Origin: Salinigranum halophilum
GTDB lineage: Archaea; Halobacteriota; Halobacteria; Halobacteriales; Haloferacaceae
NCBI RefSeq assembly: GCF_007004735.1
Contig: NZ_SSNL01000006.1
Span: 186,001-250,000 of the forward strand
Length of the DNA stretch: 64,000 bases
Direction of reading: 5' to 3'
The position numbers and the translations under genes were made by a program. Below the pieces are notes generated by a model. The model was given only the letters and a program-made list of their open reading frames with translations, ran no database searches and was not told the DNA's origin. Below are positions 1 through 64,000 of this stretch, piece by piece; the stretch's first letter is position 1; each line of letters opens with the position of its first letter.

Positions 1-190
1 CGACACCGCGTCCCGGTGAGGAGGTCACGCTCCGTCCGGGCGTCGTACCTGTGATGCGAGACACGAAAGAGGGGCGGGAGAAACAGGTTCACGACGAAGC
101 GAAGCGCCAGCGCGAACGTGATTCGAAGCGGCGCTCGAAGCCGAGATGGAGGCGGAAGCGGAACGCTCCTAGGACGAGTGAGCCTGGGTG
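1..190. other. Left edge, unresolved coding potential
   Basis: No gene could be assigned. On the minus strand one frame is open from the edge to about position 180 and contains a hydrophobic stretch (residues reading ALALRFVVNLFLPPLF) followed by a charged tail, so it could be the N-terminal part of a gene leaving the window. It has no ATG and no clear TATA box. On the plus strand a frame rich in Arg, Lys and Glu is open across the edge, but it runs on into the antisense of the exchanger gene and is probably a shadow. Confidence 0.2.
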
Positions 191-1228
191 TCAGGCACCT
201 CTGATGAACTGGGTCAGGCCGACCGTCTCGGCGACGACCCAGGCGACGAACAGGAGATACGCACAGAGCAGGGTGTACGATTCGAGGTTCGTCACCGAAA
301 GGTCCGTCCGCAAGAACGTGAACAGGAGCACCGTCGCGAGCGTCAGCACGCCGAGCATCGGGACGGCGACCGCGAAGTCGACCGGAACGCTGCCGATGAT
401 GAGCACGCCGACGGGAATCGCCACCAGGAGGTCGAACGTGTTCGACCCGAGGACGTTCCCCAGGCTCGTGACGCTCTTGTCCGCCTGCGCGGAGCGCACG
501 CTCACCAGGGTGTCCGGGAGACTCGTCGCCGCCGCGATGATCGTCACGCCGGCGAGGAACTCGGGGATACCGAACGTCTGCCCGATCACTTCCACTCCCC
601 CGACCAGCTGCTCGACGGCGAGCAGGATGATCACCAGACTCGCGGCGAGTTTTCCCCACTCGCGGCCGACCGCGATTCCGTCGGGCGCGCTCTCGGCGAC
701 GTGATCGGAGACGTCCTGCCACTGGATGAACAAGTAGAGGCCGTACAGGAGAAGCGGAATCAGCGCGAGCGGTCGCGTGAGTTGCCCCTGCAGGGCGGGT
801 CCGTCGGGTACTGGGAGGTAGATGACTGCGAGCGCGAAGGTGACGACGACGGCGGAGACGGCGATCATATAGAACTGCGCCTCCTTGTACACGACGGTCC
901 GGTTGGTCTCCAGTTCGCCGTCCGATGCGAGCCCCGACAGCGCCGGGATGACGAGGATGTTGAAGATGGCCGACCCGACAATCGCGCCCACACCCATGTT
1001 GAACGTCCCCGCGAGAGCGGTGAACACGACGCTGGCCAGCTCCGGGAAGCTCGACCCGACGGCGACGACGACCGACCCCTGGACCACCGCCGGGAGGCCG
1101 TAGTGCGCGGAGAGGCGTTCGGCCGACGTCTCGAGCCACCCGCTTCCGAACCAGATGAACCCCGTTGCGACGACGATGACGACTGCGGACACGAGGGGCG
1201 TGTCCGGAACGAGACCGCTGAGGACCAT
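191..1228 (-). CDS. Na+/Ca2+ exchanger family (CaCA) membrane antiporter
   Basis: This 345-aa polytopic membrane protein looks like a cation/Ca2+ antiporter of the CaCA superfamily, which expels Ca2+ in exchange for Na+ or H+. Both halves carry the family's alpha-repeat motifs: GSSFPELASV and GSAIFN in the N-terminal half, ATSLPDTLVS and GSNTFDLL in the C-terminal half, which give the inverted-repeat architecture. Length agrees with YrbG-like exchangers. I use the ATG at 1228; the upstream alternative is a TTG seven codons earlier. An ATACCTAAG stretch at 1256-1264 lies about 30 nt upstream and could be the TATA element of a leaderless transcript. Ion specificity cannot be read from the sequence. 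Confidence 0.88.
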   Translation of the reverse strand: MVLSGLVPDTPLVSAVVIVVATGFIWFGSGWLETSAERLSAHYGLPAVVQGSVVVAVGSSFPELASVVFTALAGTFNMGVGAIVGSAIFNILVIPALSGLASDGELETNRTVVYKEAQFYMIAVSAVVVTFALAVIYLPVPDGPALQGQLTRPLALIPLLLYGLYLFIQWQDVSDHVAESAPDGIAVGREWGKLAASLVIILLAVEQLVGGVEVIGQTFGIPEFLAGVTIIAAATSLPDTLVSVRSAQADKSVTSLGNVLGSNTFDLLVAIPVGVLIIGSVPVDFAVAVPMLGVLTLATVLLFTFLRTDLSVTNLESYTLLCAYLLFVAWVVAETVGLTQFIRGA

Positions 1229-1297
1229 TGTGTACGACCTCTCCGTCAAGCGAGTCTTAGGTATTCTGATATAGAGAGCGGTCGTCGGCGTGCGCTG

Positions 1298-1978
1298 TCA
1301 CCCATCGCGGTGTCCACCGCTCCGTCGGTGTCTGGACGCCCGCTCGGACCGTTGTTTCTTCACTCTGAACTGTCGGTACCGTTCTTCTCGCTCCCGCTCT
1401 GCGAGGGACTGCTCGATGTACGCCCGCTCGGCCTCGAGGTCCGGGACGAGCCGATGCGTGAGGTAGTTGACCCGGATGCGGAGTCGACGAATCTCCGAGA
1501 GGAGCCGCGAGAGGACTGCCCGCATCTCCGCCAGTCGGACGACGACCTCCAGTACCCCCTCGTACGCCGAGACGAGTTCGTCGTCGAGGGCACTCGTCCC
1601 GAGCATCCCGTACCCGCGGTCGGACACCGGGGTCGAGATGGACGCCGAGAGGATGCGCGGAACGTCCATCCCGAGTAGCTTCGTCTCACCGAGGATGACC
1701 TCCGGGTGTGTCGCCCTCGCGGCGGCGAGTTCCCGCAGACTGATCCCGCCCTCCCGTTCCATCGCCGTGACGTGGAGCGTCCGAGCGGTTCGGTACCGCT
1801 CGTCGAGGTCTGCGCACAGTTCGCGCCATCGGTCGAGGAGGTCAAGCAGGACGAAGACGAGCCCGTTCCGGCGACGTTCGAGGATGTGTTCGCCTTTCCG
1901 GGCGATGGCGAGTTCGTCTTGGACCGCGAGGAGCTCGTGATGGGTCGGGGCCGCACGAGTGTGCCGCCGGTGTGACAT
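1298..1978 (-). CDS. Orphan V/A-type ATP synthase subunit D paralogue
   Basis: The 226-aa product matches the coiled-coil central-stalk subunit D of archaeal A-type/V-type ATPases along its length: an N-terminal helix with KGEHILERRRNGLVF (family pattern KGH-LL--KRD-L), a middle segment with DRGYGMLGTSA, and a C-terminal helix LVPDLEAERAYIEQSLAERE. The normal partners A, B, C, E, F, H, I and K are absent here, and the sequence is more Arg-rich and divergent than I would expect of the housekeeping AtpD. It may be a second copy, a decayed duplicate, or a rotor for another complex. A CTATTTGA-like box lies about 30 nt upstream of the ATG. Family assignment is firm; function is inference. Confidence 0.8.
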   Translation of the reverse strand: MSHRRHTRAAPTHHELLAVQDELAIARKGEHILERRRNGLVFVLLDLLDRWRELCADLDERYRTARTLHVTAMEREGGISLRELAAARATHPEVILGETKLLGMDVPRILSASISTPVSDRGYGMLGTSALDDELVSAYEGVLEVVVRLAEMRAVLSRLLSEIRRLRIRVNYLTHRLVPDLEAERAYIEQSLAEREREERYRQFRVKKQRSERASRHRRSGGHRDG

Positions 1979-2962
1979 CGTCTGTGGTCTCGTCGTCGGG
2001 AGGTGTCAAATAGGTTGGTCTACTGCACCACCTCCAGCCTCTCGACGCTGGGCGTCTCTGGTGTCTCACACCCCCTGCGACACCGTTGACGTGCCGACCC
2101 CGAGTGGTTCACTCACCGAATAGACTATCAGAAGTATATACTCAAACATTTTGACTGCGGCGATTCACTCGACGAGGCCACGGCGACATGACCCGGCGGC
2201 CGATGTGGTGGCCGCTCGTGTCTCTCGATGCGGTGCGGTTCTGTCGGATTCGCCGGTGACACACGACAGAGGTGTTCGTCGGAATCCATCATCTCGTGGA
2301 CGAACGAGCTGGAAGCGTAGACACACGCATCGATAACTAGTATCTCGTCAGAAAAGAGTCCCTGACAGTGCACTTTCGTAAATTAGATCGGCTGAGAACT
2401 GATAGACCGTTGAAAACGCTTGCGGCGGGGGAGTTCTTCGACTCGCGTGATGGAACTCTCACAGTAACCGTGGACACCTCTGTCCGACGCATCGTATCGA
2501 GCAATTACTTCTTCTACTTGACCTCGACCGCTCGCGTTCGTCCGGCGCTTCACGACTCCGCCACTTCGGGTCGTTTCGCTCTGTCGCGACCGCCGATTGC
2601 TCACCAGAGCTTACATCCGTACTGTTGTAACATTTTGATGGCCGCAACCCATTACATTTGTACTTTTGTAACTACTCTCCCCGACTCATATTCCTGCATA
2701 ATTCACCTTAGTTTTAGCAGAAAGTGAGCGCAAGATTCTATTCTGCCGGATTGTTCATGCTGTTTTGGAGACAGTGGTACAGTGTCTCACTAGCGGTTCT
2801 CCTGTTCGAATAGTTAGTGTCCGGATTTACTTTTACAATTTTTAGCCATAAATTAATAGTTTGTGAGGAGTAATAACCAATCACGCTGAGAGGGGGGTCG
2901 AGCGCCGTGCACCGGCACGTTCTCCCAAATCTTTATTCTACACCCCACTCACAGCTTCGACG
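1979..2962. other. Intergenic region of about 1 kb with no credible gene
   Basis: Short open frames here (2128-2373 minus, 2368-2727 plus, 2459-2647 minus) lack a family resemblance, acidic composition or good start signals. From about 2620 the base composition turns markedly AT-rich compared with the flanks, with several TGTAAC/TTGTAAC repeats between 2622 and 2675. This suggests either a regulatory stretch or remnants of foreign DNA. Confidence 0.6.
2906..2938 (+). promoter_or_regulatory. Promoter and possible operator of the 2963 SDR gene
   Basis: A CTTTATTC box at 2931-2938 lies 25-32 nt upstream of the ATG at 2963, the spacing expected for a leaderless archaeal transcript. Directly upstream is an inverted repeat, CGTGC-ACCG-GCACG, at 2906-2919, a plausible operator for the DeoR-type regulator encoded three genes downstream. 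Confidence 0.5.
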
Positions 2963-3745
2963 ATGCCTGACTACAGCAACGACTTCGACGGGGACACCGT
3001 CGTCGTCACAGGTGCGAGCTCCGGAATCGGGCGGGAGATTGCGACTCGATTCGGCGAGGCGGGGGCGACTGTGTTGAACGCGGACATCGACTCCCAGCCG
3101 AAGGTGGGGGAGACGCCGACCCACGAGGTCATCCAGAATCAGGGTGGGACGGCCGAGTTCGTGGAGACGGACGTCTCGAACGCCGACGAGATCCGTGCGG
3201 CTGTCGACCGTGCGCGAGAGTACGGCGGGGTCGACGTGATGGTGAACAACGCCGGACTGTTCATCGGTGGGAGCCTCCTCGAGGTCAGCGAAGACGAGTT
3301 CGAGACGATCCACCAGGTCAACGCGAAGGGGGTCTTCTTCGGCTGTCAAGCAGCGGCACAGGACATGATCGACCGTGGGGTCGCCGGGTCCATCGTCAAC
3401 ACGGCGTCGATTAGCTCGTTCGTCGCCCAGCGCGACCAGATCCAGTACGACTCCACGAAAGCCGCCGTCAAGATGATCACACGAGGCGCAGCCCTCGAAC
3501 TGGCGGACCACGACATCAGAGTGAACGCCGTCGGCCCCGGTCAGATCGCCACGGAGTTCATCGACGGGTGGTCTGAGGAGGCCCCGGAAGCAGCCGCGAA
3601 GGACGACCTGATCAAGCCGGTTCCCGCCGGACGCGCGGGCACGCCGGAGGACGTCGCCGGTGCGGTCCTCTATCTCGCCAGTGACGACGCGGACTACGTG
3701 ACCGGTGAGGTGCTGATGGTCGATGGTGGGTGGCGAGTGATCTGA
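2963..3745 (+). CDS. SDR-family NAD(P)-dependent oxidoreductase
   Basis: A 260-aa classical short-chain dehydrogenase/reductase. The cofactor motif TGASSGIG lies near residue 15, the structural NNAG motif near residue 95, and the catalytic Tyr-x3-Lys reads YDSTK near residue 165 with the preceding Ser in the SISSF segment. Substrate is probably a sugar, sugar acid or polyol because the next genes encode an aldolase and a DeoR regulator on the same strand. The ATG is supported by a TATA-like box at 2931. The closest named families are glucose-1-dehydrogenase and 3-oxoacyl-ACP reductase, which cannot be separated by eye. Confidence 0.88.
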   Translation: MPDYSNDFDGDTVVVTGASSGIGREIATRFGEAGATVLNADIDSQPKVGETPTHEVIQNQGGTAEFVETDVSNADEIRAAVDRAREYGGVDVMVNNAGLFIGGSLLEVSEDEFETIHQVNAKGVFFGCQAAAQDMIDRGVAGSIVNTASISSFVAQRDQIQYDSTKAAVKMITRGAALELADHDIRVNAVGPGQIATEFIDGWSEEAPEAAAKDDLIKPVPAGRAGTPEDVAGAVLYLASDDADYVTGEVLMVDGGWRVI

Positions 3746-3805
3746 GCACTGTCTCCGTTACGAGAATAATTAAATAGGTGGACACACTCAGCACAATCGA
3801 AGTCG

Positions 3806-4636
3806 ATGACAGAACCTCAGCTCTTAGACACCCCATCGGGGAACGCAGTAGTGGTAGCGCTCGACCACGGCCTCAGCCTCGGATCGCCAGAGGGATTCGA
3901 GAACCCCGAGGAGACACTCGATAACGTACTGCGCGGTGAGCCCGACGCGGTCCTCGTCGGGCCTCACTTCGCTCGTCACTATCAAGACCGGCTTCAGGAG
4001 GCCGACGTCGACGTCGTCCTCACGGCGGACGTGGTGACGTGGTCGACCAGCCCCGGTCGAGACAACGACCAAGACCTCTGGACGCCGGCGTTCGACGCCG
4101 AGTTCCTCGAGGAACTCGACCCAGTCGGGGTCAAGGTCGTACTGGTGTTCGGCCGTGACGACAACGAGACGTTCATCCGAAACGTCGAGTACATCGGTGA
4201 GCTCGCCGAAGACCTGCGTGGGACGGGAATCCCACTGGTGGTCGAGCCCGTCATGTGGGGCCGACGAGTCCCGGCCCAACTCGAGACGGACGCCGACTTC
4301 GTGGCCGATGCGATGCGCATGGGCTGGGAGTTCGGAGCGGACATCCTCAAGGCACCGTACACCGGCAGCGTCGAGTCGTTCGAGCCACTCGTCGAGAACT
4401 CGCCGGTCCCCGTGATGATCCTCGGGGGCCCCGCGACGGGCACGACCCGAGGGATGCTCGAATCCGTCGAGGGAGCGATGGACGCGGGTGCGCGCGGGCT
4501 GATGATCGGCCGGACCATCTGGAAGTCCGACGACCCTGCCCGGACGGTGTCCGCGCTCATGAAGATCGTCCACGAGGGCGCCGCTGTCGAAGAGGTGTGG
4601 GACGAACCGGAGCAGGCGGCCGTCGTAGACGGGTAG
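3806..4636 (+). CDS. Class I aldolase, DeoC/DhnA (LacD/LsrF-like) family
   Basis: This 276-aa TIM-barrel protein resembles archaeal class I fructose-bisphosphate aldolases and LsrF. It opens with the family strand VVVALDHGLSLG, has the Schiff-base lysine candidate in GADILKAPYTGS (about residue 187), and a C-terminal phosphate-binding segment MILGGPATGT...GARGLMIGRTIW. It probably cleaves a phosphorylated keto-sugar or keto-acid generated by the neighbouring kinase and dehydrogenases. TATA-like AATTAAAT at 3768-3775 is 31-38 nt upstream. It might instead be a 2-amino-3,7-dideoxyheptulosonate synthase relative, but the catabolic context argues against that. Confidence 0.82.
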   Translation: MTEPQLLDTPSGNAVVVALDHGLSLGSPEGFENPEETLDNVLRGEPDAVLVGPHFARHYQDRLQEADVDVVLTADVVTWSTSPGRDNDQDLWTPAFDAEFLEELDPVGVKVVLVFGRDDNETFIRNVEYIGELAEDLRGTGIPLVVEPVMWGRRVPAQLETDADFVADAMRMGWEFGADILKAPYTGSVESFEPLVENSPVPVMILGGPATGTTRGMLESVEGAMDAGARGLMIGRTIWKSDDPARTVSALMKIVHEGAAVEEVWDEPEQAAVVDG

Positions 4637-4720
4637 GAACACTGATTACCAGTCGGCGAAACACCCTGCCATGCCAGTCGCATGGAGTCAGCGAACGAGC
4701 GGGCCCGGGGGTGTAGTCTC

Positions 4721-5485
4721 GTGAGCACTCCCGAACAGCGGCGCCGGTCGATCACGGAGTTGGTCACGAAACACGGTGGCCTCTCGGTCGAGGAGCTCGC
4801 TTCCCGGCTCGACGTCTCGCCCTCGACCATCAGACGCGACCTCGGTGACCTCGCCGACCGGAACCTCATCGAACGGACCCACGGCGGTGCTGTGCCGCTG
4901 ACGAACGTGGGCGTCGAACGGGCCTTCGACCGACGGCTCGTCCAGGACCTGGACGGGAAACAGGCCATCGCCGAACGAGCCGTCGAGGAGATTCACGAGG
5001 GCCAGGTCGTCTTCTTCGATGCCGGGACGACGACGATGCAGGTCGCGAAGGAGGTCCCCGACGACAGCTCGACCATCATCGTCACGAACTCGCCGCTGTT
5101 ACTCCCAGAACTGTCGAGAGCGGACGGCACCGTCAAACTGACCGGTGGAGAGTACCGCAACGAGACCAAAGCACTGGTCGGCCCGACGACCGAAGATTAC
5201 ATCCGAAACTCGTCGTTCGACGTCGCGTTCATCGGCGTCAACGGCATCGAACCCGACGGCTCGCTGTCGGCACCGAACGAATCCGAGGCGAAGATCAAGC
5301 AACTCGCCGTCGAACACGCGACGCGGATCGTCGTCGTCACGACGACCAAGAAGTTCGACGAGCAGAGCTTCCGCCGATTCGGATCGATTGCCGACATCGA
5401 CCTCCTCATCACCGATGGCCGTGTCCCCGACGAGTACCGCGATCTGTTCGACGAGACGGTGCTCGTCGAGAACGTGTCCGGCTGA
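4721..5485 (+). CDS. DeoR/GlpR-family transcriptional regulator
   Basis: The 254-aa product has an N-terminal DeoR winged helix (LSVEELASRLDVSPSTIRRDL, then ERTHGGAVP) and a C-terminal sugar-phosphate sensor domain of the DeoRC type (DAGTTTMQVA, GVNGI). Such regulators usually repress sugar catabolic genes and release DNA on binding a phosphorylated intermediate; the haloarchaeal GlpR that controls fructose/glucose genes belongs here. I prefer the GTG at 4721 because the protein then begins MSTPEQRRRSI, the usual N-terminus; an in-frame ATG at 4682 adds 13 atypical residues. It is placed within the sugar-acid cluster it presumably controls. Confidence 0.87.
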   Translation: MSTPEQRRRSITELVTKHGGLSVEELASRLDVSPSTIRRDLGDLADRNLIERTHGGAVPLTNVGVERAFDRRLVQDLDGKQAIAERAVEEIHEGQVVFFDAGTTTMQVAKEVPDDSSTIIVTNSPLLLPELSRADGTVKLTGGEYRNETKALVGPTTEDYIRNSSFDVAFIGVNGIEPDGSLSAPNESEAKIKQLAVEHATRIVVVTTTKKFDEQSFRRFGSIADIDLLITDGRVPDEYRDLFDETVLVENVSG

Positions 5486-5490
5486 GCACA

Positions 5491-5521
5491 ATACTTATCT
5501 CCTCGTAGTCTGTCACGACAG
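5491..5521 (+). promoter_or_regulatory. TATA box and inverted repeat before the cyclase gene
   Basis: ATACTTATC at 5491-5499 is 25-33 nt from the ATG at 5524. Between it and the start codon is a short dyad CTGTC-AC-GACAG at 5510-5521, placed where a bound repressor would block initiation. Confidence 0.4.
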
Positions 5522-5523
5522 CT

Positions 5524-6222
5524 ATGCTCGACTCGAAGGAAGTCATAGAGCTGTCAAACCCGATTACCAAGGGCATCCCCGTGTGGCCGAGTTTTCCACA
5601 AATCGAACTCGACCAGACGTCGCTCGCCGCCCGCGACGGGTTCACGATGGAACGCCTCGAGATGCGGAGCCACACGGCGACGCACATCGACGCCCCGGCC
5701 CACTTCATCCCCGAAGGCAAGACACTGGACGACTTCTCTATCGAGTCGTTCATGGGTGAGGGTGTCGTCATCGACCTGACGCCGAAAGAGCCCGAAGAGC
5801 CCATCACCCGTGCCGACATCGAGGCCTACGAGTCGGACATCCAGCCTGGCGACGTCGTCATGCTCCACACGGGCTGGGACGAGTACTACGGCCAGACGCC
5901 GGAGTACCTCTTCGAGTTCCCCTATCTGACCGGTGAGGCCGCGGAGTACGTCGTCTCACTCGACCCGAAGGCGGTGGGGACGGAGGGGGCGAGTGTCGGC
6001 GGCTGGTACGACGAGGTGCCCGCCCACGGCCCGTCGACTGACGTCCACCCGGCCGACTCGCATCTCCCACTGCTCGAGAACGACGTCTTCCCCATCGAGG
6101 AGTTGCGGAACCTCGACCAGGTACTCGACGGTGCGGACAGTCGACGCGCGGACTTCTTTTTCCCCCCACTCAACGTCCAGGGGACGGGCGGGTGCTCGGT
6201 CCGCGCCTTCGCGCTGGTGTAG
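5524..6222 (+). CDS. Cyclase-family metal-dependent hydrolase
   Basis: This 232-aa protein belongs to the cyclase/kynurenine-formamidase-like family. The metal-binding signature HTATHIDAPAHF (family HxGTHxDxPxH) lies near residues 49-60, and GDVVMLHTGW near residue 115 is another conserved segment. Family members hydrolyse amides, lactones or cyclic compounds with Zn2+ or Mn2+. Given the surrounding sugar-acid genes, opening of a sugar lactone or a related hydrolysis is a reasonable inference. The first His of the family's HxGTH pattern is followed by T-A-T rather than x-G-T. Confidence 0.8.
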   Translation: MLDSKEVIELSNPITKGIPVWPSFPQIELDQTSLAARDGFTMERLEMRSHTATHIDAPAHFIPEGKTLDDFSIESFMGEGVVIDLTPKEPEEPITRADIEAYESDIQPGDVVMLHTGWDEYYGQTPEYLFEFPYLTGEAAEYVVSLDPKAVGTEGASVGGWYDEVPAHGPSTDVHPADSHLPLLENDVFPIEELRNLDQVLDGADSRRADFFFPPLNVQGTGGCSVRAFALV

Positions 6223-6344
6223 TCTGTCGGGAACGAGTTCACGCCGTCCTGTCGCATCGCCGCCCCGTCTCCACGGTCGACTGCACGCTTCCGTACTGTT
6301 GGCGACGGCCAGCCGGACGGAACCCGAGTGAGAAGGAGAAGCGG

Positions 6345-7340
6345 CTACTGGACGAGTTCGACGGCCGTCGTCACTGCATCGACCATGCTCTGTTCGGAGG
6401 CGACCCCCTCGCCGGCGATGTCGAACGCTGTGCCGTGGTCGACGCTCGTGCGAACGATGGGGAGCCCGATGGTGACGTTCACGCCGCTCACCGCGTCGTC
6501 GGTGCCGGTGAAGCCGAGCATCTTGATAGGGATGTGACCCTGGTCGTGATACATGGAGACGACGCAGTCGAACTCGCCCGCCGCGGCCCGGACGTAGACC
6601 GTGTCCGGCGAGTGCGGACCCGTCACGTTTACACCGGTCTCGGCGACCCGGGCGACGGCTGGTTCGATGACCGCGGATTCCTCGTCACCGAGCAGTCCGC
6701 CATCGCTCGCGTGCGGATTCAACCCGGCGACGGCAATGGACGGGTCGTCGATGCCCAGGTCGCGTAACGCGTCGTCCGTGACGCTGATCGTCGACGCGAC
6801 GTCGTCGACCTCGAGGTCGCAGGCCTCCCGCAGCGGGATGTGGGTACTGACGTGTGTCACCGTCAGGTCGTCCTCGATGAGCATCATCGAGTAGTCCTCG
6901 GTGTCGGTGTAGTCCGCGAGCATCCCCGTGTGGCCCGCGTACTCGCTTCCGGCCATCCGGGTCGCCTGTTTGTTGATGGGTGCGGTCGTTATCGCATCGA
7001 TTGCACCGGCCTGTGCGAGTTCGATGGCTCGCTGGACGTATTCGAGGCTCGCCGCGCCGTTCGCCTGGGAGAGCTCACCATACTGGTGGTCGGAGACGTT
7101 GCCGAGGTCGACCACTGGCAGCACCTCGGGGTCGGCGCTCGCCTCGGTCGGTGAGTCGACACGGCGAACAGTCAGCTCTGGGGCGAACCGGTCTGCTGCG
7201 TCTGCCAGCACGGACGCGTCACCGATGACGACCACCGCTGCGGTCTCGACCAGCGTCGGATACGCCTTGACGATGACTTCGCCCCCGATTCCCGCGGGGT
7301 CTCCCATGGTAATGCCGATAGTCGGCAATCTAGCGCTCAT
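6345..7340 (-). CDS. PdxA-family dehydrogenase (D-threonate 4-phosphate dehydrogenase-like)
   Basis: A 331-aa PdxA-type NAD-dependent oxidoreductase. It starts with GITMGDPAGIGGEV, carries GHTGMLADYT in the middle and the metal/substrate motif MYHDQGHIPIKML near residue 235. Classical PdxA oxidises 4-phosphohydroxythreonine in vitamin B6 synthesis, but the PdxA2 group, encoded beside DUF1537 kinases, oxidises and decarboxylates 4-phospho-D-threonate or -erythronate to dihydroxyacetone phosphate. The gene overlaps the upstream kinase gene by 11 nt, so the catabolic role is favoured. Confidence 0.87.
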   Translation of the reverse strand: MSARLPTIGITMGDPAGIGGEVIVKAYPTLVETAAVVVIGDASVLADAADRFAPELTVRRVDSPTEASADPEVLPVVDLGNVSDHQYGELSQANGAASLEYVQRAIELAQAGAIDAITTAPINKQATRMAGSEYAGHTGMLADYTDTEDYSMMLIEDDLTVTHVSTHIPLREACDLEVDDVASTISVTDDALRDLGIDDPSIAVAGLNPHASDGGLLGDEESAVIEPAVARVAETGVNVTGPHSPDTVYVRAAAGEFDCVVSMYHDQGHIPIKMLGFTGTDDAVSGVNVTIGLPIVRTSVDHGTAFDIAGEGVASEQSMVDAVTTAVELVQ

Positions 7341-8601
7341 CGGGCAGACCGAGACGAGCGAGGGACTTAATTATTGCCTGGTCGTCGCCGAACCCGCCCG
7401 CTTTCGTGACGGCCGCCACCCCGTCCGCGACGCCCCCGTCGACAGTCGAGAGCGGTATCCCCGGTGCGACCGCTTCACCGGCCATGCGGAGCGCCGTCGC
7501 GTCGAGGCGGTCGAGGACCGCCCGAGCGGTCGCCCCACCGGTGAGAAAGAGGTTCGACGGCCGGTCCTCCCGAACGACCTCGGCGGCACCGGTCGCGAGC
7601 GCGTCCGTGACCCGCCGCCGAACCGTCGGTCCGTCGACGCCCGCCCGCTCGCCGGCAGCCATCGCCCGGTCGACGTCGCTGCGTGCGTCGGCACTGTGGA
7701 GGAGCACGCCCCCGTGGTTCTCGACGACGGCGCTCCCACGAGCGGCGAGGTCGGCCCCTGCGGTCGACGGGTCGGTGACCGCCTCCTCGAGGTCGAGGTG
7801 CTGGTGGAGCGCTTCCGATACCGCTCCGAGCTGTTCGAGCGTCTCGGGTGCGACACTGCCCGAGACGCCCACCACCGTCCGCGACTCGTCGACGTCGAGC
7901 CCTGCGCCAGCGGGTGTCCCCGGCACGGTGACGTGGTGTGCGAGGCCACCGCTGCCGACGTACAGACAGCGCGCCGAGTGGTCGTGGGCTGCCGCGGCGA
8001 CTGTCGCGAGATGACCGTCCGTCACGGCGTCGCAGGTGACGATGACCGGCTCGTCTGTCGCGCACAGCGACTCGAACGCGTCACGGACAGCAGTCACGCC
8101 GCGCGCGACGGTCCCGACACCGATTCGTTCGACGGGATAGTCACTCGACGCGAAGCACTCGGGGAGCGAGTCGTGTGTCGGCGGTCGTTCCTCGTCTGCT
8201 CCCGGCGGCGACTCCGTCACCAACTGCCCGTCGACGAGGTGGTACCCACACGCCGTCAGTCGCCCGTTGGCGGGAAACGCCGGCGCGACGACGACGAGGT
8301 CTGGGTCGACCGCTCGGGTCGCCGCGTCGACCTCCCTGCGGACGTTGCCACGGAGGGTCGAATCGACCTTCTTGAACACGACGGCGGGGTTGGCCGTCTC
8401 GAGCACCGACCGGACGCGGTCAGCGGCGACAGCGGGTGGCGCGTAGCGCGACTCGGTGTTGTACACGGCGACGTCACCCTGCGGCGTCGTGTCGGTCTGT
8501 GGGGAGAGGACGACTCGGGTGTCGTAGCCGCGTGTCGCGAACTCGTGACCGGTGTCACAGCTCCCGGTCAGGTCGTCAGCGACGACGATACACTGGGTCA
8601 C
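7330..8601 (-). CDS. Four-carbon acid sugar kinase (DUF1537/OtnK-DtnK family)
   Basis: The 423-aa product shows the N-terminal signature VVADDLTGSCDTGHEFA of four-carbon acid sugar kinases, a central GVSGSV segment and a C-terminal nucleotide-binding region with FLTGGATARAVL. Characterised members phosphorylate D-threonate, L-threonate or D-erythronate at O4. Coupling to the PdxA-like gene (11-nt overlap) fits a two-step route to dihydroxyacetone phosphate. The start is GTG at 8601. Which stereoisomer is used cannot be read from the sequence. Confidence 0.87.
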   Translation of the reverse strand: MTQCIVVADDLTGSCDTGHEFATRGYDTRVVLSPQTDTTPQGDVAVYNTESRYAPPAVAADRVRSVLETANPAVVFKKVDSTLRGNVRREVDAATRAVDPDLVVVAPAFPANGRLTACGYHLVDGQLVTESPPGADEERPPTHDSLPECFASSDYPVERIGVGTVARGVTAVRDAFESLCATDEPVIVTCDAVTDGHLATVAAAAHDHSARCLYVGSGGLAHHVTVPGTPAGAGLDVDESRTVVGVSGSVAPETLEQLGAVSEALHQHLDLEEAVTDPSTAGADLAARGSAVVENHGGVLLHSADARSDVDRAMAAGERAGVDGPTVRRRVTDALATGAAEVVREDRPSNLFLTGGATARAVLDRLDATALRMAGEAVAPGIPLSTVDGGVADGVAAVTKAGGFGDDQAIIKSLARLGLPDER

Positions 8602-8680
8602 AGGCGACCCTCCCGGTCCGTTTCACATCGCGCACGCTGGACGATATCGTGGCCGTTCATGCTTGCCCTTGTGAGACACG

Positions 8681-8735
8681 GTGTAAAGAAACGTTCGCCC
8701 GGTCTCCGCCTCGTCTTCGAGGGGCAAAACATAAG
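8681..8735. promoter_or_regulatory. Divergent promoter region between kinase and LarA-like genes
   Basis: On the minus strand a CTTTACA box at 8681-8687 could drive the kinase-pdxA pair with a leader of roughly 50-60 nt. On the plus strand AAAACATAAG at 8726-8735 lies 29-38 nt upstream of the ATG at 8764. A shared control region would link the two transcription units. Confidence 0.4.
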
Positions 8736-8763
8736 CACCTCATCTGCATTGAGTCGCGTATCC

Positions 8764-10077
8764 ATGGAGTTCGAGTTTCCCGGTCGTGACCGGCTAGAGT
8801 CGACCAACGACGTCGAACTGTCCGACCTCCCCCGTGCGTACCGTGTCAGTCGCGTCCGCGACCATCCCACTGTCTCGGACGTCACGGCAGCCACGACCGG
8901 TGCGGTAGACGACATCGCGGCACTCGACGAACTCGAGTCGGGGAGTACGGTCGGCATCACGGCCGGGAGTCGAGGCATCGAGGACCTGCCGGCGGTCCTC
9001 GAAGCTATCGTCTCGGAACTCCAGTCACGCGGGCTCGAGCCGTTCGTCTTCCCCGCGATGGGGAGTCACGGGGGAGCGACTCCGGAGGGACAGCGCGAGA
9101 CGCTCGCGACGCTCGGAATCACGCCGGAGCGACTCGGCTGTGAGATTCGGTCGTCACTCGCCGTCGACCAGGTGGGCAGCGACTCGACCGGCCGACCGGT
9201 GTACGCTGCCGAAGATGCACTGGAGGCCGACGCCGTCCTGCTCGTCAACCGGGTCAAACTCCACACGGACTTCGAGGGAGACGTCGAGAGCGGGCTCTGC
9301 AAGATGGCCGTCGTCGGCCTCGGCAAACAACGCGGTGCCGACAACATGCACAACGCCGCACTCGACCGGGGGTTCGCAGAGGTCATCCCGGAGTGGGCTG
9401 GAATCCTCATCGAGGAGACGCCCATCGTCGGCGGTGTCGGTCTCATCGAGAACGCCGAGGAGCGGGCGGCCGCCATCGAGGGGGTTCCCGCCGCGGACAT
9501 CCTCGACGTGGAACCGGACCTGTTGGCGCGCTCGAAGGAACTGTTCCCCGAACTGCCGGTCGACGACCTCGACCTGCTCGTCGTCGACGAGATGGGCAAA
9601 GAGGTCAGCGGGACCGGCCTCGATACCAACGTCATCGGCCGCGTCAACTTCCTCGGACAGGTCGAACTCGACACGCCAGCGCTGAGCCGGGTCTACGTAC
9701 GGTCACTGACGCCGGCGTCGCACGGAAACGCGCTCGGCATGGGCCTCGCGGACCTCGTCCACCGTGACGTCGCGGCAGCCGTCGACTTCGACGACACGTA
9801 CGTCAACATCGTGACCAGCGGCGAACCGAGCCGAGCGAAACTCCCCTTTGTCGTCCCGAGTGATGCGACGGCGTTCGTGCTTTCGGCGTCGATGACTGGC
9901 GTCGCCAGTGCGAGTGAGCTCCGCATCGCCCGCATCGAGAACACCCTCGCGCCCGAAGAGCTGTGGGTGTCGAAACCGGTCGCCGAGGAACTCGCCGACC
10001 GAGACGACGTCCACGTCCACGAGGACCAGCCCTGGGCGTTCGACGAACACGGCGAACTCGCGATGCCGCTGGAGTGA
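8764..10077 (+). CDS. LarA-family nickel-pincer racemase/epimerase homologue
   Basis: The 437-aa protein is a homologue of lactate racemase LarA. Residues equivalent to those of LarA are present at matching spacing: R70 (AGSR), H102 (GSHGGATPEG), H167 (VKLHTDF), the pincer-anchoring Lys K180 (SGLCKM) and H196 (DNMHN), with 16 residues between the Lys and the last His as in LarA. LarA homologues use the Ni-pincer nucleotide to racemise or epimerise alpha-hydroxy acids, including short-chain aldonates. The start is the ATG at 8764; the frame is open much further upstream, but only because it is antisense to the kinase. No larB, larC or larE is in the window. A C2 epimerase feeding the adjacent kinase is inferred. 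Confidence 0.82.
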   Translation: MEFEFPGRDRLESTNDVELSDLPRAYRVSRVRDHPTVSDVTAATTGAVDDIAALDELESGSTVGITAGSRGIEDLPAVLEAIVSELQSRGLEPFVFPAMGSHGGATPEGQRETLATLGITPERLGCEIRSSLAVDQVGSDSTGRPVYAAEDALEADAVLLVNRVKLHTDFEGDVESGLCKMAVVGLGKQRGADNMHNAALDRGFAEVIPEWAGILIEETPIVGGVGLIENAEERAAAIEGVPAADILDVEPDLLARSKELFPELPVDDLDLLVVDEMGKEVSGTGLDTNVIGRVNFLGQVELDTPALSRVYVRSLTPASHGNALGMGLADLVHRDVAAAVDFDDTYVNIVTSGEPSRAKLPFVVPSDATAFVLSASMTGVASASELRIARIENTLAPEELWVSKPVAEELADRDDVHVHEDQPWAFDEHGELAMPLE

Positions 10078-10156
10078 GACGACGCCCGCCCTCGACGACC
10101 GCGGCGTGAGCCGAGCCGACCACGCGGTGGACGCCACGCGATTCTACCTTATCGAT

Positions 10157-10166
10157 ACTTATTTAC
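10157..10166 (+). promoter_or_regulatory. TATA-like box upstream of the RbsA-type ATPase gene
   Basis: ACTTATTTAC at 10157-10166 lies in a short AT-rich stretch after the LarA-like gene, about 50 nt ahead of the ATG at 10214, implying a leader of roughly 20-25 nt. Confidence 0.4.
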
Positions 10167-10213
10167 ACCGATAGCAAAATTGTGTGACACCGACACACAG
10201 CGCACACAGTATC

Positions 10214-11044
10214 ATGACCACCGGAAGTTCACAACCACGAATCGAGGTAGAACACGTCGAGAAGCGCTTCGGCACTGTGGAGGCCCTCTCGGACGTCACA
10301 CTCACGCTCGGAGACAACGAGGTCCTTGGGCTCGTCGGCGACAACGGTGCCGGCAAGTCGACCTTCATCAAGACACTCGTCGGCATCCACCAGCCCGACG
10401 GCGGCGAGATAAGGTTCAACGGAGAGCCAGTCACCATCGACGGCCCGAAACACGCCCGGAAGCTCGGCATCGGGACCGTCTATCAGGACCTCGCACTCGT
10501 CGACGAACTATCCGTCGCCGAGAACCTCTTCCTCGGCCGGATGCCGGTGAAGAAAGTGGGCGGCCTCCTCTCGGTCGTCGACCAGAAACAGATGAAAGAG
10601 GAGGCCGAGCGTATCCTGAGCGAGCACCTCGAAATCCACGTCGACCCTGATACGCCGGTCGAGTATCTCTCCGGCGGCGAGCGACAGGCGGTCGCCATCG
10701 GGCGCGCCCTCGTCACCGACCCCGACATCGTCCTCCTCGACGAACCGACGTCCGCGCTCTCGAAGGCTGCCGTCGAACACGTCGAAGAGCTCGTCGCGCA
10801 GTTACGCGACAGCGGTCACTCGGTCATCCTGATCGACCACAACCTCGAGGAGGTGTTGTCGATGACCGACCGCATCGCCGTGCTCTTCCAGGGGCGTATC
10901 GTCGACGTCGTCGACGCCGAGGACGTCACCCGCGACGACGTGGTCAGCATGATGGTCTCGGGACAGTCCACCCGCGAGGAGGGAGACGACGAACCGCTCG
11001 GCCGCCAGGCGGACACCACCTCGTCGAGTTCGTCCACAGCGTGA
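10214..11044 (+). CDS. Sugar ABC transporter ATP-binding protein (RbsA/FrcA-type)
   Basis: This 276-aa ATPase has Walker A GDNGAGKST (near residue 45), the signature LSGGERQAVAIGRAL, Walker B IVLLDEPTSAL and an H-loop region LIDHNLEE. It resembles the carbohydrate-uptake CUT2 ATPases, but it holds one ABC domain rather than the two of RbsA/MglA, as in FrcA-type systems, so a homodimer is expected. The chosen ATG at 10214 removes ten residues of a longer frame. It precedes the matching binding protein and permease on the same strand. Confidence 0.9.
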   Translation: MTTGSSQPRIEVEHVEKRFGTVEALSDVTLTLGDNEVLGLVGDNGAGKSTFIKTLVGIHQPDGGEIRFNGEPVTIDGPKHARKLGIGTVYQDLALVDELSVAENLFLGRMPVKKVGGLLSVVDQKQMKEEAERILSEHLEIHVDPDTPVEYLSGGERQAVAIGRALVTDPDIVLLDEPTSALSKAAVEHVEELVAQLRDSGHSVILIDHNLEEVLSMTDRIAVLFQGRIVDVVDAEDVTRDDVVSMMVSGQSTREEGDDEPLGRQADTTSSSSSTA

Positions 11045-11284
11045 GGGCCATCGGCGGGGTCGACGGGACGACTCGCGATGTGACGTCGGGCGAGGCGTTC
11101 TGACCGGCGCGACACTCACCTCCATCCCCTTCCTGGCAGCCTGCCCCCTCGACGTCTTCTCGTACGGCGTCTTCGCAGCCGCCAGTCGGCATCTCACCCA
11201 TCGAGCGGGGCGTCCGTGACGTCAGTCGGGGAAGTATTAAGTGGGACTAGCTAACACGTTTGTGTGGAACGGTAATTAACGACC

Positions 11285-12523
11285 ATGACAAGTAGACGTA
11301 ACATCCTCAAGGGGATCGGAGCAGCGGGCATCGCCGGCCTCGCCGGCTGTGCAGGTGGACAGGGCGGTAACCAGTCGGGGAGCGGTGACAGTGGTGGTGA
11401 TGGTGGTAGCGGCAGCGACGACGGGTCGAGCCAGGGAACCACGGTCGGTGACACTGAAAGCTCGGGCAGCGACACACAGCGGTTCGCCGTCTCGATGAAG
11501 TCGATGGGTCAGGCCGGTCTGTACGTGCAGGGGCAGGCCGCGAAGTGGTACACCCAGGACCGTGACGACGTCGAGATCACCATCCTGGACGCCCAGTTCG
11601 ACGCCTCGAAACAGACGCAGGACGCCATCAACGCGATCAACCAGGGGCTCGACGGCATCTTGCTGAACCCCTTCGACGCCAAGGCGTCGCGCAGAATCGT
11701 CGAGGCGGCGACGGAGGAGGACATCCCGGTGATGAACTTCGACACGGCGACGCTGTCGGAAGACGTCGTCATGGGTGCGCTCTTCGGTCAGTACGCCGGG
11801 GGGCAGGTCGCAGGCGAGCGGTTCACCCAGATGATCGAGGAGAAGGGCATCGAGAACCCCACGGTCATCACGAGTGTCTTCAACTTCGAGTCCACGACGA
11901 GTCAGGCGCGCCTGTACGGCTTCACCGAGAACATCCCCGACAGCGTCGAGGTCGTCAACCGCATCGAGAGTGACGGGACGCCCGAGGACTCCGCTCCTCA
12001 GACGCAGAGTGCTCTCCAGGCCAACCCCGACGTCGACGCCATCTACTCCAACAACGTCGGCAGTGGGATGGGTGCGCTGACGGCGCTCGACCAGATGGAC
12101 ATGTACTACACGAAGGACAACGAGGACCACGTCATGGCGTTCGGTATCGACGGTGGTCCCGAACTCAACCAGCGGATCGGGAGCGGGTACTACGACTTCG
12201 CGGTCGACCAGCCCCTCCACATGTATGCACCGCTGACGCTCGAACTGATGTGGGGCTACCTCGAGAACGGTGAGAGCGCGCTCCCGCAGGTCGGAGACAC
12301 GGTCACGCCCGGTGAGGACCTCTCGATCGAGGACAAGACGGTCGAGGGCATCAACCCGTGGTCCGAACAGTTCTGGGGCCCCGCCGAGATGACCGAGTAC
12401 GAGGCCGAAGACACCGCCTGGTGGCCCTGGATGAAGTGCCAGCACGCGATGATCACCCAGGAGAACGCCGACGCCCCCTACCTCTACGGTAACGTCTACC
12501 GTGAGATCGAGGGGTCGAACTGA
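11285..12523 (+). CDS. Sugar ABC transporter substrate-binding lipoprotein (RbsB-like)
   Basis: A 412-aa secreted binding protein. The N-terminus MTSRRNILKGIGAAGIAGLAGC is a Tat signal ending in a lipobox with the lipidated Cys at residue 22. A Gly/Ser-rich linker (residues 23-65) leads into a periplasmic-binding-protein type I fold of the ribose/galactose class (Peripla_BP_4): an EITILDAQFDASKQTQDAI-like segment, GLDGILLNPFDA, and DAIYSNN. It would capture the imported solute, probably a short sugar, sugar acid or polyol. It lies 240 nt after the ATPase gene and 21 nt before the permease gene. Confidence 0.9.
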   Translation: MTSRRNILKGIGAAGIAGLAGCAGGQGGNQSGSGDSGGDGGSGSDDGSSQGTTVGDTESSGSDTQRFAVSMKSMGQAGLYVQGQAAKWYTQDRDDVEITILDAQFDASKQTQDAINAINQGLDGILLNPFDAKASRRIVEAATEEDIPVMNFDTATLSEDVVMGALFGQYAGGQVAGERFTQMIEEKGIENPTVITSVFNFESTTSQARLYGFTENIPDSVEVVNRIESDGTPEDSAPQTQSALQANPDVDAIYSNNVGSGMGALTALDQMDMYYTKDNEDHVMAFGIDGGPELNQRIGSGYYDFAVDQPLHMYAPLTLELMWGYLENGESALPQVGDTVTPGEDLSIEDKTVEGINPWSEQFWGPAEMTEYEAEDTAWWPWMKCQHAMITQENADAPYLYGNVYREIEGSN

Positions 12524-12544
12524 CCTCCCTCACCTCACGGGACG

Positions 12545-13582
12545 ATGAGCACACTATCCAACGTCAGTTCGACGGTCTCTGAACTGCAGGGCGACCGGAC
12601 GCGGATGCTGTTGTTCGCGCTGGACAACCTCATCTGGCCCATCCTGTTAGTCGCGTTTATCGTCTTCTCGTTACTCCTCCCCGAGATATTCACCCAGTAC
12701 CGGAACATCGAGTTCCTCCTGTACACGAGCGCCGGGCTCGGAGCCATCACGCTCGCGGAGGCCATCTGCCTCATCAGTGGGAACTTCGACCTGTCGGTCG
12801 GGTCCATCGCGGGGTTCTCGTCGATGTTCACCGCGCTGTTCCTCACGAGCTGGTTCAGCGGGGCGCCGGGCATCGTCGGCATCCTGGTTATCCTCGCGGT
12901 CGGTGGTGGAATTGGCTTCCTGAACGGGTTCTTCATCGCCAAGTTCGACGTGAACCCGTTCCTCCAGACGCTGTCTGCGCTCATCGTCTTCGAGGGAGGC
13001 ATCTTGGTCCTGTCGACGCGGTCCGTTTACGAACTCCCGGAGAGCTACCTGTGGCTCGGCGGTGGAGAGGTGGCGCTCGGGGGGCTGCTCCCACAGTCGG
13101 TTCCCATTGCCGTCTTCTTCATGCTCGGCCTCTTCGTCACGGTGTGGTTCGTCCTGATGAAGACCCGGTTCGGCCGAGCGGTGTACGCGGTCGGTGGCGA
13201 CGAGGAGTCAGCCGCCGAAGCCGGCATCGATACGGACCGTGTGGTCATCGCCGTCTTCGTCCTCTCGGGTATGCTGGCCGCGACCGGCGGCCTCCTCCTG
13301 ACGGGGTTCAACGGCGGGGCGACGCCGACGCTCGGAACCTCGCAGCTGTTCCCCGCGTTCACCGCTGCCGTCATCGGCGGCGTGAGCCTGTTCGGCGGCC
13401 GGGGGAACGTCTTCAACGCGCTCGGCGGGGTCCTGTTGCTGAGTACCATCGCCGCCGGACTCGTCATGCTGAACATCGACCCGCAGGTCGTCCAGACCAT
13501 CAACGGCCTCGTGCTGTTCGCGGCCATCCTGCTGTACACCTTCGTCCAGCGGTTCCGGGGGCGGCTGCTCTCGGACCTCTGA
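12545..13582 (+). CDS. Sugar ABC transporter permease (RbsC-like)
   Basis: This 345-aa membrane protein has about nine or ten hydrophobic segments and the CUT2 permease signature ICLISGNFDLSVGSIAGF near residue 80, followed by GFLNGFFIAKF and a C-terminal half with VYAVGGDEESAAEAGI and GGVSLFGGRGNV. It completes the ATPase/binding protein/permease set of the operon and probably forms a homodimer. Translation starts 21 nt after the binding-protein stop. Confidence 0.92.
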   Translation: MSTLSNVSSTVSELQGDRTRMLLFALDNLIWPILLVAFIVFSLLLPEIFTQYRNIEFLLYTSAGLGAITLAEAICLISGNFDLSVGSIAGFSSMFTALFLTSWFSGAPGIVGILVILAVGGGIGFLNGFFIAKFDVNPFLQTLSALIVFEGGILVLSTRSVYELPESYLWLGGGEVALGGLLPQSVPIAVFFMLGLFVTVWFVLMKTRFGRAVYAVGGDEESAAEAGIDTDRVVIAVFVLSGMLAATGGLLLTGFNGGATPTLGTSQLFPAFTAAVIGGVSLFGGRGNVFNALGGVLLLSTIAAGLVMLNIDPQVVQTINGLVLFAAILLYTFVQRFRGRLLSDL

Positions 13583-13850
13583 CCCGTTGGACACCCGCCT
13601 TCCGAAGCAGGTGTGGGGTGTCGAGCGCCCGACGGAGTTCGATTGCGACGGCAGTCGTTCGTGTCGTTCTCGGTCGTGTCGAACTGTCCCTGCTCCGTGT
13701 GGCCGGCAGCCGGTGTTGCAGTGCACGGAAACCGGACGTCCCGACGACGACCCTACACGGCGCACTCGAGGCTCATCGCACGGTGTTGCGGACGACTCGG
13801 ACGTGACACATCCGGCGGCGATAGACGCAAAAAAGCGCGGTCTCAGGCCG
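13583..13850. other. Convergent intergenic region
   Basis: This 268-nt stretch separates the 3' ends of the permease and alcohol dehydrogenase genes. A small CGC-AAAAAA-GCG hairpin-like element near 13827-13838 just before the minus-strand stop may aid termination. No gene is apparent. Confidence 0.4.
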
Positions 13851-14882
13851 TTATTCGCTGCCGCCGGGGACGACGACTTTCTTCAGTCCCTCGTTGTTCT
13901 CCATCTGTTCGAACGCGGCCGGAATCTCCTCGAGGCCGACCTCTTCGGTGATGAGCGAGTCGGCGTCGATACGACCGTGTTTGAGGAGCGAAACGGCGCG
14001 CTGGAACGAGTCCCGCGTGAGAGCGAACGTGCCTCGGAGGTCCAGGTCGTTGTAGAAGAAGTCGAAGGGGCTGATCTCCATCGCCACGTCCTGTCTCGGA
14101 ACGCCCACGATGAGGGTCGTCCCACCCTTGGCGGTCACCTCGTGGGCCTGTTCGATGGTCGGGACCAGTCCGACGACCTCGATGCCGGCGTCGACTTCGC
14201 CGATCTCTTCCCGGATGGTTTCGACGGGGTCGCCCGCTTCGGGGTCGACGACGAGGTCGGCACCCAGCTCGGCGGCGAGTTCGCGGCGCTTGGGGTCGAG
14301 CTCCGACACCGCAATCGGGCCCGCACCGCGATTCCGGAGCGTCTGCAGCAACAGGAGGCCAATCGGTCCCGCGCCGATTATCGCGACGCTGTCGGCCTGC
14401 CCGACGCCGCTCCGGTCGGCGGCGTGGACACAGCAGCCGAGTGGTTCCGCGAGCGCTGCGTGACGGAACGGCATATCGCCGACCGGCTCGACGTTGGCTT
14501 CGGGCACGAGCACGTAGTCGGCGAACGAGCCGTCGAGAACGCGGTCGGCGGCACCGCCGATCGAGGTCGCGCTCTCGCAGAGGTTGGTCTCCCCTCGCTT
14601 GCAGTACGAGCAGGCACCACACGACACCGTGGGATTCATCGCGACGCGGTCGCCGGGCGCCACTCTCGTGACGTCGTCGCCGATTTCGGCGACGGTTCCT
14701 GCGCTTTCGTGCCCGGGCACGACCGGGAAGTCGACGGCGAAGGACCCGTGATACATGTGAAGGTCGGTCGTGCAGATGCCGCACGCACCGACGCGTAACA
14801 CGACTTCGTTCGGCCCTGGTTCAGGCTGGTCCTGCTCTCGTACCTCTATCTCGCCGACGTCTGTCAGCGACGCTACGCGCAT
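13851..14882 (-). CDS. Zinc-dependent alcohol/polyol dehydrogenase (MDR family)
   Basis: A 343-aa medium-chain dehydrogenase. Catalytic zinc ligands are in GICTTDLHMYHG and PGHESAGTV, the structural zinc lobe reads CGACSYCKRGETNLC (four Cys), and the Rossmann motif is IIGAGPIGLLLLQ near residue 170. It resembles threonine-, galactitol-phosphate- and sorbitol-type dehydrogenases. It is convergent with the CUT2 importer operon, so oxidation of an imported polyol or sugar acid is likely. Exact substrate is unknown. Confidence 0.88.
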   Translation of the reverse strand: MRVASLTDVGEIEVREQDQPEPGPNEVVLRVGACGICTTDLHMYHGSFAVDFPVVPGHESAGTVAEIGDDVTRVAPGDRVAMNPTVSCGACSYCKRGETNLCESATSIGGAADRVLDGSFADYVLVPEANVEPVGDMPFRHAALAEPLGCCVHAADRSGVGQADSVAIIGAGPIGLLLLQTLRNRGAGPIAVSELDPKRRELAAELGADLVVDPEAGDPVETIREEIGEVDAGIEVVGLVPTIEQAHEVTAKGGTTLIVGVPRQDVAMEISPFDFFYNDLDLRGTFALTRDSFQRAVSLLKHGRIDADSLITEEVGLEEIPAAFEQMENNEGLKKVVVPGGSE

Positions 14883-15127
14883 CGGTGTCTCCGTGGACGG
14901 TCGCGGGCTGGTTCCTCTGTTCGGTCGTCGAGTGTGTGTGTCTGCATCATTGCTTTCGTTTCGTCGTAAGGCTGGGTGGGGGGTTCAACGTCGGCAGGGA
15001 CGAGCGTGACTCCGTCCTGAACCGCGGTCGAGTCAGTGACACGGTCTACCCCAAGTCAGATACATTCAAACATTGTATATAAAAATTGGTACCATCCGAC
15101 CAGCTGACCGGGCCGTACCGACAGTGC
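14883..15127. other. Short intergenic region between two minus-strand dehydrogenase genes
   Basis: This 245-nt stretch separates the alcohol dehydrogenase start from the stop of the upstream SDR gene. The AT-rich part at 15056-15090 precedes the SDR stop on the plus strand and could include its terminator. No gene is supported. Confidence 0.4.
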
Positions 15128-15904
15128 CTATCGACGGTCCAGTCGCCAGCTGTCGATGGGGACCTGGCCGCCGTCGACACGGAGTTCGTGACCGTTGACG
15201 TAGTCGCTCGCCGGAGCGGCCAGGAACGTGACCGCGTCGGCGACCTCCTCGGGCTCGGCGAACCGTCCCAGTGGGTTGTTGTCGAGGATCTGCTCGGTGA
15301 CCGCATCGCTGAATCCCTCCGTCAGCCTCGTGTTGGCCCACCCGGGGGCGACCGCGTTGACGCGGACCCCTTCCCGCCCGAGTTCGAGGGCGAGGCTCTT
15401 CGTCAATCCCAGAAGGCTGTACTTCGCGACGTCGTAGGCGGGTGACATCCCGACACCGTTTTTCGTGTGGATCGAAGTGAAATTGATTATCTTCCCGTAG
15501 CCCTGTTCGACCATCCCGTCGACCACTTCGCGCGTGCAGTTCAGCGCGCCACGGAGGTGTACGTCGAGGTTCAGCTCGAAGGTTCCGTCGTACTCGTCGT
15601 CCAGGAACGGTCCCGCGTCGCCCACACCCGCGTTGTTGACGAGGATGTCGACCGGACCGAGTTCGTCAGTCGCGGTCTCGACCATCGCAGCCACTTCCGT
15701 TTCGTCGCTCACGTCTGCGGGAACGCCGACCGCGTCGACACCGAGGTCGCGAATCTCGGCTGCGGTCTCTTCGGCCACCGTCTCGTCGATGTCGTTGACG
15801 ACGACGTCCGCCCCGTTTCGCGCCAGTTCTTCGGCAGACGCTCGCCCCATTCCCCGCCCCGATCCACTGACAATCGCAGTCTTGCCTGTGAGGTCGCAAT
15901 CCAT
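15128..15904 (-). CDS. SDR-family oxidoreductase
   Basis: A 258-aa short-chain dehydrogenase. The glycine motif is SGSGRGMG (near residue 15, with Ser in place of the usual Thr), NNAGVGDAG lies near residue 88 and the active-site Tyr-x3-Lys is YDVAK near residue 155. It resembles 3-oxoacyl-ACP reductase and galactitol- or gluconate-type dehydrogenases. The ATG at 15904 is preferred over a GTG four codons upstream because TATACTTAA at 15932-15940 on the same strand is 28-36 nt away. It is divergent from the following ABC operon and likely shares its control. Confidence 0.88.
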   Translation of the reverse strand: MDCDLTGKTAIVSGSGRGMGRASAEELARNGADVVVNDIDETVAEETAAEIRDLGVDAVGVPADVSDETEVAAMVETATDELGPVDILVNNAGVGDAGPFLDDEYDGTFELNLDVHLRGALNCTREVVDGMVEQGYGKIINFTSIHTKNGVGMSPAYDVAKYSLLGLTKSLALELGREGVRVNAVAPGWANTRLTEGFSDAVTEQILDNNPLGRFAEPEEVADAVTFLAAPASDYVNGHELRVDGGQVPIDSWRLDRR

Positions 15905-15931
15905 TGCATCGACCACCTTCCGCTGGGACGG

Positions 15932-15998
15932 TTAAGTATATTGGGAGCATGGAAAGAAATAAATATCATTATCCTTCAACGTGTTACCGGAGACACGT
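15932..15998. promoter_or_regulatory. Divergent promoters with dyad next to the start codon
   Basis: The minus-strand TATACTTAA box (15932-15940) serves the SDR gene and AAATAAATATC at 15957-15967 serves the binding-protein gene. An inverted repeat ACGTGT-N8-ACACGT at 15979-15998 ends exactly one base before the ATG at 15999 and may be an operator. Confidence 0.45.
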
Positions 15999-17471
15999 AT
16001 GACAGACGGATACCGTAGACGACAGTACCTGAAAGGGGCTGGAGCGACGAGTTTAGGTGTTCTGGGTGCTCTCGCTGGCTGTACCCGTGGCGGGTCGAGT
16101 TCGGACGGCGGGAGTTCGAGTAGCGGGTCGAGCGATGGGTCGAGCGGTGGATCCGGCGACAGTTCCGGTGGCGGCTCGGACGGCGGGTCGAGTTCCTCCG
16201 AGGAACTCCCCATCCCACTCAGCGAGTACGACAGCGCGGACATCGACTGGCAACAGTTCGAGGGCGACCAGATCAACATCGGTGCAGTCCAGCATCCGTG
16301 GGTCCAGGCCATCAAGCCTGCCATCCCGGTCTTCGAGGAACTCACTGGCATCGACGTCCAGTGGAACATCCTGCCGGAGAACCAGTTCCGGACCAAGCGC
16401 CAGACCGACGCGAGCACCGGTGCTGGGCAGTTCGACGTGTTCTTCATGGACCAGGTCGTCAACCAGTTCCGCAACGAGGGCTGGCTCCAGCCGCTCGACC
16501 CGTACTTCAACGACGAGAGCCTCTACGACGAGAGCTTCTACAAGCCCAACGACCTCTTCGAGTCGTCGCGGTGGCAGGCCCACGGTGGTGGCTACAGCGA
16601 CAACTGGACCGGCCTCCCCATCACAGTCGAGGTCCAGACCCAGTTCTACCGCCAGGACCTCTACGACAAACACGATCTGGAGGTCGCCGAGACGTGGCAA
16701 CAGCACCGCGAGAACGCCAAGGTCATCGACGAGAACGAAGATGTCGCCGGGACGTCCGGTCGTGGCCAGAAGGGCTACGGGATGAACATCTACATCCTGA
16801 ACACGTTCCTCCGCCAGAAGGGGACCAGCCTCTGGAGCGACTTCCCCAACGACTCCGGTCTCGACACCCAGGGCGTCATCGAGGCAGCAGAGTACTACAC
16901 GAGCCTCCTGCAGGACTACGGGCCGGACGGCGCGTCGACTCAGACCTGGTCCGACGTCCAGGCGGCGATGGCGGAAGGGCAGACTGGCCACATCGTCGCT
17001 GACGCCAACATGTTCTGGGGCGGCCTGACCAACGACGAGTCCAACGTCGCCGACACCGTCCAAATCGCGAAGGTTCCCAAGCCGGAAGGCGGCGAGCTGA
17101 ATCCGAACGCGTTCAACTGGCAGATCTCGACGTCCACGAACGCGCAGAACTCCGAGCAGGGCTTCCTGTTCATGCTGTGGGCGACGTCCCCACCGACCGA
17201 CCTCTGGATAAACACGGAGAGCAGCGGTGTGTTCTCCGTGCGCCAGTCCACCTGGGAGAACGACGACTACATCTCGAAAGTCGGAGAGGACTACGCACAG
17301 GTCTCGCTCGAATCGCTCAAGGCCTCGGCGCCTGACCCGTTCGACCGGAAGTACCCCGAATGGGGCCAGCGCTACTCCGAGGAACTGCAGCGGGCCATCA
17401 CCGGCCAGAAACCCGCCGAGAAGGCGATGAAGGACGCCGCGGCGACTGCCGAAGACATCTACAGCGGCTGA
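15999..17471 (+). CDS. ABC transporter extracellular solute-binding lipoprotein (family 1)
   Basis: A 490-aa secreted binding protein. After MTDGYRRRQYLKGAG comes a hydrophobic stretch and the lipobox LAGC (about residue 30), then a long Ser/Gly linker typical of haloarchaeal Tat lipoproteins. The mature part resembles carbohydrate-binding family 1 proteins (PF EELTGIDVQW, QFDVFFMDQVV, WVQAIKPAIP). It heads an operon with two permeases and an ATPase and would bind an oligosaccharide, sugar or polyol. The ATG at 15999 is chosen over a GTG six codons earlier that precedes the dyad. Confidence 0.9.
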   Translation: MTDGYRRRQYLKGAGATSLGVLGALAGCTRGGSSSDGGSSSSGSSDGSSGGSGDSSGGGSDGGSSSSEELPIPLSEYDSADIDWQQFEGDQINIGAVQHPWVQAIKPAIPVFEELTGIDVQWNILPENQFRTKRQTDASTGAGQFDVFFMDQVVNQFRNEGWLQPLDPYFNDESLYDESFYKPNDLFESSRWQAHGGGYSDNWTGLPITVEVQTQFYRQDLYDKHDLEVAETWQQHRENAKVIDENEDVAGTSGRGQKGYGMNIYILNTFLRQKGTSLWSDFPNDSGLDTQGVIEAAEYYTSLLQDYGPDGASTQTWSDVQAAMAEGQTGHIVADANMFWGGLTNDESNVADTVQIAKVPKPEGGELNPNAFNWQISTSTNAQNSEQGFLFMLWATSPPTDLWINTESSGVFSVRQSTWENDDYISKVGEDYAQVSLESLKASAPDPFDRKYPEWGQRYSEELQRAITGQKPAEKAMKDAAATAEDIYSG

Positions 17472-17514
17472 GGCAACGCACGATACTCGCACCCGGATTA
17501 ATTTTCCACACATC

Positions 17515-18447
17515 ATGAGCACACCAACACAGACAGAAACGACAAACAAACACGGCGTCGCCAAGCTCCGGGACCTGTGGAACGACTACCTCCCGTACTG
17601 GTTCGTTGCACCGATGGTGCTGGTGATGGTGATGATTACCTTCTTCCCCGGTGCGTACGACCTGTATCTCAGCCTGATCGAAGAGCCTACGGTGAACATC
17701 TTCGCAGCCGAATTCGTCGGCCTGGAGAACTTCGAGACGGCGTTCACCCGTGGGGGGGCGTTCCACTCGTTCGTCATCACGGTCACCGTCGTCGTCAGTG
17801 CCCTGCTCCTCGAGAGCCTCCTCGGCTTCTTCCTGGCAGCTCTCGTCGCCGGGGTCGAATCCGGACGGGCGAAGGCGTTCTACCGGGTCCTGTTCATCCT
17901 CCCGATGGCAGTCGCGCCCGTCTCGTTGGCGACTATCGGTCGGCTGATGCTGAACACCGAGGTCGGAATCATCCCGTACGTCATCAACACGGCGACGCCG
18001 TTCGCCGCGCCGGCGTTCCTCTCGGACCTTCCACTGTTAACCGTTATTTTGCTCGATACGTGGAACTGGACGCCGTTCATGTTCATCATCTTCTACGCCG
18101 GCCTCTCGTCGGTGCCTGACACGCTGGTCGAGGCATCACGGGTCGACGGCGCCCCGCTGTGGCGGCGGTACATCCACGTCATCATCCCGTACATGAAACC
18201 CGTGGTGTTCGTCGCCACGCTCATCCGGATGATCGACCTGTTCCGGACGTTCGGTGTGGTGTACGGTCTGACCCAGGGCGGTCCGGGGACGGCGACCCAG
18301 CTGGTGAGTATCAACATCTACGAGCAGATGTTCATCAACAACCAGATTGGTGTGGCGGCTGCGATCGCAGTCGTCTACCTCGTCTTCGTCATCGCCATCG
18401 CGAACATCGTCATCGCGAAGGTCGGCTTCGAGGGGGTGTGGGACTGA
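17515..18447 (+). CDS. Carbohydrate ABC transporter permease (MalF/UgpA-like)
   Basis: The 310-aa protein has six predicted membrane spans after a polar N-terminus rich in Thr and Asn. The cytoplasmic EAA loop that contacts the ATPase reads EASRVDGAPLWRRYIHVIIP near residue 205. It pairs with the next permease, whose ATG overlaps its TGA by one base (TGATG), indicating coupled translation. Confidence 0.91.
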   Translation: MSTPTQTETTNKHGVAKLRDLWNDYLPYWFVAPMVLVMVMITFFPGAYDLYLSLIEEPTVNIFAAEFVGLENFETAFTRGGAFHSFVITVTVVVSALLLESLLGFFLAALVAGVESGRAKAFYRVLFILPMAVAPVSLATIGRLMLNTEVGIIPYVINTATPFAAPAFLSDLPLLTVILLDTWNWTPFMFIIFYAGLSSVPDTLVEASRVDGAPLWRRYIHVIIPYMKPVVFVATLIRMIDLFRTFGVVYGLTQGGPGTATQLVSINIYEQMFINNQIGVAAAIAVVYLVFVIAIANIVIAKVGFEGVWD

Positions 18448-19322
18448 TGGCTACACAGGACGTCGAGCCGGGATCGGCTTATCGGCTCGACAAGGACACG
18501 CGGGAGACGCTCGTGAAGGTCGTCCGACATGCCCTGCTCCTGACGTGGTCGTTCGTCGTGTTCTTCCCGCTGTACTGGTTGGCCTCGATGTCGCTGAAAC
18601 CCCCGGGCGACGCGAACTCGCTCCCGCCGGACTGGGTCTTCCTGCCGACGGTGTACAACTACCTACAACTGGTTCAGGACGGCGAGTTCGTCGGAGCGTT
18701 CGCCAACAGCCTCCTCATGGTGGGGGCGTCGGTGGTTCTCGTCTTGCTGATCGGCGTGCCGGCGGCGTACGTCCTCTCGCGGTACGATATCCCGATGGAA
18801 CGGGACGTCCTCGTGTGGATCCTCTCCTCGCGGATGCTCCCGCCCATCGCCGTCGTGCTCCCGTTCTTCATCATTTTCAGGGAACTCAACCTCTTCGACA
18901 CCCGTATCGGGATGGTGCTGATGTACATCAGCATCAACCTCTCACTGGTCGTGTGGGTGATGAAGGCGTTCTTCGACGGCATTCCCGAGACGCTCGAGGA
19001 GGCCGCACGCGTCGACGGCGCGACCCGGTTCCAGGGGTTCATGAAGGTCGTCCTGCCAGCGGCCAAACCCGGCATCTTCTCCGTCGCGATTATCAGCTTC
19101 ATCTTCGCGTGGATCGAGCTCCTGTTCGGCCTCGTGTTGACGAGCTTCAATGCAGTGCCGGTGACACTGTTCGTCTACTCGTTCATCGGCTCTCGCTCCA
19201 TCGAGTGGTCGATGCTGGCGGCCGCCTCGACGGCGATGATCGTTCCGGTAGCGATCTTCCTCATCGCGGTGAACAAGTACCTCGCGGCCGGGCTGAGCTT
19301 CGGCGTGGTGATCAAAGAATGA
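18447..19322 (+). CDS. Carbohydrate ABC transporter permease (MalG/UgpE-like)
   Basis: This 291-aa permease has six hydrophobic segments and the EAA-loop motif EAARVDGATRFQGFMKVVLP near residue 190. A short charged N-terminus precedes the first span (ALLLTWSFVVFFPLYWL). Start and stop overlap their neighbours: the ATG shares one base with the upstream TGA, and its own stop overlaps the ATG of a 34-codon ORF (ATGA). Confidence 0.91.
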   Translation: MATQDVEPGSAYRLDKDTRETLVKVVRHALLLTWSFVVFFPLYWLASMSLKPPGDANSLPPDWVFLPTVYNYLQLVQDGEFVGAFANSLLMVGASVVLVLLIGVPAAYVLSRYDIPMERDVLVWILSSRMLPPIAVVLPFFIIFRELNLFDTRIGMVLMYISINLSLVVWVMKAFFDGIPETLEEAARVDGATRFQGFMKVVLPAAKPGIFSVAIISFIFAWIELLFGLVLTSFNAVPVTLFVYSFIGSRSIEWSMLAAASTAMIVPVAIFLIAVNKYLAAGLSFGVVIKE

Positions 19323-19423
19323 ACCCGACCTCAAACAGCAGCACGACAACGCGACCCGACGTATCGCCCACGAACGACGCCCACACGGCGGGGACGAACA
19401 GCCGCACAACGGAGGATGCATAA
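19319..19423 (+). CDS. 34-aa small ORF, translationally coupled inside the ABC operon
   Basis: The ATG at 19319 overlaps the permease stop (ATGA) and the TAA at 19421-19423 overlaps the ATG of the ATPase gene (TAATG). The peptide (begins MNPTSNSSTTTRPDV, ends TTEDA) is polar, rich in Thr, Ser and Asn, with no hydrophobic segment or known motif. It may be a true small protein acting on the transporter, or a reading frame that merely carries ribosomes from the permease to the ATPase gene. Perfect coupling at both ends is the only evidence. Confidence 0.45.
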   Translation: MNPTSNSSTTTRPDVSPTNDAHTAGTNSRTTEDA

Positions 19424-20595
19424 TGGCCAGTATCACGTTAGACGACGTCACGAAACGCTTCGGCGAGGGGGGCAACGCGGTGACTGCAGTCGACGACGTC
19501 TCGCTCGACATCGAAGACGGCGAGTTCGTCGTCTTCGTCGGCCCCTCAGGGTCGGGGAAGTCGACGCTCATGCGCATCGTCGCGGGGCTCGAAACGCAAT
19601 CAGAAGGCGACGTGACCATCGGCGAGACGGTCGTCAACCAGCTCGGACCGCGTGCTCGGGACATCGCGATGGTGTTTCAGAACTACGCACTGTACCCGAA
19701 CATGACCGTCGAGGAGAACATGTCCTTCGGGTTGAAGATGTCGACGGAACTCTCTAGCGACGAGATCGAACGACAGGTGACCGACGCGGCGGAGATGATG
19801 GGAATCGGCGAATTGCTCGATAACACGCCCGGCGAGCTGTCGGGTGGCCAGCAACAGCGCGTCGCGCTCGGTCGTGCTATCGTCCGGGACCCGAACGTGT
19901 TCCTGATGGACGAGCCGCTGTCGAATCTCGACGCCAAACTCCGGACGACGATGCGCACCGAGATCAACCGCCTCCAGAACGAACTGGGCGTGACGACGCT
20001 GTACGTCACGCACGACCAGACGGAGGCGATGACGATGGGCGACCGTCTCGTCGTCCTCAACTACGGCGAACTCCAGCAGGTCGGGACGCCACTGGAGTGC
20101 TTTTACCGCCCCGCGAACCGGTTCGTCGCAGGCTTCATCGGCTCGCCGTCAATGAACTTCTTCGAGGGAGACGTCGAGGACGGCACTCTCACCGTTGATG
20201 GCTTCGACTACGAACTCTCCGAGCGGATGCGCTCGAACGTGGGTGACCTGTCGGAAGTGACACTCGGCGGACGCCCAGAGGACTTCGACCTCGTAGACGA
20301 CCCCGAGGTCGAGAACGGGTTCGAGGTCGTCGTCGACGTCGTCGAACCGATGGGGAGCATCTCGTACGTCTACGTCTCTCCGGTGGATCGGTCGCACGAC
20401 GACACGTTCGTCGTCGAGGTGGACGGGAAGCGGCCCATCTCCGAGGGACAGCGGCTCTACGCTCACGTCCCGATCGAGGACGTCCACCTCTTCGATCGGA
20501 AGACGGGTGAGACGATCCACCAGCGTCAACTGGAGCGTGAGGATACGCTCGCGCTCTCGGCCGGGACGCAGACCGCTCCGAGTTCCAGCGGTTGA
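19423..20595 (+). CDS. ABC transporter ATP-binding protein (MalK/UgpC/MsmX-like)
   Basis: A 390-aa CUT1-type ATPase: Walker A GPSGSGKST (near residue 42), Q-loop VFQNYALYPNM, signature LSGGQQQRVALGRAI, Walker B VFLMDEPLSNLD, H-loop LYVTHDQTEAMTMGD, then a C-terminal regulatory OB-fold (TOBE) region from about residue 245. It would energise the two permeases just upstream. The stop codon lies directly beside the hairpin of a transposon scar. Confidence 0.92.
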   Translation: MASITLDDVTKRFGEGGNAVTAVDDVSLDIEDGEFVVFVGPSGSGKSTLMRIVAGLETQSEGDVTIGETVVNQLGPRARDIAMVFQNYALYPNMTVEENMSFGLKMSTELSSDEIERQVTDAAEMMGIGELLDNTPGELSGGQQQRVALGRAIVRDPNVFLMDEPLSNLDAKLRTTMRTEINRLQNELGVTTLYVTHDQTEAMTMGDRLVVLNYGELQQVGTPLECFYRPANRFVAGFIGSPSMNFFEGDVEDGTLTVDGFDYELSERMRSNVGDLSEVTLGGRPEDFDLVDDPEVENGFEVVVDVVEPMGSISYVYVSPVDRSHDDTFVVEVDGKRPISEGQRLYAHVPIEDVHLFDRKTGETIHQRQLEREDTLALSAGTQTAPSSSG

Positions 20596-20673
20596 CATCC
20601 TCCCCGCCCTGAAGGACGGGGTTTTAGCCTTGCATTTTCGATAAGAAGCCAGCGAAGGGCGGTTCGCGTTCAC
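20594..20673 (-). mobile_element. Scar of an IS200/IS605-type (tnpB-bearing) element, right end
   Basis: The stretch contains a strong hairpin, CCCCGCCC-TGAA-GGACGGGG at 20602-20621 (8-bp stem, one C-A mismatch), followed by GTTTTAGCC. Read on the minus strand it encodes AKTPSFRAGRMS, which from memory resembles the C-terminus of TnpB proteins, where coding sequence and the right-end guide RNA overlap. Only about 80 bp remain; no tnpA or tnpB body is present. The hairpin may now act as a transcription terminator for the ABC operon. Confidence 0.5.
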
Positions 20674-20993
20674 GTACAGCAGTCACGTAACCACTCTCTC
20701 GATACACACGAGCTATGCATCCGTCCAGAACGGACCGGTGACCGCTCGGACGGTAGTCTCGGAACCTACTCGAGTACCGTCTCAGAACCCATCGGGAAAC
20801 GTCTCACCGATAGAGACTCGATTTCGAACAGCTGCACTGTCGGGGATTCCCGCCTGCGAACCCCGTGGTCAGTCTCAGTCACGTTCGACAACACACAGAC
20901 GACCCCGTCTGGACTCACCGGAGAGTGTCGTGGGCAGTGAGTTCGTCGCGCCACACCACAGTTATTAGTATGCGTGGAGAGTGAACTTTTGAC
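20596..20993. other. Intergenic region with transposon scar and promoter
   Basis: Beyond the element scar (to about 20673) nothing coding is supported. GTTATTAGTA at 20961-20970 lies 24-33 nt upstream of the dehydrogenase ATG at 20994 and is its likely TATA box. Confidence 0.5.
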
Positions 20994-22025
20994 ATGCAAT
21001 CTGCAGTGTTAGTCGAACCGCACCAGTTCGAGCTCCAAGACCGTCCCCGACCATCGCCGGGTCCGAACGATGTCCTCGTCGCCGTGCGAGAGGTGGGCAT
21101 CTGCGGCTCTGACGTTCACTACTACGAGCACGGCCGTATCGGAGATATCGTCGTCGAAAACCCACTCGTCCTCGGCCACGAGAGTGCCGGAGAGGTCGTC
21201 GATGTCGGCGAGAACGTCACTGCGCTCGAACCGGGTGACTGCGTCGCTCTCGAACCCGGTGCCCCGTGCCGTCGATGTCGTCACTGCAAGGAGGGAGAGT
21301 ACCACCTCTGTGAGGAGGTTCGATTCATGGCGACCCCACCGCACGACGGTGCGTTTACCGAGTACGTCTCCTGGCCCGCGGATTACGCCTACGAACTGCC
21401 CGAGAACGTCTCCACCACGGAGGGGGCGCTCTGTGAACCGCTCTCGGTCGGCATCCATGCCTGTCGCCGTGGCAACGTCGAGACGGGCGACACCGTCCTC
21501 GTGACCGGTGCGGGCCCGATTGGACTGATGATACTGGAAGCCGCTCGCGCCGCTGGTGCGACCGACGTCATCCTCACGGACGTCGTCGACGAGAAGCTCA
21601 CGTTCGCACGCGAGCGAGGGGCCGACCTCACGGTCAACGTGGCCGAAGACGACCTCGAAGCGGCTGTCGATGCGTACACCGACGGCGCTGGTGCCGATGT
21701 GGTCGTTGAGGCGTCCGGTGCAGCGTCCTCGATCGAATCCACGCTCGACGTCGTCTGCCGGGGAGGCACCATCGTCCTCGTGGGACTCGCGAGCGAGGCG
21801 ACGGTTCCGTTCGACGTGCTCGACCTCATCGACAACGAACTCGACGTCCTCGGGTCGTTCCGGTACAAGAACACCTACCCGGCAGCCATCGACCTCCTCG
21901 CTGATGCGGTGGTCGACGTCGAGGGTATCGTCGAGTTCGAGTCCTCTCTCGAGGACATCGACGATGCCTTCCAGCGCGCGATGGACCCGAACGTCGTCAA
22001 GGGGATGGTCACACTGGAGTCGTGA
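20994..22025 (+). CDS. Sorbitol/xylitol dehydrogenase-like zinc polyol dehydrogenase
   Basis: The 343-aa protein fits the sorbitol-dehydrogenase branch of the medium-chain family: GICGSDVHYYEHGRIG and LGHESAGEV supply catalytic zinc ligands, CRRCRHCKEGEYHLC is the structural zinc lobe, and VTGAGPIGLMILEAA is the Rossmann loop. ILTDVVDEKL, with an acidic residue after the second strand, indicates NAD preference. It would convert a polyol to a ketose for the kinase encoded next. It is leaderless by its TATA position. Confidence 0.9.
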   Translation: MQSAVLVEPHQFELQDRPRPSPGPNDVLVAVREVGICGSDVHYYEHGRIGDIVVENPLVLGHESAGEVVDVGENVTALEPGDCVALEPGAPCRRCRHCKEGEYHLCEEVRFMATPPHDGAFTEYVSWPADYAYELPENVSTTEGALCEPLSVGIHACRRGNVETGDTVLVTGAGPIGLMILEAARAAGATDVILTDVVDEKLTFARERGADLTVNVAEDDLEAAVDAYTDGAGADVVVEASGAASSIESTLDVVCRGGTIVLVGLASEATVPFDVLDLIDNELDVLGSFRYKNTYPAAIDLLADAVVDVEGIVEFESSLEDIDDAFQRAMDPNVVKGMVTLES

Positions 22026-22276
22026 GGGTTCGCTCCCTGCCGCGCCGGACACACGCCGCGTCGTTCGGAGCGTTGCGTACCGTAACGGACCGCGGGTCGG
22101 TCTCTCTCGGCCGGCAGTAGTACATCCCTCGCACAGGTCGGTCACTCGATTCCGCATCTCGCTATCGTGCCCCGTCCACTCGAGCGGAAACGGGAAGGCT
22201 CGTGTGGCCACCTGACGGCACTCCTCGAGGGCGCCGTGGATACGTGCAGTCCACGAGGCAGCGCCGAGTCTGTGGG
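22026..22276. other. Convergent intergenic region, no gene seen
   Basis: This 251-nt stretch lies between the convergent ends of the polyol dehydrogenase and PfkB-like kinase genes. It has no credible ORF and no strong hairpin. Confidence 0.4.
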
Positions 22277-23476
22277 CTATTCGAACTGTGCGTTGTACGC
22301 ACTGACGGCCGCGACGACGTCGTCGTACGTGGGGGTCTCGCCCGTCCGAACGAACTCGCGTGCGAGTGCGTTGCCGAGGACGACGGCGGCGTCCTCGGGC
22401 AGGTCCTCGACGAGACCGAGTGAGAGCCCCGCGTTGAAGTGGTCTCCAGCACTGGTCGTCAACGCCGGCGACTCGACGGGGGAGACGCGGACGCTCGTCG
22501 TCCCGTCGTCGCTTACGACCACGGACTCGGCCACACTGTGCCCGACGAACCGTTCGACGTCCAGGGCGTCGAACGCGACACGGGCGTCTTCGACGAGGTC
22601 GTCACCCGTCTGCCCACCGAGGACCGTCGCGAGTTCCTTCGTCTCGTAGCGGTTCGCCGAGACGGTCACGTCGACGATATCGGCCAGTCGGTGTGTCGCC
22701 GCGACGGTCGATTCCAGCATCTCGCGGTCGATCTCACGGATGTTCGCCGGGTCGAGCAGGACGTGCCGTGGGGGGGCTGTGAGCTTCGGAAAGACCGTCT
22801 CACGGAGCCCATCCAGGATGGATGCGAGTTCGGGAATCATCGCCCAGTAGCCGATTCCAAGCAGTTTCGCTCCGTCGAGTTCGTCGACCAGTGTGTCGAC
22901 ACCGACGCGTGACTGGAGCGTCTCCCAGTCCAGTGTCGCGGCACCGCCACTCTCCATCAGCATCAACTTCCCGTCGTTGAACTCGATGGCGTCGGTGACC
23001 CCCGGGTCGCCCAGCGAGTGGATCGTACAGTCTCCGAACTCTCGTTCGAAGAGGTCGAGAATCGGGTCGCCACACATCCCGACGAGCGTCGGATCGAACC
23101 CGAGGTTCTGATACACACGAGATAGATGGCTCACGTGCCCGCCCGTTCGCTGGCCACGGCACTCCCAGGAGATTGACAGCGAGCTATCCGCGGCCGCCGA
23201 CGTCACGATCTCCTCGCCGAACTCGCTCAGTGTGCTGATGCGCTCGCTGTCCGACGCACCGGCGTTCGTCCCCGCCTCTCGGACGTTGTCGACGTACCCA
23301 TCGAAGCCGAACAGGACGCTCCCCCCGCTCGGTTCTGACGGCAGGTGTGTCTGGCACGAGGCAACCGCATCACGCGTCTGCGAATCCGGGCCGCTGTCAG
23401 CAGGCGCCATCTGTCCCCGGCCTGTGGACTGTCCGTGCGCGCCGGCTGGCTGGCTCTCCGACAGCGTGGTCGACAC
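22277..23476 (-). CDS. PfkB/ribokinase-like carbohydrate kinase
   Basis: A 399-aa protein with a C-terminal TSAGDHFNAGLSLGL motif, equivalent to the PfkB GAGDxFxxG active-site signature with the catalytic Asp, and an N-terminal FGFDGYVDNV with the substrate-binding Gly-Asp region plus RTGGHVSHLSRVYQNLG. The first Gly of the signature is Ser here, and the N-terminus (about 50 residues, Gln/Ser-rich) is longer than usual, so the GTG at 23476 is uncertain; an in-frame ATG lies about 22 codons later. It is probably a keto-sugar kinase of the polyol cluster. A TATA-like TTTTTTATGC lies far upstream at 23643-23652. Confidence 0.72.
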   Translation of the reverse strand: MSTTLSESQPAGAHGQSTGRGQMAPADSGPDSQTRDAVASCQTHLPSEPSGGSVLFGFDGYVDNVREAGTNAGASDSERISTLSEFGEEIVTSAAADSSLSISWECRGQRTGGHVSHLSRVYQNLGFDPTLVGMCGDPILDLFEREFGDCTIHSLGDPGVTDAIEFNDGKLMLMESGGAATLDWETLQSRVGVDTLVDELDGAKLLGIGYWAMIPELASILDGLRETVFPKLTAPPRHVLLDPANIREIDREMLESTVAATHRLADIVDVTVSANRYETKELATVLGGQTGDDLVEDARVAFDALDVERFVGHSVAESVVVSDDGTTSVRVSPVESPALTTSAGDHFNAGLSLGLVEDLPEDAAVVLGNALAREFVRTGETPTYDDVVAAVSAYNAQFE

Positions 23477-24284
23477 GGCGGTTCACTGGGCTCTGTGCGC
23501 GACACGCGGCAGTGGATGCGAGTGTCCCGCCCTCGACTGGACAGGACAGTGCATCCCGCCGGAGTTCGAACCCACCCGGTTCGATAACCACAGGTGTCCG
23601 CAGTTTGGCTGTCTGACCCATATCCAGCGGTACACCGTGATCGCATAAAAAATTAGGTCACAGCGTCGTGTCGTGGGTGTCGGATATCGTCGGGATATTG
23701 TCGGGATATCGTTGAGGAGTTGTTGGGAGCACGTGGACGCCACTGCAGGTCGAGCCGTTCGGTGCCCCATCCGCTTCTAAAGTAAAGATAAAAATCTGTC
23801 ATACAACTTTATCCGATAGTTCTGTGTATCGTGTCGTCCCACGGGCGCACACGACTGGGTTCTCAGGAGGCGACCGAACGTCGGTCCACGGCGCGAACCG
23901 AACCCGCGATTCTCGGCTCTGTCTCGAGTTCACGGCTTCGATAGACGCCTTCTGTGGAGTGGTCAGTGGGAGGTGCGACACCTCTGACGTCAGCTGTCGG
24001 TGATGCGGCGCGCGCTTCTCGAAGGGACCGCTCACAGTGGATTCCGGGTCGATGTCCATGCCGTCGAAGTCGAGTTCAGAAATATACTAATACTGTCACT
24101 ATCACAAATATATATTTTACAAATAGTATCTCTACTCGACACTAGTCGGTCTGGTCCCGAGCGTCGTTCGGCCTGCCCCGGTCACTCGCGGCGACGGGTG
24201 AGAGCCGACATCCCAGCACGGGCGCCCTCGGTGTTGCCGGGAGCGCGGCGGTACTGTTTTATGACGATGGGTCGGCAAACCGTT
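23477..24284. other. Divergent 0.8-kb regulatory region
   Basis: No gene is supported. It contains a TTTTTTATGC box on the minus strand at 23643-23652, three near-copies of GTCGGGATAT between about 23680 and 23712, and a very AT-rich patch at 24083-24130 with ATATATATTTTAC, which is far stronger than ordinary promoters of the window yet has no gene starting 25-35 nt downstream. A TGTTTTATG box at 24255-24263 is correctly spaced for a start at 24285. Confidence 0.5.
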
Positions 24285-25487
24285 ATGTCCGGTTCTGTCT
24301 CACGACGCCCTCGGTGGATTCGCCAGTACATCCACAACGTCCTGTCGTACTACTATCCCCGGTGTATCGACACGCACTTCGGCGGCTACATCGCCCAGTT
24401 GGACGAACAGGACGGCCACGTCTACGACGCCCGGACGAAACACCTGGTTGCGACCGCTCGCGCGGTCCACAACTTCAGCGTCGGCTGTCTTCTTGAGGGG
24501 CCAGTGTGGTGTCGTGCTGCGGCCGAACACGGCCTCACCTTCCTCCAGACGGGGCACTGGGACGACACGCACGAGGGCTACGACTGGCTGTTAGCCGGTC
24601 GGGACACAGAAGACGCGACGCGCCACTGCTACGGGCACGCGTTCGTGATGCTCGCTGGTGCCCGTGCGCACCAGGCAGGCATCGACCGGGGGCGGGAGAC
24701 GCTCGAACGAGCCTTCGCCGTCGTCGACGAGCACTTCTGGGAACCGGAGCACGGCCTCTGTGCGGACGACGCGTCCGCCGACTGGTCGGACGTGTCCCCG
24801 TATCGTGGCCTGAACGCGAACATGCACACCTGTGAGGCACTGCTGGCAGCCTACGAAGCCACCGGTGAGAGTCGGTACCTGGACCGCGCGGCGACGATCG
24901 CCGAGCGGGTGACCCGCGACCTCGGCCAGAGCGACGACGGCCGTCTCTGGGAGCACTACACCGCCGATTGGGACGCGGACTTCGACTACAACCGCGACGA
25001 CCCGACCCATCAGTTCCGGCCGTGGGGATACCAGCCGGGCCACCACGTCGAGTGGGCGAAACTACTGTTGATCCTTCACCGACACGCCCCCGAAGCGTGG
25101 CACGTCACCCGGGCGAACGCGTTGTTCGACACGGCCGTCGATATCGGCTGGGACGACGCCGGCGGCGGCTTCTTCTACACCGTCGATCGCGAGGGTGAGC
25201 CGGTCGTCACCGACAAGTACGGCTGGGAGGTCACCGAGGCGATTGGCGCGGCCGCGCTCCTCTCGCGACACGACGAGGCGTACCTGGAGTGGTACGACCG
25301 TCTCTGGGACTACGCCCACGAGCACTTCGTCAATCCCCGACACGGGAACTGGTACGAACGAGTGACGCACGAACACCAGCGAGACGGCCCCAATCACGGC
25401 GTCGCAGTCGAACCGGGATATCACCCCATCAACAACGCCTGGGTCGCCGTTCAGGTCTTCGAAGACGAGCACGAATCGGCTCGGTGA
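24285..25487 (+). CDS. AGE-family epimerase/isomerase (mannose isomerase-like)
   Basis: The 400-aa product is an (alpha/alpha)6-barrel sugar isomerase of the N-acylglucosamine 2-epimerase family, which includes mannose isomerase and cellobiose 2-epimerase. Expected active-site His segments are visible: CYGHAFVMLAGA, NMHTCEALLAAY, GYQPGHHVEWAKLLL and GYHPINNAW. It could interconvert mannose or glucose with fructose and so supply the PfkB-like kinase. The frame is open upstream to 24000, but the ATG at 24285 gives the normal family N-terminus and matches a TATA-like box at 24255; ATGs at 24261 and 24267 are alternatives. Confidence 0.85.
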   Translation: MSGSVSRRPRWIRQYIHNVLSYYYPRCIDTHFGGYIAQLDEQDGHVYDARTKHLVATARAVHNFSVGCLLEGPVWCRAAAEHGLTFLQTGHWDDTHEGYDWLLAGRDTEDATRHCYGHAFVMLAGARAHQAGIDRGRETLERAFAVVDEHFWEPEHGLCADDASADWSDVSPYRGLNANMHTCEALLAAYEATGESRYLDRAATIAERVTRDLGQSDDGRLWEHYTADWDADFDYNRDDPTHQFRPWGYQPGHHVEWAKLLLILHRHAPEAWHVTRANALFDTAVDIGWDDAGGGFFYTVDREGEPVVTDKYGWEVTEAIGAAALLSRHDEAYLEWYDRLWDYAHEHFVNPRHGNWYERVTHEHQRDGPNHGVAVEPGYHPINNAWVAVQVFEDEHESAR

Positions 25488-25510
25488 GAGAACCGATCTC
25501 GAACCTTCGA

Positions 25511-25692
25511 CTCCGCTTAGGTGCGTCTCGTCGATATTCGGCTCCGCTTAGGTGCGTCTCGTCGATATTCGGCTCCGCTTAGGTGCGTCTCGTCGATATT
25601 CGGCTCCGCTTAGGTGCGTCTCGTCGATATTCGGCTCCGCTTAGGTGCGTCTCGTCGATATTCGACTCCGCTTAGGTGCGTCTCGTCGATAT
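25511..25692. repeat. 31-bp perfect tandem repeat, about 5.9 copies
   Basis: Units start at 25511, 25542, 25573, 25604, 25635 and 25666; each begins CTCCGCTTAGGTGCGTCTCG and continues TCGATATTCG. Five are full and the sixth stops after 27 nt. There are no spacers, so it is not a CRISPR array. It begins 24 nt after the isomerase stop codon and ends 60 nt before the end of a convergent gene. All three frames of the repeat read through on the plus strand, which produces spurious ORFs. Confidence 0.95.
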
Positions 25693-25751
25693 CGCTTCCC
25701 GCTTCGACCTCGACGCTCGTCCGTACTACATCCACGATGGTATCCAGCCGG

Positions 25752-26591
25752 TCAGTTCGTGCTCTCGGTCGAGTTCGACTCGGTCTCGACGGCGACAGCC
25801 ACCGTTGACTCCCCTGCGGGCGTCCGGACGCCGTATTGCAGTTCGGTTCCCGGGGCGGCGTCTTCGCTACTCGCCGACACCGTTGCCTCGCGGGACGCTC
25901 CGGGGTCGAGCACGATGTCGAACCCTTTCGGCCGGTATAGCGGGTGCGAGAAGTTCACCGCGCCGCGGAACGTCCCTGGGCCGTCGCCGACGTTTTCTGC
26001 GGACACCGTGATGTCGAACGTCTCGTCGGGCGCGACCGTATCGGGGACGCTGGCGGCCCAGTCCCACGCGGGCGGTGGTGCCGTCGCCTTCTCGGTGTCG
26101 AGTCCCCACTCCCACGAGTCGGTATCGCGTTCCAATCGAAGTGCTGGCGCCGTCTCGAGTCGTGCCGGTACCTCGAACGCGAGCCATCCTCGGGGGTCGG
26201 CATCGTCCCGTTCGGGGGCGTACAGCGCTCCGGGCACGTCGACGTCGACCGGATAGTACTGTTCGATTTCCACCGGGTGGTAGCCCCCGTCGGCGGTGAC
26301 GAGTGTGAACGCCTCCCGACTTACGACGGGTTCCACGCCGCTGGCATCCACGGTGACGAACACGAACTGGCCGTCCGCCGGCCGGATCGCGTTCCAGTCC
26401 ACGTTCTCGATGTGACGGTAGGCGTACTGAACGGCCGCAGCCTCGATTGTCACCGCGGGACGCGAGGACGTGCCGGGTGCCGTCGACGCCGTGGCGGTCG
26501 CGGAATCGGTCGTCGACCTGGGCGAGGTGCCGACGCACCCGGACAGCCCCGCGGCTGTGAGGGTCGCGAGGTACGCGCGTCTGGAGGGCAC
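25752..26591 (-). CDS. Secreted Tat lipoprotein of unknown function
   Basis: A 279-aa protein. The GTG start at 26591 gives MPSRRAYLATLTAAGLSGC, a compact twin-arginine signal with a lipobox Cys at residue 19, and TTTACA at 26615-26620 on the same strand is 24-29 nt upstream. A longer frame reaching 26696 has no such support. After a Ser/Thr-rich linker the mature part is acidic and beta-strand-rich; residues 150-279 (TVAPDETFDITVSAENVGDG) resemble a CARDB-like immunoglobulin fold. Function is unknown; a surface-anchored role is likely. Confidence 0.75.
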   Translation of the reverse strand: MPSRRAYLATLTAAGLSGCVGTSPRSTTDSATATASTAPGTSSRPAVTIEAAAVQYAYRHIENVDWNAIRPADGQFVFVTVDASGVEPVVSREAFTLVTADGGYHPVEIEQYYPVDVDVPGALYAPERDDADPRGWLAFEVPARLETAPALRLERDTDSWEWGLDTEKATAPPPAWDWAASVPDTVAPDETFDITVSAENVGDGPGTFRGAVNFSHPLYRPKGFDIVLDPGASREATVSASSEDAAPGTELQYGVRTPAGESTVAVAVETESNSTESTN

Positions 26592-26928
26592 GCCACGAGG
26601 ATTCGGTCGTTCAGTGTAAATGCTTTCTGCGGTCGGTGCGACACATTCGCCCACTCGACCTCCCGGCCACACCACCGTCTTTCGGCCGGACGACACGCCG
26701 CTGTTCTGGTGACGCTGCCGCCGCCGTCAGCGGTCCTTCCGCCGATCACCGCCGAGAGACGCTGTGACCAATGCACACGGTCGATTCAGCAGGGACTCGA
26801 CGACGTGCTCGACGCTGATAATTTCACCCAGTTAATCGTGTGTCAACAGTTATCTCTGACACGCCCAAGAAATGTGATGAGTTGCACGACCACCACCGGG
26901 GACTGACCGAGCGATTCGGACGTCGAGT
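26592..26928. other. Divergent intergenic region
   Basis: This 337-nt stretch between the lipoprotein and nuclease genes contains the minus-strand TTTACA promoter (26615-26620) and a run of TAATTTCACC/GTTAATCG at 26818-26838 that may belong to the nuclease promoter. No gene is supported. Confidence 0.4.
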
Positions 26929-28314
26929 ATGAATGATGACCTCTTCGATTTCGAGGCCGACGAACTGGAGGCGTTCATCCAGCGGTATCTGGAGCTCGAC
27001 CGCGGGGTTCGACAGCCCGACGGGTTCTTCTCGATACTCCCCGGGTCGAGGGAGAGACAGTACCAGTACGCGCTCGCGTACTTCTTGAATCCACAGAACC
27101 CCCACGGCTTCGGATACACGCTCCTCGAAGTGTTCCTCGACTGTGTCGGCTTCCACCAGTCCAACCTCGCCGGACAACACATCGAGGTCGGTGACGAGGT
27201 CTGGCTCGCAGACGATGGGTCCGACGGTCGCATCGACCTGGTCGTCTGCGGCGGGAACGCGCTGGCCGACCACCCACGGTGGGCGATGTTCCTGGAACTG
27301 AAGGTGGGTGCCGAGGAGGGTGACCGACAGACGACGACGTACGCCGAGGCGGACGAGTGGGACTTCAGTTGGTTCGATACGAGCAGACTGGCCGTCGACC
27401 GCCTGGACGACAGCAGATACGTCTACCTGAAACGAGCGGGTGCGGACCAGCCGACCGACAGAACCGGAACGTTCGACGTTCTCGACTGGGCAGACCTGGT
27501 CGAGCGGTTCGAGGCCGAGCTGGGAGACTCGCTCTTCGAGTATCCCAACCGGAGCGTCGTTCAGTTCACAGACTTCATCCGGTCGGTCAAGGAGACAGAA
27601 GGAATGGACTCTCCCATCGACGAAGACGAACTCAACGAGCGGCTCGACCTGTACTTCGAACACGACAGGCTGATTCGGCAGGTCGAGAAGGCGAACAGTC
27701 AGTTCGAGAGCGATTTCGAGGACCTGAGCACCTACCTGAAGGACAACTGGGAGAGTGAGGTCGCCGCGACGTATGACTTCGAGGAGTCCGGCTGGCGCAC
27801 GTCGCCCTCTCGGAACCCGAAGTGGCAGGGCATCCTTCCGGAGTACTGGAGCCAAGACCCCCTCGACCGGTCGAGTACCATCAAACTCTACTACGTACAC
27901 TCCCCGACCACCGAGTCGCTTCGGAACCGAACACTCAGCTTCCGACTTCGCCTCCCTCCAGCGCGGAACGTTCACACGGAGAAACGACACGACGGCCAGT
28001 CGTTCAACGACGTGTTCACCGAGAGGTGTACGACCGAATACGCAGAGCGGCTCCACGAGGCACTCGAGACGATGGGCGTAGACGAATCCCACGTAGGGAG
28101 TGCAGCGGCACTCGTGGTGAAGGAGTACCGACTCGACCCACACAATCTGGCGGGGTCGTACTTCGAACAGCTCCAGCGAGCTGTCGACGAGTTCTGCTGT
28201 GCCGAGAACGACCTTCTCGTAACGATCAACGAGGTGTTCGAACAGACGTATCGGGAGGTGTTCGCCGAGGAACCAGAGGGTGTGTTCCCCGGCTCTTTAC
28301 CCACACGAGACTAG
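26929..28314 (+). CDS. PD-(D/E)XK-type nuclease domain protein
   Basis: The 461-aa protein begins with a PD-(D/E)XK core resembling the PDDEXK_4 family: E42 in RERQYQYALAYFLNP, then HGFGYTLLEVFL, D103 in DGRIDLVV, E123 and K125 in FLELKVGAEEG, and Q134 with a TY two residues on. The remaining 300 residues are helical and charged (a coiled-coil-like stretch around 215-275) and have no motif I recognise. Such proteins occur in restriction and phage-defence loci, but no methyltransferase or helicase lies nearby. The ATG at 26929 is the first in frame. Confidence 0.7.
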   Translation: MNDDLFDFEADELEAFIQRYLELDRGVRQPDGFFSILPGSRERQYQYALAYFLNPQNPHGFGYTLLEVFLDCVGFHQSNLAGQHIEVGDEVWLADDGSDGRIDLVVCGGNALADHPRWAMFLELKVGAEEGDRQTTTYAEADEWDFSWFDTSRLAVDRLDDSRYVYLKRAGADQPTDRTGTFDVLDWADLVERFEAELGDSLFEYPNRSVVQFTDFIRSVKETEGMDSPIDEDELNERLDLYFEHDRLIRQVEKANSQFESDFEDLSTYLKDNWESEVAATYDFEESGWRTSPSRNPKWQGILPEYWSQDPLDRSSTIKLYYVHSPTTESLRNRTLSFRLRLPPARNVHTEKRHDGQSFNDVFTERCTTEYAERLHEALETMGVDESHVGSAAALVVKEYRLDPHNLAGSYFEQLQRAVDEFCCAENDLLVTINEVFEQTYREVFAEEPEGVFPGSLPTRD

Positions 28315-28458
28315 TCTCCTGCGTCGGCCACGGAGCCGAGCAACCAGGCTCCGTTCCGTCCGCATATCGCCTGTGTAAACCCGCCCTGTCTGGCACTGTC
28401 GTGACGACGTGCTCGAACGCTCTCAGAACCACTGTGTCGCATCCGAGCCCGGGAGTGA

Positions 28459-28466
28459 TTTATATC
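28459..28466 (+). promoter_or_regulatory. TATA box of the small membrane protein gene
   Basis: TTTATATC at 28459-28466 is 21-28 nt upstream of the ATG at 28487 and supports an independent leaderless transcript. Confidence 0.55.
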
Positions 28467-28486
28467 CGCTCTCGACTTCATCGTGT

Positions 28487-28690
28487 ATGGATTCGGAGCT
28501 GAACGTGGGCCGAGCATTCGGCAAGTATCTCTTGTATCTCTGCACCTCGCTTCTCGTCGCCACCTTCGCTGGGCTCCCCTTCGAGGGGAATCTCGAACCA
28601 GGAAGCATACCCAGACTGGTCGTGGTTGTCGTCTTCTTCGGCGTGTTCACTCTGCTGTTCCTGTGGGATGCGGGGTACCTGAGCAGCTGA
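28487..28690 (+). CDS. Small two-span membrane protein, 67 aa
   Basis: The predicted peptide contains two hydrophobic segments (YLLYLCTSLLVATFAGL and LVVVVVFFGVFTLLFLW) separated by an acidic loop of about 16 residues, ending in a short polar tail. Its ATG is matched by a well-spaced TATA box. It resembles the many small uncharacterised haloarchaeal membrane proteins; no function can be assigned. Confidence 0.65.
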   Translation: MDSELNVGRAFGKYLLYLCTSLLVATFAGLPFEGNLEPGSIPRLVVVVVFFGVFTLLFLWDAGYLSS

Positions 28691-28796
28691 ACTCGCCGTT
28701 GGGCTCCGCTCCAATCAATACTTCCCTGATGAGTCTGCCGCCGACCCCGACCGGTTCGACCCCGGAACCATGGACACGGTGTGCCCCGGGCCGTGT

Positions 28797-30110
28797 TCAC
28801 TCCCAGTTGTACAGCGCGTCCCGGAAGACGTCCTCGACGTCCGCTTTCGTCACGGGGCGTGGGTTACACCGGAGGAGTCGCTGTTGACTCTCGACGGTGC
28901 TCTCGGCCAGTTCGCCGACGTCGTCGGCAGTGAGCCCGGCGAGTTCGTTGAGCCCGCTCGGAAGGACGTTGAGGTCGCGCTGGAGACGGACGAACTCCTC
29001 GCGGGCCTCGTCGGCGGCTTCGCGCGTGCTCATCCCCGAGGTGTCGGCACCGAGCATCTCCGCCACGTCCGCGAATCGCGGCGGGTCGCTGGCGACGTTG
29101 TAGCCGAGCGTGCTCGCCGGGGTGAGCGCGGCGATCGTCTCGCCGTGATAGGTGTGGTAGTTGTTTCCGACCGGGTACGCCATCGCGTGGGCGAGGCTCG
29201 CTCCGGCAGTGAGCCCCGCGATCGCCCCGAACAGCGCGCCCTTCAACATCGCGCCTCGGGCCTCGATGTCGTCACCGTTGTTGACCACGCGACGAACGTT
29301 CGAGGAGAGGAGGTCGATCGCTTTCTCGCTGAACATCTCCGTGAACCCCGTCCGCCCGGCGTAGACGGGGCGGTCGGCCGGGTCTTCGGGGCGGAGCAGG
29401 TCGTCGTAGCGGTGCGTCGTGTATCCCTCGATCGCGTGCCCGAGCGCGTCCATCGCCGTCTTCGCCGTGAGGTCCGGTGGGAGCGTCGTCGTGAGGGTCG
29501 GGTCGAGCACCGCGGCGTCGGCACGGACGTGGGGGCTCGAGATGCCCTCTTTGATGTTCTTCTCCGGAACTGAGAGGATGGCGACCGGGGAGATCTCCGA
29601 CCCGGTCCCGGCGGTCGTCGGCAGGAGGACGAGCGGCGCACCGGATTCGGTGAGTGTCTCGCCAGCCCCGGTCGGCGCCGCGACGTAATCGAGCAGGCTG
29701 CCCCCGTTCGCAACGACGGCTCGGGTCGCCTTCGCGGTGTCCATGCAACTGCCGCCGCCGAGTCCGAGGTAGAAGTCGTACCCGTCGTCGCCCATCTCCG
29801 CACGGACGAACTCGATACACTCCTCGACGGCACCGATACTGGGTTCTCGCTCGACGCCATCGAACACGTCGACGTCGAACCCATCAGCTTCGAGTTCGTC
29901 GGCGACCCGGCCGACGTGGCCCAGCGAGACGAGGGTCTCGTCGGTGACGATCAACCCTCGTTCGTCGCCTCGCGCCCCGATCTGGTCGAGCTGATAGCCG
30001 AGCTCGTCGGCCGCGCCGGCACCAACGCGAATCGCGGGCATCTGTACCTCCCAGACGGTCTCCGGCGAGAGTTGATGTGGGTCCGCCGAGACGGAGCGCT
30101 CGTAGCTCAC
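28797..30110 (-). CDS. Iron-containing alcohol dehydrogenase (BlcB-like)
   Basis: This 437-aa protein is a group III Fe-dependent alcohol dehydrogenase: GLGGGSCMDTAKATR near residue 145, PTTAGTGSEISP near residue 185, the metal ligands in MDALGHAIEGYTTHR, and GASLAHAMAYPVGNNYHTYHGE. Substrates in the family include gamma-hydroxybutyrate, 1,3-propanediol and lactaldehyde. The GTG start at 30110 overlaps the stop of the upstream lactonase-like gene (GTGA), so the two are translationally coupled. In the bacterial blc/att system the same pairing makes and oxidises gamma-hydroxybutyrate. Confidence 0.87.
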   Translation of the reverse strand: MSYERSVSADPHQLSPETVWEVQMPAIRVGAGAADELGYQLDQIGARGDERGLIVTDETLVSLGHVGRVADELEADGFDVDVFDGVEREPSIGAVEECIEFVRAEMGDDGYDFYLGLGGGSCMDTAKATRAVVANGGSLLDYVAAPTGAGETLTESGAPLVLLPTTAGTGSEISPVAILSVPEKNIKEGISSPHVRADAAVLDPTLTTTLPPDLTAKTAMDALGHAIEGYTTHRYDDLLRPEDPADRPVYAGRTGFTEMFSEKAIDLLSSNVRRVVNNGDDIEARGAMLKGALFGAIAGLTAGASLAHAMAYPVGNNYHTYHGETIAALTPASTLGYNVASDPPRFADVAEMLGADTSGMSTREAADEAREEFVRLQRDLNVLPSGLNELAGLTADDVGELAESTVESQQRLLRCNPRPVTKADVEDVFRDALYNWE

Positions 30111-30913
30111 AGTCCCCACCCTGGTTGTATCTCCTCGAACTGTGCTGGGTCGTGACCGAAGACGACCTCCGCGTCGTGGCGCCGCTCTAGGTCGTGGATT
30201 CGATCCATGCTCTCGGCCCACTCGGTCTTCCCCCAGACGAGGGGGCCGCCGAGCGGCGTCCCGTTCTCGTAGTTCTCGTCCATGTACGCCTGGTCGCCGG
30301 TGAAGACGACCGTCCCGTCGTCGTCGAGGTGGATCATTGAGCCGGTCAACCCGGGCGTGTGGCCCGGGAATCGGACGAACTCCAGGTCGGTGAAGTGTTC
30401 CTCGCGGTCGCGGTGGAGTACCTGCCAGTTGAGGTCGTGATCGAAGTCCTCGAGGACGTACGCGCCGCTGCCCTCGTCGGTCTTCGCGCTGTAGTACGCG
30501 AACTTCAGCTCCTCCTCGTGGACGTACACCGGGGTGTCGGTGCCGGCGAAGAACTCGAGCCCACCAGCGTGGTCGAGGTGGAGGTGGCTCTGGAACACGG
30601 CATCGATATCGTCGATGGAATACCCCGCCGCCGCCAGGTCGTCGTCGAGCCGGTGTTCGCTGGCATCGTGCGGATAGAACGCCTGGACCAGCCCTTCGGG
30701 CCAGTGGCCGTCAGCCGCATCGTGGTGGGAGCCGGTGTCCCAGAGAATCGTCCCCTCGGGATGGTCGATGACGAGGTTCCACACGGGAATCTCCCCGTAC
30801 TCCGTGTCCGGATTCGGCTCGTCGTGTGTGCCGATCGTGTTCGCCTCCATCATGTAATTCATATCACAGTACAGCCCACCGCGGTCGATGACGTGCACCG
30901 CTGCGTCTACCAT
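30107..30913 (-). CDS. Metallo-beta-lactamase-fold lactonase (AHL lactonase-like)
   Basis: A 268-aa MBL-fold hydrolase of the N-acyl-homoserine/gamma-butyrolactone lactonase group. The zinc motif H110-x-H112-x-D114-H115 (SHLHLDHAGG) is intact; further ligands are in FPGHTPGLTG, FTGDQAY and VFGHDP. CTTTTATG on the same strand at 30938-30945 is 25-32 nt upstream of the ATG. The overlap with the iron alcohol dehydrogenase suggests a lactone-opening step followed by oxidation of the resulting hydroxy acid. Quorum quenching is an alternative role. Confidence 0.85.
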   Translation of the reverse strand: MVDAAVHVIDRGGLYCDMNYMMEANTIGTHDEPNPDTEYGEIPVWNLVIDHPEGTILWDTGSHHDAADGHWPEGLVQAFYPHDASEHRLDDDLAAAGYSIDDIDAVFQSHLHLDHAGGLEFFAGTDTPVYVHEEELKFAYYSAKTDEGSGAYVLEDFDHDLNWQVLHRDREEHFTDLEFVRFPGHTPGLTGSMIHLDDDGTVVFTGDQAYMDENYENGTPLGGPLVWGKTEWAESMDRIHDLERRHDAEVVFGHDPAQFEEIQPGWGL

Positions 30914-31135
30914 GCCACAACACCGACGACAGTATTACATAAAAGTTGGTGAATATTGCGACCGGTTCAGTCGTCTCCGACTCGCAGTCATCACTCGCGG
31001 TCGAACCCGGCCGCCCCGTCCTCGACAGCGGACGCGCGCACGGCGGCCACCAGTTCACACGCCAGCGGAACGCCACCGACTCACGTCCAGGATTCCGACG
31101 CCGGACCGGTCCAGTGGCTCTCCCTCTGCGAAACA

Positions 31136-31171
31136 CTTACATTAGTGTCTGCTTATATTAGCATCTACTAA
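31136..31171 (+). promoter_or_regulatory. arsR promoter and candidate ArsR operator
   Basis: CTTACATTA at 31136-31144 is 29-37 nt upstream of the ATG. Overlapping it and a second AT-rich box (CTTATATTA, 31152-31160) is an inverted repeat TTAG-N6-CTAA at 31158-31171, ending 2 nt before the start codon, in a position suited to ArsR autorepression. Confidence 0.5.
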
Positions 31172-31172
31172 G

Positions 31173-31550
31173 ATGACTCAACCGTCCCCATCGACGCAGA
31201 ACGAGAACGTTCGAGCTAGTGGCGAGTGCTGTCAGACCGCACAGCACGCACTGACGGAGTCGGAACTCGCCTCGGACGTGCAGGTTCTCACGGCCCTCGG
31301 GAACGACACGCGCTACGAAGCGCTCAGACTAATCGCTGACGCGGACGCGGACGGCGGCGTCTGCGTCTGTGAACTCGAACCTGCACTCGGCGTCAGTCAG
31401 AGCGCCGTCAGTCAGGCACTCTCGCGGCTGTACGCCGCCGGACTCGTCTCTCGGCGCAAAGACGGACGATGGCGATACTACGCTGTGACACCCCGAGCGA
31501 TGACCCTCCTGAACACGCTCGACGAGACGCGAGGTGAGCCGGATGAGTGA
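31173..31550 (+). CDS. arsR: ArsR-family metalloregulator
   Basis: A 125-aa winged-helix repressor. The recognition region LEPALGVSQSAVSQALSRLYAAGLV is typical of ArsR proteins, and GGVCVCELEP directly before it matches the alpha-3 metal-binding site (ELCVCDL type) that senses arsenite or antimonite. The N-terminal GECCQ adds possible thiol ligands. It overlaps arsM by 8 nt, so arsenite should induce both. Confidence 0.87.
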   Translation: MTQPSPSTQNENVRASGECCQTAQHALTESELASDVQVLTALGNDTRYEALRLIADADADGGVCVCELEPALGVSQSAVSQALSRLYAAGLVSRRKDGRWRYYAVTPRAMTLLNTLDETRGEPDE

Positions 31551-32352
31551 ACAGCCCCTCTCGGATTCACGGACCGACGGGCTCGCCCCCGACGAACAGC
31601 GGCGCACAGTCCGACGACGGTACGCGCAGATTGCGAGCGACTCGTCGAGTTGCTGTGGCGGGTCAGCTTCCACGTCTGACGAGGAGTTGACGCAGCAACT
31701 CGGGTACTCCGCAGACGAAGACGCCGCCGTCGCCGAGGGTGCGAACCTGGGACTCGGATGCGGAAATCCGAACGCGATTGCCTCCCTGCAACCCGGAGAG
31801 ACCGTCCTCGACCTCGGCTCCGGCGCGGGCTTCGACTGTTTCCTCGCGGCCCGCGAAGTCGGAGAGGCCGGACGGGTCATCGGCGTCGACATGACGCCCG
31901 AGATGGTCGAGAAAGCCCGCGACAACGTCACGAAGAACGACGTGAACAACGTGGCGTTCCGACTCGGCGAGATCGAACACCTCCCGGTCGCCGACGGGGC
32001 GGTCGACGTCATCATCTCGAACTGCGTGGTCAACCTCTCGCCCGACAAACAGCAGGTGTTCCACGAGGCCTTCCGCGCCCTTCGTGCCGGTGGACGACTC
32101 GCCATCTCGGACGTGGTACTGACCGCCGAGTTGCCTGACGATGTCCACGCCGACCCCGAGTCGGTCGCCTCCTGTGTTGCGGGGGCGTCGCCGATACCGG
32201 AGGTAGAGCGCATGCTCTCGGAAGCCGGGTTCGAGGCGATACGAGTCGAATCGGACGAAGAGAGTGAGGCGTTCATCAGCGAGTGGGACGCGGACCGAGA
32301 CGTGAGTGAATACGTGGTCTCGGCGACCATCGAAGCGGTCAAGCCGACCTGA
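31543..32352 (+). CDS. arsM: Arsenite S-adenosylmethionine methyltransferase
   Basis: The 269-aa enzyme methylates As(III) with S-adenosylmethionine. Motif I is VLDLGSGAGFDC (residues 88-99). Conserved cysteines expected of ArsM are present: C73 in GLGCGNPN, C161 in ISNCVVNL and C211 in ASCVAG, along with a C37-C38 pair near the N-terminus that is common in the family. The ATG at 31543 lies inside the end of arsR, indicating coupled translation and metal-responsive expression. Confidence 0.92.
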   Translation: MSEQPLSDSRTDGLAPDEQRRTVRRRYAQIASDSSSCCGGSASTSDEELTQQLGYSADEDAAVAEGANLGLGCGNPNAIASLQPGETVLDLGSGAGFDCFLAAREVGEAGRVIGVDMTPEMVEKARDNVTKNDVNNVAFRLGEIEHLPVADGAVDVIISNCVVNLSPDKQQVFHEAFRALRAGGRLAISDVVLTAELPDDVHADPESVASCVAGASPIPEVERMLSEAGFEAIRVESDEESEAFISEWDADRDVSEYVVSATIEAVKPT

Positions 32353-32497
32353 CTCGGTCTCTCGCGCCTCCGGCAAACCGACGTACTGTTGGTCTGCCGT
32401 GCGCTCGGTCGCGTTCGCCAACGTACTCGTCAAACCAGCGTACGGCCTCCACGCCCGTCTGGATAGCGACGAGCCGAACGCATCCGCGTGAGCGCGG

Positions 32498-32965
32498 TCA
32501 CTCGTCGTCTGGGTGGGTGACTTCGAGCTCGAAATTGTCCCTGGGATACGCAACGCACGTCAAAAGCCATCCTGCCTCGATCTGGTCCTCGTCGAGGAAC
32601 TGGTTCCCGTCGTGGGTGACTACCTCGTTGGCATCGCCGTCGTACTTCCCAGTACACTGTCCACATCTGCCCACTTCACACGCATACGGAATGTCGACAC
32701 CGGCGTCGAGTGCGGGGTACAGCAGTTTCTCGTCTTCGGATATCTCGACCTCGGTCCGTTCGTCTCGGTCGAGAAATACCACGGTGTACGAGGGGGCGTC
32801 GCTCTCACCGTCACCGAGACATCCGGCGAGCACGGTGACGCCGACACCACCCATCGTAGTCAGCAGACGGCGACGTTCCTCGTCGGGCAGGTCTCGAGAG
32901 GGTACAGCGCTCGTCGTCGGGACGCTCGACGCTCGGCACGCATTGGAGTTCTGTCGTTCGTCCAT
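32498..32965 (-). CDS. Membrane-anchored [2Fe-2S] ferredoxin lipoprotein
   Basis: The 155-aa protein has a plant-type ferredoxin domain with cluster ligands C96, C101, C104 (CEVGRCGQC) and C137 (LLTCVAY). Its N-terminus carries RRRLLTTMGG, a hydrophobic run and a lipobox LAGC with C49, so it looks exported by the Tat pathway and lipid-anchored outside the cell. The signal is preceded by about 30 extra residues; a later start is possible. ACTTATG at 32991-32997 on the same strand supports the ATG at 32965. An extracytoplasmic electron-transfer role is inferred. Confidence 0.83.
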   Translation of the reverse strand: MDERQNSNACRASSVPTTSAVPSRDLPDEERRRLLTTMGGVGVTVLAGCLGDGESDAPSYTVVFLDRDERTEVEISEDEKLLYPALDAGVDIPYACEVGRCGQCTGKYDGDANEVVTHDGNQFLDEDQIEAGWLLTCVAYPRDNFELEVTHPDDE

Positions 32966-33056
32966 ACCGTTGAGAGAGACGAGGCATCTGCATAAGTCAT
33001 GGTGTCACAGCTCATGGTACACAAGAACATAGTACGGTGGCCGTCAAGAGGTCTCC

Positions 33057-33890
33057 ATGTACGACCGAATACTCGTTCCGACCGACGGAAGCCCATCTGC
33101 AGAAGCCGCCGCTCGCCATGGACTCGTGATCGCAAAGGCAGTCGACGCGTCCGTTCACGTCATCAGCGTCGCTGGTGAGACCGAACGCACCGAGCGACTC
33201 GCGGAGGCACAGGCTAGAGACGCCATCTCGAAACTCGAGGAACTCATCGAGCAGGAATCAGACCGTTCCTGCCACTCAGCCCTCGAGTACGGGAGTCCGT
33301 ACGAAGCGATCTTATCCTACGCGTCAGAGAACGATATCGACCTCATCGTCATGGGCACTCACGGGCGACGTGGACTGAGTCGTGTCCTCCTCGGCAGTGT
33401 CACAGAGCGTGTGATCCGGTTGAGCAACGACCCCGTGTTAGCAGTGCCACCGCATGCAATCGGTCGAGAACGAGAGGGATACGATAAGATACTCGTCCCG
33501 ACAGACGGGAGCCCCGGTGCGACTGCTGCGGTCGAACACGGAATAGCCATCGCAGAACGCTTGGGAGCCGCCGTACGCGTCCTCTGTGTGATCGAAGGTG
33601 AGAGGGGACTTCCACCGGTCGGTGACCCACTCCGTGACGAAGCGGTCGAGGTGCTCGAAGCAGTTTCGGAGCGTGCAGCGGACCGCAACGTCACCCTGAC
33701 CACTCACGTGCAACCCGGGACACCCCACGAGGTGATCAACGAGTTCGTCAGTGCGCATGGAATAGACCTCATCACGATGGGGACACACGGGCGCTCGGGG
33801 ATACGCCGGCATCTCCTTGGAAGCGTCACCGAGCGGGTCTTGCGCACGAGCGATGCGCCCGTCCTCACCGTCCGACAAGACACCGAATGA
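33057..33890 (+). CDS. Tandem universal stress protein (two UspA domains)
   Basis: This 277-aa protein holds two UspA domains in tandem (about residues 1-138 and 142-277). Each starts with a (Y/D)(D/K)(R/K)ILVPTDGS strand and ends with the ATP-binding motif G-2x-G-9x-G(S/T): GTHGRRGLSRVLLGSV and GTHGRSGIRRHLLGSV. Both domains therefore look able to bind nucleotide. AACATAGTA around 33026-33034 is a weak TATA candidate. UspA genes near ion antiporters are common in haloarchaea. Confidence 0.92.
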   Translation: MYDRILVPTDGSPSAEAAARHGLVIAKAVDASVHVISVAGETERTERLAEAQARDAISKLEELIEQESDRSCHSALEYGSPYEAILSYASENDIDLIVMGTHGRRGLSRVLLGSVTERVIRLSNDPVLAVPPHAIGREREGYDKILVPTDGSPGATAAVEHGIAIAERLGAAVRVLCVIEGERGLPPVGDPLRDEAVEVLEAVSERAADRNVTLTTHVQPGTPHEVINEFVSAHGIDLITMGTHGRSGIRRHLLGSVTERVLRTSDAPVLTVRQDTE

Positions 33891-34045
33891 GAGTACCCGA
33901 CTGCCGCTAATACGGGGCGAGAACGGATTCGGTCGACCGACCCGATGGACGTTCACTCACCGTTCCGTCCCATCGATTGTGTCCGGACGAGCCCTCACCG
34001 CATCGGCTCGATCTCATCTGCCGTTGTGTACCACTCGATCTCCGC

Positions 34046-35698
34046 CTATCGTTCGAGTTTCGTCAGCGAATCCGCTCGTAGTTCCGTCCCCGAGATATCA
34101 CCTGCCGCGACCGCCTCGACGTGTTCGACGAGCTGCTCGGCAGCAAGCACCTCGGGGATAGCAACGTATAGCGCTCCCCGCTCCAGTAGCTCACGGGCCG
34201 TCGAAACCGTTCGTGCACGAAGAACGACGTCGGCGTCAACGTCCTCTGCAAGCATCTGTATCCGATTCGAGACCCTGTCGGAGTCTACGGTCGAGACGAT
34301 TATCTGTGCATGGTCGATGCCTGCTTTCTTCCAGGTATACTGTTCTATCGCGTCACCGAAGACGTACGCCGCACACTGCGAGTCCAGTTCCTGTAGCAGA
34401 ACCGGATCGTTTTCGACGACGACGTACGGTCTATCATGTGCGTCACACGTTTCGACGAGACGTCGCCCCTGTCTGCCGTACCCGACGATTATGACGTGAC
34501 GGGTGAGGTCGTCTGGGACGGCGCTCCGTTCGTCGACCTTCTCGTACTGTTTTCTCAGGAGCCCGTGATCGGAGAGTACCCGGTAGATCTGTTCGTCGTA
34601 GCGACTGCTGAGACTCGAGGTGAGCATCGTCACGGTCGCCGCCAGAATAATCGCATCGAACACTGGTTGCGTCAGCATCCCGACCACCAATCCCTCGATC
34701 GCGATGATGAGGGCGAACTCGCTCACCTGTGCGAGATTGAGGCTCGTCAGTGTCGCAGACCGTGTCTCGTAGTCCGTGTACAGCAAGAGGGCGATAGTGG
34801 CTGCTGGTTTGATAACTGCGGTCAGGAGCGTGAGAAGCCCTGCGACGAGGAGTACCTCGGTGGTTGGAACCGCAACGAGTGTCCCGAGGGTGATAAAAAA
34901 GATGGCTGTGAAGAAGTCCCGAATCGATTGGAGTCCGTTGAGCATCCCGAGATGTTCGGCAGCATCACGACGGACTGCGAGGCCGGCGACGAACGCTCCG
35001 ACGGCGAGAGAGACGCCGACGAATTCCGCCGCACCGAGGAACGCGATGAGAAGCGCGATGACACTGACGAGCATGAGCTCGTCGGACCCCCCTGAAACCC
35101 GCCCGAGACGGTCGAAGAGCTGTCGGTTGACCACGATTGCGACCCCGAGCAGAACGACACCGTACCCCAGTTGCGTTGCCACGGAGTCGGCGGCAAACGT
35201 TTCGGCACTCAAAACGAGGATCAGAAGGATTGCTACGAGGTCCTGAACGAACTGGATCGACTCGGCTAATCGTCCGTAGACGAGAGTTCTGTACCGTCTC
35301 GTCTGGAGGAGCCCCGTTCCGACGATGGTGGACGAGAGTGCGGCGGCGATGCCAACATAGAGCGCCTGGTCGGTCGGAAGGCCGATCAGGACACTGCCGG
35401 TGACGCCCAACACCCCGAGCACGGCGATCTGACCCAGCGCCACGACCTCGCTGTCGCTGAGCACCGTGCGGACAGCCTCGAACTGAATCTGCACGCTGAA
35501 GCCGAATACGAGCAAGACGATACCATATCGAGCGAGTTCGAGCGTAGTCTCCTCCCCGACGAATACGCCAGCGACGATTCCTGCGGAGATGAAGAAGGGG
35601 ACTATCGGTAACCCGAACCGATCTGCCACGAAGAGGAACGCCCCGCCGATGACAAAGATCACCGAGAGCGCAGTGAGGAGTTCACTCACCGACACCAC
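34046..35698 (-). CDS. CPA2 cation:proton antiporter with C-terminal RCK domain (copy 2)
   Basis: A 550-aa Kef-type antiporter: 12 or so membrane spans to residue 365, then an RCK_N (TrkA-N) domain with an intact dinucleotide-binding motif GYGRQG at 406-411 and the acidic residue VVVEND after the second strand, followed by a TrkA-C-like tail. The membrane part contains LSSTIVGTGLLQ and NLAQVSEFAL. It probably exports K+ or Na+ in response to NAD(H) state. Its start overlaps the end of the upstream antiporter gene by 17 nt. Confidence 0.87.
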   Translation of the reverse strand: MVSVSELLTALSVIFVIGGAFLFVADRFGLPIVPFFISAGIVAGVFVGEETTLELARYGIVLLVFGFSVQIQFEAVRTVLSDSEVVALGQIAVLGVLGVTGSVLIGLPTDQALYVGIAAALSSTIVGTGLLQTRRYRTLVYGRLAESIQFVQDLVAILLILVLSAETFAADSVATQLGYGVVLLGVAIVVNRQLFDRLGRVSGGSDELMLVSVIALLIAFLGAAEFVGVSLAVGAFVAGLAVRRDAAEHLGMLNGLQSIRDFFTAIFFITLGTLVAVPTTEVLLVAGLLTLLTAVIKPAATIALLLYTDYETRSATLTSLNLAQVSEFALIIAIEGLVVGMLTQPVFDAIILAATVTMLTSSLSSRYDEQIYRVLSDHGLLRKQYEKVDERSAVPDDLTRHVIIVGYGRQGRRLVETCDAHDRPYVVVENDPVLLQELDSQCAAYVFGDAIEQYTWKKAGIDHAQIIVSTVDSDRVSNRIQMLAEDVDADVVLRARTVSTARELLERGALYVAIPEVLAAEQLVEHVEAVAAGDISGTELRADSLTKLER

Positions 35699-37406
35699 CG
35701 TCCAAGTCCTCGGCTTGCCTGGAAACCGGTTCAGAACGTCGTGAACTCCTCACGTCGGTTTCGGCCACCCGACTGAACGTCTCACGATCCTCGAAGTACC
35801 CCTCGAGGTACTCTGTAAGCCGCTCGGCGGTGAGTTGGGGGCTCAACGCGACGTAATGAGCACCGTAGCCGTAGAGCTCGCGGGCATCCGCAGCCCACTC
35901 GGCCTCGATCAAAACTGTTGTTCTCTCGCCGACCTCTGCGAGTAGTGCTTTGTTCACGTCGGGTTCGGCGGACGACGAGAGGACGAAATCGGCCCGTTTC
36001 AGTCTAGCCGCATTCCGAACCTCGGCGTGACGAAAGTCGCCGTAAATAACGTCGTAACCGGCCGCTTCGAGCGCTTCGATGTGAGCAACTTTTCGGTCGA
36101 TAACGACGACGTCGTCGTAGAACTCCGCCAGTCGGGGTAAGACGTTACGTGTCAGCTCGTCGTACCCGATCACGACCGCATGGTCTCGATAGTGTCTGTG
36201 TTCGATCACACGCTCACTGCCAGCCGTCTCCCATCGACTCAAGAACGGGTGGAGCAGCTCGTATAAGTGATAGTTGTACTTGATGACGTACACGGAGACG
36301 CTCATCGTCAGCACGGCCAGCAGGCTGAGGAAGCCGAGGATCGGCTCACCGACGAACCCTTCGGCGACCGCAACGGTTCCGGCGACGAGCGCGAACTCGC
36401 TGACCTGAATCATCGCTACACTGCCGAGAAACGTCGTCTCGAGGCTGAACCCCTGCCAGTTGAGGAGTGCGAAGAAGACGAGAAACTTGGCTGGAATCAG
36501 AACGAAGGCGGCGATAGCGGCTTCCTGCCAGTATACAAATAAGTCACCTGCATCCAGCTGCAACCCGACCGAGACGAAGAATATCAGTATAAACAGATTC
36601 GTCAGTGGAGAGATACGGTCACGGAGCTCTGTACTGTACGGGAGTTGTGCGAGTGACACACCGGCGAGGAATGCACCCATCTCGATGGACAGACCGAGTT
36701 GGTCAAAAACGAGGATGAACAGGAACGCCCACGCGACTGCGGCCAGAAAGAAGGCGTCCTTGTTGTCTGCGATACGGCGGAACATCTCGGGCAGCAGGTA
36801 CCGCGTCGCTGCGGCAGTTACGAACCCGACACCAGTGAGCAGACCGACGATCGTGAGGAGAGTGATGCCAAGGTCAGCTGCGCCATCGGGGCGCCCCGTC
36901 CCCAAAACCGTCAATAGAATAACGACGACAACGTCCTGAACGAGAAGCACACCGACGTCTATCTTTCCGGGGAGAGACGTCACTGCGTCCTTGTCCGTCA
37001 ACATCTTGATGACGACCGCTGTCGAGCTGTACATCACGACTAACCCGATCAGTAGGGCCTCTAACGGTCGAAAACCAAGCACCATCGCGGTGCCCAGTCC
37101 TGTGAGAAAGACGAGAACCATCTGCGGGAGCGATATCTTGATGACCGGCCCGAGGACGTGTCGGATATCCTCGATGCGCAACTTGGTTCCCAACAGGAAC
37201 AACAGGAACGCCAGTCCCAGTTCGGCCATCGTGGTCGTGATTTCGCTGGGTTCGACGATTTCGAGAACAGCGGGTCCGAGCAACAGCCCTGTGAGGAGAT
37301 AGCCGACGATGGTCGGCTGGCCGGTCCGGTGCGCGATAATCCCGATGAAGGCTGCTGTCACAAGGATGATCGCAAAATCTGTCGACAGGGCTAGTTCAGC
37401 AACCAT
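35682..37406 (-). CDS. CPA2 cation:proton antiporter with degenerate RCK domain (copy 1)
   Basis: A 574-aa antiporter of the same family, with spans to residue 380 including MYSSTAVVIKML and AMIQVSEFAL. The C-terminal RCK-like domain keeps the fold (VVIGYDELTRNV ... VVVIDRK) but at the nucleotide loop has GYDELT (414-419) in place of GxGxxG, so canonical NAD binding may be lost. AATATTAA-like sequence at 37441-37450 lies 35-44 nt upstream. Overlap with the second antiporter suggests a hetero-oligomer with one functional sensor. Confidence 0.85.
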   Translation of the reverse strand: MVAELALSTDFAIILVTAAFIGIIAHRTGQPTIVGYLLTGLLLGPAVLEIVEPSEITTTMAELGLAFLLFLLGTKLRIEDIRHVLGPVIKISLPQMVLVFLTGLGTAMVLGFRPLEALLIGLVVMYSSTAVVIKMLTDKDAVTSLPGKIDVGVLLVQDVVVVILLTVLGTGRPDGAADLGITLLTIVGLLTGVGFVTAAATRYLLPEMFRRIADNKDAFFLAAVAWAFLFILVFDQLGLSIEMGAFLAGVSLAQLPYSTELRDRISPLTNLFILIFFVSVGLQLDAGDLFVYWQEAAIAAFVLIPAKFLVFFALLNWQGFSLETTFLGSVAMIQVSEFALVAGTVAVAEGFVGEPILGFLSLLAVLTMSVSVYVIKYNYHLYELLHPFLSRWETAGSERVIEHRHYRDHAVVIGYDELTRNVLPRLAEFYDDVVVIDRKVAHIEALEAAGYDVIYGDFRHAEVRNAARLKRADFVLSSSAEPDVNKALLAEVGERTTVLIEAEWAADARELYGYGAHYVALSPQLTAERLTEYLEGYFEDRETFSRVAETDVRSSRRSEPVSRQAEDLDGGVGE

Positions 37407-37660
37407 CCGGATAGATAGCCGACGATAGCGCCGGTCACGGGTTAATATTGTCGGGGCACGGGGTCAGTGCGACGGGAGTCGTACAGTTGCGGTACACACT
37501 CGACACGCGGCACACCGTTCAAAACGCATCAGTGGAAGGTGACGGCCGGAGCTAGATTGTTCCTCTTCTCGCCTCTCGCTCTCTCTCGATTTGACACGCC
37601 GCAGAGGACGCTGTACCCGCACACGTTGATAGTAGTCGAGTGTGCACAATAGACACGAAT

Positions 37661-38302
37661 ATGACAGTCGATCCGTTCAACCGCGGCGAACATCACGCTG
37701 CCGTTCTCGTCGGAAGCGTCGTCTTAGCAGTGTTGCTGTGGGCGGCCGGGTACAGTTTTTCGCGGGTTGTCGCCGCCGTTCCGTGGTTCCTCCTGTTTCT
37801 GGTACTGGTCATCGGGCCGGTGACGAAGATCTGGCCAGCAATCAATCGACGGTTCAAGGGGAACTTCCCGCTGTACGTCCGTTCCGAACTCGGCATCTGG
37901 TTCGTGATGTGGTCGCTGGCCCACGTACTCCTCGTGTTCCAGTTCTTCGGGTGGGACGTCGTCGGATTCGTCGTGGGTATGAGCGCCTGGGCGTTCGCTG
38001 CTATCGTCGGTTTTCTTATCGCCGTCGTTTTGCTCTTCACCTCGAACATCTGGGCGTATCGGTTCATGGGACCCAAAGCCTGGAAGTGGCACCAGAGCCA
38101 CGGAACGTACGTCATGTTCTGGCTCCTGACAGTCCACATCTACGACCAGACGTTCCGCCGAGGCGCGGTTCCGATAGCGGATTCGCTTCACCTCCTGTAC
38201 GTACTCTCGATTCTCATCGTCGTTGGACTGCACCTCGGGGCGTTCATCAAGGTCGTCGCTCACTACCGGAGGCACGGGAAGTATCCGAGCGGTATTCAGT
38301 GA
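37661..38302 (+). CDS. Ferric-reductase-like haem-binding membrane protein
   Basis: This 213-aa protein has six predicted spans and the pattern of ferric reductase/MsrQ (YedZ) transmembrane domains: a His in WSLAHVLLVFQFF and a pair in WHQSHGTYVMFWLLTVHIY placed to ligate haem groups across the membrane, plus a later HLGAFIKVVAHY. It probably passes electrons through the membrane; no partner oxidoreductase (MsrP) is adjacent. The ATG at 37661 gives a short polar N-terminus. Confidence 0.75.
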   Translation: MTVDPFNRGEHHAAVLVGSVVLAVLLWAAGYSFSRVVAAVPWFLLFLVLVIGPVTKIWPAINRRFKGNFPLYVRSELGIWFVMWSLAHVLLVFQFFGWDVVGFVVGMSAWAFAAIVGFLIAVVLLFTSNIWAYRFMGPKAWKWHQSHGTYVMFWLLTVHIYDQTFRRGAVPIADSLHLLYVLSILIVVGLHLGAFIKVVAHYRRHGKYPSGIQ

Positions 38303-38531
38303 GCAGAATCGACGACCCACGTCGACCCCGTGGTCTCCGGCCACCTCGACCAGCGTCTGCTCGGCCGGGCCACCCTCTTCGGAGGCGACGCCGTTACCGA
38401 GACCCCGGCACGTGGCAACGGGTCGATGCGGGTGGACGGCGGTTCACCGCCGGTCTCGTCGAGGCCACGCCGTCGAGAGACGCGACACCGAACCGTTGAA
38501 CACGTGGGCGAGCAATTATCTCATAACGAAC

Positions 38532-39797
38532 ATGTCTCTAACTGACCGACCGTACGATGTCGTCGTCTGGGGTGCGACGGGCGTCGCCGGGCAGCTCGTG
38601 GCCGACCACCTCACCGGACAGTACACCCCGGAGGAGCTCTCGCTTGCACTCGGTGGGCGTAACGAGGAGCGGCTTCGGCGCGTCGAAACGAGACTCGTCG
38701 ACGGAACGCGCGAGTGGGACGACCTGCCGCTCGTCCTCGGAGACGCGACGGACCCGGCGAGCCTCCGCGAGCTCGCACGGAGTACCCGCGTCGTCTGTAC
38801 GACCGTCGGTCCCTACACGACGTACGGAACCCCGCTTGTCGAGGCCTGTGTCGAAGCGGGGACCGATTACTGTGACCTCACTGGCGAGGTGACCTGGATT
38901 CGAGAGATGATCGACCGCTACCACGACGAAGCGGTCGAAACCGGCGCTCGAATCGTCCACAGTTGCGGGTTCGACTCTATCCCGGCGGACCTCGGCAACC
39001 TGCTCGTCCAGTCGTTCGCGACCGACGAGTTCGACGCCCCCTGTGAACTGGTTCGGATCTACTTGGAGGCCGGAAGCGGCGGCGTGAGCGGTGGCACGAT
39101 GGCGAGTGCGGTCGCGATGTACGAGGCCGCGTCCACGGACCCAATCGCTCGACAGACGCTCCGGAATCCGTACTCGCTGGCTCCTCGTGGGGAGCGAGCC
39201 GGGGTCGACCCCGGCGAGCAGCGGCGTCCGAAACGAGACCCGCTGCGGGACGTCTGGACCGCGCCGTCTCCGATGGCACCCGTCAACGAACGAGTGGTCA
39301 GACGAAGCAATGCCGTCCTCGGTTATCCGTGGGGGCGTGAGTTCCGGTGTAGTGAGGTCGTCCCCACCGGACGTGGCCTCGGCGGCGCAGCAGCCGCGAG
39401 TGCCATCGCCGTGGGCCTCGGCCTCGGGGATGTCGCGATGTCCATCGGCCCAGTCCGCGAGGGCCTCTCCCGTTTCGTGTTCCCCGACCCCGGCGAAGGC
39501 CCGACGAGCGCCCAGATGGATGCGGGTCATTTCACCGTCCGCGTGTTCGGCCGGGGGACGGCTCACGACGGCCCGTTCGTCGTCGCGAGCGAGATCAGTG
39601 CCGACCGGGACCCGGGATACGGTGCCACGGCGCAGATGCTCGGCGAGGCTGCCATGTGCCTGGTACGTGAGGAAATCGACTCACCGGTGTCCGGGGGCGT
39701 CCTGACGCCAGCCTCGGGCATCGGCGCACCGCTCGCCGAGCGACTTCGCGATGTCGGCCTGACCGTGTCCGTAGCGGAGTGGACTGACAACCACTGA
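38532..39797 (+). CDS. Saccharopine dehydrogenase-like NAD(P)-binding protein
   Basis: The 421-aa protein begins with a Rossmann motif VVVWGATGVAGQLV and continues with GPYTTYGTPLVEACVEAGTDYCDLTGE, the signature of the saccharopine dehydrogenase-like/trans-acting enoyl reductase family. HSCGFDSIPADLGN is also conserved. Family members act on lipids (mycobacterial enoyl reductase) or have unknown substrates; a role in reducing isoprenoid lipids is speculative. An AATTATC box lies about 15-20 nt upstream of the ATG. Confidence 0.82.
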   Translation: MSLTDRPYDVVVWGATGVAGQLVADHLTGQYTPEELSLALGGRNEERLRRVETRLVDGTREWDDLPLVLGDATDPASLRELARSTRVVCTTVGPYTTYGTPLVEACVEAGTDYCDLTGEVTWIREMIDRYHDEAVETGARIVHSCGFDSIPADLGNLLVQSFATDEFDAPCELVRIYLEAGSGGVSGGTMASAVAMYEAASTDPIARQTLRNPYSLAPRGERAGVDPGEQRRPKRDPLRDVWTAPSPMAPVNERVVRRSNAVLGYPWGREFRCSEVVPTGRGLGGAAAASAIAVGLGLGDVAMSIGPVREGLSRFVFPDPGEGPTSAQMDAGHFTVRVFGRGTAHDGPFVVASEISADRDPGYGATAQMLGEAAMCLVREEIDSPVSGGVLTPASGIGAPLAERLRDVGLTVSVAEWTDNH

Positions 39798-39818
39798 TAA
39801 GCGAAGGCCGGTCTCTCA

Positions 39819-41369
39819 CTACCCACGCGGTGGTGAGCTTCTCAGTGACCGATACGTCTCCGCCCTCCGTGTCCAGACGTCTCCTATCGCCTCGCGAACG
39901 TCGACGTACAGGTCGTACAGTGCATCGTAGGTAGGGACGACGTCGTCTCTCGGGGAATAGCGTCGGTCGACAGAGACCATCTGTTCGACTGCCTCCTCGA
40001 GCGAGGCGAACTCGTCCAGTCCGACTGCGAGAACGACCGCCACCCCCTTCGCGCCGAGTTCCCCCCCGGCGGGAACGACGACCGGACGGTCAAGACAGTC
40101 CGCGATGAGCTGCGGCCACAGCTCGGAGCGCGTTCCGCCCCCGCTCAGCGCCACGCGACTGGCGTCGTTCGGCAAGTGTTCGACGCAGTCACGGACGGCC
40201 AGCGACAGTCCCTCGTACACGGCACGGGCGAGATGTTCGGAGCCGTGCGCGGGCGTCAGCCCGATGAACTGCCCGCGGGCGTCAGGGTCGACGAAGGGGC
40301 CACGCTCTCCGGTCGTACTGAGATATGGGTGATAACAGACACCGTCGCTCCCGGCGGGGGCGGCGGCAGCGAGTGCTTCGAGTTCCGTGACGTCGTCCGC
40401 ATCGGCAACGGTCTCTGTGGCCCAGTCGAAACTCGGAGTGCCGGCGTTCGACCCGATGGCGTACGTCCACAGCCCGTCGATGCCGAGGTTCATCTGGATA
40501 CCCGAGCGCGCCGACTGCGGGCCCTCGACGAACACCTGGTGGGTGAGCGACGTGCCGAGCGTGACCGCCGTCCCCCCGGTCGTGGCGGTTCCACTGCCGA
40601 TTCCCGACGCTGGCACGTCGAACAAGCCGGCCACGACCGGGAGTCCTTCGGGGAGACACGTCTCGGCGGCGGCCGCCTCGGTGACGCTCCCGACGATTTC
40701 GGTCGGCGCGACGAGTTCCGGGAGGACGTCCCCCGCCTCGGGCAGACCGACGAGGTCGAACACCGACCGGTCGTACTCGCCGGTCGACTGGTCGAGGTAT
40801 GGCACTGTCGCCTCGCTGTGGTCGGTAACCCGCTCGTCGGTTAGCCGGTACGTAATCCAGTCCTTGCACGAGAGAATCGTCTCGACCTGCGCGAACCGGG
40901 CGGGTTCCTCGCGGGCCAGCCAGGCTAACAGCGGGAGGCTCATGCCGGGATAGGGGGCCGACCCACACTGGGCGACGATGTCGTCGAGGGTTCCCGCATC
41001 GTCCCACGCGTCGAGGATCTCGGCCGCCCGAGAGTCCGACCAGAGGATCGCGGGACGAACCGGGTCGCCCTCGCTCGTCACGGCCCAGAGCCCATCACCC
41101 TGTCCGGTGACGCCGACGCCGCGTGGCTCGGCATCCGCTGGAAGTGCCTCGACTACCTCGCCGATGGTCTCCGCCGTCAGTGCGTAGGCCTGTCCCATCG
41201 ACTGCTCGGTGTGGCCGGCCTCCGGAGTGGCGGTCTCGGTCTCGCGTGTGGCACTCGCTACGGCCGACCCCCGCAGGTCGAATGCGACCGTCTTGATTTT
41301 CGTCGTGCCGACGTCGACGGCGACGAGGACGTCTCGCTCGCTCTCGGTCCCGGTCTCTCCTTCGGTCAT
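39819..41369 (-). CDS. FGGY-family carbohydrate kinase (xylulokinase-like)
   Basis: A 516-aa kinase with the N-terminal phosphate motif VAVDVGTTKIKTVAFD and the C-terminal ALSGGGTRSELWPQLIADCL of FGGY kinases; GQGDGLWAV and LWSDSRA are further family segments. Xylulose, ribulose, gluconate or erythritol may be the substrate. The ATG at 41369 is preferred over a GTG 17 codons earlier, because AAGGAG precedes it at ribosome-binding distance. The gene follows the Liv-type binding-protein gene by about 80 nt, an unusual pairing. Confidence 0.88.
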   Translation of the reverse strand: MTEGETGTESERDVLVAVDVGTTKIKTVAFDLRGSAVASATRETETATPEAGHTEQSMGQAYALTAETIGEVVEALPADAEPRGVGVTGQGDGLWAVTSEGDPVRPAILWSDSRAAEILDAWDDAGTLDDIVAQCGSAPYPGMSLPLLAWLAREEPARFAQVETILSCKDWITYRLTDERVTDHSEATVPYLDQSTGEYDRSVFDLVGLPEAGDVLPELVAPTEIVGSVTEAAAAETCLPEGLPVVAGLFDVPASGIGSGTATTGGTAVTLGTSLTHQVFVEGPQSARSGIQMNLGIDGLWTYAIGSNAGTPSFDWATETVADADDVTELEALAAAAPAGSDGVCYHPYLSTTGERGPFVDPDARGQFIGLTPAHGSEHLARAVYEGLSLAVRDCVEHLPNDASRVALSGGGTRSELWPQLIADCLDRPVVVPAGGELGAKGVAVVLAVGLDEFASLEEAVEQMVSVDRRYSPRDDVVPTYDALYDLYVDVREAIGDVWTRRAETYRSLRSSPPRG

Positions 41370-41451
41370 GCGTCTTTGTCGCTCCTTCGTGTGTCCTGTC
41401 GTCTGTGTCTCATCTGCCACAGAGTGGGGGTCTCGCTCTCACCCACCTCGC

Positions 41452-42798
41452 TCAGAACGAACAGCCGGTCTCCTCGCACGACCGGACGGTCTCCGGGCCG
41501 TCGATCTTGTTCAGCAGGTTGACTTCGGTGCCCTCGCCCGCCTCCACGATCTCGCCGGTCCACACCGGATTGACCGACTGGTGGTCACACGCCCGGTAGG
41601 ACGTCTCCCCGAGGACGGTCTGCATCTCCAGCCCTTCGAGCGTGTCGCGGACCGTCACGTGGTCGCTCGTCCCGGCTGCTTGGACCCCACGAGCAGCGGT
41701 TCTGACGAGTTCGTAGCCAACGCGGGCGAAGTTCCCCGGCAGCGTGTCGTACGCGTTCTGGTAGGCCTCGACGAACTGTCGGTTGTCGCCGGTGTCGAGT
41801 TTGTGGCTGTACAGCGTCGACGAGTAGGTGCCGGCTGCGACCTGACCGAGTGCGCCACGACTGACCTGCGCGAAGAGGGCGGTGCCGATGATGTCGAGTT
41901 CGTCTTTCAGACCGGCGCTGTTGGCCTGTTTCATGAAGTTGATCAGGTCGCCTCCGGTTTCGGGGAGGACCAGTACGTCGGCGTCGGAGCTGGATATCTG
42001 GCTGATCTGCGGCCCGAAGTCGGACGTCCCGGGGTCCGGCATCGTCCGCCCGACGACGTCGACGTCGAGGTCCTGTTCGTCGACACGCTGTTCGAGTTGG
42101 TTCAGTGCGGACTGCCCGTAGGCCTCGTCGGTGCTGTGGAGCCACCAGTTCGTGCCGAGTTCGCTGGCGGCGAAGTCGGTGAGGCCGGCCATGTGCTGGG
42201 CCGCGTTCGACTCGTACCGGAAGGTGTTGGCGTTGCAGTCCTCGCCGGTCAAAGCGACCGTCGCCGCCCCGGACATGTAGAGCGTCTCCTGCTGGCCGAC
42301 GTAGTCGGCGACGGCGAGTGAGACGGAACTCTCCAGTGCACCGGTGATGATCTGCACGCCGTCCTCTTCGACGACCTTCTGGGCTTTCTGCCGCCCGGTT
42401 GCGGGGTCGGTCTGGGTGTCCTCGTACACGGCGTCGACCTCGAAGTCGAAGGCATCGCTCTCGGTGACGAACTGGACGCCGAGTTCCGCGCCCTGTCGCT
42501 GTGCCTTCCCGAGTGGGGCAGAAGGGCCGCTCGTGGGAACCAACACGCCGAGTGAGAGCGTCCCGATGTCGGTCGCGCCGGCTTCGGTGTCGGTGCCGCT
42601 GCTTCCCGCCCCTGCTTCGGTGTCGCTTCCGCCCTCACTCCCGCTTTCGGTGCCGCTTCCCCCTTCCCCAGCGTCTCGGACGCACCCTGCGAGTCCCGTC
42701 AGGGCCACGCTACTCGACAGTATCTGCAAGGCTCGTCGTCTGCTCAGGCCACCACTGGAGGTGTCGGCGTTCTCCAGTGTCCCGTCGGGTGTTGACAT
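41452..42798 (-). CDS. Branched-chain amino-acid-type ABC substrate-binding lipoprotein (LivJ-like)
   Basis: A 448-aa secreted protein: LSRRRALQILSSSVALTGLAGC is a Tat signal with the lipobox Cys near residue 39, then a Gly/Ser/Thr linker, then a type I binding fold of the Peripla_BP_6 class (LSLGVLVPTSGPSAPLGKAQRQG, VQIITGALESSVSLAVADY). Proteins of this class bind amino acids, amides, urea or aromatic acids. The last residues end in a Cys-rich tail (EETGCSF), which is uncommon. It belongs with the ABC genes just upstream on the strand. Confidence 0.88.
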   Translation of the reverse strand: MSTPDGTLENADTSSGGLSRRRALQILSSSVALTGLAGCVRDAGEGGSGTESGSEGGSDTEAGAGSSGTDTEAGATDIGTLSLGVLVPTSGPSAPLGKAQRQGAELGVQFVTESDAFDFEVDAVYEDTQTDPATGRQKAQKVVEEDGVQIITGALESSVSLAVADYVGQQETLYMSGAATVALTGEDCNANTFRYESNAAQHMAGLTDFAASELGTNWWLHSTDEAYGQSALNQLEQRVDEQDLDVDVVGRTMPDPGTSDFGPQISQISSSDADVLVLPETGGDLINFMKQANSAGLKDELDIIGTALFAQVSRGALGQVAAGTYSSTLYSHKLDTGDNRQFVEAYQNAYDTLPGNFARVGYELVRTAARGVQAAGTSDHVTVRDTLEGLEMQTVLGETSYRACDHQSVNPVWTGEIVEAGEGTEVNLLNKIDGPETVRSCEETGCSF

Positions 42799-42912
42799 GA
42801 ACCTCTGTATCGAGTTACGACACTAAAGCATACTGATGTACAGGTCTGACCACCATGCTTCAGGATTTGCGTTCTCGAGCGCGATGGGCGACGGATGCAA
42901 GTACTCGACGGC

Positions 42913-43740
42913 CTACCGACTTACACCCAGATGCCGGTCGAGAACGTCGTCGTCGGCCTGCAGTGCGTCGCTCGTGCTCCCGTGGACGATCCGGCCGTTG
43001 TCGACGACGTACACGTAGTCACAGACGTCGAGTGCGACGTGGACGTTCTGCTCGACGAGGAGCACGGTCAACCCCTGTGATTTGAGGTTCTCGATGACCT
43101 CGACGACGCGCTCGATGATGTAGGGTGCGAGCCCTTCCGTGGGTTCGTCGAGGAGCAGCAACTCGGCGTTGCTGACCAGCGCGCGGGCGACAGCGAGCAT
43201 CTGCTGTTCGCCCCCACTCAGCGCGCTGGCGGCGGTGTGCTCGCGGTCGGCGAGGTTCTCGAAGGTGTCGAGTACGTCCACGATGCGCTGACCGAACTCC
43301 CCTTCACCACCGCCCAGTTCGGCGAGTTCGAGGTTCTCCCGGACGCTCAGGCTGTCGAAGACGCGGCGCTCCTCGGGAACCAGAGCGACGCCGTGGCTGA
43401 CGGTCACCTCCGGCCGCGTGTCGGTGATGTCCACGCCGTCGAACGTGATCGACCCGGCGCGAGGCGTGAGAGAGCCCATGATCGTCCGCAGCGTGGTCGT
43501 CTTCCCGGCACCGTTCCGGCCCACGAGCCCGACCACCTCTCCCGAACCGACGTCGAAGCCGACCCCTTCGAGTACCGTCGTCGCACCGTAGCCGGCCGTC
43601 ACGCCTTCGAGGTGCAACAGGGGGTTGTTGAGGCGGTGCGGACCGTCCCGTCTCGAACCGGGCGTCCCGTCTGTCCTCGAGCCAGGCGTCGCGTCTGCCG
43701 TCGACCCCGACTCCGCTTCTCGCTCGGGCGTGTCGGTCAT
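42913..43740 (-). CDS. Branched-chain amino-acid-type ABC ATPase (LivF-like)
   Basis: This 275-aa ATPase has Walker A GRNGAGKTT (near residue 73), signature LSGGEQQMLAVARAL, Walker B LLLLDEPTEGLAP and VLLVEQNVHVALD, typical of LivF. About 40 polar residues, including two TPGSR(T/R)DG repeats, precede the domain and are absent from bacterial LivF. The start overlaps the livG-like stop by 4 nt (ATGA). Confidence 0.92.
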   Translation of the reverse strand: MTDTPEREAESGSTADATPGSRTDGTPGSRRDGPHRLNNPLLHLEGVTAGYGATTVLEGVGFDVGSGEVVGLVGRNGAGKTTTLRTIMGSLTPRAGSITFDGVDITDTRPEVTVSHGVALVPEERRVFDSLSVRENLELAELGGGEGEFGQRIVDVLDTFENLADREHTAASALSGGEQQMLAVARALVSNAELLLLDEPTEGLAPYIIERVVEVIENLKSQGLTVLLVEQNVHVALDVCDYVYVVDNGRIVHGSTSDALQADDDVLDRHLGVSR

Positions 43741-44555
43741 CGGTCGTACCCCCCGAGGTATGCTTGCTGAACCGCCTCGTTGCTGGCGACCGCCTCGGGG
43801 GTGCCCGTCGTGATCGGACGGCCACTGTTGAGTACCGTGATCCGGTCGGAGAGACGCATCACGAGGTCGACGTCGTGTTCGACGAGGACGAGGGTCCTGT
43901 CTGCCAGCACGTCTTCGACGAGTTCGATCGTCGCCAGCGTCTCCTCGCCGCTCATCCCCGCAGTCGGTTCGTCGAGCAAGACCACCTCCGGGTCGGTCGC
44001 GAGGACGAGCCCCAGTTCGAGGCGTCGCCGGTCACCGTACGAGAGCGTGCTCGCCCGTGCCTCGGCGAACGCCGTGAGACCGACCCGGTCGAGGACCGAC
44101 TCCGCACGGTCTGTGATCGTCTCGAGACCCCCGACTTCGGCGAGGAACGTCTCCAGCGTGGAGAGGTCGTCGTAGGTCGCTGCCTGGGTGGCCAGCCTGA
44201 CGTTCTCGCGCACGGAGAGCCCGGTGAAGACGGTCGTCAACTGGAACGACCGGGCGAGGCCGCCCGCGACACGCGTTGCTGGCGGGGAGTCCGTGACGTC
44301 CGTCCCGAGTAGCGTGATCGACCCGTCCGTCGGCGCCATCGCCCCGCTGATGAGGTTGAACAGCGTGGTCTTGCCCGCACCGTTCGGGCCGATGATACTC
44401 CGGAACTCGCCGCGTTCGATCGCTAAATCGACCCCGTCGACTGCGGTGAACCCGCCGAACTGTTTCGTGAGCCCATCGGTCCGCAACACGACGTCGTCGG
44501 CCACAGTCGTGTCTCCGTACGGTGTCTTCTCGCTCTCTGCGGCCGTGTCAGTCAT
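43737..44555 (-). CDS. Branched-chain amino-acid-type ABC ATPase (LivG-like)
   Basis: A 272-aa ATPase with Walker A GPNGAGKTT, signature LSYGDRRRLELGLVLA (LSYG replaces LSGG, as is normal for LivG), Walker B VVLLDEPTAGMSGEE and VLVEHDVDLVM. The ATG at 44555 overlaps the end of the fused permease gene by 8 nt; a longer frame upstream is antisense-free but encodes only non-homologous residues in a shifted frame of that permease. Confidence 0.92.
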   Translation of the reverse strand: MTDTAAESEKTPYGDTTVADDVVLRTDGLTKQFGGFTAVDGVDLAIERGEFRSIIGPNGAGKTTLFNLISGAMAPTDGSITLLGTDVTDSPPATRVAGGLARSFQLTTVFTGLSVRENVRLATQAATYDDLSTLETFLAEVGGLETITDRAESVLDRVGLTAFAEARASTLSYGDRRRLELGLVLATDPEVVLLDEPTAGMSGEETLATIELVEDVLADRTLVLVEHDVDLVMRLSDRITVLNSGRPITTGTPEAVASNEAVQQAYLGGYDR

Positions 44556-46539
44556 CGCCCTCCACCTCACTGGCCCGCCCACCCGAAGCCGTCTTGGTTT
44601 CGGTTGCCCCGGCGTACTCAGACAGTCGAATAGGCAGGGAGACGAGGCCCTTCGGCAAGAACAGCACGACCGCGACGAAAGCAGTTCCGAGCAGCAGTCG
44701 CCACCACGGGATGAGTGACGAGAGGCGCTCCTCGAAGATGGTGAACACGGCCGCCCCGAGCATCGGGCCGTACAGCGTTCCAGCACCCCCGAGGACCGCC
44801 ATGACGACGACGTCGCCGCTGTTGATCCAGTGCAACAGCGTCGGTGTCGCAAAGCCGTTGTAGAGGGCGAAGAGGGCTCCCGAGAGGCCGGCGAGCGTCC
44901 CACTCACCGTGAACGCCTGTCGCTTGACCCGCTGGACGCGATAGCCGACGAAGCCCGCTCTGAGTTCACTCTCTCGAATCGCCTGCAGGACGGAGCCGAA
45001 CGGTGCGTGCATCATGCGGCGGACGAGAAGGTACGAGCCGACAACCGTCATCAAGAGGAAGTAGTAGAACAGTGCGTCGCCCGTGAACGCGAACGGTTCG
45101 CGACCGACGATGATCTCGCTGAAACGCACACCGACGGGGCCGAACCCGTACAGCGGCTCGGGGACACCGAACAGGCCGTTACTGCCGCCGGTGAAGCCGA
45201 ACTTGACGACGGCCTCGTTCGCGAGCTCGGCGAAGGCGAGGGTCATCATCACGAAGTAGACCCCCGAGACACGGATCGCGAGGTGACCGACGACGCCGGC
45301 GACGAGCGCAGAGCAGCCGAGGGCGACGGCGAGGGCGACGAACGCCGAGGGCGTGACGTGCGTGAGCGTCAGCACGACGGCGTACGCGCCCACCCCGTAG
45401 AAGAGCGTGTGTCCGAGCGAGATCAGGCCGGCGTATCCGAGGACGATGTCGAGACTCAACGCGAACAGCGCCCAGATGAGTGCCGTCGTCACCATCGAGA
45501 CGACGAACTTCGAGTAGAGGACCCCCTCGAACACCGGGACGAGCGCGAGCAGTCCGACGACGGCGAGGCCTATGCGGAACCGTAGCCGCGGTCGGTCGCC
45601 GAGGACGCCACCGTCGAGGTCGCTGACGAACTGGCTCGGTTCGGAGTCGCCGGCGTCGACCTGCGTGCTGCCGCCGCCGAACAGCCCCTCTGGACGGACG
45701 AGTAACACGCCGATCATGAGCCCGAAGACGACCATCCCCTGCAGGTCGGGGACGAACGTGCTGGCGACGCTCTGGAGGATACCGACGAGGAGCCCGCCGA
45801 AGACCGCCCCGCGAAAGCTCCCGAGACCACCCAGGACGACGATGACGAACGCCGGGATGATCACCGCATTGCCCATCGAGACGTTCACGTTCTGGTAGCC
45901 GCCCAGGACGACACCACCGAACGCCGCCATCGCAGCCCCGTAACCGAACACGAGCGTGTAGTAGCGGTCGATGTCGATGCCGAGGTTGCGGACCATCCCT
46001 CTGTCCTCTGCCCCGGCTCTGATCACCAGTCCGAACCGCGTGTGGTGCAAGAGCCCCCACGTGACGAGGGCGAGCAGGAGGCCGGACGCGATCATGAAGT
46101 AGTTGTACAGCGAGTAGGAGAACCCGAGGAGCGAGACCGCACCATCGAGCAATACAGGGGGTGAGAGGTTCTTCGCTTCGGTCCCCCAGACGAGCTGTTT
46201 CGTGTCGTAGATGATCAACAGCAGGCCGAAGGTGAGGAGGATCTGTGCAAGTTGGCCGCGCCCGTACACACGTCGGATGAGCCCCCGTTCGAGACCTGCA
46301 CCGAGTGTGCCGACGAGAAGCGGAACGAAGACGAGTGCGAGCCAGAAGCCGCCCTCGCCGAAACCGATGATAACCGAGACTGCGAAGTAGGCACCCAGCG
46401 CCAGCAGCTCGCCGTGTGAGATGTTCAACACGTCCATGACCCCGAAGACGACGGACAACCCCGCGGCGACGAGGACATAGACGACCCCAATCGTCACCCC
46501 ATTGAGGAGAATTTCGAGCAGTTGGAGTGCCGAGACCAT
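44548..46539 (-). CDS. Fused LivH-LivM ABC permease
   Basis: A 663-aa membrane protein that joins the two Liv permeases. Residues 1-290 match LivH (VYVLVAAGLSVVFGVMDVLNISHGELLALG; VVLGGLGSFRGAVFGGLLVG). A polar linker of about 35 residues (GGGSTQVDAGDSEPSQ) leads to residues 325-663, which match LivM (LDIVLGYAGLISLGHTLFYGVGAY; FTGGSNGLFGVPEP). In bacteria these are separate genes. GATTTTATCA at 46561-46570 on the same strand is 22-31 nt upstream of the ATG and likely drives the operon. Confidence 0.93.
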   Translation of the reverse strand: MVSALQLLEILLNGVTIGVVYVLVAAGLSVVFGVMDVLNISHGELLALGAYFAVSVIIGFGEGGFWLALVFVPLLVGTLGAGLERGLIRRVYGRGQLAQILLTFGLLLIIYDTKQLVWGTEAKNLSPPVLLDGAVSLLGFSYSLYNYFMIASGLLLALVTWGLLHHTRFGLVIRAGAEDRGMVRNLGIDIDRYYTLVFGYGAAMAAFGGVVLGGYQNVNVSMGNAVIIPAFVIVVLGGLGSFRGAVFGGLLVGILQSVASTFVPDLQGMVVFGLMIGVLLVRPEGLFGGGSTQVDAGDSEPSQFVSDLDGGVLGDRPRLRFRIGLAVVGLLALVPVFEGVLYSKFVVSMVTTALIWALFALSLDIVLGYAGLISLGHTLFYGVGAYAVVLTLTHVTPSAFVALAVALGCSALVAGVVGHLAIRVSGVYFVMMTLAFAELANEAVVKFGFTGGSNGLFGVPEPLYGFGPVGVRFSEIIVGREPFAFTGDALFYYFLLMTVVGSYLLVRRMMHAPFGSVLQAIRESELRAGFVGYRVQRVKRQAFTVSGTLAGLSGALFALYNGFATPTLLHWINSGDVVVMAVLGGAGTLYGPMLGAAVFTIFEERLSSLIPWWRLLLGTAFVAVVLFLPKGLVSLPIRLSEYAGATETKTASGGRASEVEGDD

Positions 46540-46560
46540 ATCACGCTCTCACGAGTCCAG

Positions 46561-46570
46561 TGATAAAATC
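46561..46570 (-). promoter_or_regulatory. Promoter of the Liv-type operon
   Basis: On the minus strand GATTTTATCA lies 22-31 nt upstream of the fused permease start at 46539, fitting a leaderless transcript that would run through the ATPases and possibly the binding-protein and kinase genes. Confidence 0.55.
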
Positions 46571-46662
46571 CCATCCTTACATCGCTGGAGGAGTCTCAAT
46601 TCGATATCACTCCTTGTGACCCCGGGAAACACTCATCTGCGTCCGGCGTCCAGTGTGTGCCA

Positions 46663-47331
46663 ATGTTCCGTGCGAAGCTCTATCTCGACATGGAGACGGA
46701 CTGTATCCTGAGTGAGGTCACCGCTCGCTGGGAGACCACGTTCACGGTCAACTACGAGGAGGTGATCGACGACGAGCACATCAAGTTCGTCATCGATGCC
46801 GGGGGCAACGCCGACGAGTTCGTACGGGCGTTCGAGGCTTCAGACCAGGTCTGCACCGTCGACCGGGTCGACGAGACCCACGTGAAGCTCACGAAACGCT
46901 CGTGTGGTGCGCTGCCGATCATCCGGAAGAACCACGGCATGATGCAGTGGTGGGACCGCGTGAACGGCACCCAGCGAATCTTCGATATCGTCGTCTATCG
47001 TCGGGCTGACCTCCGGAACATCGTCACGGAGCTTCGGGAGTTCGGATCGGTCGAAGTCCTGCAGTTGCTGCCGTACCAGTCCTCAGAGACCCTGCTGTCG
47101 GACCGCCAGGCCGAGGTGGTCGGACTCGCGCTCGCAGAGGGCTACTACGAGTGGCCCCGAGCGGCCGATGCCGAGACGCTCGCGGCGGAACTCGGTATCG
47201 CGCACTCGACCTTCCTCGAGCACCTCCGGAAGGCGGAGGCCCGACTCCTGCGCAGCGCGTTCGAGGGCGAGCAGCGCAGCGGCACGACCAGTGACGGGGA
47301 GCTGCGTGTCTCGCCGTCCATCGGGAACTAG
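46663..47331 (+). CDS. HTH_10 (bacterio-opsin activator-like) transcriptional regulator
   Basis: The 222-aa protein ends in an HTH_10 domain: LLSDRQAEVVGLALAEGYYEWPR and LAAELGIAHSTFLEHLRKAEARLL (about residues 148-205), the archaeal Bat-type DNA-binding unit. The N-terminal half (residues 1-140) is a divergent sensor domain with no recognised cofactor motif. It precedes the third ABC operon on the same strand, 143 nt upstream, and is the natural candidate for its regulator. A GTG two codons before the ATG is an alternative start. Confidence 0.85.
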   Translation: MFRAKLYLDMETDCILSEVTARWETTFTVNYEEVIDDEHIKFVIDAGGNADEFVRAFEASDQVCTVDRVDETHVKLTKRSCGALPIIRKNHGMMQWWDRVNGTQRIFDIVVYRRADLRNIVTELREFGSVEVLQLLPYQSSETLLSDRQAEVVGLALAEGYYEWPRAADAETLAAELGIAHSTFLEHLRKAEARLLRSAFEGEQRSGTTSDGELRVSPSIGN

Positions 47332-47420
47332 CCCAGCATCCGATTGCTGTCGCAGAGTCGCTTCCGCCGGGGACACATCGACCGACTCTCTCTCTCGCCG
47401 AGTAGCCGACCCCACTTGAA

Positions 47421-47440
47421 TAGCCTACGAGTGTAGGCTA
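47421..47440. promoter_or_regulatory. Perfect 20-bp palindromic operator candidate
   Basis: TAGCCTAC-GAGT-GTAGGCTA has perfectly complementary 8-bp arms. It lies 35-54 nt upstream of the ATG at 47475 and just ahead of an AT-rich TGATTAAG stretch (47451-47458), where a factor could block or recruit the basal transcription machinery of the ABC operon. Confidence 0.65.
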
Positions 47441-47474
47441 AAGACGTTCATGATTAAGTGTTGTAAAGTGAACC

Positions 47475-48869
47475 ATGTCTCAGAGGCATACGTCCAGGCG
47501 TGCGTTCCTCACAGCAGCGGGCACCACAGCGACCATCGGCCTCACAGGCTGTCTCGGCAACGGTGGCGACGGCGGTGGCGGTGGAGACTCCGGCGGTGGG
47601 GGAGACTCCAGCGGCGGGAGCGGGAACGGGGGCGGCGATGGGGGCAGCGGTGGAGGTGGTGGGGGCGACACCTCGACCACCATCACTTACCTCTCGGACC
47701 GCGGGGACTCGAAGGACGTCATCGACCAGATCATCGCGGAGTTCGAAGCGGAGTTCGACTACACGGTCGACGTGACGTACACCGCGAAGGGGACGTCGAC
47801 CGACGAGCAGTTACAGAAGATGCGGGCCGCGAACAACCCGCCGGACATCGTCTTCGACACCGCTTCGGACGCGTACCGGTACCAGCGTGACGGCAACGCC
47901 GCTCCGGTCAGCGAAGCCGTCCAGGGGACCGGCCTCCCGGACCCTGTGAACGTCGAGGGGGAATCCTACTTCGTCCCGACGATGGTCGAACCCCTGATGG
48001 GGTGGTACCGGAACGACATCTACGACGAGAACCCGACGACTTGGGAGAACTGGCTCGCCGAGGCCCAGCGCGCGAGCGAGGAGGAAGACATCAACGGCTA
48101 CGTCGTCCAGTCCGGGAACACGAACAACGCCGACACCTCGGTCACGCAGACGCTCTGGCAGAACGACGTCGACATCTACAGCGGCCCGGAGGGCGACATC
48201 GAGGTCACCATCGACCAGGGCGAGAACCGAACTCGCGCGGTCGAGACGTTCGAGTGGCTCGCGTCGATGGCCGAGTACGCGCCGAACGGGTCGGGCTGGG
48301 AGTGGGGCGACGCGATTGCCGCGCTCCAGCAGGAGAACGCCGCCGCCGCGATGAGCGTCGGTGGGCTCCCGATTCTCACCATCATGGGGAACCGTCCTGA
48401 CCTCGTCGACAAGCTCTCCCCGACCGCGTTCCCCGTCCCCGACGGCAAGGAACAGGACAAGTGGTGGGCGTACATGGAGGGCCACGTCGTCTGGTCCGGC
48501 GGCGAGGCGACCGAGGGCGCCCGCGAGTTCGTCAACTTCTTCAACCAGTCCGACCGGTTCATGGACTTCCTGCTCTCCGCACCGCTGTTCCAGTTCCCGC
48601 CGACGCGCGAGGGTCTCGACAGTGAGGCGTACACCACGAACGAGGTCGTCCAGAACAACCCCGAGGTGATGGAGCTGGTTCGCGAGAACTGGGATGCGTT
48701 CACGACCGTCCTCGCGACCGGGGACGACGGCGCTCCGAACATCGTCGGCGCGGACGCCTACGGCCAGCAGAAGTTCGGCGAAGCCGCCGACCAGCTACTC
48801 GTCGGCGGGCTCTCACCGGAAGAGACCGTCGACTGGCTCGCGGAGGAACTCAGGGCGCTCCAGGGCTAA
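47475..48869 (+). CDS. ABC transporter extracellular solute-binding lipoprotein (family 1)
   Basis: A 464-aa binding protein. The N-terminus has TSRRAFLTAAGTTATIGLTGC, a Tat signal and lipobox, then a very long Gly/Asp/Ser linker (about residues 28-70). The mature part is a family 1 solute-binding fold (ITYLSDRGDSKDVIDQIIAEFE, ANNPPDIVFDTASDAYRYQ). It resembles sugar or glycerol-phosphate binding proteins. The coupling of its operon to CoA-transferase genes hints at an organic acid or modified sugar. Confidence 0.88.
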   Translation: MSQRHTSRRAFLTAAGTTATIGLTGCLGNGGDGGGGGDSGGGGDSSGGSGNGGGDGGSGGGGGGDTSTTITYLSDRGDSKDVIDQIIAEFEAEFDYTVDVTYTAKGTSTDEQLQKMRAANNPPDIVFDTASDAYRYQRDGNAAPVSEAVQGTGLPDPVNVEGESYFVPTMVEPLMGWYRNDIYDENPTTWENWLAEAQRASEEEDINGYVVQSGNTNNADTSVTQTLWQNDVDIYSGPEGDIEVTIDQGENRTRAVETFEWLASMAEYAPNGSGWEWGDAIAALQQENAAAAMSVGGLPILTIMGNRPDLVDKLSPTAFPVPDGKEQDKWWAYMEGHVVWSGGEATEGAREFVNFFNQSDRFMDFLLSAPLFQFPPTREGLDSEAYTTNEVVQNNPEVMELVRENWDAFTTVLATGDDGAPNIVGADAYGQQKFGEAADQLLVGGLSPEETVDWLAEELRALQG

Positions 48870-48887
48870 CTGAGGTTCCTCGCCGCA

Positions 48888-49799
48888 ATGAGTACCTCAA
48901 CGTCGCTTTCGACACGGTTCGCAGAGATCGACGAGCGTCGCCTGCTGCTGTTGGTGACGTTCGTCCCGCTCGTCGCGTTCTTCGTCGTCGTGTGGGCCAT
49001 ACCCATCCTCTACGCGCTCGGGATGAGCCTGTTCTCCGACCCGACCGGCGCGAGTGTCTTCGTCGGCCTGGAGAACTACACCGCGATCTTGGCCACACCG
49101 GCGTTCCTGACGTTCCTCTGGAACAGTGTCGTCTACGCCGTCTCGACGACGGTGTTCAGTCTCCTGCTCGGCCTCGCGCTCGCACTGGTCGTCAATCAGC
49201 AGATCAAGGGCGGAAACGTCCTCCGGACGATGATGATCTTCCCGTACCTCCTGCCGACGCTCGTCGTCATCTTCATCTGGCAGTTCCTCTTCGACCCGAA
49301 CCTCGGTGTCATCAACCAGTGGCTGCTCGGCTTCGGTGTCATCGAAGAGCCCATCGCGTTCTTCTCGACGCTCGAGTGGGCGATGCCGGCCGTCGCGATC
49401 ACCAGCGTCTGGAAGTTCGGCTCGTTCGCGTTCTTCATCCTGCTCGCCCGCCTCCAGGCCATCGACCCCAACCTCTACGAACGCGCCCGCGTCGAGGGCG
49501 CATCGTCGTGGCAGTCGTTCCGCGATATCACGATTCCACACCTCCGTGGAGCCATCCTCATCATCCTCCTCGTTCGGGGCATCTGGATGTTCAACAAGTT
49601 CGATATCATCTACCTCGCCACCAGAGGCGGCCCGCTTGATGCGACGACCACCCTCCCGATCCGCGTGTACGAACTCGCGTTCAACGAGGTGAACTTCGGC
49701 GGTGCCACCGCGTTGGCAGGCATCATGTTCTTCCTGCTCGCGGGGGTCGCCGTCGTCTACTTCAAACTCTTCACCCCCGAAGAGGAGGTGGCGGCCTGA
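48888..49799 (+). CDS. Carbohydrate-type ABC transporter permease (MalF/UgpA-like)
   Basis: This 303-aa permease has six hydrophobic segments and the EAA-loop motif ERARVEGASSWQSFRDITIPHL near residue 195. Its stop overlaps the next gene's ATG by one base (TGATG). It starts 18 nt after the binding-protein stop. Confidence 0.9.
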   Translation: MSTSTSLSTRFAEIDERRLLLLVTFVPLVAFFVVVWAIPILYALGMSLFSDPTGASVFVGLENYTAILATPAFLTFLWNSVVYAVSTTVFSLLLGLALALVVNQQIKGGNVLRTMMIFPYLLPTLVVIFIWQFLFDPNLGVINQWLLGFGVIEEPIAFFSTLEWAMPAVAITSVWKFGSFAFFILLARLQAIDPNLYERARVEGASSWQSFRDITIPHLRGAILIILLVRGIWMFNKFDIIYLATRGGPLDATTTLPIRVYELAFNEVNFGGATALAGIMFFLLAGVAVVYFKLFTPEEEVAA

Positions 49800-50671
49800 T
49801 GGCCCTCGGCGAAGGCGCTGCGGGGTCGTACGTCCCACAACACGTTCAGGCGACGGTCAAACGCGTCTCACTCGCCGTGGTCGCGATACTGGTCGCCATC
49901 TTCGTCACCATCCCCGTGTACGTGATGGTGGCCGTCGCGGTCCAGGCACCCCAGACGGTGTTCGCTGGCGGTGACGTGAACCTCCTCATCGAGTCGTTCA
50001 CGTTCCGGAACTTCGCGGTGCTGCTCGAAGAGACCGCGACCGTCCAGTACTTCACGAACAGTCTGATCGTCACGGTGAGCTCGACGGTCCTCTCGACATC
50101 GCTCGCGGTGGCGGCCGGCTACGGCCTCACCCGCTTCGAGTTCAGGGGGAAGACGATGGCGGCACGCGCGGTGCTGTTCTCGTACATGTTCAGCCCGATC
50201 GTGCTCGCCATCCCGCTGTACGTGATCTTCTTCACGCTCGGCATGCTGAACAGCTACTTCGCGCTGACGCTGGCGCTGACGGGAATCTCGGCGCCCTTTA
50301 CCATCTGGTTGATGTGGCAGTACTTCCAGACCGTGCCCATCTCGCTCGAAGAATCGGCGTGGGTTCGCGGTGCGAGTCGCACCCGGACGCTCTGGGACGT
50401 CGTGTTACCGGTCGCGAGACCGGGGTACGTCTCCGCGGCCATCTTCTCGTTCGCCGTCGCGTGGAACGACTACACGATGGCACGCGTCGTGATGAGTCAA
50501 GACGAGATGTACACGATCACGGTCGGGGCGAGCCTCTTTCTCGACCGCGTCAGCATCGGCTGGGGGGAGACGATGGCGGTGTCGCTCCTCATCTGTATCC
50601 CCCCGTTCCTCATCGCACTGTTCCTGCAGAACTACCTGCTCCAGGGCTTCAACGTCGGAGGGCTCGAATAA
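49799..50671 (+). CDS. Carbohydrate-type ABC transporter permease (MalG/UgpE-like)
   Basis: A 290-aa permease with six hydrophobic segments. Its EAA loop reads EESAWVRGASRTRTLWDVVLP, where the usual second Ala-Asp pair is replaced by Trp-Val-Arg, so it is more divergent than the earlier permeases. It overlaps its neighbours by one base on each side (TGATG upstream, TAATG downstream). Confidence 0.9.
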   Translation: MALGEGAAGSYVPQHVQATVKRVSLAVVAILVAIFVTIPVYVMVAVAVQAPQTVFAGGDVNLLIESFTFRNFAVLLEETATVQYFTNSLIVTVSSTVLSTSLAVAAGYGLTRFEFRGKTMAARAVLFSYMFSPIVLAIPLYVIFFTLGMLNSYFALTLALTGISAPFTIWLMWQYFQTVPISLEESAWVRGASRTRTLWDVVLPVARPGYVSAAIFSFAVAWNDYTMARVVMSQDEMYTITVGASLFLDRVSIGWGETMAVSLLICIPPFLIALFLQNYLLQGFNVGGLE

Positions 50672-51801
50672 TGGCACGACCAATCCACTTCGATACGGTA
50701 CGCAAAGAGTACAAGACAGCCAGCACCGTCCACGTCGCCGTCGACGACCTCACGCTATCGATTCCGGAGGGCTCGTTCACGACGCTCGTCGGGCCGTCCG
50801 GCTGTGGGAAGACGACCACGCTCCGCATGATCGCGGGGCTGGAGACTCCGTCGAGCGGCCGCATCGCGTTCGGTGACGAGGACGTCACCGAGCAGTCGCC
50901 ACAGGAGCGCAACTGCGCGATGGTGTTTCAGTCCATCGCGCTCTACCCGCACATGACCGTCCGCGAGAACATCGGGTACGGCCTCAAGATCCAGGGGGTT
51001 CCGAAGGCCGAGCGCGACGAACTCATCGACGAGGCTGCGGCCACCCTCCAGATCACCGAGCAGCTCGAGAAGATGCCCGCGGAGCTTTCGGGCGGCCAAC
51101 AGCAGCGCGTGGCGCTCGGGTCCGCGTTCGTCCAGGACCCCGACGTCCTCCTGCTGGACGAACCGATGAGTGACCTGGACGCGAAGCTCAAAGCCGAGCT
51201 TCGCGTCGAGGTCCAGCGCCTCCATCAAGAGCTCGACGCGACGGTCGTCTACGTCACGCACGACCAGACCGAGGCGATGACGATGAGCGACCAGGTGATC
51301 CTCCTGAACGAGGGCCGACTGGAGCAGTTCGCGCCACCGGGCGAACTGTTCGACAGGCCGGTCTCCGCGTACGTCGCGGAGTTCATCGGCACACCGTCGA
51401 CGAACCTCCTGTCGGCGACCGTCGCAGCGTCCGAAGACGGCTACGTCCTCAGCGCACCGGGGTTCGACGTCGCCGTGCCGGCCGAACACTTCGCGGACCG
51501 TGTCGGCGAGCGGGTGACGGTCGGGATTCGCCCGCAGTACCTCTCGGCGGACGACGGGACGTACGGCCTCGACATCACCGCCGAGGTCATCGAACAACTC
51601 GGCACCGAGTTCGTCGTCCACGGCTACACGGACGACGGTTCGGCCGTCGACGCCGTCTCCGCCGCCTTCGGAGACGTCGACCCGGGCGACGAACTCGACC
51701 TGTCCTTCGAAGCACGCGACCTGTTCGTCTTCGACGACGCCGGGCAGACGATCTGTCACGGTCCTGACCTCGTCCGCGAGAACCTCTCACAGCCGAGCTG
51801 A
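50671..51801 (+). CDS. ABC transporter ATP-binding protein (UgpC/MalK-like)
   Basis: A 376-aa CUT1-type ATPase with Walker A GPSGCGKTT, Q-loop VFQSIALYPHM, signature LSGGQQQRVALGSAF, Walker B VLLLDEPMSDLD and H-loop VYVTHDQTEAMTMSD. A C-terminal TOBE-type regulatory region follows residue 240. The frame extends upstream antisense-free into the permease gene, but the ATG at 50671 overlaps the permease stop and gives the family N-terminus (MARPIHFDTVRKEY). Confidence 0.92.
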   Translation: MARPIHFDTVRKEYKTASTVHVAVDDLTLSIPEGSFTTLVGPSGCGKTTTLRMIAGLETPSSGRIAFGDEDVTEQSPQERNCAMVFQSIALYPHMTVRENIGYGLKIQGVPKAERDELIDEAAATLQITEQLEKMPAELSGGQQQRVALGSAFVQDPDVLLLDEPMSDLDAKLKAELRVEVQRLHQELDATVVYVTHDQTEAMTMSDQVILLNEGRLEQFAPPGELFDRPVSAYVAEFIGTPSTNLLSATVAASEDGYVLSAPGFDVAVPAEHFADRVGERVTVGIRPQYLSADDGTYGLDITAEVIEQLGTEFVVHGYTDDGSAVDAVSAAFGDVDPGDELDLSFEARDLFVFDDAGQTICHGPDLVRENLSQPS

Positions 51802-51910
51802 CCACCTGTTCGCTATCACGCATCCCATGACACACGACTCACCGACACACCGAGCGCGGACGAAACGCGAAGAGCAAGCCAGAGACGACCGCAGAGAGGT
51901 GACGCCGGTC

Positions 51911-53134
51911 ATGACCGACGGTGGACGGGTCGCGCCATCGCTGCTTCCGGGCGGCGAGGGCCGACCGTTGTCGGACGTGACGGTCCTGGAACTCGGGCAC
52001 ATCATCGCGGGCCCGTTCTGCTCGATGATCCTCGCCGACCTCGGCGCGGAAGTCATCAAGGTCGAATCACCGGGGGGCGGTGACGCCGTCCGCGACTCGA
52101 GTCCGATCGGGAACAGCTCGTTCAACTACGTGAACCGGAACAAGCTCAGTGTCACGCTCGACCTGAAGTCCGACGACGGCACGGCCATCTTCGAAGAACT
52201 CGTCGCGAACGCCGACGTGCTGGTCGAGAACTTCGCGGCCGGGACCGCCGACCGCCTCGGCGTCGGCTACGACGACCTCAAGACGGTCAACGAGGAACTG
52301 GTCTACTGCTCGATCAAGGGGTTCAACCAGGGCCCCTACGAGCGGTTCCCGGCGCTCGATCCGGTCGCCGAAGCGCTCTCGGGCGTCATGAGCGTGACCG
52401 GCCATCCCGGCCAGCCGCCCGTCCGGTCGGGAACGAGCCTGTCCGACATGGTGGCGTCGCTTTACGCCGCCGTGACGGTTCTCGGTGCCATCCGTCAGCG
52501 CCAAGAGACCGGCACCGGCCAGCACCTCACCGTCCCGCTGTTCGAGAGCACGGTCGCACTCATGGGGTACTGGCTCGCGTACACACAGGCGTACGACGAC
52601 GTCCCCGAGCCGATGGGCGCGAGCCACCCCGGCTGGGCCCCGTACGACGTGTTCCGGTCTGGCGACGACGAGTGGGTGTTCATCGGGCCGTCTTCGGACC
52701 GGCAGTGGCGGCAGTTCTGTGACGCCCTCGGCCTCGACATCGGCGACGACGAGCGGTTCGCGGAACTCGAGAACCGCCTGGAGAACCGCACGGAACTCCA
52801 CGCCATCGTCGAGGCGACCTGCGAGGAGTACACGCGTGACGAGCTCGTCAGGCGTCTGCAGGACGCGGGCGTTCCGGTCGCCCCGGTGAACGACATGGGT
52901 GACGTCCGGGACGACCCCCACCTCGAGGCGACGGACGCACTCGCCGAAGTCGAAGCCACCGAGGGCGACGGTGGCCGCGTCCGGACCCCGCGATTCCCGG
53001 CGCGCTCGACGGGGTTCGACCGGGTCGAGTCGACGGACCCGCCGTCGCTCGGTGAGGACACCACCCCCGTCCTCGAGGCGCTCGGCTACGACGAGGGCGA
53101 GATCGACCGGTTCCGAGAGGCGGGCGTGCTGTGA
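51911..53134 (+). CDS. Class III (CaiB/BaiF) acyl-CoA transferase
   Basis: The 407-aa protein shows the family III CoA-transferase pattern LSDVTVLELGHIIAGPFCSMILADLGAEVIKVE, then GSSFNYVNRNKLSVTLDLK, VLVENFAAG and SGVMSVTGHPGQPP...SDM containing the candidate catalytic Asp. It would transfer CoA from a donor acyl-CoA to an organic acid. I use the ATG at 51911 because GAGGTGA, complementary to the 3' end of 16S rRNA, precedes it; the ATG at 51827 lacks such a site. Its stop overlaps the next gene (GTGA). Confidence 0.87.
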   Translation: MTDGGRVAPSLLPGGEGRPLSDVTVLELGHIIAGPFCSMILADLGAEVIKVESPGGGDAVRDSSPIGNSSFNYVNRNKLSVTLDLKSDDGTAIFEELVANADVLVENFAAGTADRLGVGYDDLKTVNEELVYCSIKGFNQGPYERFPALDPVAEALSGVMSVTGHPGQPPVRSGTSLSDMVASLYAAVTVLGAIRQRQETGTGQHLTVPLFESTVALMGYWLAYTQAYDDVPEPMGASHPGWAPYDVFRSGDDEWVFIGPSSDRQWRQFCDALGLDIGDDERFAELENRLENRTELHAIVEATCEEYTRDELVRRLQDAGVPVAPVNDMGDVRDDPHLEATDALAEVEATEGDGGRVRTPRFPARSTGFDRVESTDPPSLGEDTTPVLEALGYDEGEIDRFREAGVL

Positions 53135-54207
53135 AGCTCCTCGACCTCACGCTGCGCGAGGGCGAACAACGCCCGGGCGTCGAGTACACCGTCGACGAGA
53201 AGGTCGAGGCCGTCCGAGAACTCGACGCGCTCGGCGTCGACTTCGTCCAGATCGGGTTCCCCGTCGCGGACGACCGCACCAGGCGCATCTGCGAGCGCGT
53301 GGACCTCGAGGCGAAGACCACCGGCATCGCACGGGCGATTCCGAGCGATGTCGATGCGGCCATCGACGCCGACGTCGACGTGGTCACCGTGTTCGCGCCG
53401 ACGAGCACGCGTCACCTCGAGCACGTCCTCGGGAGCCCCCGCGAGGCCATGCTCGAGTCCGTCGTCGACGCCACCGACCGCGCCCGCGCGCATGGCCTCG
53501 AGGTCCACTTCGACGCGATGGACGGCTTCCGCACCGAGCCATCCGTGCTCGACGAGACCTTCGACGCCATCGACGCCGAGTACTACACCATCGCGGACAC
53601 TGTCGGGAGTCGCACGCCAGCCGGCGTCGTCGACCACCTCGAATCGCTCTCGACCGACCGCTCACGTGTCGGCGTCCACTTCCACGACGACCTCGGCGTC
53701 AGCGTGGCGAACACGCTCGCGGCGGCACGGCTCGGCGTCGCGAAGGCCGACGTCTCGGTCGGCGGCATCGGCGAGCGCGCCGGGAACGCCTCGCTGGAGG
53801 AGGTCGTTGCCGGCATCGCGGTCGGCGAGGAACCGGCGGAGACCCACGTCGACGAAGCCGAACTCCTGCCACGGGCGACGGCAGTCCTCGACGCGCTCGG
53901 CGAGTCCGTCGAGCCGTCGAAACCACTGCTCGGTGACGAGGTGTTCGCACACGAATCCGGCTTACACACGGCCGCGATGCTCGAGGACCCGGGCACGTTC
54001 GAGCCGTTCGACCCCGCGCGCTTCGGCGGACGCCGACGCTTGCTGTTCGGCTCGTCGACCGGGAACGGGGCCGCGCGCCGACTCCTCGAACGCGCTCAGA
54101 GAGAACCAACGGAAGACCGCATCCACACGCTCCTCGAGGAACTCGACGCACCAGCGGACGAACTCTCGCTCGAGGACGCCATCGCTCTCGCCCGTCGAAT
54201 CGACTGA
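53131..54207 (+). CDS. LeuA/homocitrate synthase-like DRE-TIM metalloenzyme
   Basis: A 358-aa TIM-barrel protein: TLREGEQRPGVEYT near residue 8 (Glu after the Arg, as in homocitrate synthases), DTVGSRTP near residue 155, metal-binding GVHFHDDLGVSVANTLAA near residue 178 and GGIGERAGNASLEEV near 210. HESGLHTAAML matches the catalytic His region near residue 275. It lacks the C-terminal regulatory domain of isopropylmalate synthase. GTG start overlaps the CoA-transferase stop, suggesting that both act on the same CoA ester, either condensing it with or cleaving off acetyl-CoA. Confidence 0.82.
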   Translation: MKLLDLTLREGEQRPGVEYTVDEKVEAVRELDALGVDFVQIGFPVADDRTRRICERVDLEAKTTGIARAIPSDVDAAIDADVDVVTVFAPTSTRHLEHVLGSPREAMLESVVDATDRARAHGLEVHFDAMDGFRTEPSVLDETFDAIDAEYYTIADTVGSRTPAGVVDHLESLSTDRSRVGVHFHDDLGVSVANTLAAARLGVAKADVSVGGIGERAGNASLEEVVAGIAVGEEPAETHVDEAELLPRATAVLDALGESVEPSKPLLGDEVFAHESGLHTAAMLEDPGTFEPFDPARFGGRRRLLFGSSTGNGAARRLLERAQREPTEDRIHTLLEELDAPADELSLEDAIALARRID

Positions 54208-54249
54208 CTCCACGCTGTTCGGTCGGCGTCGCCCCCGCCTCCCGAGGCA

Positions 54250-54315
54250 GTCGGTCAGTGTCCGTCGGTCAGTGTCCGTCGGTCGGTGTCCGTCGGTCGG
54301 TGTCCGTCGGTATCC
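54250..54315. repeat. 14-bp tandem repeat, about 4.7 copies
   Basis: Units GTCGGTCAGTGTCC (two copies at 54250 and 54264), GTCGGTCGGTGTCC (two copies at 54278 and 54292) and a partial fifth at 54306. They lie 42 nt after the stop of the DRE-TIM enzyme gene. Spacer-free, hence not CRISPR. Confidence 0.9.
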
Positions 54316-54477
54316 ACTGAGTGCGGTCCGCAGTCGTCTGTGAGTGGCGCTTCGAGTTCCTGACGAGCGAGCCACGCTGGACACCACCCCGACACGAGCA
54401 CCGGCGACACGCCGACGTGCGCCGAACAGACACCTCAACGCATCAACACATTTGACATTGGCCTGTGCGTTGAAAAT

Positions 54478-54488
54478 GTTTTATAATC
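54478..54488 (+). promoter_or_regulatory. TATA box ahead of the PKD-protein leader
   Basis: GTTTTATAATC at 54478-54488 is the strongest TATA-like element near the large secreted-protein gene. It lies about 26-36 nt upstream of an ATG at 54514 and about 195 nt upstream of the main ORF start at 54682. Confidence 0.5.
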
Positions 54489-54513
54489 AACTATTATCGA
54501 TACTACGCTGACG

Positions 54514-54600
54514 ATGAATCGGAATAGCCCCCGGCGAGGGTGCGCGAGCACCCGACGGCGAAGCACTGCTCGCCCACACACCGATGGTGACCCAGTGTAA
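54514..54600 (+). CDS. Possible 28-aa leader ORF
   Basis: The ATG at 54514 falls where transcription from the TATA box should start, so it would be translated leaderless. The 28-residue product starts MNRNSPRRGCAS, is Arg-rich and unlike haloarchaeal proteins in charge. A hairpin GGGTGC-GCGA-GCACCC (54538-54553, GNRA tetraloop) lies within it. It may be a regulatory leader rather than a protein gene. Confidence 0.2.
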   Translation: MNRNSPRRGCASTRRRSTARPHTDGDPV

Positions 54601-54681
54601 CACCGCGCACAGACCGTCCGTCGAACGGTGGCGGTCCCGAACCCGATGTGACCAGTCACGACCCGTGACTGGAGGCTTCCG

Positions 54682-57600
54682 ATGACTCGCGTGCGCTGTC
54701 GGACCAGCGTCGTCGTGCTCTGTTGTCTGGTTGTCGTCGCCGGGGGACTGGCCGGTTTCGCCGCGGCGCGGAGTGACAGTATCCACACCACGGCCGACGG
54801 CGAGGCGGCGGCGGTCGAGGCGACCGACGCCCCCACGATAACCACGAGCCCTGCCTCACCGGAACTCGGCACTGAAGTACAGTTCACCCTGTCGGGCGCG
54901 AGTCCGAACGCCGAATCGTACGAGTGGGAGTTCGGCGATGGGACAGCCGCGACCGGTCCGCAGGTCAATCACGTGTACGTCGAGCCGGGGACGTACACGG
55001 TCACGGTAACGACGGCGGACGACAGCGGCGCGCGAATCGACCAGTACACGACGGAGGTTACGGTCGAACGTGCGTTCGCGAACGTCACCTCAGTCGAGGA
55101 CGGGCAAACGGTTCGCGTCCCCGAGTTGGGGTTCCCACCCGAGCCGCGGCTCGACGTGTATCAGCTCGAGGTCGAGGCCGGCCAGGCAATCGCGATGACC
55201 GTCAGTGGCTTCGGTGGAACGGTGCGGTTACACTCGCCCGACATCGAACGACTCGACCGCCTCGAACTGAACATCAACCTCGGCTCACTCGGCACGCTGA
55301 TGGGGACGACTGCCGAGGAGACCGGAACGTACTACATCGCAGTCGAGCCTGCGCTCGACGGAAGCGTCTTCTTCGAACCCACGCTCATCGACCCGGATCC
55401 GTTCGAACCGAACCAGGAACGAACCACGGCCGAAGAAATCAGCGTGAACAGCCCCATCGAGGGAACGGTCACGGAAGCCGACAGGGATGACTGGTTCGTC
55501 GTCGACGCCGGCGAGGGGAACCTCAACGCGACGGCCGAGTTGACGCTCCGACCGACGAACCAGAACGACATCGCCGTCGAACTCTACGACGCCGATGGGA
55601 CGCAACTCGGCGAGTACAGTACGGCGTACGACGACATCACGACGAAGAGTCGATCGAGTGCCGTCGATATCCAGTATCGTCCTCGGGCCGAACAGTGGGT
55701 CGAAGATGCGCCTGCGGGGGTCTACTACGTCCGAGTCCGGTGGCTCGACACCGACTCGTTCCGTGATGGGCCGAGTTCGTACGAACTCCGGGTGAACGGG
55801 ACCGAGCCGGCGGACCAGCCGGTCCGGATCGACGTCTCGTCCTCGACGGCGACGGTCGGAACCGAACTCGAGTTCAGTGCGCAGAACGACGCTGACATCG
55901 AGTCGTACGAGTGGGAGTTCGGTGACGGCGGCGCTTCGGACCGTCCACGCGTCAGGTACGCCTATCTCGAGCCGGGCAGCTACACGGTTACGCTGACTGC
56001 AGCAGACGAAGACGGCACGGTCACCGAGACGACGACCGAGGTCACAGTCGAACGCGACTTCGCTGACGCCGCGCGGATCGAACCGGGAGAGACGGTGAGC
56101 GTTCCGGACCCCGAAGATTCGTTCAACCGAAGCGTCGACGTGTACCGTTTCGACGTCGAGGCAGGCCAGGCAATCGCCATCGATGCCAACGGGTTCGGCG
56201 GAGAGTTGCGACTGTACTCGCCCGACGCCGAGACGCTCGACCGTCTCGAATTCAACATCGACATCAACTCGTTCGGTACGCTCGTGGGGACGACTGCCGA
56301 CGAATCGGGGACCTACTACATCGCGACCACTCGGTCGGCCGCCGGGCCGACCTCGTTCAGCGTCGCGTTGAAAGAGTCGGACCCGTTCGAGCCGAACCAG
56401 GGTCAGTCAACCGCGGCGACGATCGAGCCGAACAGCCGGCTCGACGGGACAGTCACGGAAACCGACCCCGAAGACTGGTTCGTTCTCGAGGCTGGTGAGG
56501 GCGACCTCAACGCCACAGCCAGGCTCACGCTCTCACAGATCAATCAGAACGACATCGCCGTCGAGCTATACAACGAGGATGGGCACACCATCGGAGCGTT
56601 CGGCACTGCGGGTGGATTCTCCCCGAGAAATCGGACGTTCGCCGAAGAGATCAGAGGGGTCTATCAGGCCACGCAAACAGCGACTATCGACACGCCCGGG
56701 ACCTACTACGTCCGTGTTCGCTGGGTCGACTCGGACGAGTACCGGGATGGGCCGAGTCCGTACGAACTGGCGGTGAACGCCACGGTGGAAGACGTCGCCG
56801 GTCCGGCGAATTTCACCGTCTCGAACCTCCAGGCACCCCATACTGCAGTGCGGGCCACACAGATCGAGATTGCGGCAGACGTCACCAACGTCGGTGAACG
56901 GACGGGAACGCAGACCGTCGAGTTACGAGTCGACAACCAGGACGACGGCTCGCTCGAATCCGACGAACCGCTCGCACAGCAGGACGTCACGCTCGACCCG
57001 GGCGAAACCCGGACGGTGACGTTCACTGACGTCGATACGCGGGACCTCGGTAGTGTCGGTGAGGAGACCGAGTTCGGTGTCTTCTCGGCGAACGAGAGCG
57101 TGACCGGCCGGATTACCATCGAGGCACAGCCGACTGCCCCCGCAGACTTCCAGGTCTCGGCACTGGAAGCACCGCGTCGCGCCACAGCGGGTGATCGGGT
57201 CGAGGTCTCTGCACTCGTGACGAACGCCGGGGAGTCCGACGGGACACAGGCTGTCGACTTCCGTCTCGACCAGAACGGAAACGGCATGCTCGAGGACGGT
57301 GAGACGCGCCGCTCCGAGCAAGTCACGCTCGCTCCCGACGAGGACACGACCGTCACGTTCGACGTCGACACTGGCAGTCTCACACCGGGACCGTACACAC
57401 ACGGCGTCGCCACGGCGGACGATACGGACACCACGACCATCACGATCGAGTCTGCGGAGACGAACCAGCCACCGACCGCAGACGCCGGGGATGACCGAAC
57501 GGTCGACGAGGGCACGACTGTCGAACTCAACGCGAGCGGCTCGACTGACCCCGACGGAGAAATCGTCACCCACGAATGGACGCAGACGGCTGGGCCGTCG

Positions 57601-58893
57601 GTCGAACTCTCCAGCGAGTTCGCGGACCGGCCGACGTTCACCGCACCCGCGGTCGACGCGGAAACGACCCTGACCTTCGAGGTGCAGGCTCGTGACGGAA
57701 ACGGCGGCACCGACACCGATTCGGTCACCGTCACCGTCACCCCGACGAACGACCCACCGACTGCCGATGCTGGCGACGACCAGACCGCCGACGCAGCGCT
57801 GACCGTCGAACTCGACGCGAGCGACTCGACCGATCCGAACGGTGACGAACTGTCGTACGCCTGGCGACAGGTCGCCGGGGCCGGAGTCACGCTCTCCGAT
57901 GCGGACACGGCGACACCCTCGTTCACTGCCCCGACGGGTGACTCTCGACTCGTCCTCGTCTTCGAGGTCGAGGTCGACGATGGGTCTCGGACCGACACGG
58001 ACACGGTCGAGGTCACCGTCGAGCCGGCCTCCGAGGGGACGGCGTTCTTCAGTGTGACCGACCTCGACGTTCCGGACGAGGCGACGCAGGGCGAGGAGCT
58101 GACCCTCTCGGGGACGGTGACCAACACTGGCGACGCCGAAGGAACACAGACCGTCGAAGCGCGTGTCGACCGCGACAACGACGGGACCTTCGAGACGATT
58201 CAGTCCGAGACGTTCACGCTCGCGAGCGGCGAGAGCAGACAGTTCACGTCCACGCTGACGGTCCCGGACGACCTGGGGCCTGGAACGTACACGGGCGGCC
58301 TGTTCACCGACGAGAGCGAGCGGACGGACTCGATCGAAATCGTGTCGGCGACGCCGGAGCAACCGGAGCAAGAGCGGTACACGCGCGACGAGATCTCTCA
58401 GGCGAAGTACGGCGAGGACTTCGACGAACTGAGCACGGAGACGGCACGGCAGGTCGAAGAACTGTCCCTCCGTCAGCCGTTCGCCGACGGTGACGGCCCA
58501 GTGGACGTCAAGACGCGTGAGGAACTCGCGAACGACCGGTACGGTGAGGATTTCGACGACCTCAGCCGGGAGACGACGATCGAACTGCAGGCCGAGTTCG
58601 ACGCGCAGTTCGGTGACGCGGGTGCCGACGCCGAGTACACGCGCGACGAAATCGCCCAGGCGAAGTACGGCGACGACTTCGACGAGTTGAGTACGGAGAC
58701 AGCCGGCCAGGTCGAAGAGCTGTACAACCGCCAGCCGTTCGCGGGTGACCGAACACCGAGCGAGGTGCGAACGCGCGAGGAGATCGCTGAGGCGAACTAC
58801 GGTGCCGAACTGGGCGACCTCAGCCGTGAATCCCGGCTCGCAGTCGAGCAGGCGTACCACGAGCAGTTTGCGGAGATGGAGGACGGAGCATAA
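54682..58893 (+). CDS. Large secreted multidomain PKD/PPC/CARDB protein with A-B-A-B repeat tail
   Basis: A 1,403-aa secreted protein. After a signal peptide (VVVLCCLVVVAGGLAGFAAA, residues 9-28) come: PKD domain 1 (about 50-125, YEWEFGDG), a PPC-like beta domain (130-375, SPIEGTVTEADRDDWFVVDAG), PKD 2 (385-460, YEWEFGDGG), a second PPC-like domain (465-700), two CARDB-like domains (715-905), two PKD-like domains of the DAGDDRTV...ASGSTDPDGE type (930-1105), a third CARDB (1120-1215), and from residue 1233 four ~43-residue repeats in A-B-A-B order (YTRDE(I)xQAKYG and (K/R)TREE(L/I)AxxxYG). No PGF-CTERM or membrane anchor was seen. It may be a surface adhesin or matrix protein. Confidence 0.8.
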   Translation: MTRVRCRTSVVVLCCLVVVAGGLAGFAAARSDSIHTTADGEAAAVEATDAPTITTSPASPELGTEVQFTLSGASPNAESYEWEFGDGTAATGPQVNHVYVEPGTYTVTVTTADDSGARIDQYTTEVTVERAFANVTSVEDGQTVRVPELGFPPEPRLDVYQLEVEAGQAIAMTVSGFGGTVRLHSPDIERLDRLELNINLGSLGTLMGTTAEETGTYYIAVEPALDGSVFFEPTLIDPDPFEPNQERTTAEEISVNSPIEGTVTEADRDDWFVVDAGEGNLNATAELTLRPTNQNDIAVELYDADGTQLGEYSTAYDDITTKSRSSAVDIQYRPRAEQWVEDAPAGVYYVRVRWLDTDSFRDGPSSYELRVNGTEPADQPVRIDVSSSTATVGTELEFSAQNDADIESYEWEFGDGGASDRPRVRYAYLEPGSYTVTLTAADEDGTVTETTTEVTVERDFADAARIEPGETVSVPDPEDSFNRSVDVYRFDVEAGQAIAIDANGFGGELRLYSPDAETLDRLEFNIDINSFGTLVGTTADESGTYYIATTRSAAGPTSFSVALKESDPFEPNQGQSTAATIEPNSRLDGTVTETDPEDWFVLEAGEGDLNATARLTLSQINQNDIAVELYNEDGHTIGAFGTAGGFSPRNRTFAEEIRGVYQATQTATIDTPGTYYVRVRWVDSDEYRDGPSPYELAVNATVEDVAGPANFTVSNLQAPHTAVRATQIEIAADVTNVGERTGTQTVELRVDNQDDGSLESDEPLAQQDVTLDPGETRTVTFTDVDTRDLGSVGEETEFGVFSANESVTGRITIEAQPTAPADFQVSALEAPRRATAGDRVEVSALVTNAGESDGTQAVDFRLDQNGNGMLEDGETRRSEQVTLAPDEDTTVTFDVDTGSLTPGPYTHGVATADDTDTTTITIESAETNQPPTADAGDDRTVDEGTTVELNASGSTDPDGEIVTHEWTQTAGPSVELSSEFADRPTFTAPAVDAETTLTFEVQARDGNGGTDTDSVTVTVTPTNDPPTADAGDDQTADAALTVELDASDSTDPNGDELSYAWRQVAGAGVTLSDADTATPSFTAPTGDSRLVLVFEVEVDDGSRTDTDTVEVTVEPASEGTAFFSVTDLDVPDEATQGEELTLSGTVTNTGDAEGTQTVEARVDRDNDGTFETIQSETFTLASGESRQFTSTLTVPDDLGPGTYTGGLFTDESERTDSIEIVSATPEQPEQERYTRDEISQAKYGEDFDELSTETARQVEELSLRQPFADGDGPVDVKTREELANDRYGEDFDDLSRETTIELQAEFDAQFGDAGADAEYTRDEIAQAKYGDDFDELSTETAGQVEELYNRQPFAGDRTPSEVRTREEIAEANYGAELGDLSRESRLAVEQAYHEQFAEMEDGA

Positions 58894-59293
58894 GTGGTAA
58901 ACTATCCCGCCCTACTCGCTCCCTCCCGCCTTGCGGCGGTCGGTTACTCCTTGAGGACGGGGGCTTTACCGAAACGACATTGTGCCCCGCGACCCCATGC
59001 GTGGACGCGGCCCGACTTCCTCTTCCCGTCTTGCCGTCGGCGTGGGCGCATTGGTGATGCCTCCCACTCCGACCGACGGCGAGGATTGTCCCGTCGATTT
59101 ACTTCCCGGTATCCTCACGCTCTACCCCAAGACGGGGACGGAGTCGAACCGTTCGCGGTCGTCGTTCCCGAGTGCAGGGTGCGTTGGAATCGCACCACAG
59201 GAGCCAGTTTACTGGTGGCTCCTACCGACCTCGGCTTGTGCGAGGACGGCAGTAACTCGGGGTACAAAGTCAACCAAATTAATACCTTGTGAA
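58894..59293 (-). mobile_element. IS200/IS605-type (tnpB-bearing) element relic, about 400 bp
   Basis: Read on the minus strand, the segment ends in GGGCGGGATAGTTTACCAC, which abuts the stop codon of the preceding gene and from memory resembles right ends of haloarchaeal tnpB elements. A frame ending at 58944 encodes CRFGKAPVLKE, like TnpB C-termini. A hairpin GGAGCCA...TGGCTCC lies at 59200-59222, and TTCAC, a typical IS605 target motif, is at 59289-59293 on the minus strand, fitting the left boundary. Most of tnpB is missing and several stop codons interrupt the rest. Confidence 0.5.
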
Positions 59294-59396
59294 CGGGCTT
59301 CCTCTCCTCCCTACTCGCGTCTCCGACGCTCGTTGAGGAAGGAGGCTCCGCGCTACCGCGTGCTGAACTGCTGGATCGGCAACGAAGAGCGAACAC
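58894..59396. other. Non-coding region dominated by the element relic
   Basis: Apart from the element scar, the right part (59294-59396) contains a dyad between CTTCCTCTCCTCC (from 59298) and GAGGAAGGAGGC (about 59334-59346), which may be a terminator for the minus-strand Lrp gene or part of the element. Frames 58894-59292 and 58982-59404 on the plus strand are shadows of the relic. Confidence 0.5.
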
Positions 59397-59906
59397 TCAT
59401 CTGAACACACGTTCGAGATCATCCTCGTCGTAATTGACCAAGAGTCGGTCCTCGTCTTTGAATGTCCGGAGGACGATATTCGTGGTGGAGTTTTCGATCC
59501 CCTCCGTCTGGATGATTCGCTCCATGAGTCGTTGGAGGTGTTCGTGATCTTGAACGCGGGAGATTACGTAAAAAGACATCTCCCCGAGCATGAAGAACAC
59601 GCGCTGGACGCCTGAGTACGCCGCGAGCTTCTCGGCGACTTCCTCATAACCAGGGCCGTTGTAGTCCGCGTTGATCTCGGTGATCGCCATGAGGCCCAGG
59701 CCGAGCGCCTGTGGGTCGAGTTGCGTGACTTTTCCAGTGATGATGCCTTGCTTTCGGTACTTCTCCATCCGGTAGTAGATGGTCGATGTGCTCACGTCTA
59801 GTTCGTCACTCAATTCGTCGACGTCCACGTCAGTATCCTCGTCCAGTCGCCGTAACAGCTGAAAATCCACCTCGTCGAGGTCGACCTTTGTCATCAAGGA
59901 GACCAT
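59397..59906 (-). CDS. Lrp/AsnC-family transcriptional regulator
   Basis: A 169-aa regulator with an N-terminal winged helix (LDEVDFQLLRRLDEDTDVDVDELSDELDVSTSTIYYRMEK) and a C-terminal RAM-like effector domain (ITEINADYNGPGYEEVAEKLAAY; MLGEMSFYVISRV). It probably responds to an amino acid or a related acid and controls the adjacent nitrilase-crotonase operon. Start 59906 is chosen; 59894 would give MTKVDLDE, also reasonable. TCTATTAACTTATC lies 10-25 nt upstream. Confidence 0.87.
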   Translation of the reverse strand: MVSLMTKVDLDEVDFQLLRRLDEDTDVDVDELSDELDVSTSTIYYRMEKYRKQGIITGKVTQLDPQALGLGLMAITEINADYNGPGYEEVAEKLAAYSGVQRVFFMLGEMSFYVISRVQDHEHLQRLMERIIQTEGIENSTTNIVLRTFKDEDRLLVNYDEDDLERVFR

Positions 59907-59913
59907 GGGTCGC

Positions 59914-59972
59914 GATAAGTTAATAGATTGGTCTCGTCCCAAACGTTGGATAACAAATCTGGAATCGTTCCA
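59914..59972 (-). promoter_or_regulatory. Lrp promoter with palindromic operator candidates
   Basis: TGGAA-TCG-TTCCA at 59960-59972 is a perfect dyad with a 3-nt centre, and an imperfect TTGG-N7-CCAA lies at 59924-59938. They sit between the nitrilase stop and the Lrp start, around the TCTATTAACTTATC box, as expected for autoregulation. Confidence 0.45.
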
Positions 59973-59990
59973 ACCCTCTCCGGATGGGGG

Positions 59991-60782
59991 TCACTGAACC
60001 GTGAGGTCTGCGTCGACTGTCGGGCGGTCCGTACGCATCGGATTCCGCGCGCGCTCGGCGTCAACCACGCCCGGATCGAGCGTGACCGAGACCCGACCGG
60101 GTGCGTCGCCCATCTTCACAACAGTCGCTCCATCGGGTTCGATGACAGTGCTCTGTCCGCAGAAGCTGTTGCCCGCTTCCAGTCCGGCACGGTTACAACC
60201 GACGACGTACGCGCCCTGTTCGACCGCCCGTGCTGGGAGAAGGGTATGCCAGTCGCGTTCCATGCGGACCGTCCATGCGGAGAGGTTGACCACTACGTCA
60301 CACTCTGCCCGAGCGAGGGCAGCGCTAGCCGCGGGGAAATTCAGGTCGTAGCAGACCTGGATCCCGACGCGGCCGAAGGGCGCGTCGACGGCGACGTACG
60401 TTTCCCCTGGCGTGAAGGCGGTTCGTTCGTCCCCCCAGAGGTGTCGCTTGTCGTACTGTGCACGGACGGCACCGTCCGAGTCGAGCCAGACTGCAGCGTT
60501 CGAGACCCCCTCACAGCTCCGGACCGGCATTCCGAACAGGACGTGGCTCTCGGCATCTGCGGCCGCTGCCCCGAGTACGTCGGTCGTCGGGCCAGGAACC
60601 GGTTCTGCCACGTCGTCCAGCGCATCGAACACGTGGTAGCCTGTCGTGGCGAGTTCGGGGAACACGATCAACTCTGCCTCGGAGGACGCGACTGCGTCGG
60701 CCATCCGCTCAACTGGGTCGTCGTCATCGTCGGTTTCGAGCCGACTGTCGAACTGGACGACGTCGACGGCAAAGCGGTTCAT
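59991..60782 (-). CDS. Carbon-nitrogen hydrolase (nitrilase superfamily)
   Basis: The 263-aa protein has the Glu-Lys-Cys triad of nitrilases: E43 in LIVFPELATTGY, K112 in AQYDKRHLWGDE and C144 in GIQVCYDLNFP. It hydrolyses an amide, carbamoyl or nitrile bond. It is last in the overlapping operon (its start overlaps the crotonase stop by 4 nt), so it may release the acid that the acyl-CoA synthetase activates. Confidence 0.88.
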   Translation of the reverse strand: MNRFAVDVVQFDSRLETDDDDDPVERMADAVASSEAELIVFPELATTGYHVFDALDDVAEPVPGPTTDVLGAAAADAESHVLFGMPVRSCEGVSNAAVWLDSDGAVRAQYDKRHLWGDERTAFTPGETYVAVDAPFGRVGIQVCYDLNFPAASAALARAECDVVVNLSAWTVRMERDWHTLLPARAVEQGAYVVGCNRAGLEAGNSFCGQSTVIEPDGATVVKMGDAPGRVSVTLDPGVVDAERARNPMRTDRPTVDADLTVQ

Positions 60783-61600
60783 CTGCCCTCGAACTCCGGT
60801 TCGCGGTCCTCTCGGAACGCCGCGACGGCCTCCGTATGGTCATGCGTCTGCGAACAGATACGCTGGGCGCGCGTCGCGTCGTCCAGCGCTCGATCGAGGT
60901 CAACGTCGAAGCTGTCGTTGATCAGGTGCTTGCTCTGGGCGAGCGCGATGGGTGGCCTGTTAGCCAGTTCTGAGGCGAACTCCTCGGCAGCGTCGAGGAG
61001 GCGATCGGGCGACACGTGCTCACGGGCGAGGTCCCAGTCGACGATCTCCGCCCCGGCGAGCCGCCGCCCAGTGAAGATGAGTTCCTTCGCCCGTGCCTCG
61101 CCGATCAACCGGGGAAGGAGGAACGCGCCACCGTCTCCCGGAACGAACCCAACGTCGATGAATGTCTCCCCGAGGACGGCCTCGTCGCTCACGACACGGA
61201 AATCACAGGCGAGAGCAGTGTCGGAACCCGCGCCCAGGGCGTATCCGTTCACGGCCGCAACGACGGGCGTCCCGATACTCCGGATGGTTCGGACAACGTC
61301 CTGAAAGAGCCCGAGGCCCGTCTCGTACTCGACGAACTCCATCTCCGGGCGAAGTGGCATGTCGTTCAGATCGACGCCGGCACAGAACGCGTCGCCGGCG
61401 CCCGTAAGAACGATGGCTCGGACCGCCTCGTGGTCATCCAGGCGCTCGAATGTCTCGACTGCGACACGCAAGAGGGCCTCGTTGTAGGCGTTCATCGCGT
61501 CGGGACGATCGTACGTGACGCGAGCGATGTGTTCGCCCGTGGCCTCGACTCTGATCGGGCCGTCGGTCTCGACACCGATATCGAACGCTGTGTCAGTCAT
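60779..61600 (-). CDS. Enoyl-CoA hydratase/isomerase family protein (crotonase fold)
   Basis: This 273-aa protein has the crotonase pattern RVTYDRPDAMNAYN, the oxyanion-hole segment GAGDAFCAGVDL, GYALGAGSDTALACDFRV and GFVPGDGGAFLLPRLIG. Compared with rat crotonase the two catalytic glutamates appear changed (Asp in GAGSDTALACD and a hydrophobic residue in GETFIDVGF), so hydratase activity is uncertain; isomerase, hydrolase or lyase chemistry is possible. The ATG at 61600 overlaps the upstream gene's stop by 8 nt; a longer start at 61636 is inside that gene. Confidence 0.85.
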   Translation of the reverse strand: MTDTAFDIGVETDGPIRVEATGEHIARVTYDRPDAMNAYNEALLRVAVETFERLDDHEAVRAIVLTGAGDAFCAGVDLNDMPLRPEMEFVEYETGLGLFQDVVRTIRSIGTPVVAAVNGYALGAGSDTALACDFRVVSDEAVLGETFIDVGFVPGDGGAFLLPRLIGEARAKELIFTGRRLAGAEIVDWDLAREHVSPDRLLDAAEEFASELANRPPIALAQSKHLINDSFDVDLDRALDDATRAQRICSQTHDHTEAVAAFREDREPEFEGR

Positions 61601-63788
61601 CGGAATCACCGGGAGATGGAACCGAAGCGATATCACTTGATTGTCTCTCTTCCCCGGAGACGGTGATTGCGGCGTCGATGATTTCGACGCCCGTCGCGTC
61701 GGCGAAGACGGGATTCAGATCGAGTTCCGACACCGACGGGTGTGCCTCGACGAACCGGGAGACATCGATGAGAAGGTCGACGACCGCATCTCGGTCCACA
61801 GGTGGCTCCCCACGAGCACCATCGAGCAACTCTTGAGCATCAATGTCGTCGAGCATGGCGCGCGCATCCGCTTCGGTCAGTGGGAGTGCACGAAAGGCGA
61901 CGTCTTCGAGTATCTCGACAAACACGCCACCGAGGCCACACATGACGACCGGCCCGAACTGTGGGTCGTCGACTACGCCAATGATGAGTTCGACGCCGGT
62001 CTCCCGCATCGGAGACACGAGCACCCCGTCGAGGCTGGCTGTCGGGTCGAACGCGCGAACTGCGGCTATGAGGTCGTCGTAGACGTTGCCCGCACGGTCC
62101 GGGTCGACGTCGAGGGCGACACCCCCCGCGTCGGACTTGTGGACGATGTCTGGGGTTACGATCTTTAGTGCGACCGGCCCGTCAAAGTCGGCCGCTGCTG
62201 ATACGGCTTCGTCAGGATTGGTCACGAACTCGAACGGTGTAACCGGGAGCCCACTTGCCGCGAGGGCACGCTTCGATTCGAGCTCCGAGAGCTGGCTCCG
62301 ACCCTCGGAGATGGAACCGTCGGCTGGATCTGGTGCAGGGTCGTGGGCGAGGCGAAAATCACTGCTTTCGGCCAGCGCCCGGGAACGAGCACCGTACGTC
62401 GACACGGCCGCCAGGGTCGCACTGGCGACGTCGAGCGACTCGAGGACCGGGACCCCCCGCTCTCGGAGGACGGCATGCGGCGCCGTGTCGAACCCTTCGT
62501 AGGCGCTTTGGACGACGATTGGCGTCTCGTAGTCGGCCACGAGGTTGGCTAGCTCCGTCGCGGCCTCCACCTCGACGTCTGTGTACTGCTCGGCGAACCG
62601 GATCCCGTATCCACCGAAGAGGCCGGTCAGCAAGAGCGCATCCACATTAGGATCAGCTAAGATCGCCGCAGCGCAGTCAACGAACACGGACTGGTCCTCG
62701 TCGGTCCCCCCTGCAACGTCAACCGGGTTGACCACACTTGCAGCGTCCGGGAGGCTCTCGCGGAGGCGAGCCTGCGTGGACTCACTGAGGCGTGGGACCG
62801 ACAGTCCACGCTCGGCGAGGGCGTCGGCCGCGAGCGTCGCGTGACCACCCCCATCAGCGAGGACGCCGACGTTCAAGCCGTCCGGGCGGGGGAGTGACGC
62901 CAGCGCGTTCGCGACGTTCAGTAGTTCGTCGGAGCGGTCCACGCTGACAACTCCTGCCTGTTCGAGGACAGAGTCGGTCACAGCCGCGTCACCGGCGAGC
63001 GAACCGGTGTGAGACGACGCCGAGCGCTTCCCGACCACAGACCGGCCGCTCTTGAGGACGACGACTGGCGTCTCGGTGACGACCTCTCGGGCCTGTTGTA
63101 AGAACGCGCGCCCGTCGCTCAATCCTTCGACGTAACAGACGATCACCTCGGTCTCGGGGTCGGCGTTGAGATACGGAAGATACTCGTGGAACTGCAGATC
63201 GGCTTCGTTGCCGACGCCGACGTAGTGGCTGAACCCAACACCGTCGCGCGTCGCGGCCTCAGTGAACAGCGATATCGCCATATTCCCGCTCTGACAGAGT
63301 AACGCGAGGCCGCCTTCAGGGACTGTGTCCGTTCCGACGAGATTCAGGCCCCGGTGGACGTTGATCATCCCGGAGGTGTTCGGGCCAATCAGTCTAATGC
63401 CCTGTTCGCGGGCGAGCGAGACGATTTCGTCCTCAAGCGACTGTCCCTCCTCGCCCATCTCGCCGAACCCGACTGCAACGACAACCGCGCCAGCGAGGTC
63501 GGTTCCCTCGCAATCTTCGAGCACGCTTGGGACGACTTCAGCGGGCGTGACGATGAGCGCAAGATCGACGCGCTCGGGGATCGCAGAGACAGTCGGATAG
63601 ACCCGCAAGCCTCTGATTTCGTCGGCATGTGGGTTAACCGGATAGATCTCACCGTCGTAGCCGCCCTCGTGGAGAGTTTCGATGGCCTGATAGCCCCGTT
63701 TGGTCTCGTCGGTCGAGGCACCGACCACCGCGACCACGTCGGGGTCCATGATGCGGTCGATATCTGTTGTGTCGACCGACACACTCAC
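61593..63788 (-). CDS. ADP-forming acyl-CoA synthetase (fused alpha-beta)
   Basis: A 731-aa enzyme that fuses the two halves of archaeal acetate-CoA ligase (ADP-forming): an N-terminal CoA-binding domain (DPDVVAVVGASTDETKRGYQ; GEMGEEGQSLEDEIV), the catalytic-His segment ASSHTGSLAGDAAV near residue 265, a succinyl-CoA-ligase-like domain and a C-terminal ATP-grasp domain (residues about 510-731, PVALKIVTPDIVHKSDAGGVAL and VLVSPMRETGVELIIG). It forms acyl-CoA with ATP or, in reverse, ATP from acyl-CoA. Both ends overlap flanking crotonase genes (ATGA upstream), defining an operon. Confidence 0.92.
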   Translation of the reverse strand: MSVSVDTTDIDRIMDPDVVAVVGASTDETKRGYQAIETLHEGGYDGEIYPVNPHADEIRGLRVYPTVSAIPERVDLALIVTPAEVVPSVLEDCEGTDLAGAVVVAVGFGEMGEEGQSLEDEIVSLAREQGIRLIGPNTSGMINVHRGLNLVGTDTVPEGGLALLCQSGNMAISLFTEAATRDGVGFSHYVGVGNEADLQFHEYLPYLNADPETEVIVCYVEGLSDGRAFLQQAREVVTETPVVVLKSGRSVVGKRSASSHTGSLAGDAAVTDSVLEQAGVVSVDRSDELLNVANALASLPRPDGLNVGVLADGGGHATLAADALAERGLSVPRLSESTQARLRESLPDAASVVNPVDVAGGTDEDQSVFVDCAAAILADPNVDALLLTGLFGGYGIRFAEQYTDVEVEAATELANLVADYETPIVVQSAYEGFDTAPHAVLRERGVPVLESLDVASATLAAVSTYGARSRALAESSDFRLAHDPAPDPADGSISEGRSQLSELESKRALAASGLPVTPFEFVTNPDEAVSAAADFDGPVALKIVTPDIVHKSDAGGVALDVDPDRAGNVYDDLIAAVRAFDPTASLDGVLVSPMRETGVELIIGVVDDPQFGPVVMCGLGGVFVEILEDVAFRALPLTEADARAMLDDIDAQELLDGARGEPPVDRDAVVDLLIDVSRFVEAHPSVSELDLNPVFADATGVEIIDAAITVSGEERQSSDIASVPSPGDSDD

Positions 63789-64000
63789 TCCCCCTCGAAC
63801 GACGGATCTCGTCCCTCGGCGAACGCGTCGACCCCTTCCTGCCAGTCGTCAGTCGCCATGCAGGCCAGCAGGGCCTCAGCCTCGGCGGTCAGCATGTCGT
63901 CGCGTGTGGCCGTCCCGACTCGGCCGAACTGCTTTTTGGCGAACTCCATCGGGATAGGCGCGTGCTGCACGAGGGTTTCGGTTAACTCCCTTACGGCTCC
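63785..64000 (-). CDS. Enoyl-CoA hydratase/isomerase family protein, C-terminal part (cut by window)
   Basis: The frame runs off the right edge. The 71 visible residues end with ECAMATDDWQEGVDAF-like context (ACMATDDWQEGVDAFAEGR), the usual crotonase C-terminal helix that also appears in the second crotonase of this operon. Its stop overlaps the synthetase start by 4 nt. The active-site part lies outside the window. Confidence 0.75.
   Translation of the reverse strand, partial: GAVRELTETLVQHAPIPMEFAKKQFGRVGTATRDDMLTAEAEALLACMATDDWQEGVDAFAEGRDPSFEGE

Follow-up and report, generated by a model that had tools for sequence, protein, structure and literature searches.

What a nickel-pincer enzyme does beside a tetronate kinase is the question raised by a locus of Salinigranum halophilum, which lies in a 64,000-nucleotide stretch of contig NZ_SSNL01000006.1 (positions 186,001 to 250,000; hereafter the window). 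Here a LarA homologue adjoins genes for a DUF1537 kinase and a PdxA2-like dehydrogenase. The answer that we consider probable is that a nickel-pincer cofactor (NPN)-dependent C2-epimerase interconverts D-erythronate and D-threonate, and that a single kinase/dehydrogenase branch leads from both acids to DHAP. It is built on what was observed here: the gene set and its key residues, the folds predicted for the proteins, the genes for NPN biosynthesis, a co-occurrence that runs one way, and operon linkage in two domains of life.

The LarA homologue is encoded on the forward strand from an ATG at 8764 to a stop at 10077 (437 amino acids). It scored 483.8 bits with the NCBIfam model NF052515 (nickel pincer cofactor-dependent isomerase, group 22; cut-off 400). 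With Pfam Lar_N the match was marginal, at 19.2 bits (cut-off 23.3), and a group-22 member from Bacillota reached 35.8; Lar_N was treated as a supporting, non-defining criterion, the group-22 model being taken as the more specific one. Residues R70, H102, H167, K180, and H196 were found exactly as the initial annotation had listed them; they comprise the two catalytic histidines and the NPN-binding Arg, Lys, and His, and none of them varies among 54 diverse homologues of group 22. They correspond to R75, H108, H174, K184, and H200 of LarA1 with LarA1-like spacing, the K-to-H distance being 16 in both proteins. Searches against the sequences of solved structures gave zero matches for a profile of the window-type LarAs (clade C; profile A1) and only chance matches to repeat proteins for a wider LarA profile (A2), while a Bacillota LarA member matched Mar2 and LarA at E 0.004-0.02. 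The fold itself was therefore compared. The AF2 model (pLDDT 94.4) has the two-domain LarA fold: twelve solved structures of the LarA family matched it at Z 18.7-21.1, and the entry ranked after them reached 6.8. By analogy with its family, the protein is a predicted NPN C2-epimerase of tetronate. As for the substrate pocket, F175, F176, W358, and T359 of LarA1 are the reference positions, and H320, D344, E354, and R357 of clade C are candidate active-site-lining positions.

Members of group 22 are mostly labeled 'DUF362 domain-containing protein' in public records, and no enzyme activity for the group was reported in the literature searched, a point that counts against the proposal. Since some LarA groups are proposed to catalyze other NPN-dependent reactions (PMC7583248), the enzyme might serve the same pathway through a hydride shift that does not invert C2, such as an aldose/ketose-type isomerization. 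However, both catalytic histidines are invariant across group 22, unlike in the single-histidine LarA subfamily (PMC12611868), and this alternative is very improbable. The cofactor could be made by the organism itself: LarB (231.6 bits, cut-off 175), LarE (294 bits, cut-off 150), and LarC (201 and 119 bits, cut-offs 90 and 50) are all encoded in the genome. A genome devoid of NPN-synthesis genes, which the initial annotation had named as fatal to its proposal, is thus not what was found.

The kinase gene (7330..8601, reverse strand) is divergent from larA across a 162 bp promoter region (8602..8763), in which no inverted repeat of at least 9 bp was found. It overlaps the PdxA2-like gene (6345..7340, reverse strand) by 11 bp, so that the divergent and overlapping arrangement described in the initial annotation is confirmed. 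The kinase contains both Pfam domains of four-carbon acid sugar kinases (SBD_N and NBD_C; 179 and 85 bits), and its predicted fold is that of DUF1537, with Z 43.8 to 5dmh. Its nearest model is NF047819, the D-threonate kinase DtnK equivalog; nonetheless, its 211.7 bits lie below the cut-off of 450, and for this reason it was not named DtnK. The second protein (Pfam PdxA, 342 bits) is a predicted tetronate-4-phosphate oxidative decarboxylase, and it scored 304.4 bits with NF002891, the D-threonate 4-phosphate dehydrogenase equivalog (cut-off 583). That both proteins fall below the D-threonate-specific cut-offs counts against the proposal.

The PdxA-family annotation and the link of DUF1537 kinases to B6 precursor recycling (cited in PMC9997740) could point to another role, in which the pair serves vitamin B6 synthesis or 4-hydroxythreonine recycling and LarA is unrelated. 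Yet PdxJ was not found in the genome and PdxS is present, which argues that the PdxA2-like protein is not for vitamin B6, and this role was rejected. The protein is also closer to the PdxA2 structures 4jqp, 6e85, and 2hi1 (269-286 bits) than to PdxA1 (166-176 bits), and the partnership with LarA is constant; the B6 reading is therefore scarcely credible.

Further analysis covered 293 haloarchaeal genomes, with linkage counted in a census that was itself independent of linkage. Group 22 exceeded its curated cut-off in 119 of these genomes, with up to six matches in a single genome. Clade C was present in 39 genomes, every one of which also contains the kinase and PdxA, a pair found in 48 of the 293 overall; the association is far above chance. 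It is also one-way. Nine genomes contain kinase and PdxA without a clade-C LarA and none shows the reverse, which is the pattern expected for an accessory epimerase that feeds a funnel. The kinase and PdxA are paired in most of the haloarchaeal loci examined, and a clade-C LarA lies within 3 kb of them in 28 of the 39 genomes, in four gene orders and with frequent overlaps of 4-8 bp. The LarAs of clades A and B have other gene contexts (1/92 linked to kinase/PdxA). It counts against the proposal that the window's own kinase and PdxA are most similar to those of a cluster without an adjacent larA. The census shows that LarA, kinase, and PdxA form a conserved module in Halobacteria and not one isolated neighborhood.

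Gene context does not always reveal what a LarA acts on (PMC7583248), and some clade-C LarAs have aldonate dehydratases around them and lie 14-45 kb from the kinase. Those of Halarchaeum and Halomarina adjoin enolase-superfamily dehydratases, FAH, and aldehyde dehydrogenase. Many kinase/PdxA loci lie inside acid-sugar islands, and some group-22 relatives occur in other contexts. LarA could accordingly act on some other 2-hydroxy acid that these degradation islands handle, be it glycerate, tartrate, a pentonate, a hexonate, or a different stereoisomer of tetronate; the kinase and PdxA would then be pathway neighbors and not direct partners. The complete one-way co-occurrence and the overlapping genes argue against this, as does an independent trio in bacteria, and we regard it as unlikely, although it is the most serious of the alternatives.

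The bacterial trio of LarA, kinase, and PdxA was found in seven Bacillota and one Bacteroidota, with larE inside the cluster in five of the seven Bacillota. The module is hence not specifically archaeal, and its operon linkage extends over two domains of life. Its recurrence in haloarchaea and some bacteria suggests one pathway for two closely related acids. A broader claim, for and against which we see the case as evenly balanced, is that a dedicated NPN D-erythronate/D-threonate 2-epimerase is the regular third enzyme of the DUF1537/PdxA2 module in Halobacteria, and that a separate lineage of LarA fills this place in Bacillota and Bacteroidota. This would amount to a cross-domain funnel that takes C2 epimers to DHAP, and it would give group 22 its first function. 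The initial annotation had proposed that a LarA epimerase and a kinase/PdxA branch serve both acids. The tie of a C2-epimerase to the tetronate kinase/PdxA2 branch is strongly supported by the linkage conserved in both domains, the one-way co-occurrence, and the NPN genes; the acids themselves were assigned by family precedent.

On that precedent, D-erythronate and D-threonate are the most likely substrate pair. In the proposed LarA step, one histidine (H102 or H167) would take the proton of the C2-hydroxyl of the four-carbon aldonate, in the proton-coupled hydride transfer of the family. The hydride would pass to NPN, which K180 and H196 hold in place, before returning onto the other face. 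O4 of one epimer would be phosphorylated by the DUF1537 kinase; oxidation at C3 and decarboxylation by the PdxA2-like enzyme would then yield DHAP and CO2. As DHAP has no C2 stereochemistry, an epimerase would open one branch to both C2 epimers. Stereochemical analogy with 4-hydroxythreonine-4-phosphate suggests that the flow is towards D-threonate, and epimerization would probably come before phosphorylation. The order could be reversed, with the kinase phosphorylating both tetronates and LarA epimerizing the 4-phosphates for PdxA (e.g., 4-phospho-D-erythronate to 4-phospho-D-threonate). Such a route would leave identical genes and co-occurrence, and the invariant R357 and H320 of clade C might, judging from sequence, be phosphate ligands. 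However, the LarA substrates in the literature searched are free acids, and we consider the reversed order rather improbable.

Beyond the trio, the forward strand encodes an importer spanning 10184-13582 and beginning 106 bp after larA. It comprises a single-domain RbsA/AlsA-like ATPase (10184..11044), a sugar-binding lipoprotein (Peripla_BP_4; 11285..12523), and a permease (BPD_transp_2; 12545..13582). On the other side, also on the forward strand, are an SDR dehydrogenase (2963..3745), a class I aldolase of the DeoC/LacD family (3806..4636), a DeoR-family regulator (GlpR_Halo, 371 bits, cut-off 300; 4682..5485), and a cyclase-family (PF04199) hydrolase (5524..6222). The importer, regulator, and aldolase are present as the initial annotation had described, but the window's versions were not found beside other clade-C LarAs; they are thus not demonstrated parts of the module and were dropped from its core. 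The aldolase is common to the related cluster L123. Genes 62-85% identical to the SDR dehydrogenase lie near kinase/PdxA in L109, L117, L120, L123, and L134. The hydrolase has 64-65% identical homologues in L134 and L140.

A D-threonate pathway of a DUF1537 kinase and PdxA2 (DtnK/PdxA2) was reportedly described by Zhang et al. in 2016 (cited in PMC10580937 and PMC9997740). It shares with the present module the kinase family, a PdxA2-type oxidative decarboxylase, an overlapping gene pair, and the predicted DHAP product; what sets the present module apart is its constant third member, a nickel-pincer LarA, together with the sub-cut-off scores of kinase and PdxA. The D-gluconate 2-epimerases GntE1 and GntE2 (LarAH19 and LarAH20), which interconvert gluconate and mannonate, are NPN enzymes of the LarA fold as well. 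They invert C2 of an aldonate, and their genes lie in a sugar-acid context, but their substrate has six carbons and they belong to LarAH groups other than group 22 (PMC7583248). Racemases of the LarA superfamily with the fold and catalytic residues of the window LarA epimerize 4-deoxy-threonate/erythronate as a side reaction; they prefer lactate or hydrophobic acids and have no tetronate kinase link (PMC11770544). In the D-erythronate and L-threonate pathway of Ralstonia and Brucella (DenD, LtnD, OtnI, OtnK, OtnC), one DUF1537-family kinase also serves two tetronates, but convergence is achieved by dehydrogenation to oxo-acids without a nickel epimerase, and the dehydrogenase and decarboxylase families are different (PMC10580937). 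The literature searched contained no description of LarA with DUF1537, of haloarchaea with threonate, or of a nickel-pincer D-erythronate/D-threonate 2-epimerase. The initial statement that no archaeal pathway of this form had been described stands to that extent, with the qualification that the module is also bacterial; the combination is undescribed there, and its individual parts are already known.

Group 22 is a widespread haloarchaeal LarA lineage, and a fixed gene partner provides it with a concrete, testable substrate. Because the three haloarchaeal clades contrast in gene context, substrates can be predicted for clades A and B as well. If the proposal is true, a nickel cofactor would be tied to the catabolism of common products of sugar oxidation, and one epimerase would double the substrate range of a pathway.

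In the window, taken from contig C5 of a 4.2 Mb haloarchaeal genome, a gene for a LarA homologue of 437 residues (8764-10077, plus strand) lies divergent from a DUF1537-type kinase gene (7330-8601, minus strand), with 162 bp between them. The kinase gene overlaps by 11 bp with a PdxA-family gene (6345-7340, minus strand), and an ABC importer consisting of an ATPase, a binding lipoprotein and a permease (10184-13582) starts 106 bp past the LarA gene. The coordinates of the initial annotation for these genes held on re-examination. The upstream part of the neighbourhood contains genes for a cyclase-family protein (5524-6222), a DeoR-type regulator named GlpR_Halo in NCBIfam (4682-5485), a DeoC/LacD class I aldolase (3806-4636) and an SDR dehydrogenase (2963-3745). 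ORF translations suggest a further sugar island at 13851-22025, where an SDR and a pair of zinc-type alcohol dehydrogenases accompany a second sugar ABC importer made up of a binding protein, two permeases and a MalK-like ATPase.

The LarA homologue is a marginal match to Pfam Lar_N (19.2 bits, under the 23.3 cut-off) and scored 483.8 bits (cut-off 400) against the curated model 'nickel pincer cofactor-dependent isomerase, group 22'. Residues R70, H102, H167, K180 and H196 are present exactly as first annotated, and are invariant across 54 archaeal and bacterial homologues, the latter drawn from many phyla. Its AlphaFold2 model (pLDDT 94.4, pTM 0.90) aligned over 310-332 residues with twelve solved entries of the LarA family (Z 18.7-21.1), the next match being unrelated (Z 6.8). 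The proposal had been made dependent on synthesis genes for the nickel-pincer cofactor, and a genome search found all of them above cut-off: LarB at 231.6 bits, LarE at 294.2 and the two domains of LarC at 201.3 and 119.2. The proposal therefore stands on this point. The same genome encodes a second group-22 LarA on contig C2 (705465-706634; locus L003), which belongs to a different haloarchaeal clade (A).

The window kinase contains both DUF1537 domains, and its predicted fold matches 5dmh at Z 43.8. Among specificity models it fits that for D-threonate kinase best, but at 211.7 bits it falls well below the cut-off of 450, so the protein is not named DtnK here. The window PdxA scored 279 bits against 6e85, a solved D-threonate-4-phosphate dehydrogenase, versus 166-176 bits against PdxA1 structures, and 304 bits against the D-threonate-4-phosphate dehydrogenase equivalog model, below its cut-off of 583. 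PdxA2 is catabolic (PMC9997740). A role for the window PdxA in B6 synthesis was ruled out, because a search of the genome found no PdxJ and PdxS is present.

Characterized LarA enzymes act on 2-hydroxy acids, inverting C2 through proton-coupled hydride transfer, and aldonate 2-epimerases are among them; epimerization of 4-deoxy-threonate/erythronate is a side reaction of several LarA enzymes, and these studies report no activity for any group-22 enzyme (PMC7583248, PMC11770544). In the most likely pathway, which builds on the funnel put forward by the initial annotation, the window LarA would act as a C2-epimerase between D-erythronate and D-threonate, before phosphorylation by the kinase, and the kinase and PdxA would then convert the tetronate to DHAP and CO2. 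The two acids differ only at C2, whose stereochemistry is lost in DHAP, and Zhang et al. (2016, cited in PMC10580937) reportedly described the conversion of D-threonate to DHAP and CO2 by a DUF1537/PdxA pair. The net direction is likely from D-erythronate to D-threonate, since by our reasoning D-threonate-4-phosphate is the hydroxy analogue of 4-hydroxythreonine-4-phosphate, the ancestral substrate of PdxA. What we observe for this pathway is its genes and their linkage, the key residues, the predicted folds and the cofactor genes; from these we infer its substrate, direction and order of steps. The window SDR may supply the acid by oxidation of a small aldose; its relatives at 62-85% identity occur near kinase/PdxA genes in five other loci (L109, L117, L120, L123 and L134).

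The linkage was examined across the order: 293 genomes were searched for DUF1537, PdxA and group-22 LarA, and about 120 loci were fetched. Haloarchaeal group-22 LarAs form three supported clades (A, B and C), and the window protein falls in clade C, to which the invariant residues H320, D344, E354 and R357 are peculiar. Within 2 kb of a kinase or PdxA were 27 of 31 clade-C members, versus 1 of 92 from clades A and B together. As many clade-C sequences had been obtained through the kinase, the count was redone by a whole-order search with the window LarA as query. This gave a clear gap between members (52-66% identity) and all others (48% or less), and placed clade C in 39 genomes, the window genome included. 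Kinase and PdxA are both present in all 39, versus 48 of the 293 overall (hypergeometric 3e-40, a significance overstated by relatedness among the genomes, although the 39 span nine families). Twenty-eight of the 39 LarAs lie within 3 kb of a kinase or PdxA, five at 7-35 kb on the same contig, and six on other contigs of draft assemblies. For seemingly unlinked members (Halarchaeum, Halomarina and Salinigranum records), the record or genome likewise contains a DUF1537 kinase, and in one MAG lacking a kinase hit larA is immediately next to a pdxA cut off by the contig end.

The tandem order kinase-pdxA-larA, as in Natronococcus sp. CG52, was found in 17 loci; one has a clade-B LarA 1.3 kb away, and most others overlap by 4-8 bp. 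Elsewhere larA is divergent (four loci, the window among them), precedes kinase-pdxA (four) or is convergent (two), and Haladaptatus salinisoli has larA-kinase-cupin-pdxA. The linkage has thus outlasted gene rearrangement. Moreover, the dependence is one-way: a clade-C LarA is missing from nine genomes that have kinase and PdxA, and the reverse case does not occur. Loci that carry larA are interspersed with those that lack it in the kinase tree. Both features are expected if the kinase/PdxA pathway is self-sufficient and was extended by an epimerase. The closest relatives of the window kinase and PdxA belong to a cluster with no adjoining larA (L123), in a genome whose clade-C larA lies about 43 kb from it, next to another kinase/PdxA pair. 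This sister cluster (L123 5513-10361) reads SDR-aldolase-DeoR-PdxA-kinase and is 70-85% identical to the window. The importer, class I aldolase and GlpR-like regulator, which the initial annotation had drawn into the pathway, do not recur beside other clade-C LarAs and so cannot be claimed as parts.

The main rival reading is that the substrate is another aldonate, because some clade-C LarAs have aldehyde dehydrogenases, FAH and enolase-superfamily dehydratases as neighbours. Gene context has misled before in the LarA superfamily (PMC7583248). Loci L165-L224 and L313 (10725-12068) show the contexts of the other two haloarchaeal clades. Clade-A LarAs are accompanied by IclR, FAH, a solute-binding protein and a GlcD-like FAD oxidase. 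Clade-B LarAs often adjoin genes resembling those for LutB/LutC lactate utilization and glycerate kinase, as judged from sequence and one DUF4147 annotation, making them candidate lactate or glycerate racemases.

Counterparts outside archaea of the gene set with the proposed tetronate epimerase were sought among 80 group-22 loci taken from a collection of 84,980 species. Seven Bacillota (Heyndrickxia coagulans 36D1 and Neobacillus niacini among them) and one Bacteroidota have kinase, pdxA and larA in a single cluster. The H. coagulans cluster (L277 760-9992) begins in gene order with a gntP permease, larE (370.7 bits) and a sigma-54 regulator; kinase, pdxA and larA follow, together with a weakly NicO-like membrane protein (25.4 bits to nickel transporters, under the 27.7 cut-off). 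Five of the seven Bacillota clusters include larE, and this placement of a cofactor synthesis gene is strong independent support for a nickel enzyme as a pathway member. The bacterial trio LarAs form their own branch apart from clade C; the association therefore either arose twice or is old.

Each enzyme family of the trio is already known; no description of the regular trio, its one-way co-occurrence or its presence in two domains was found in the open-access literature searched. A plasmid search with the window LarA matched 47 Pseudosulfitobacter and 13 Sulfitobacter records at under 60% identity. Homologues in plasmid records L312, L314 and L315 are publicly annotated as 'DUF362 domain-containing protein', a label that makes the family easily overlooked. 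The H. coagulans 36D1 operon makes the hypothesis testable in a non-halophile.
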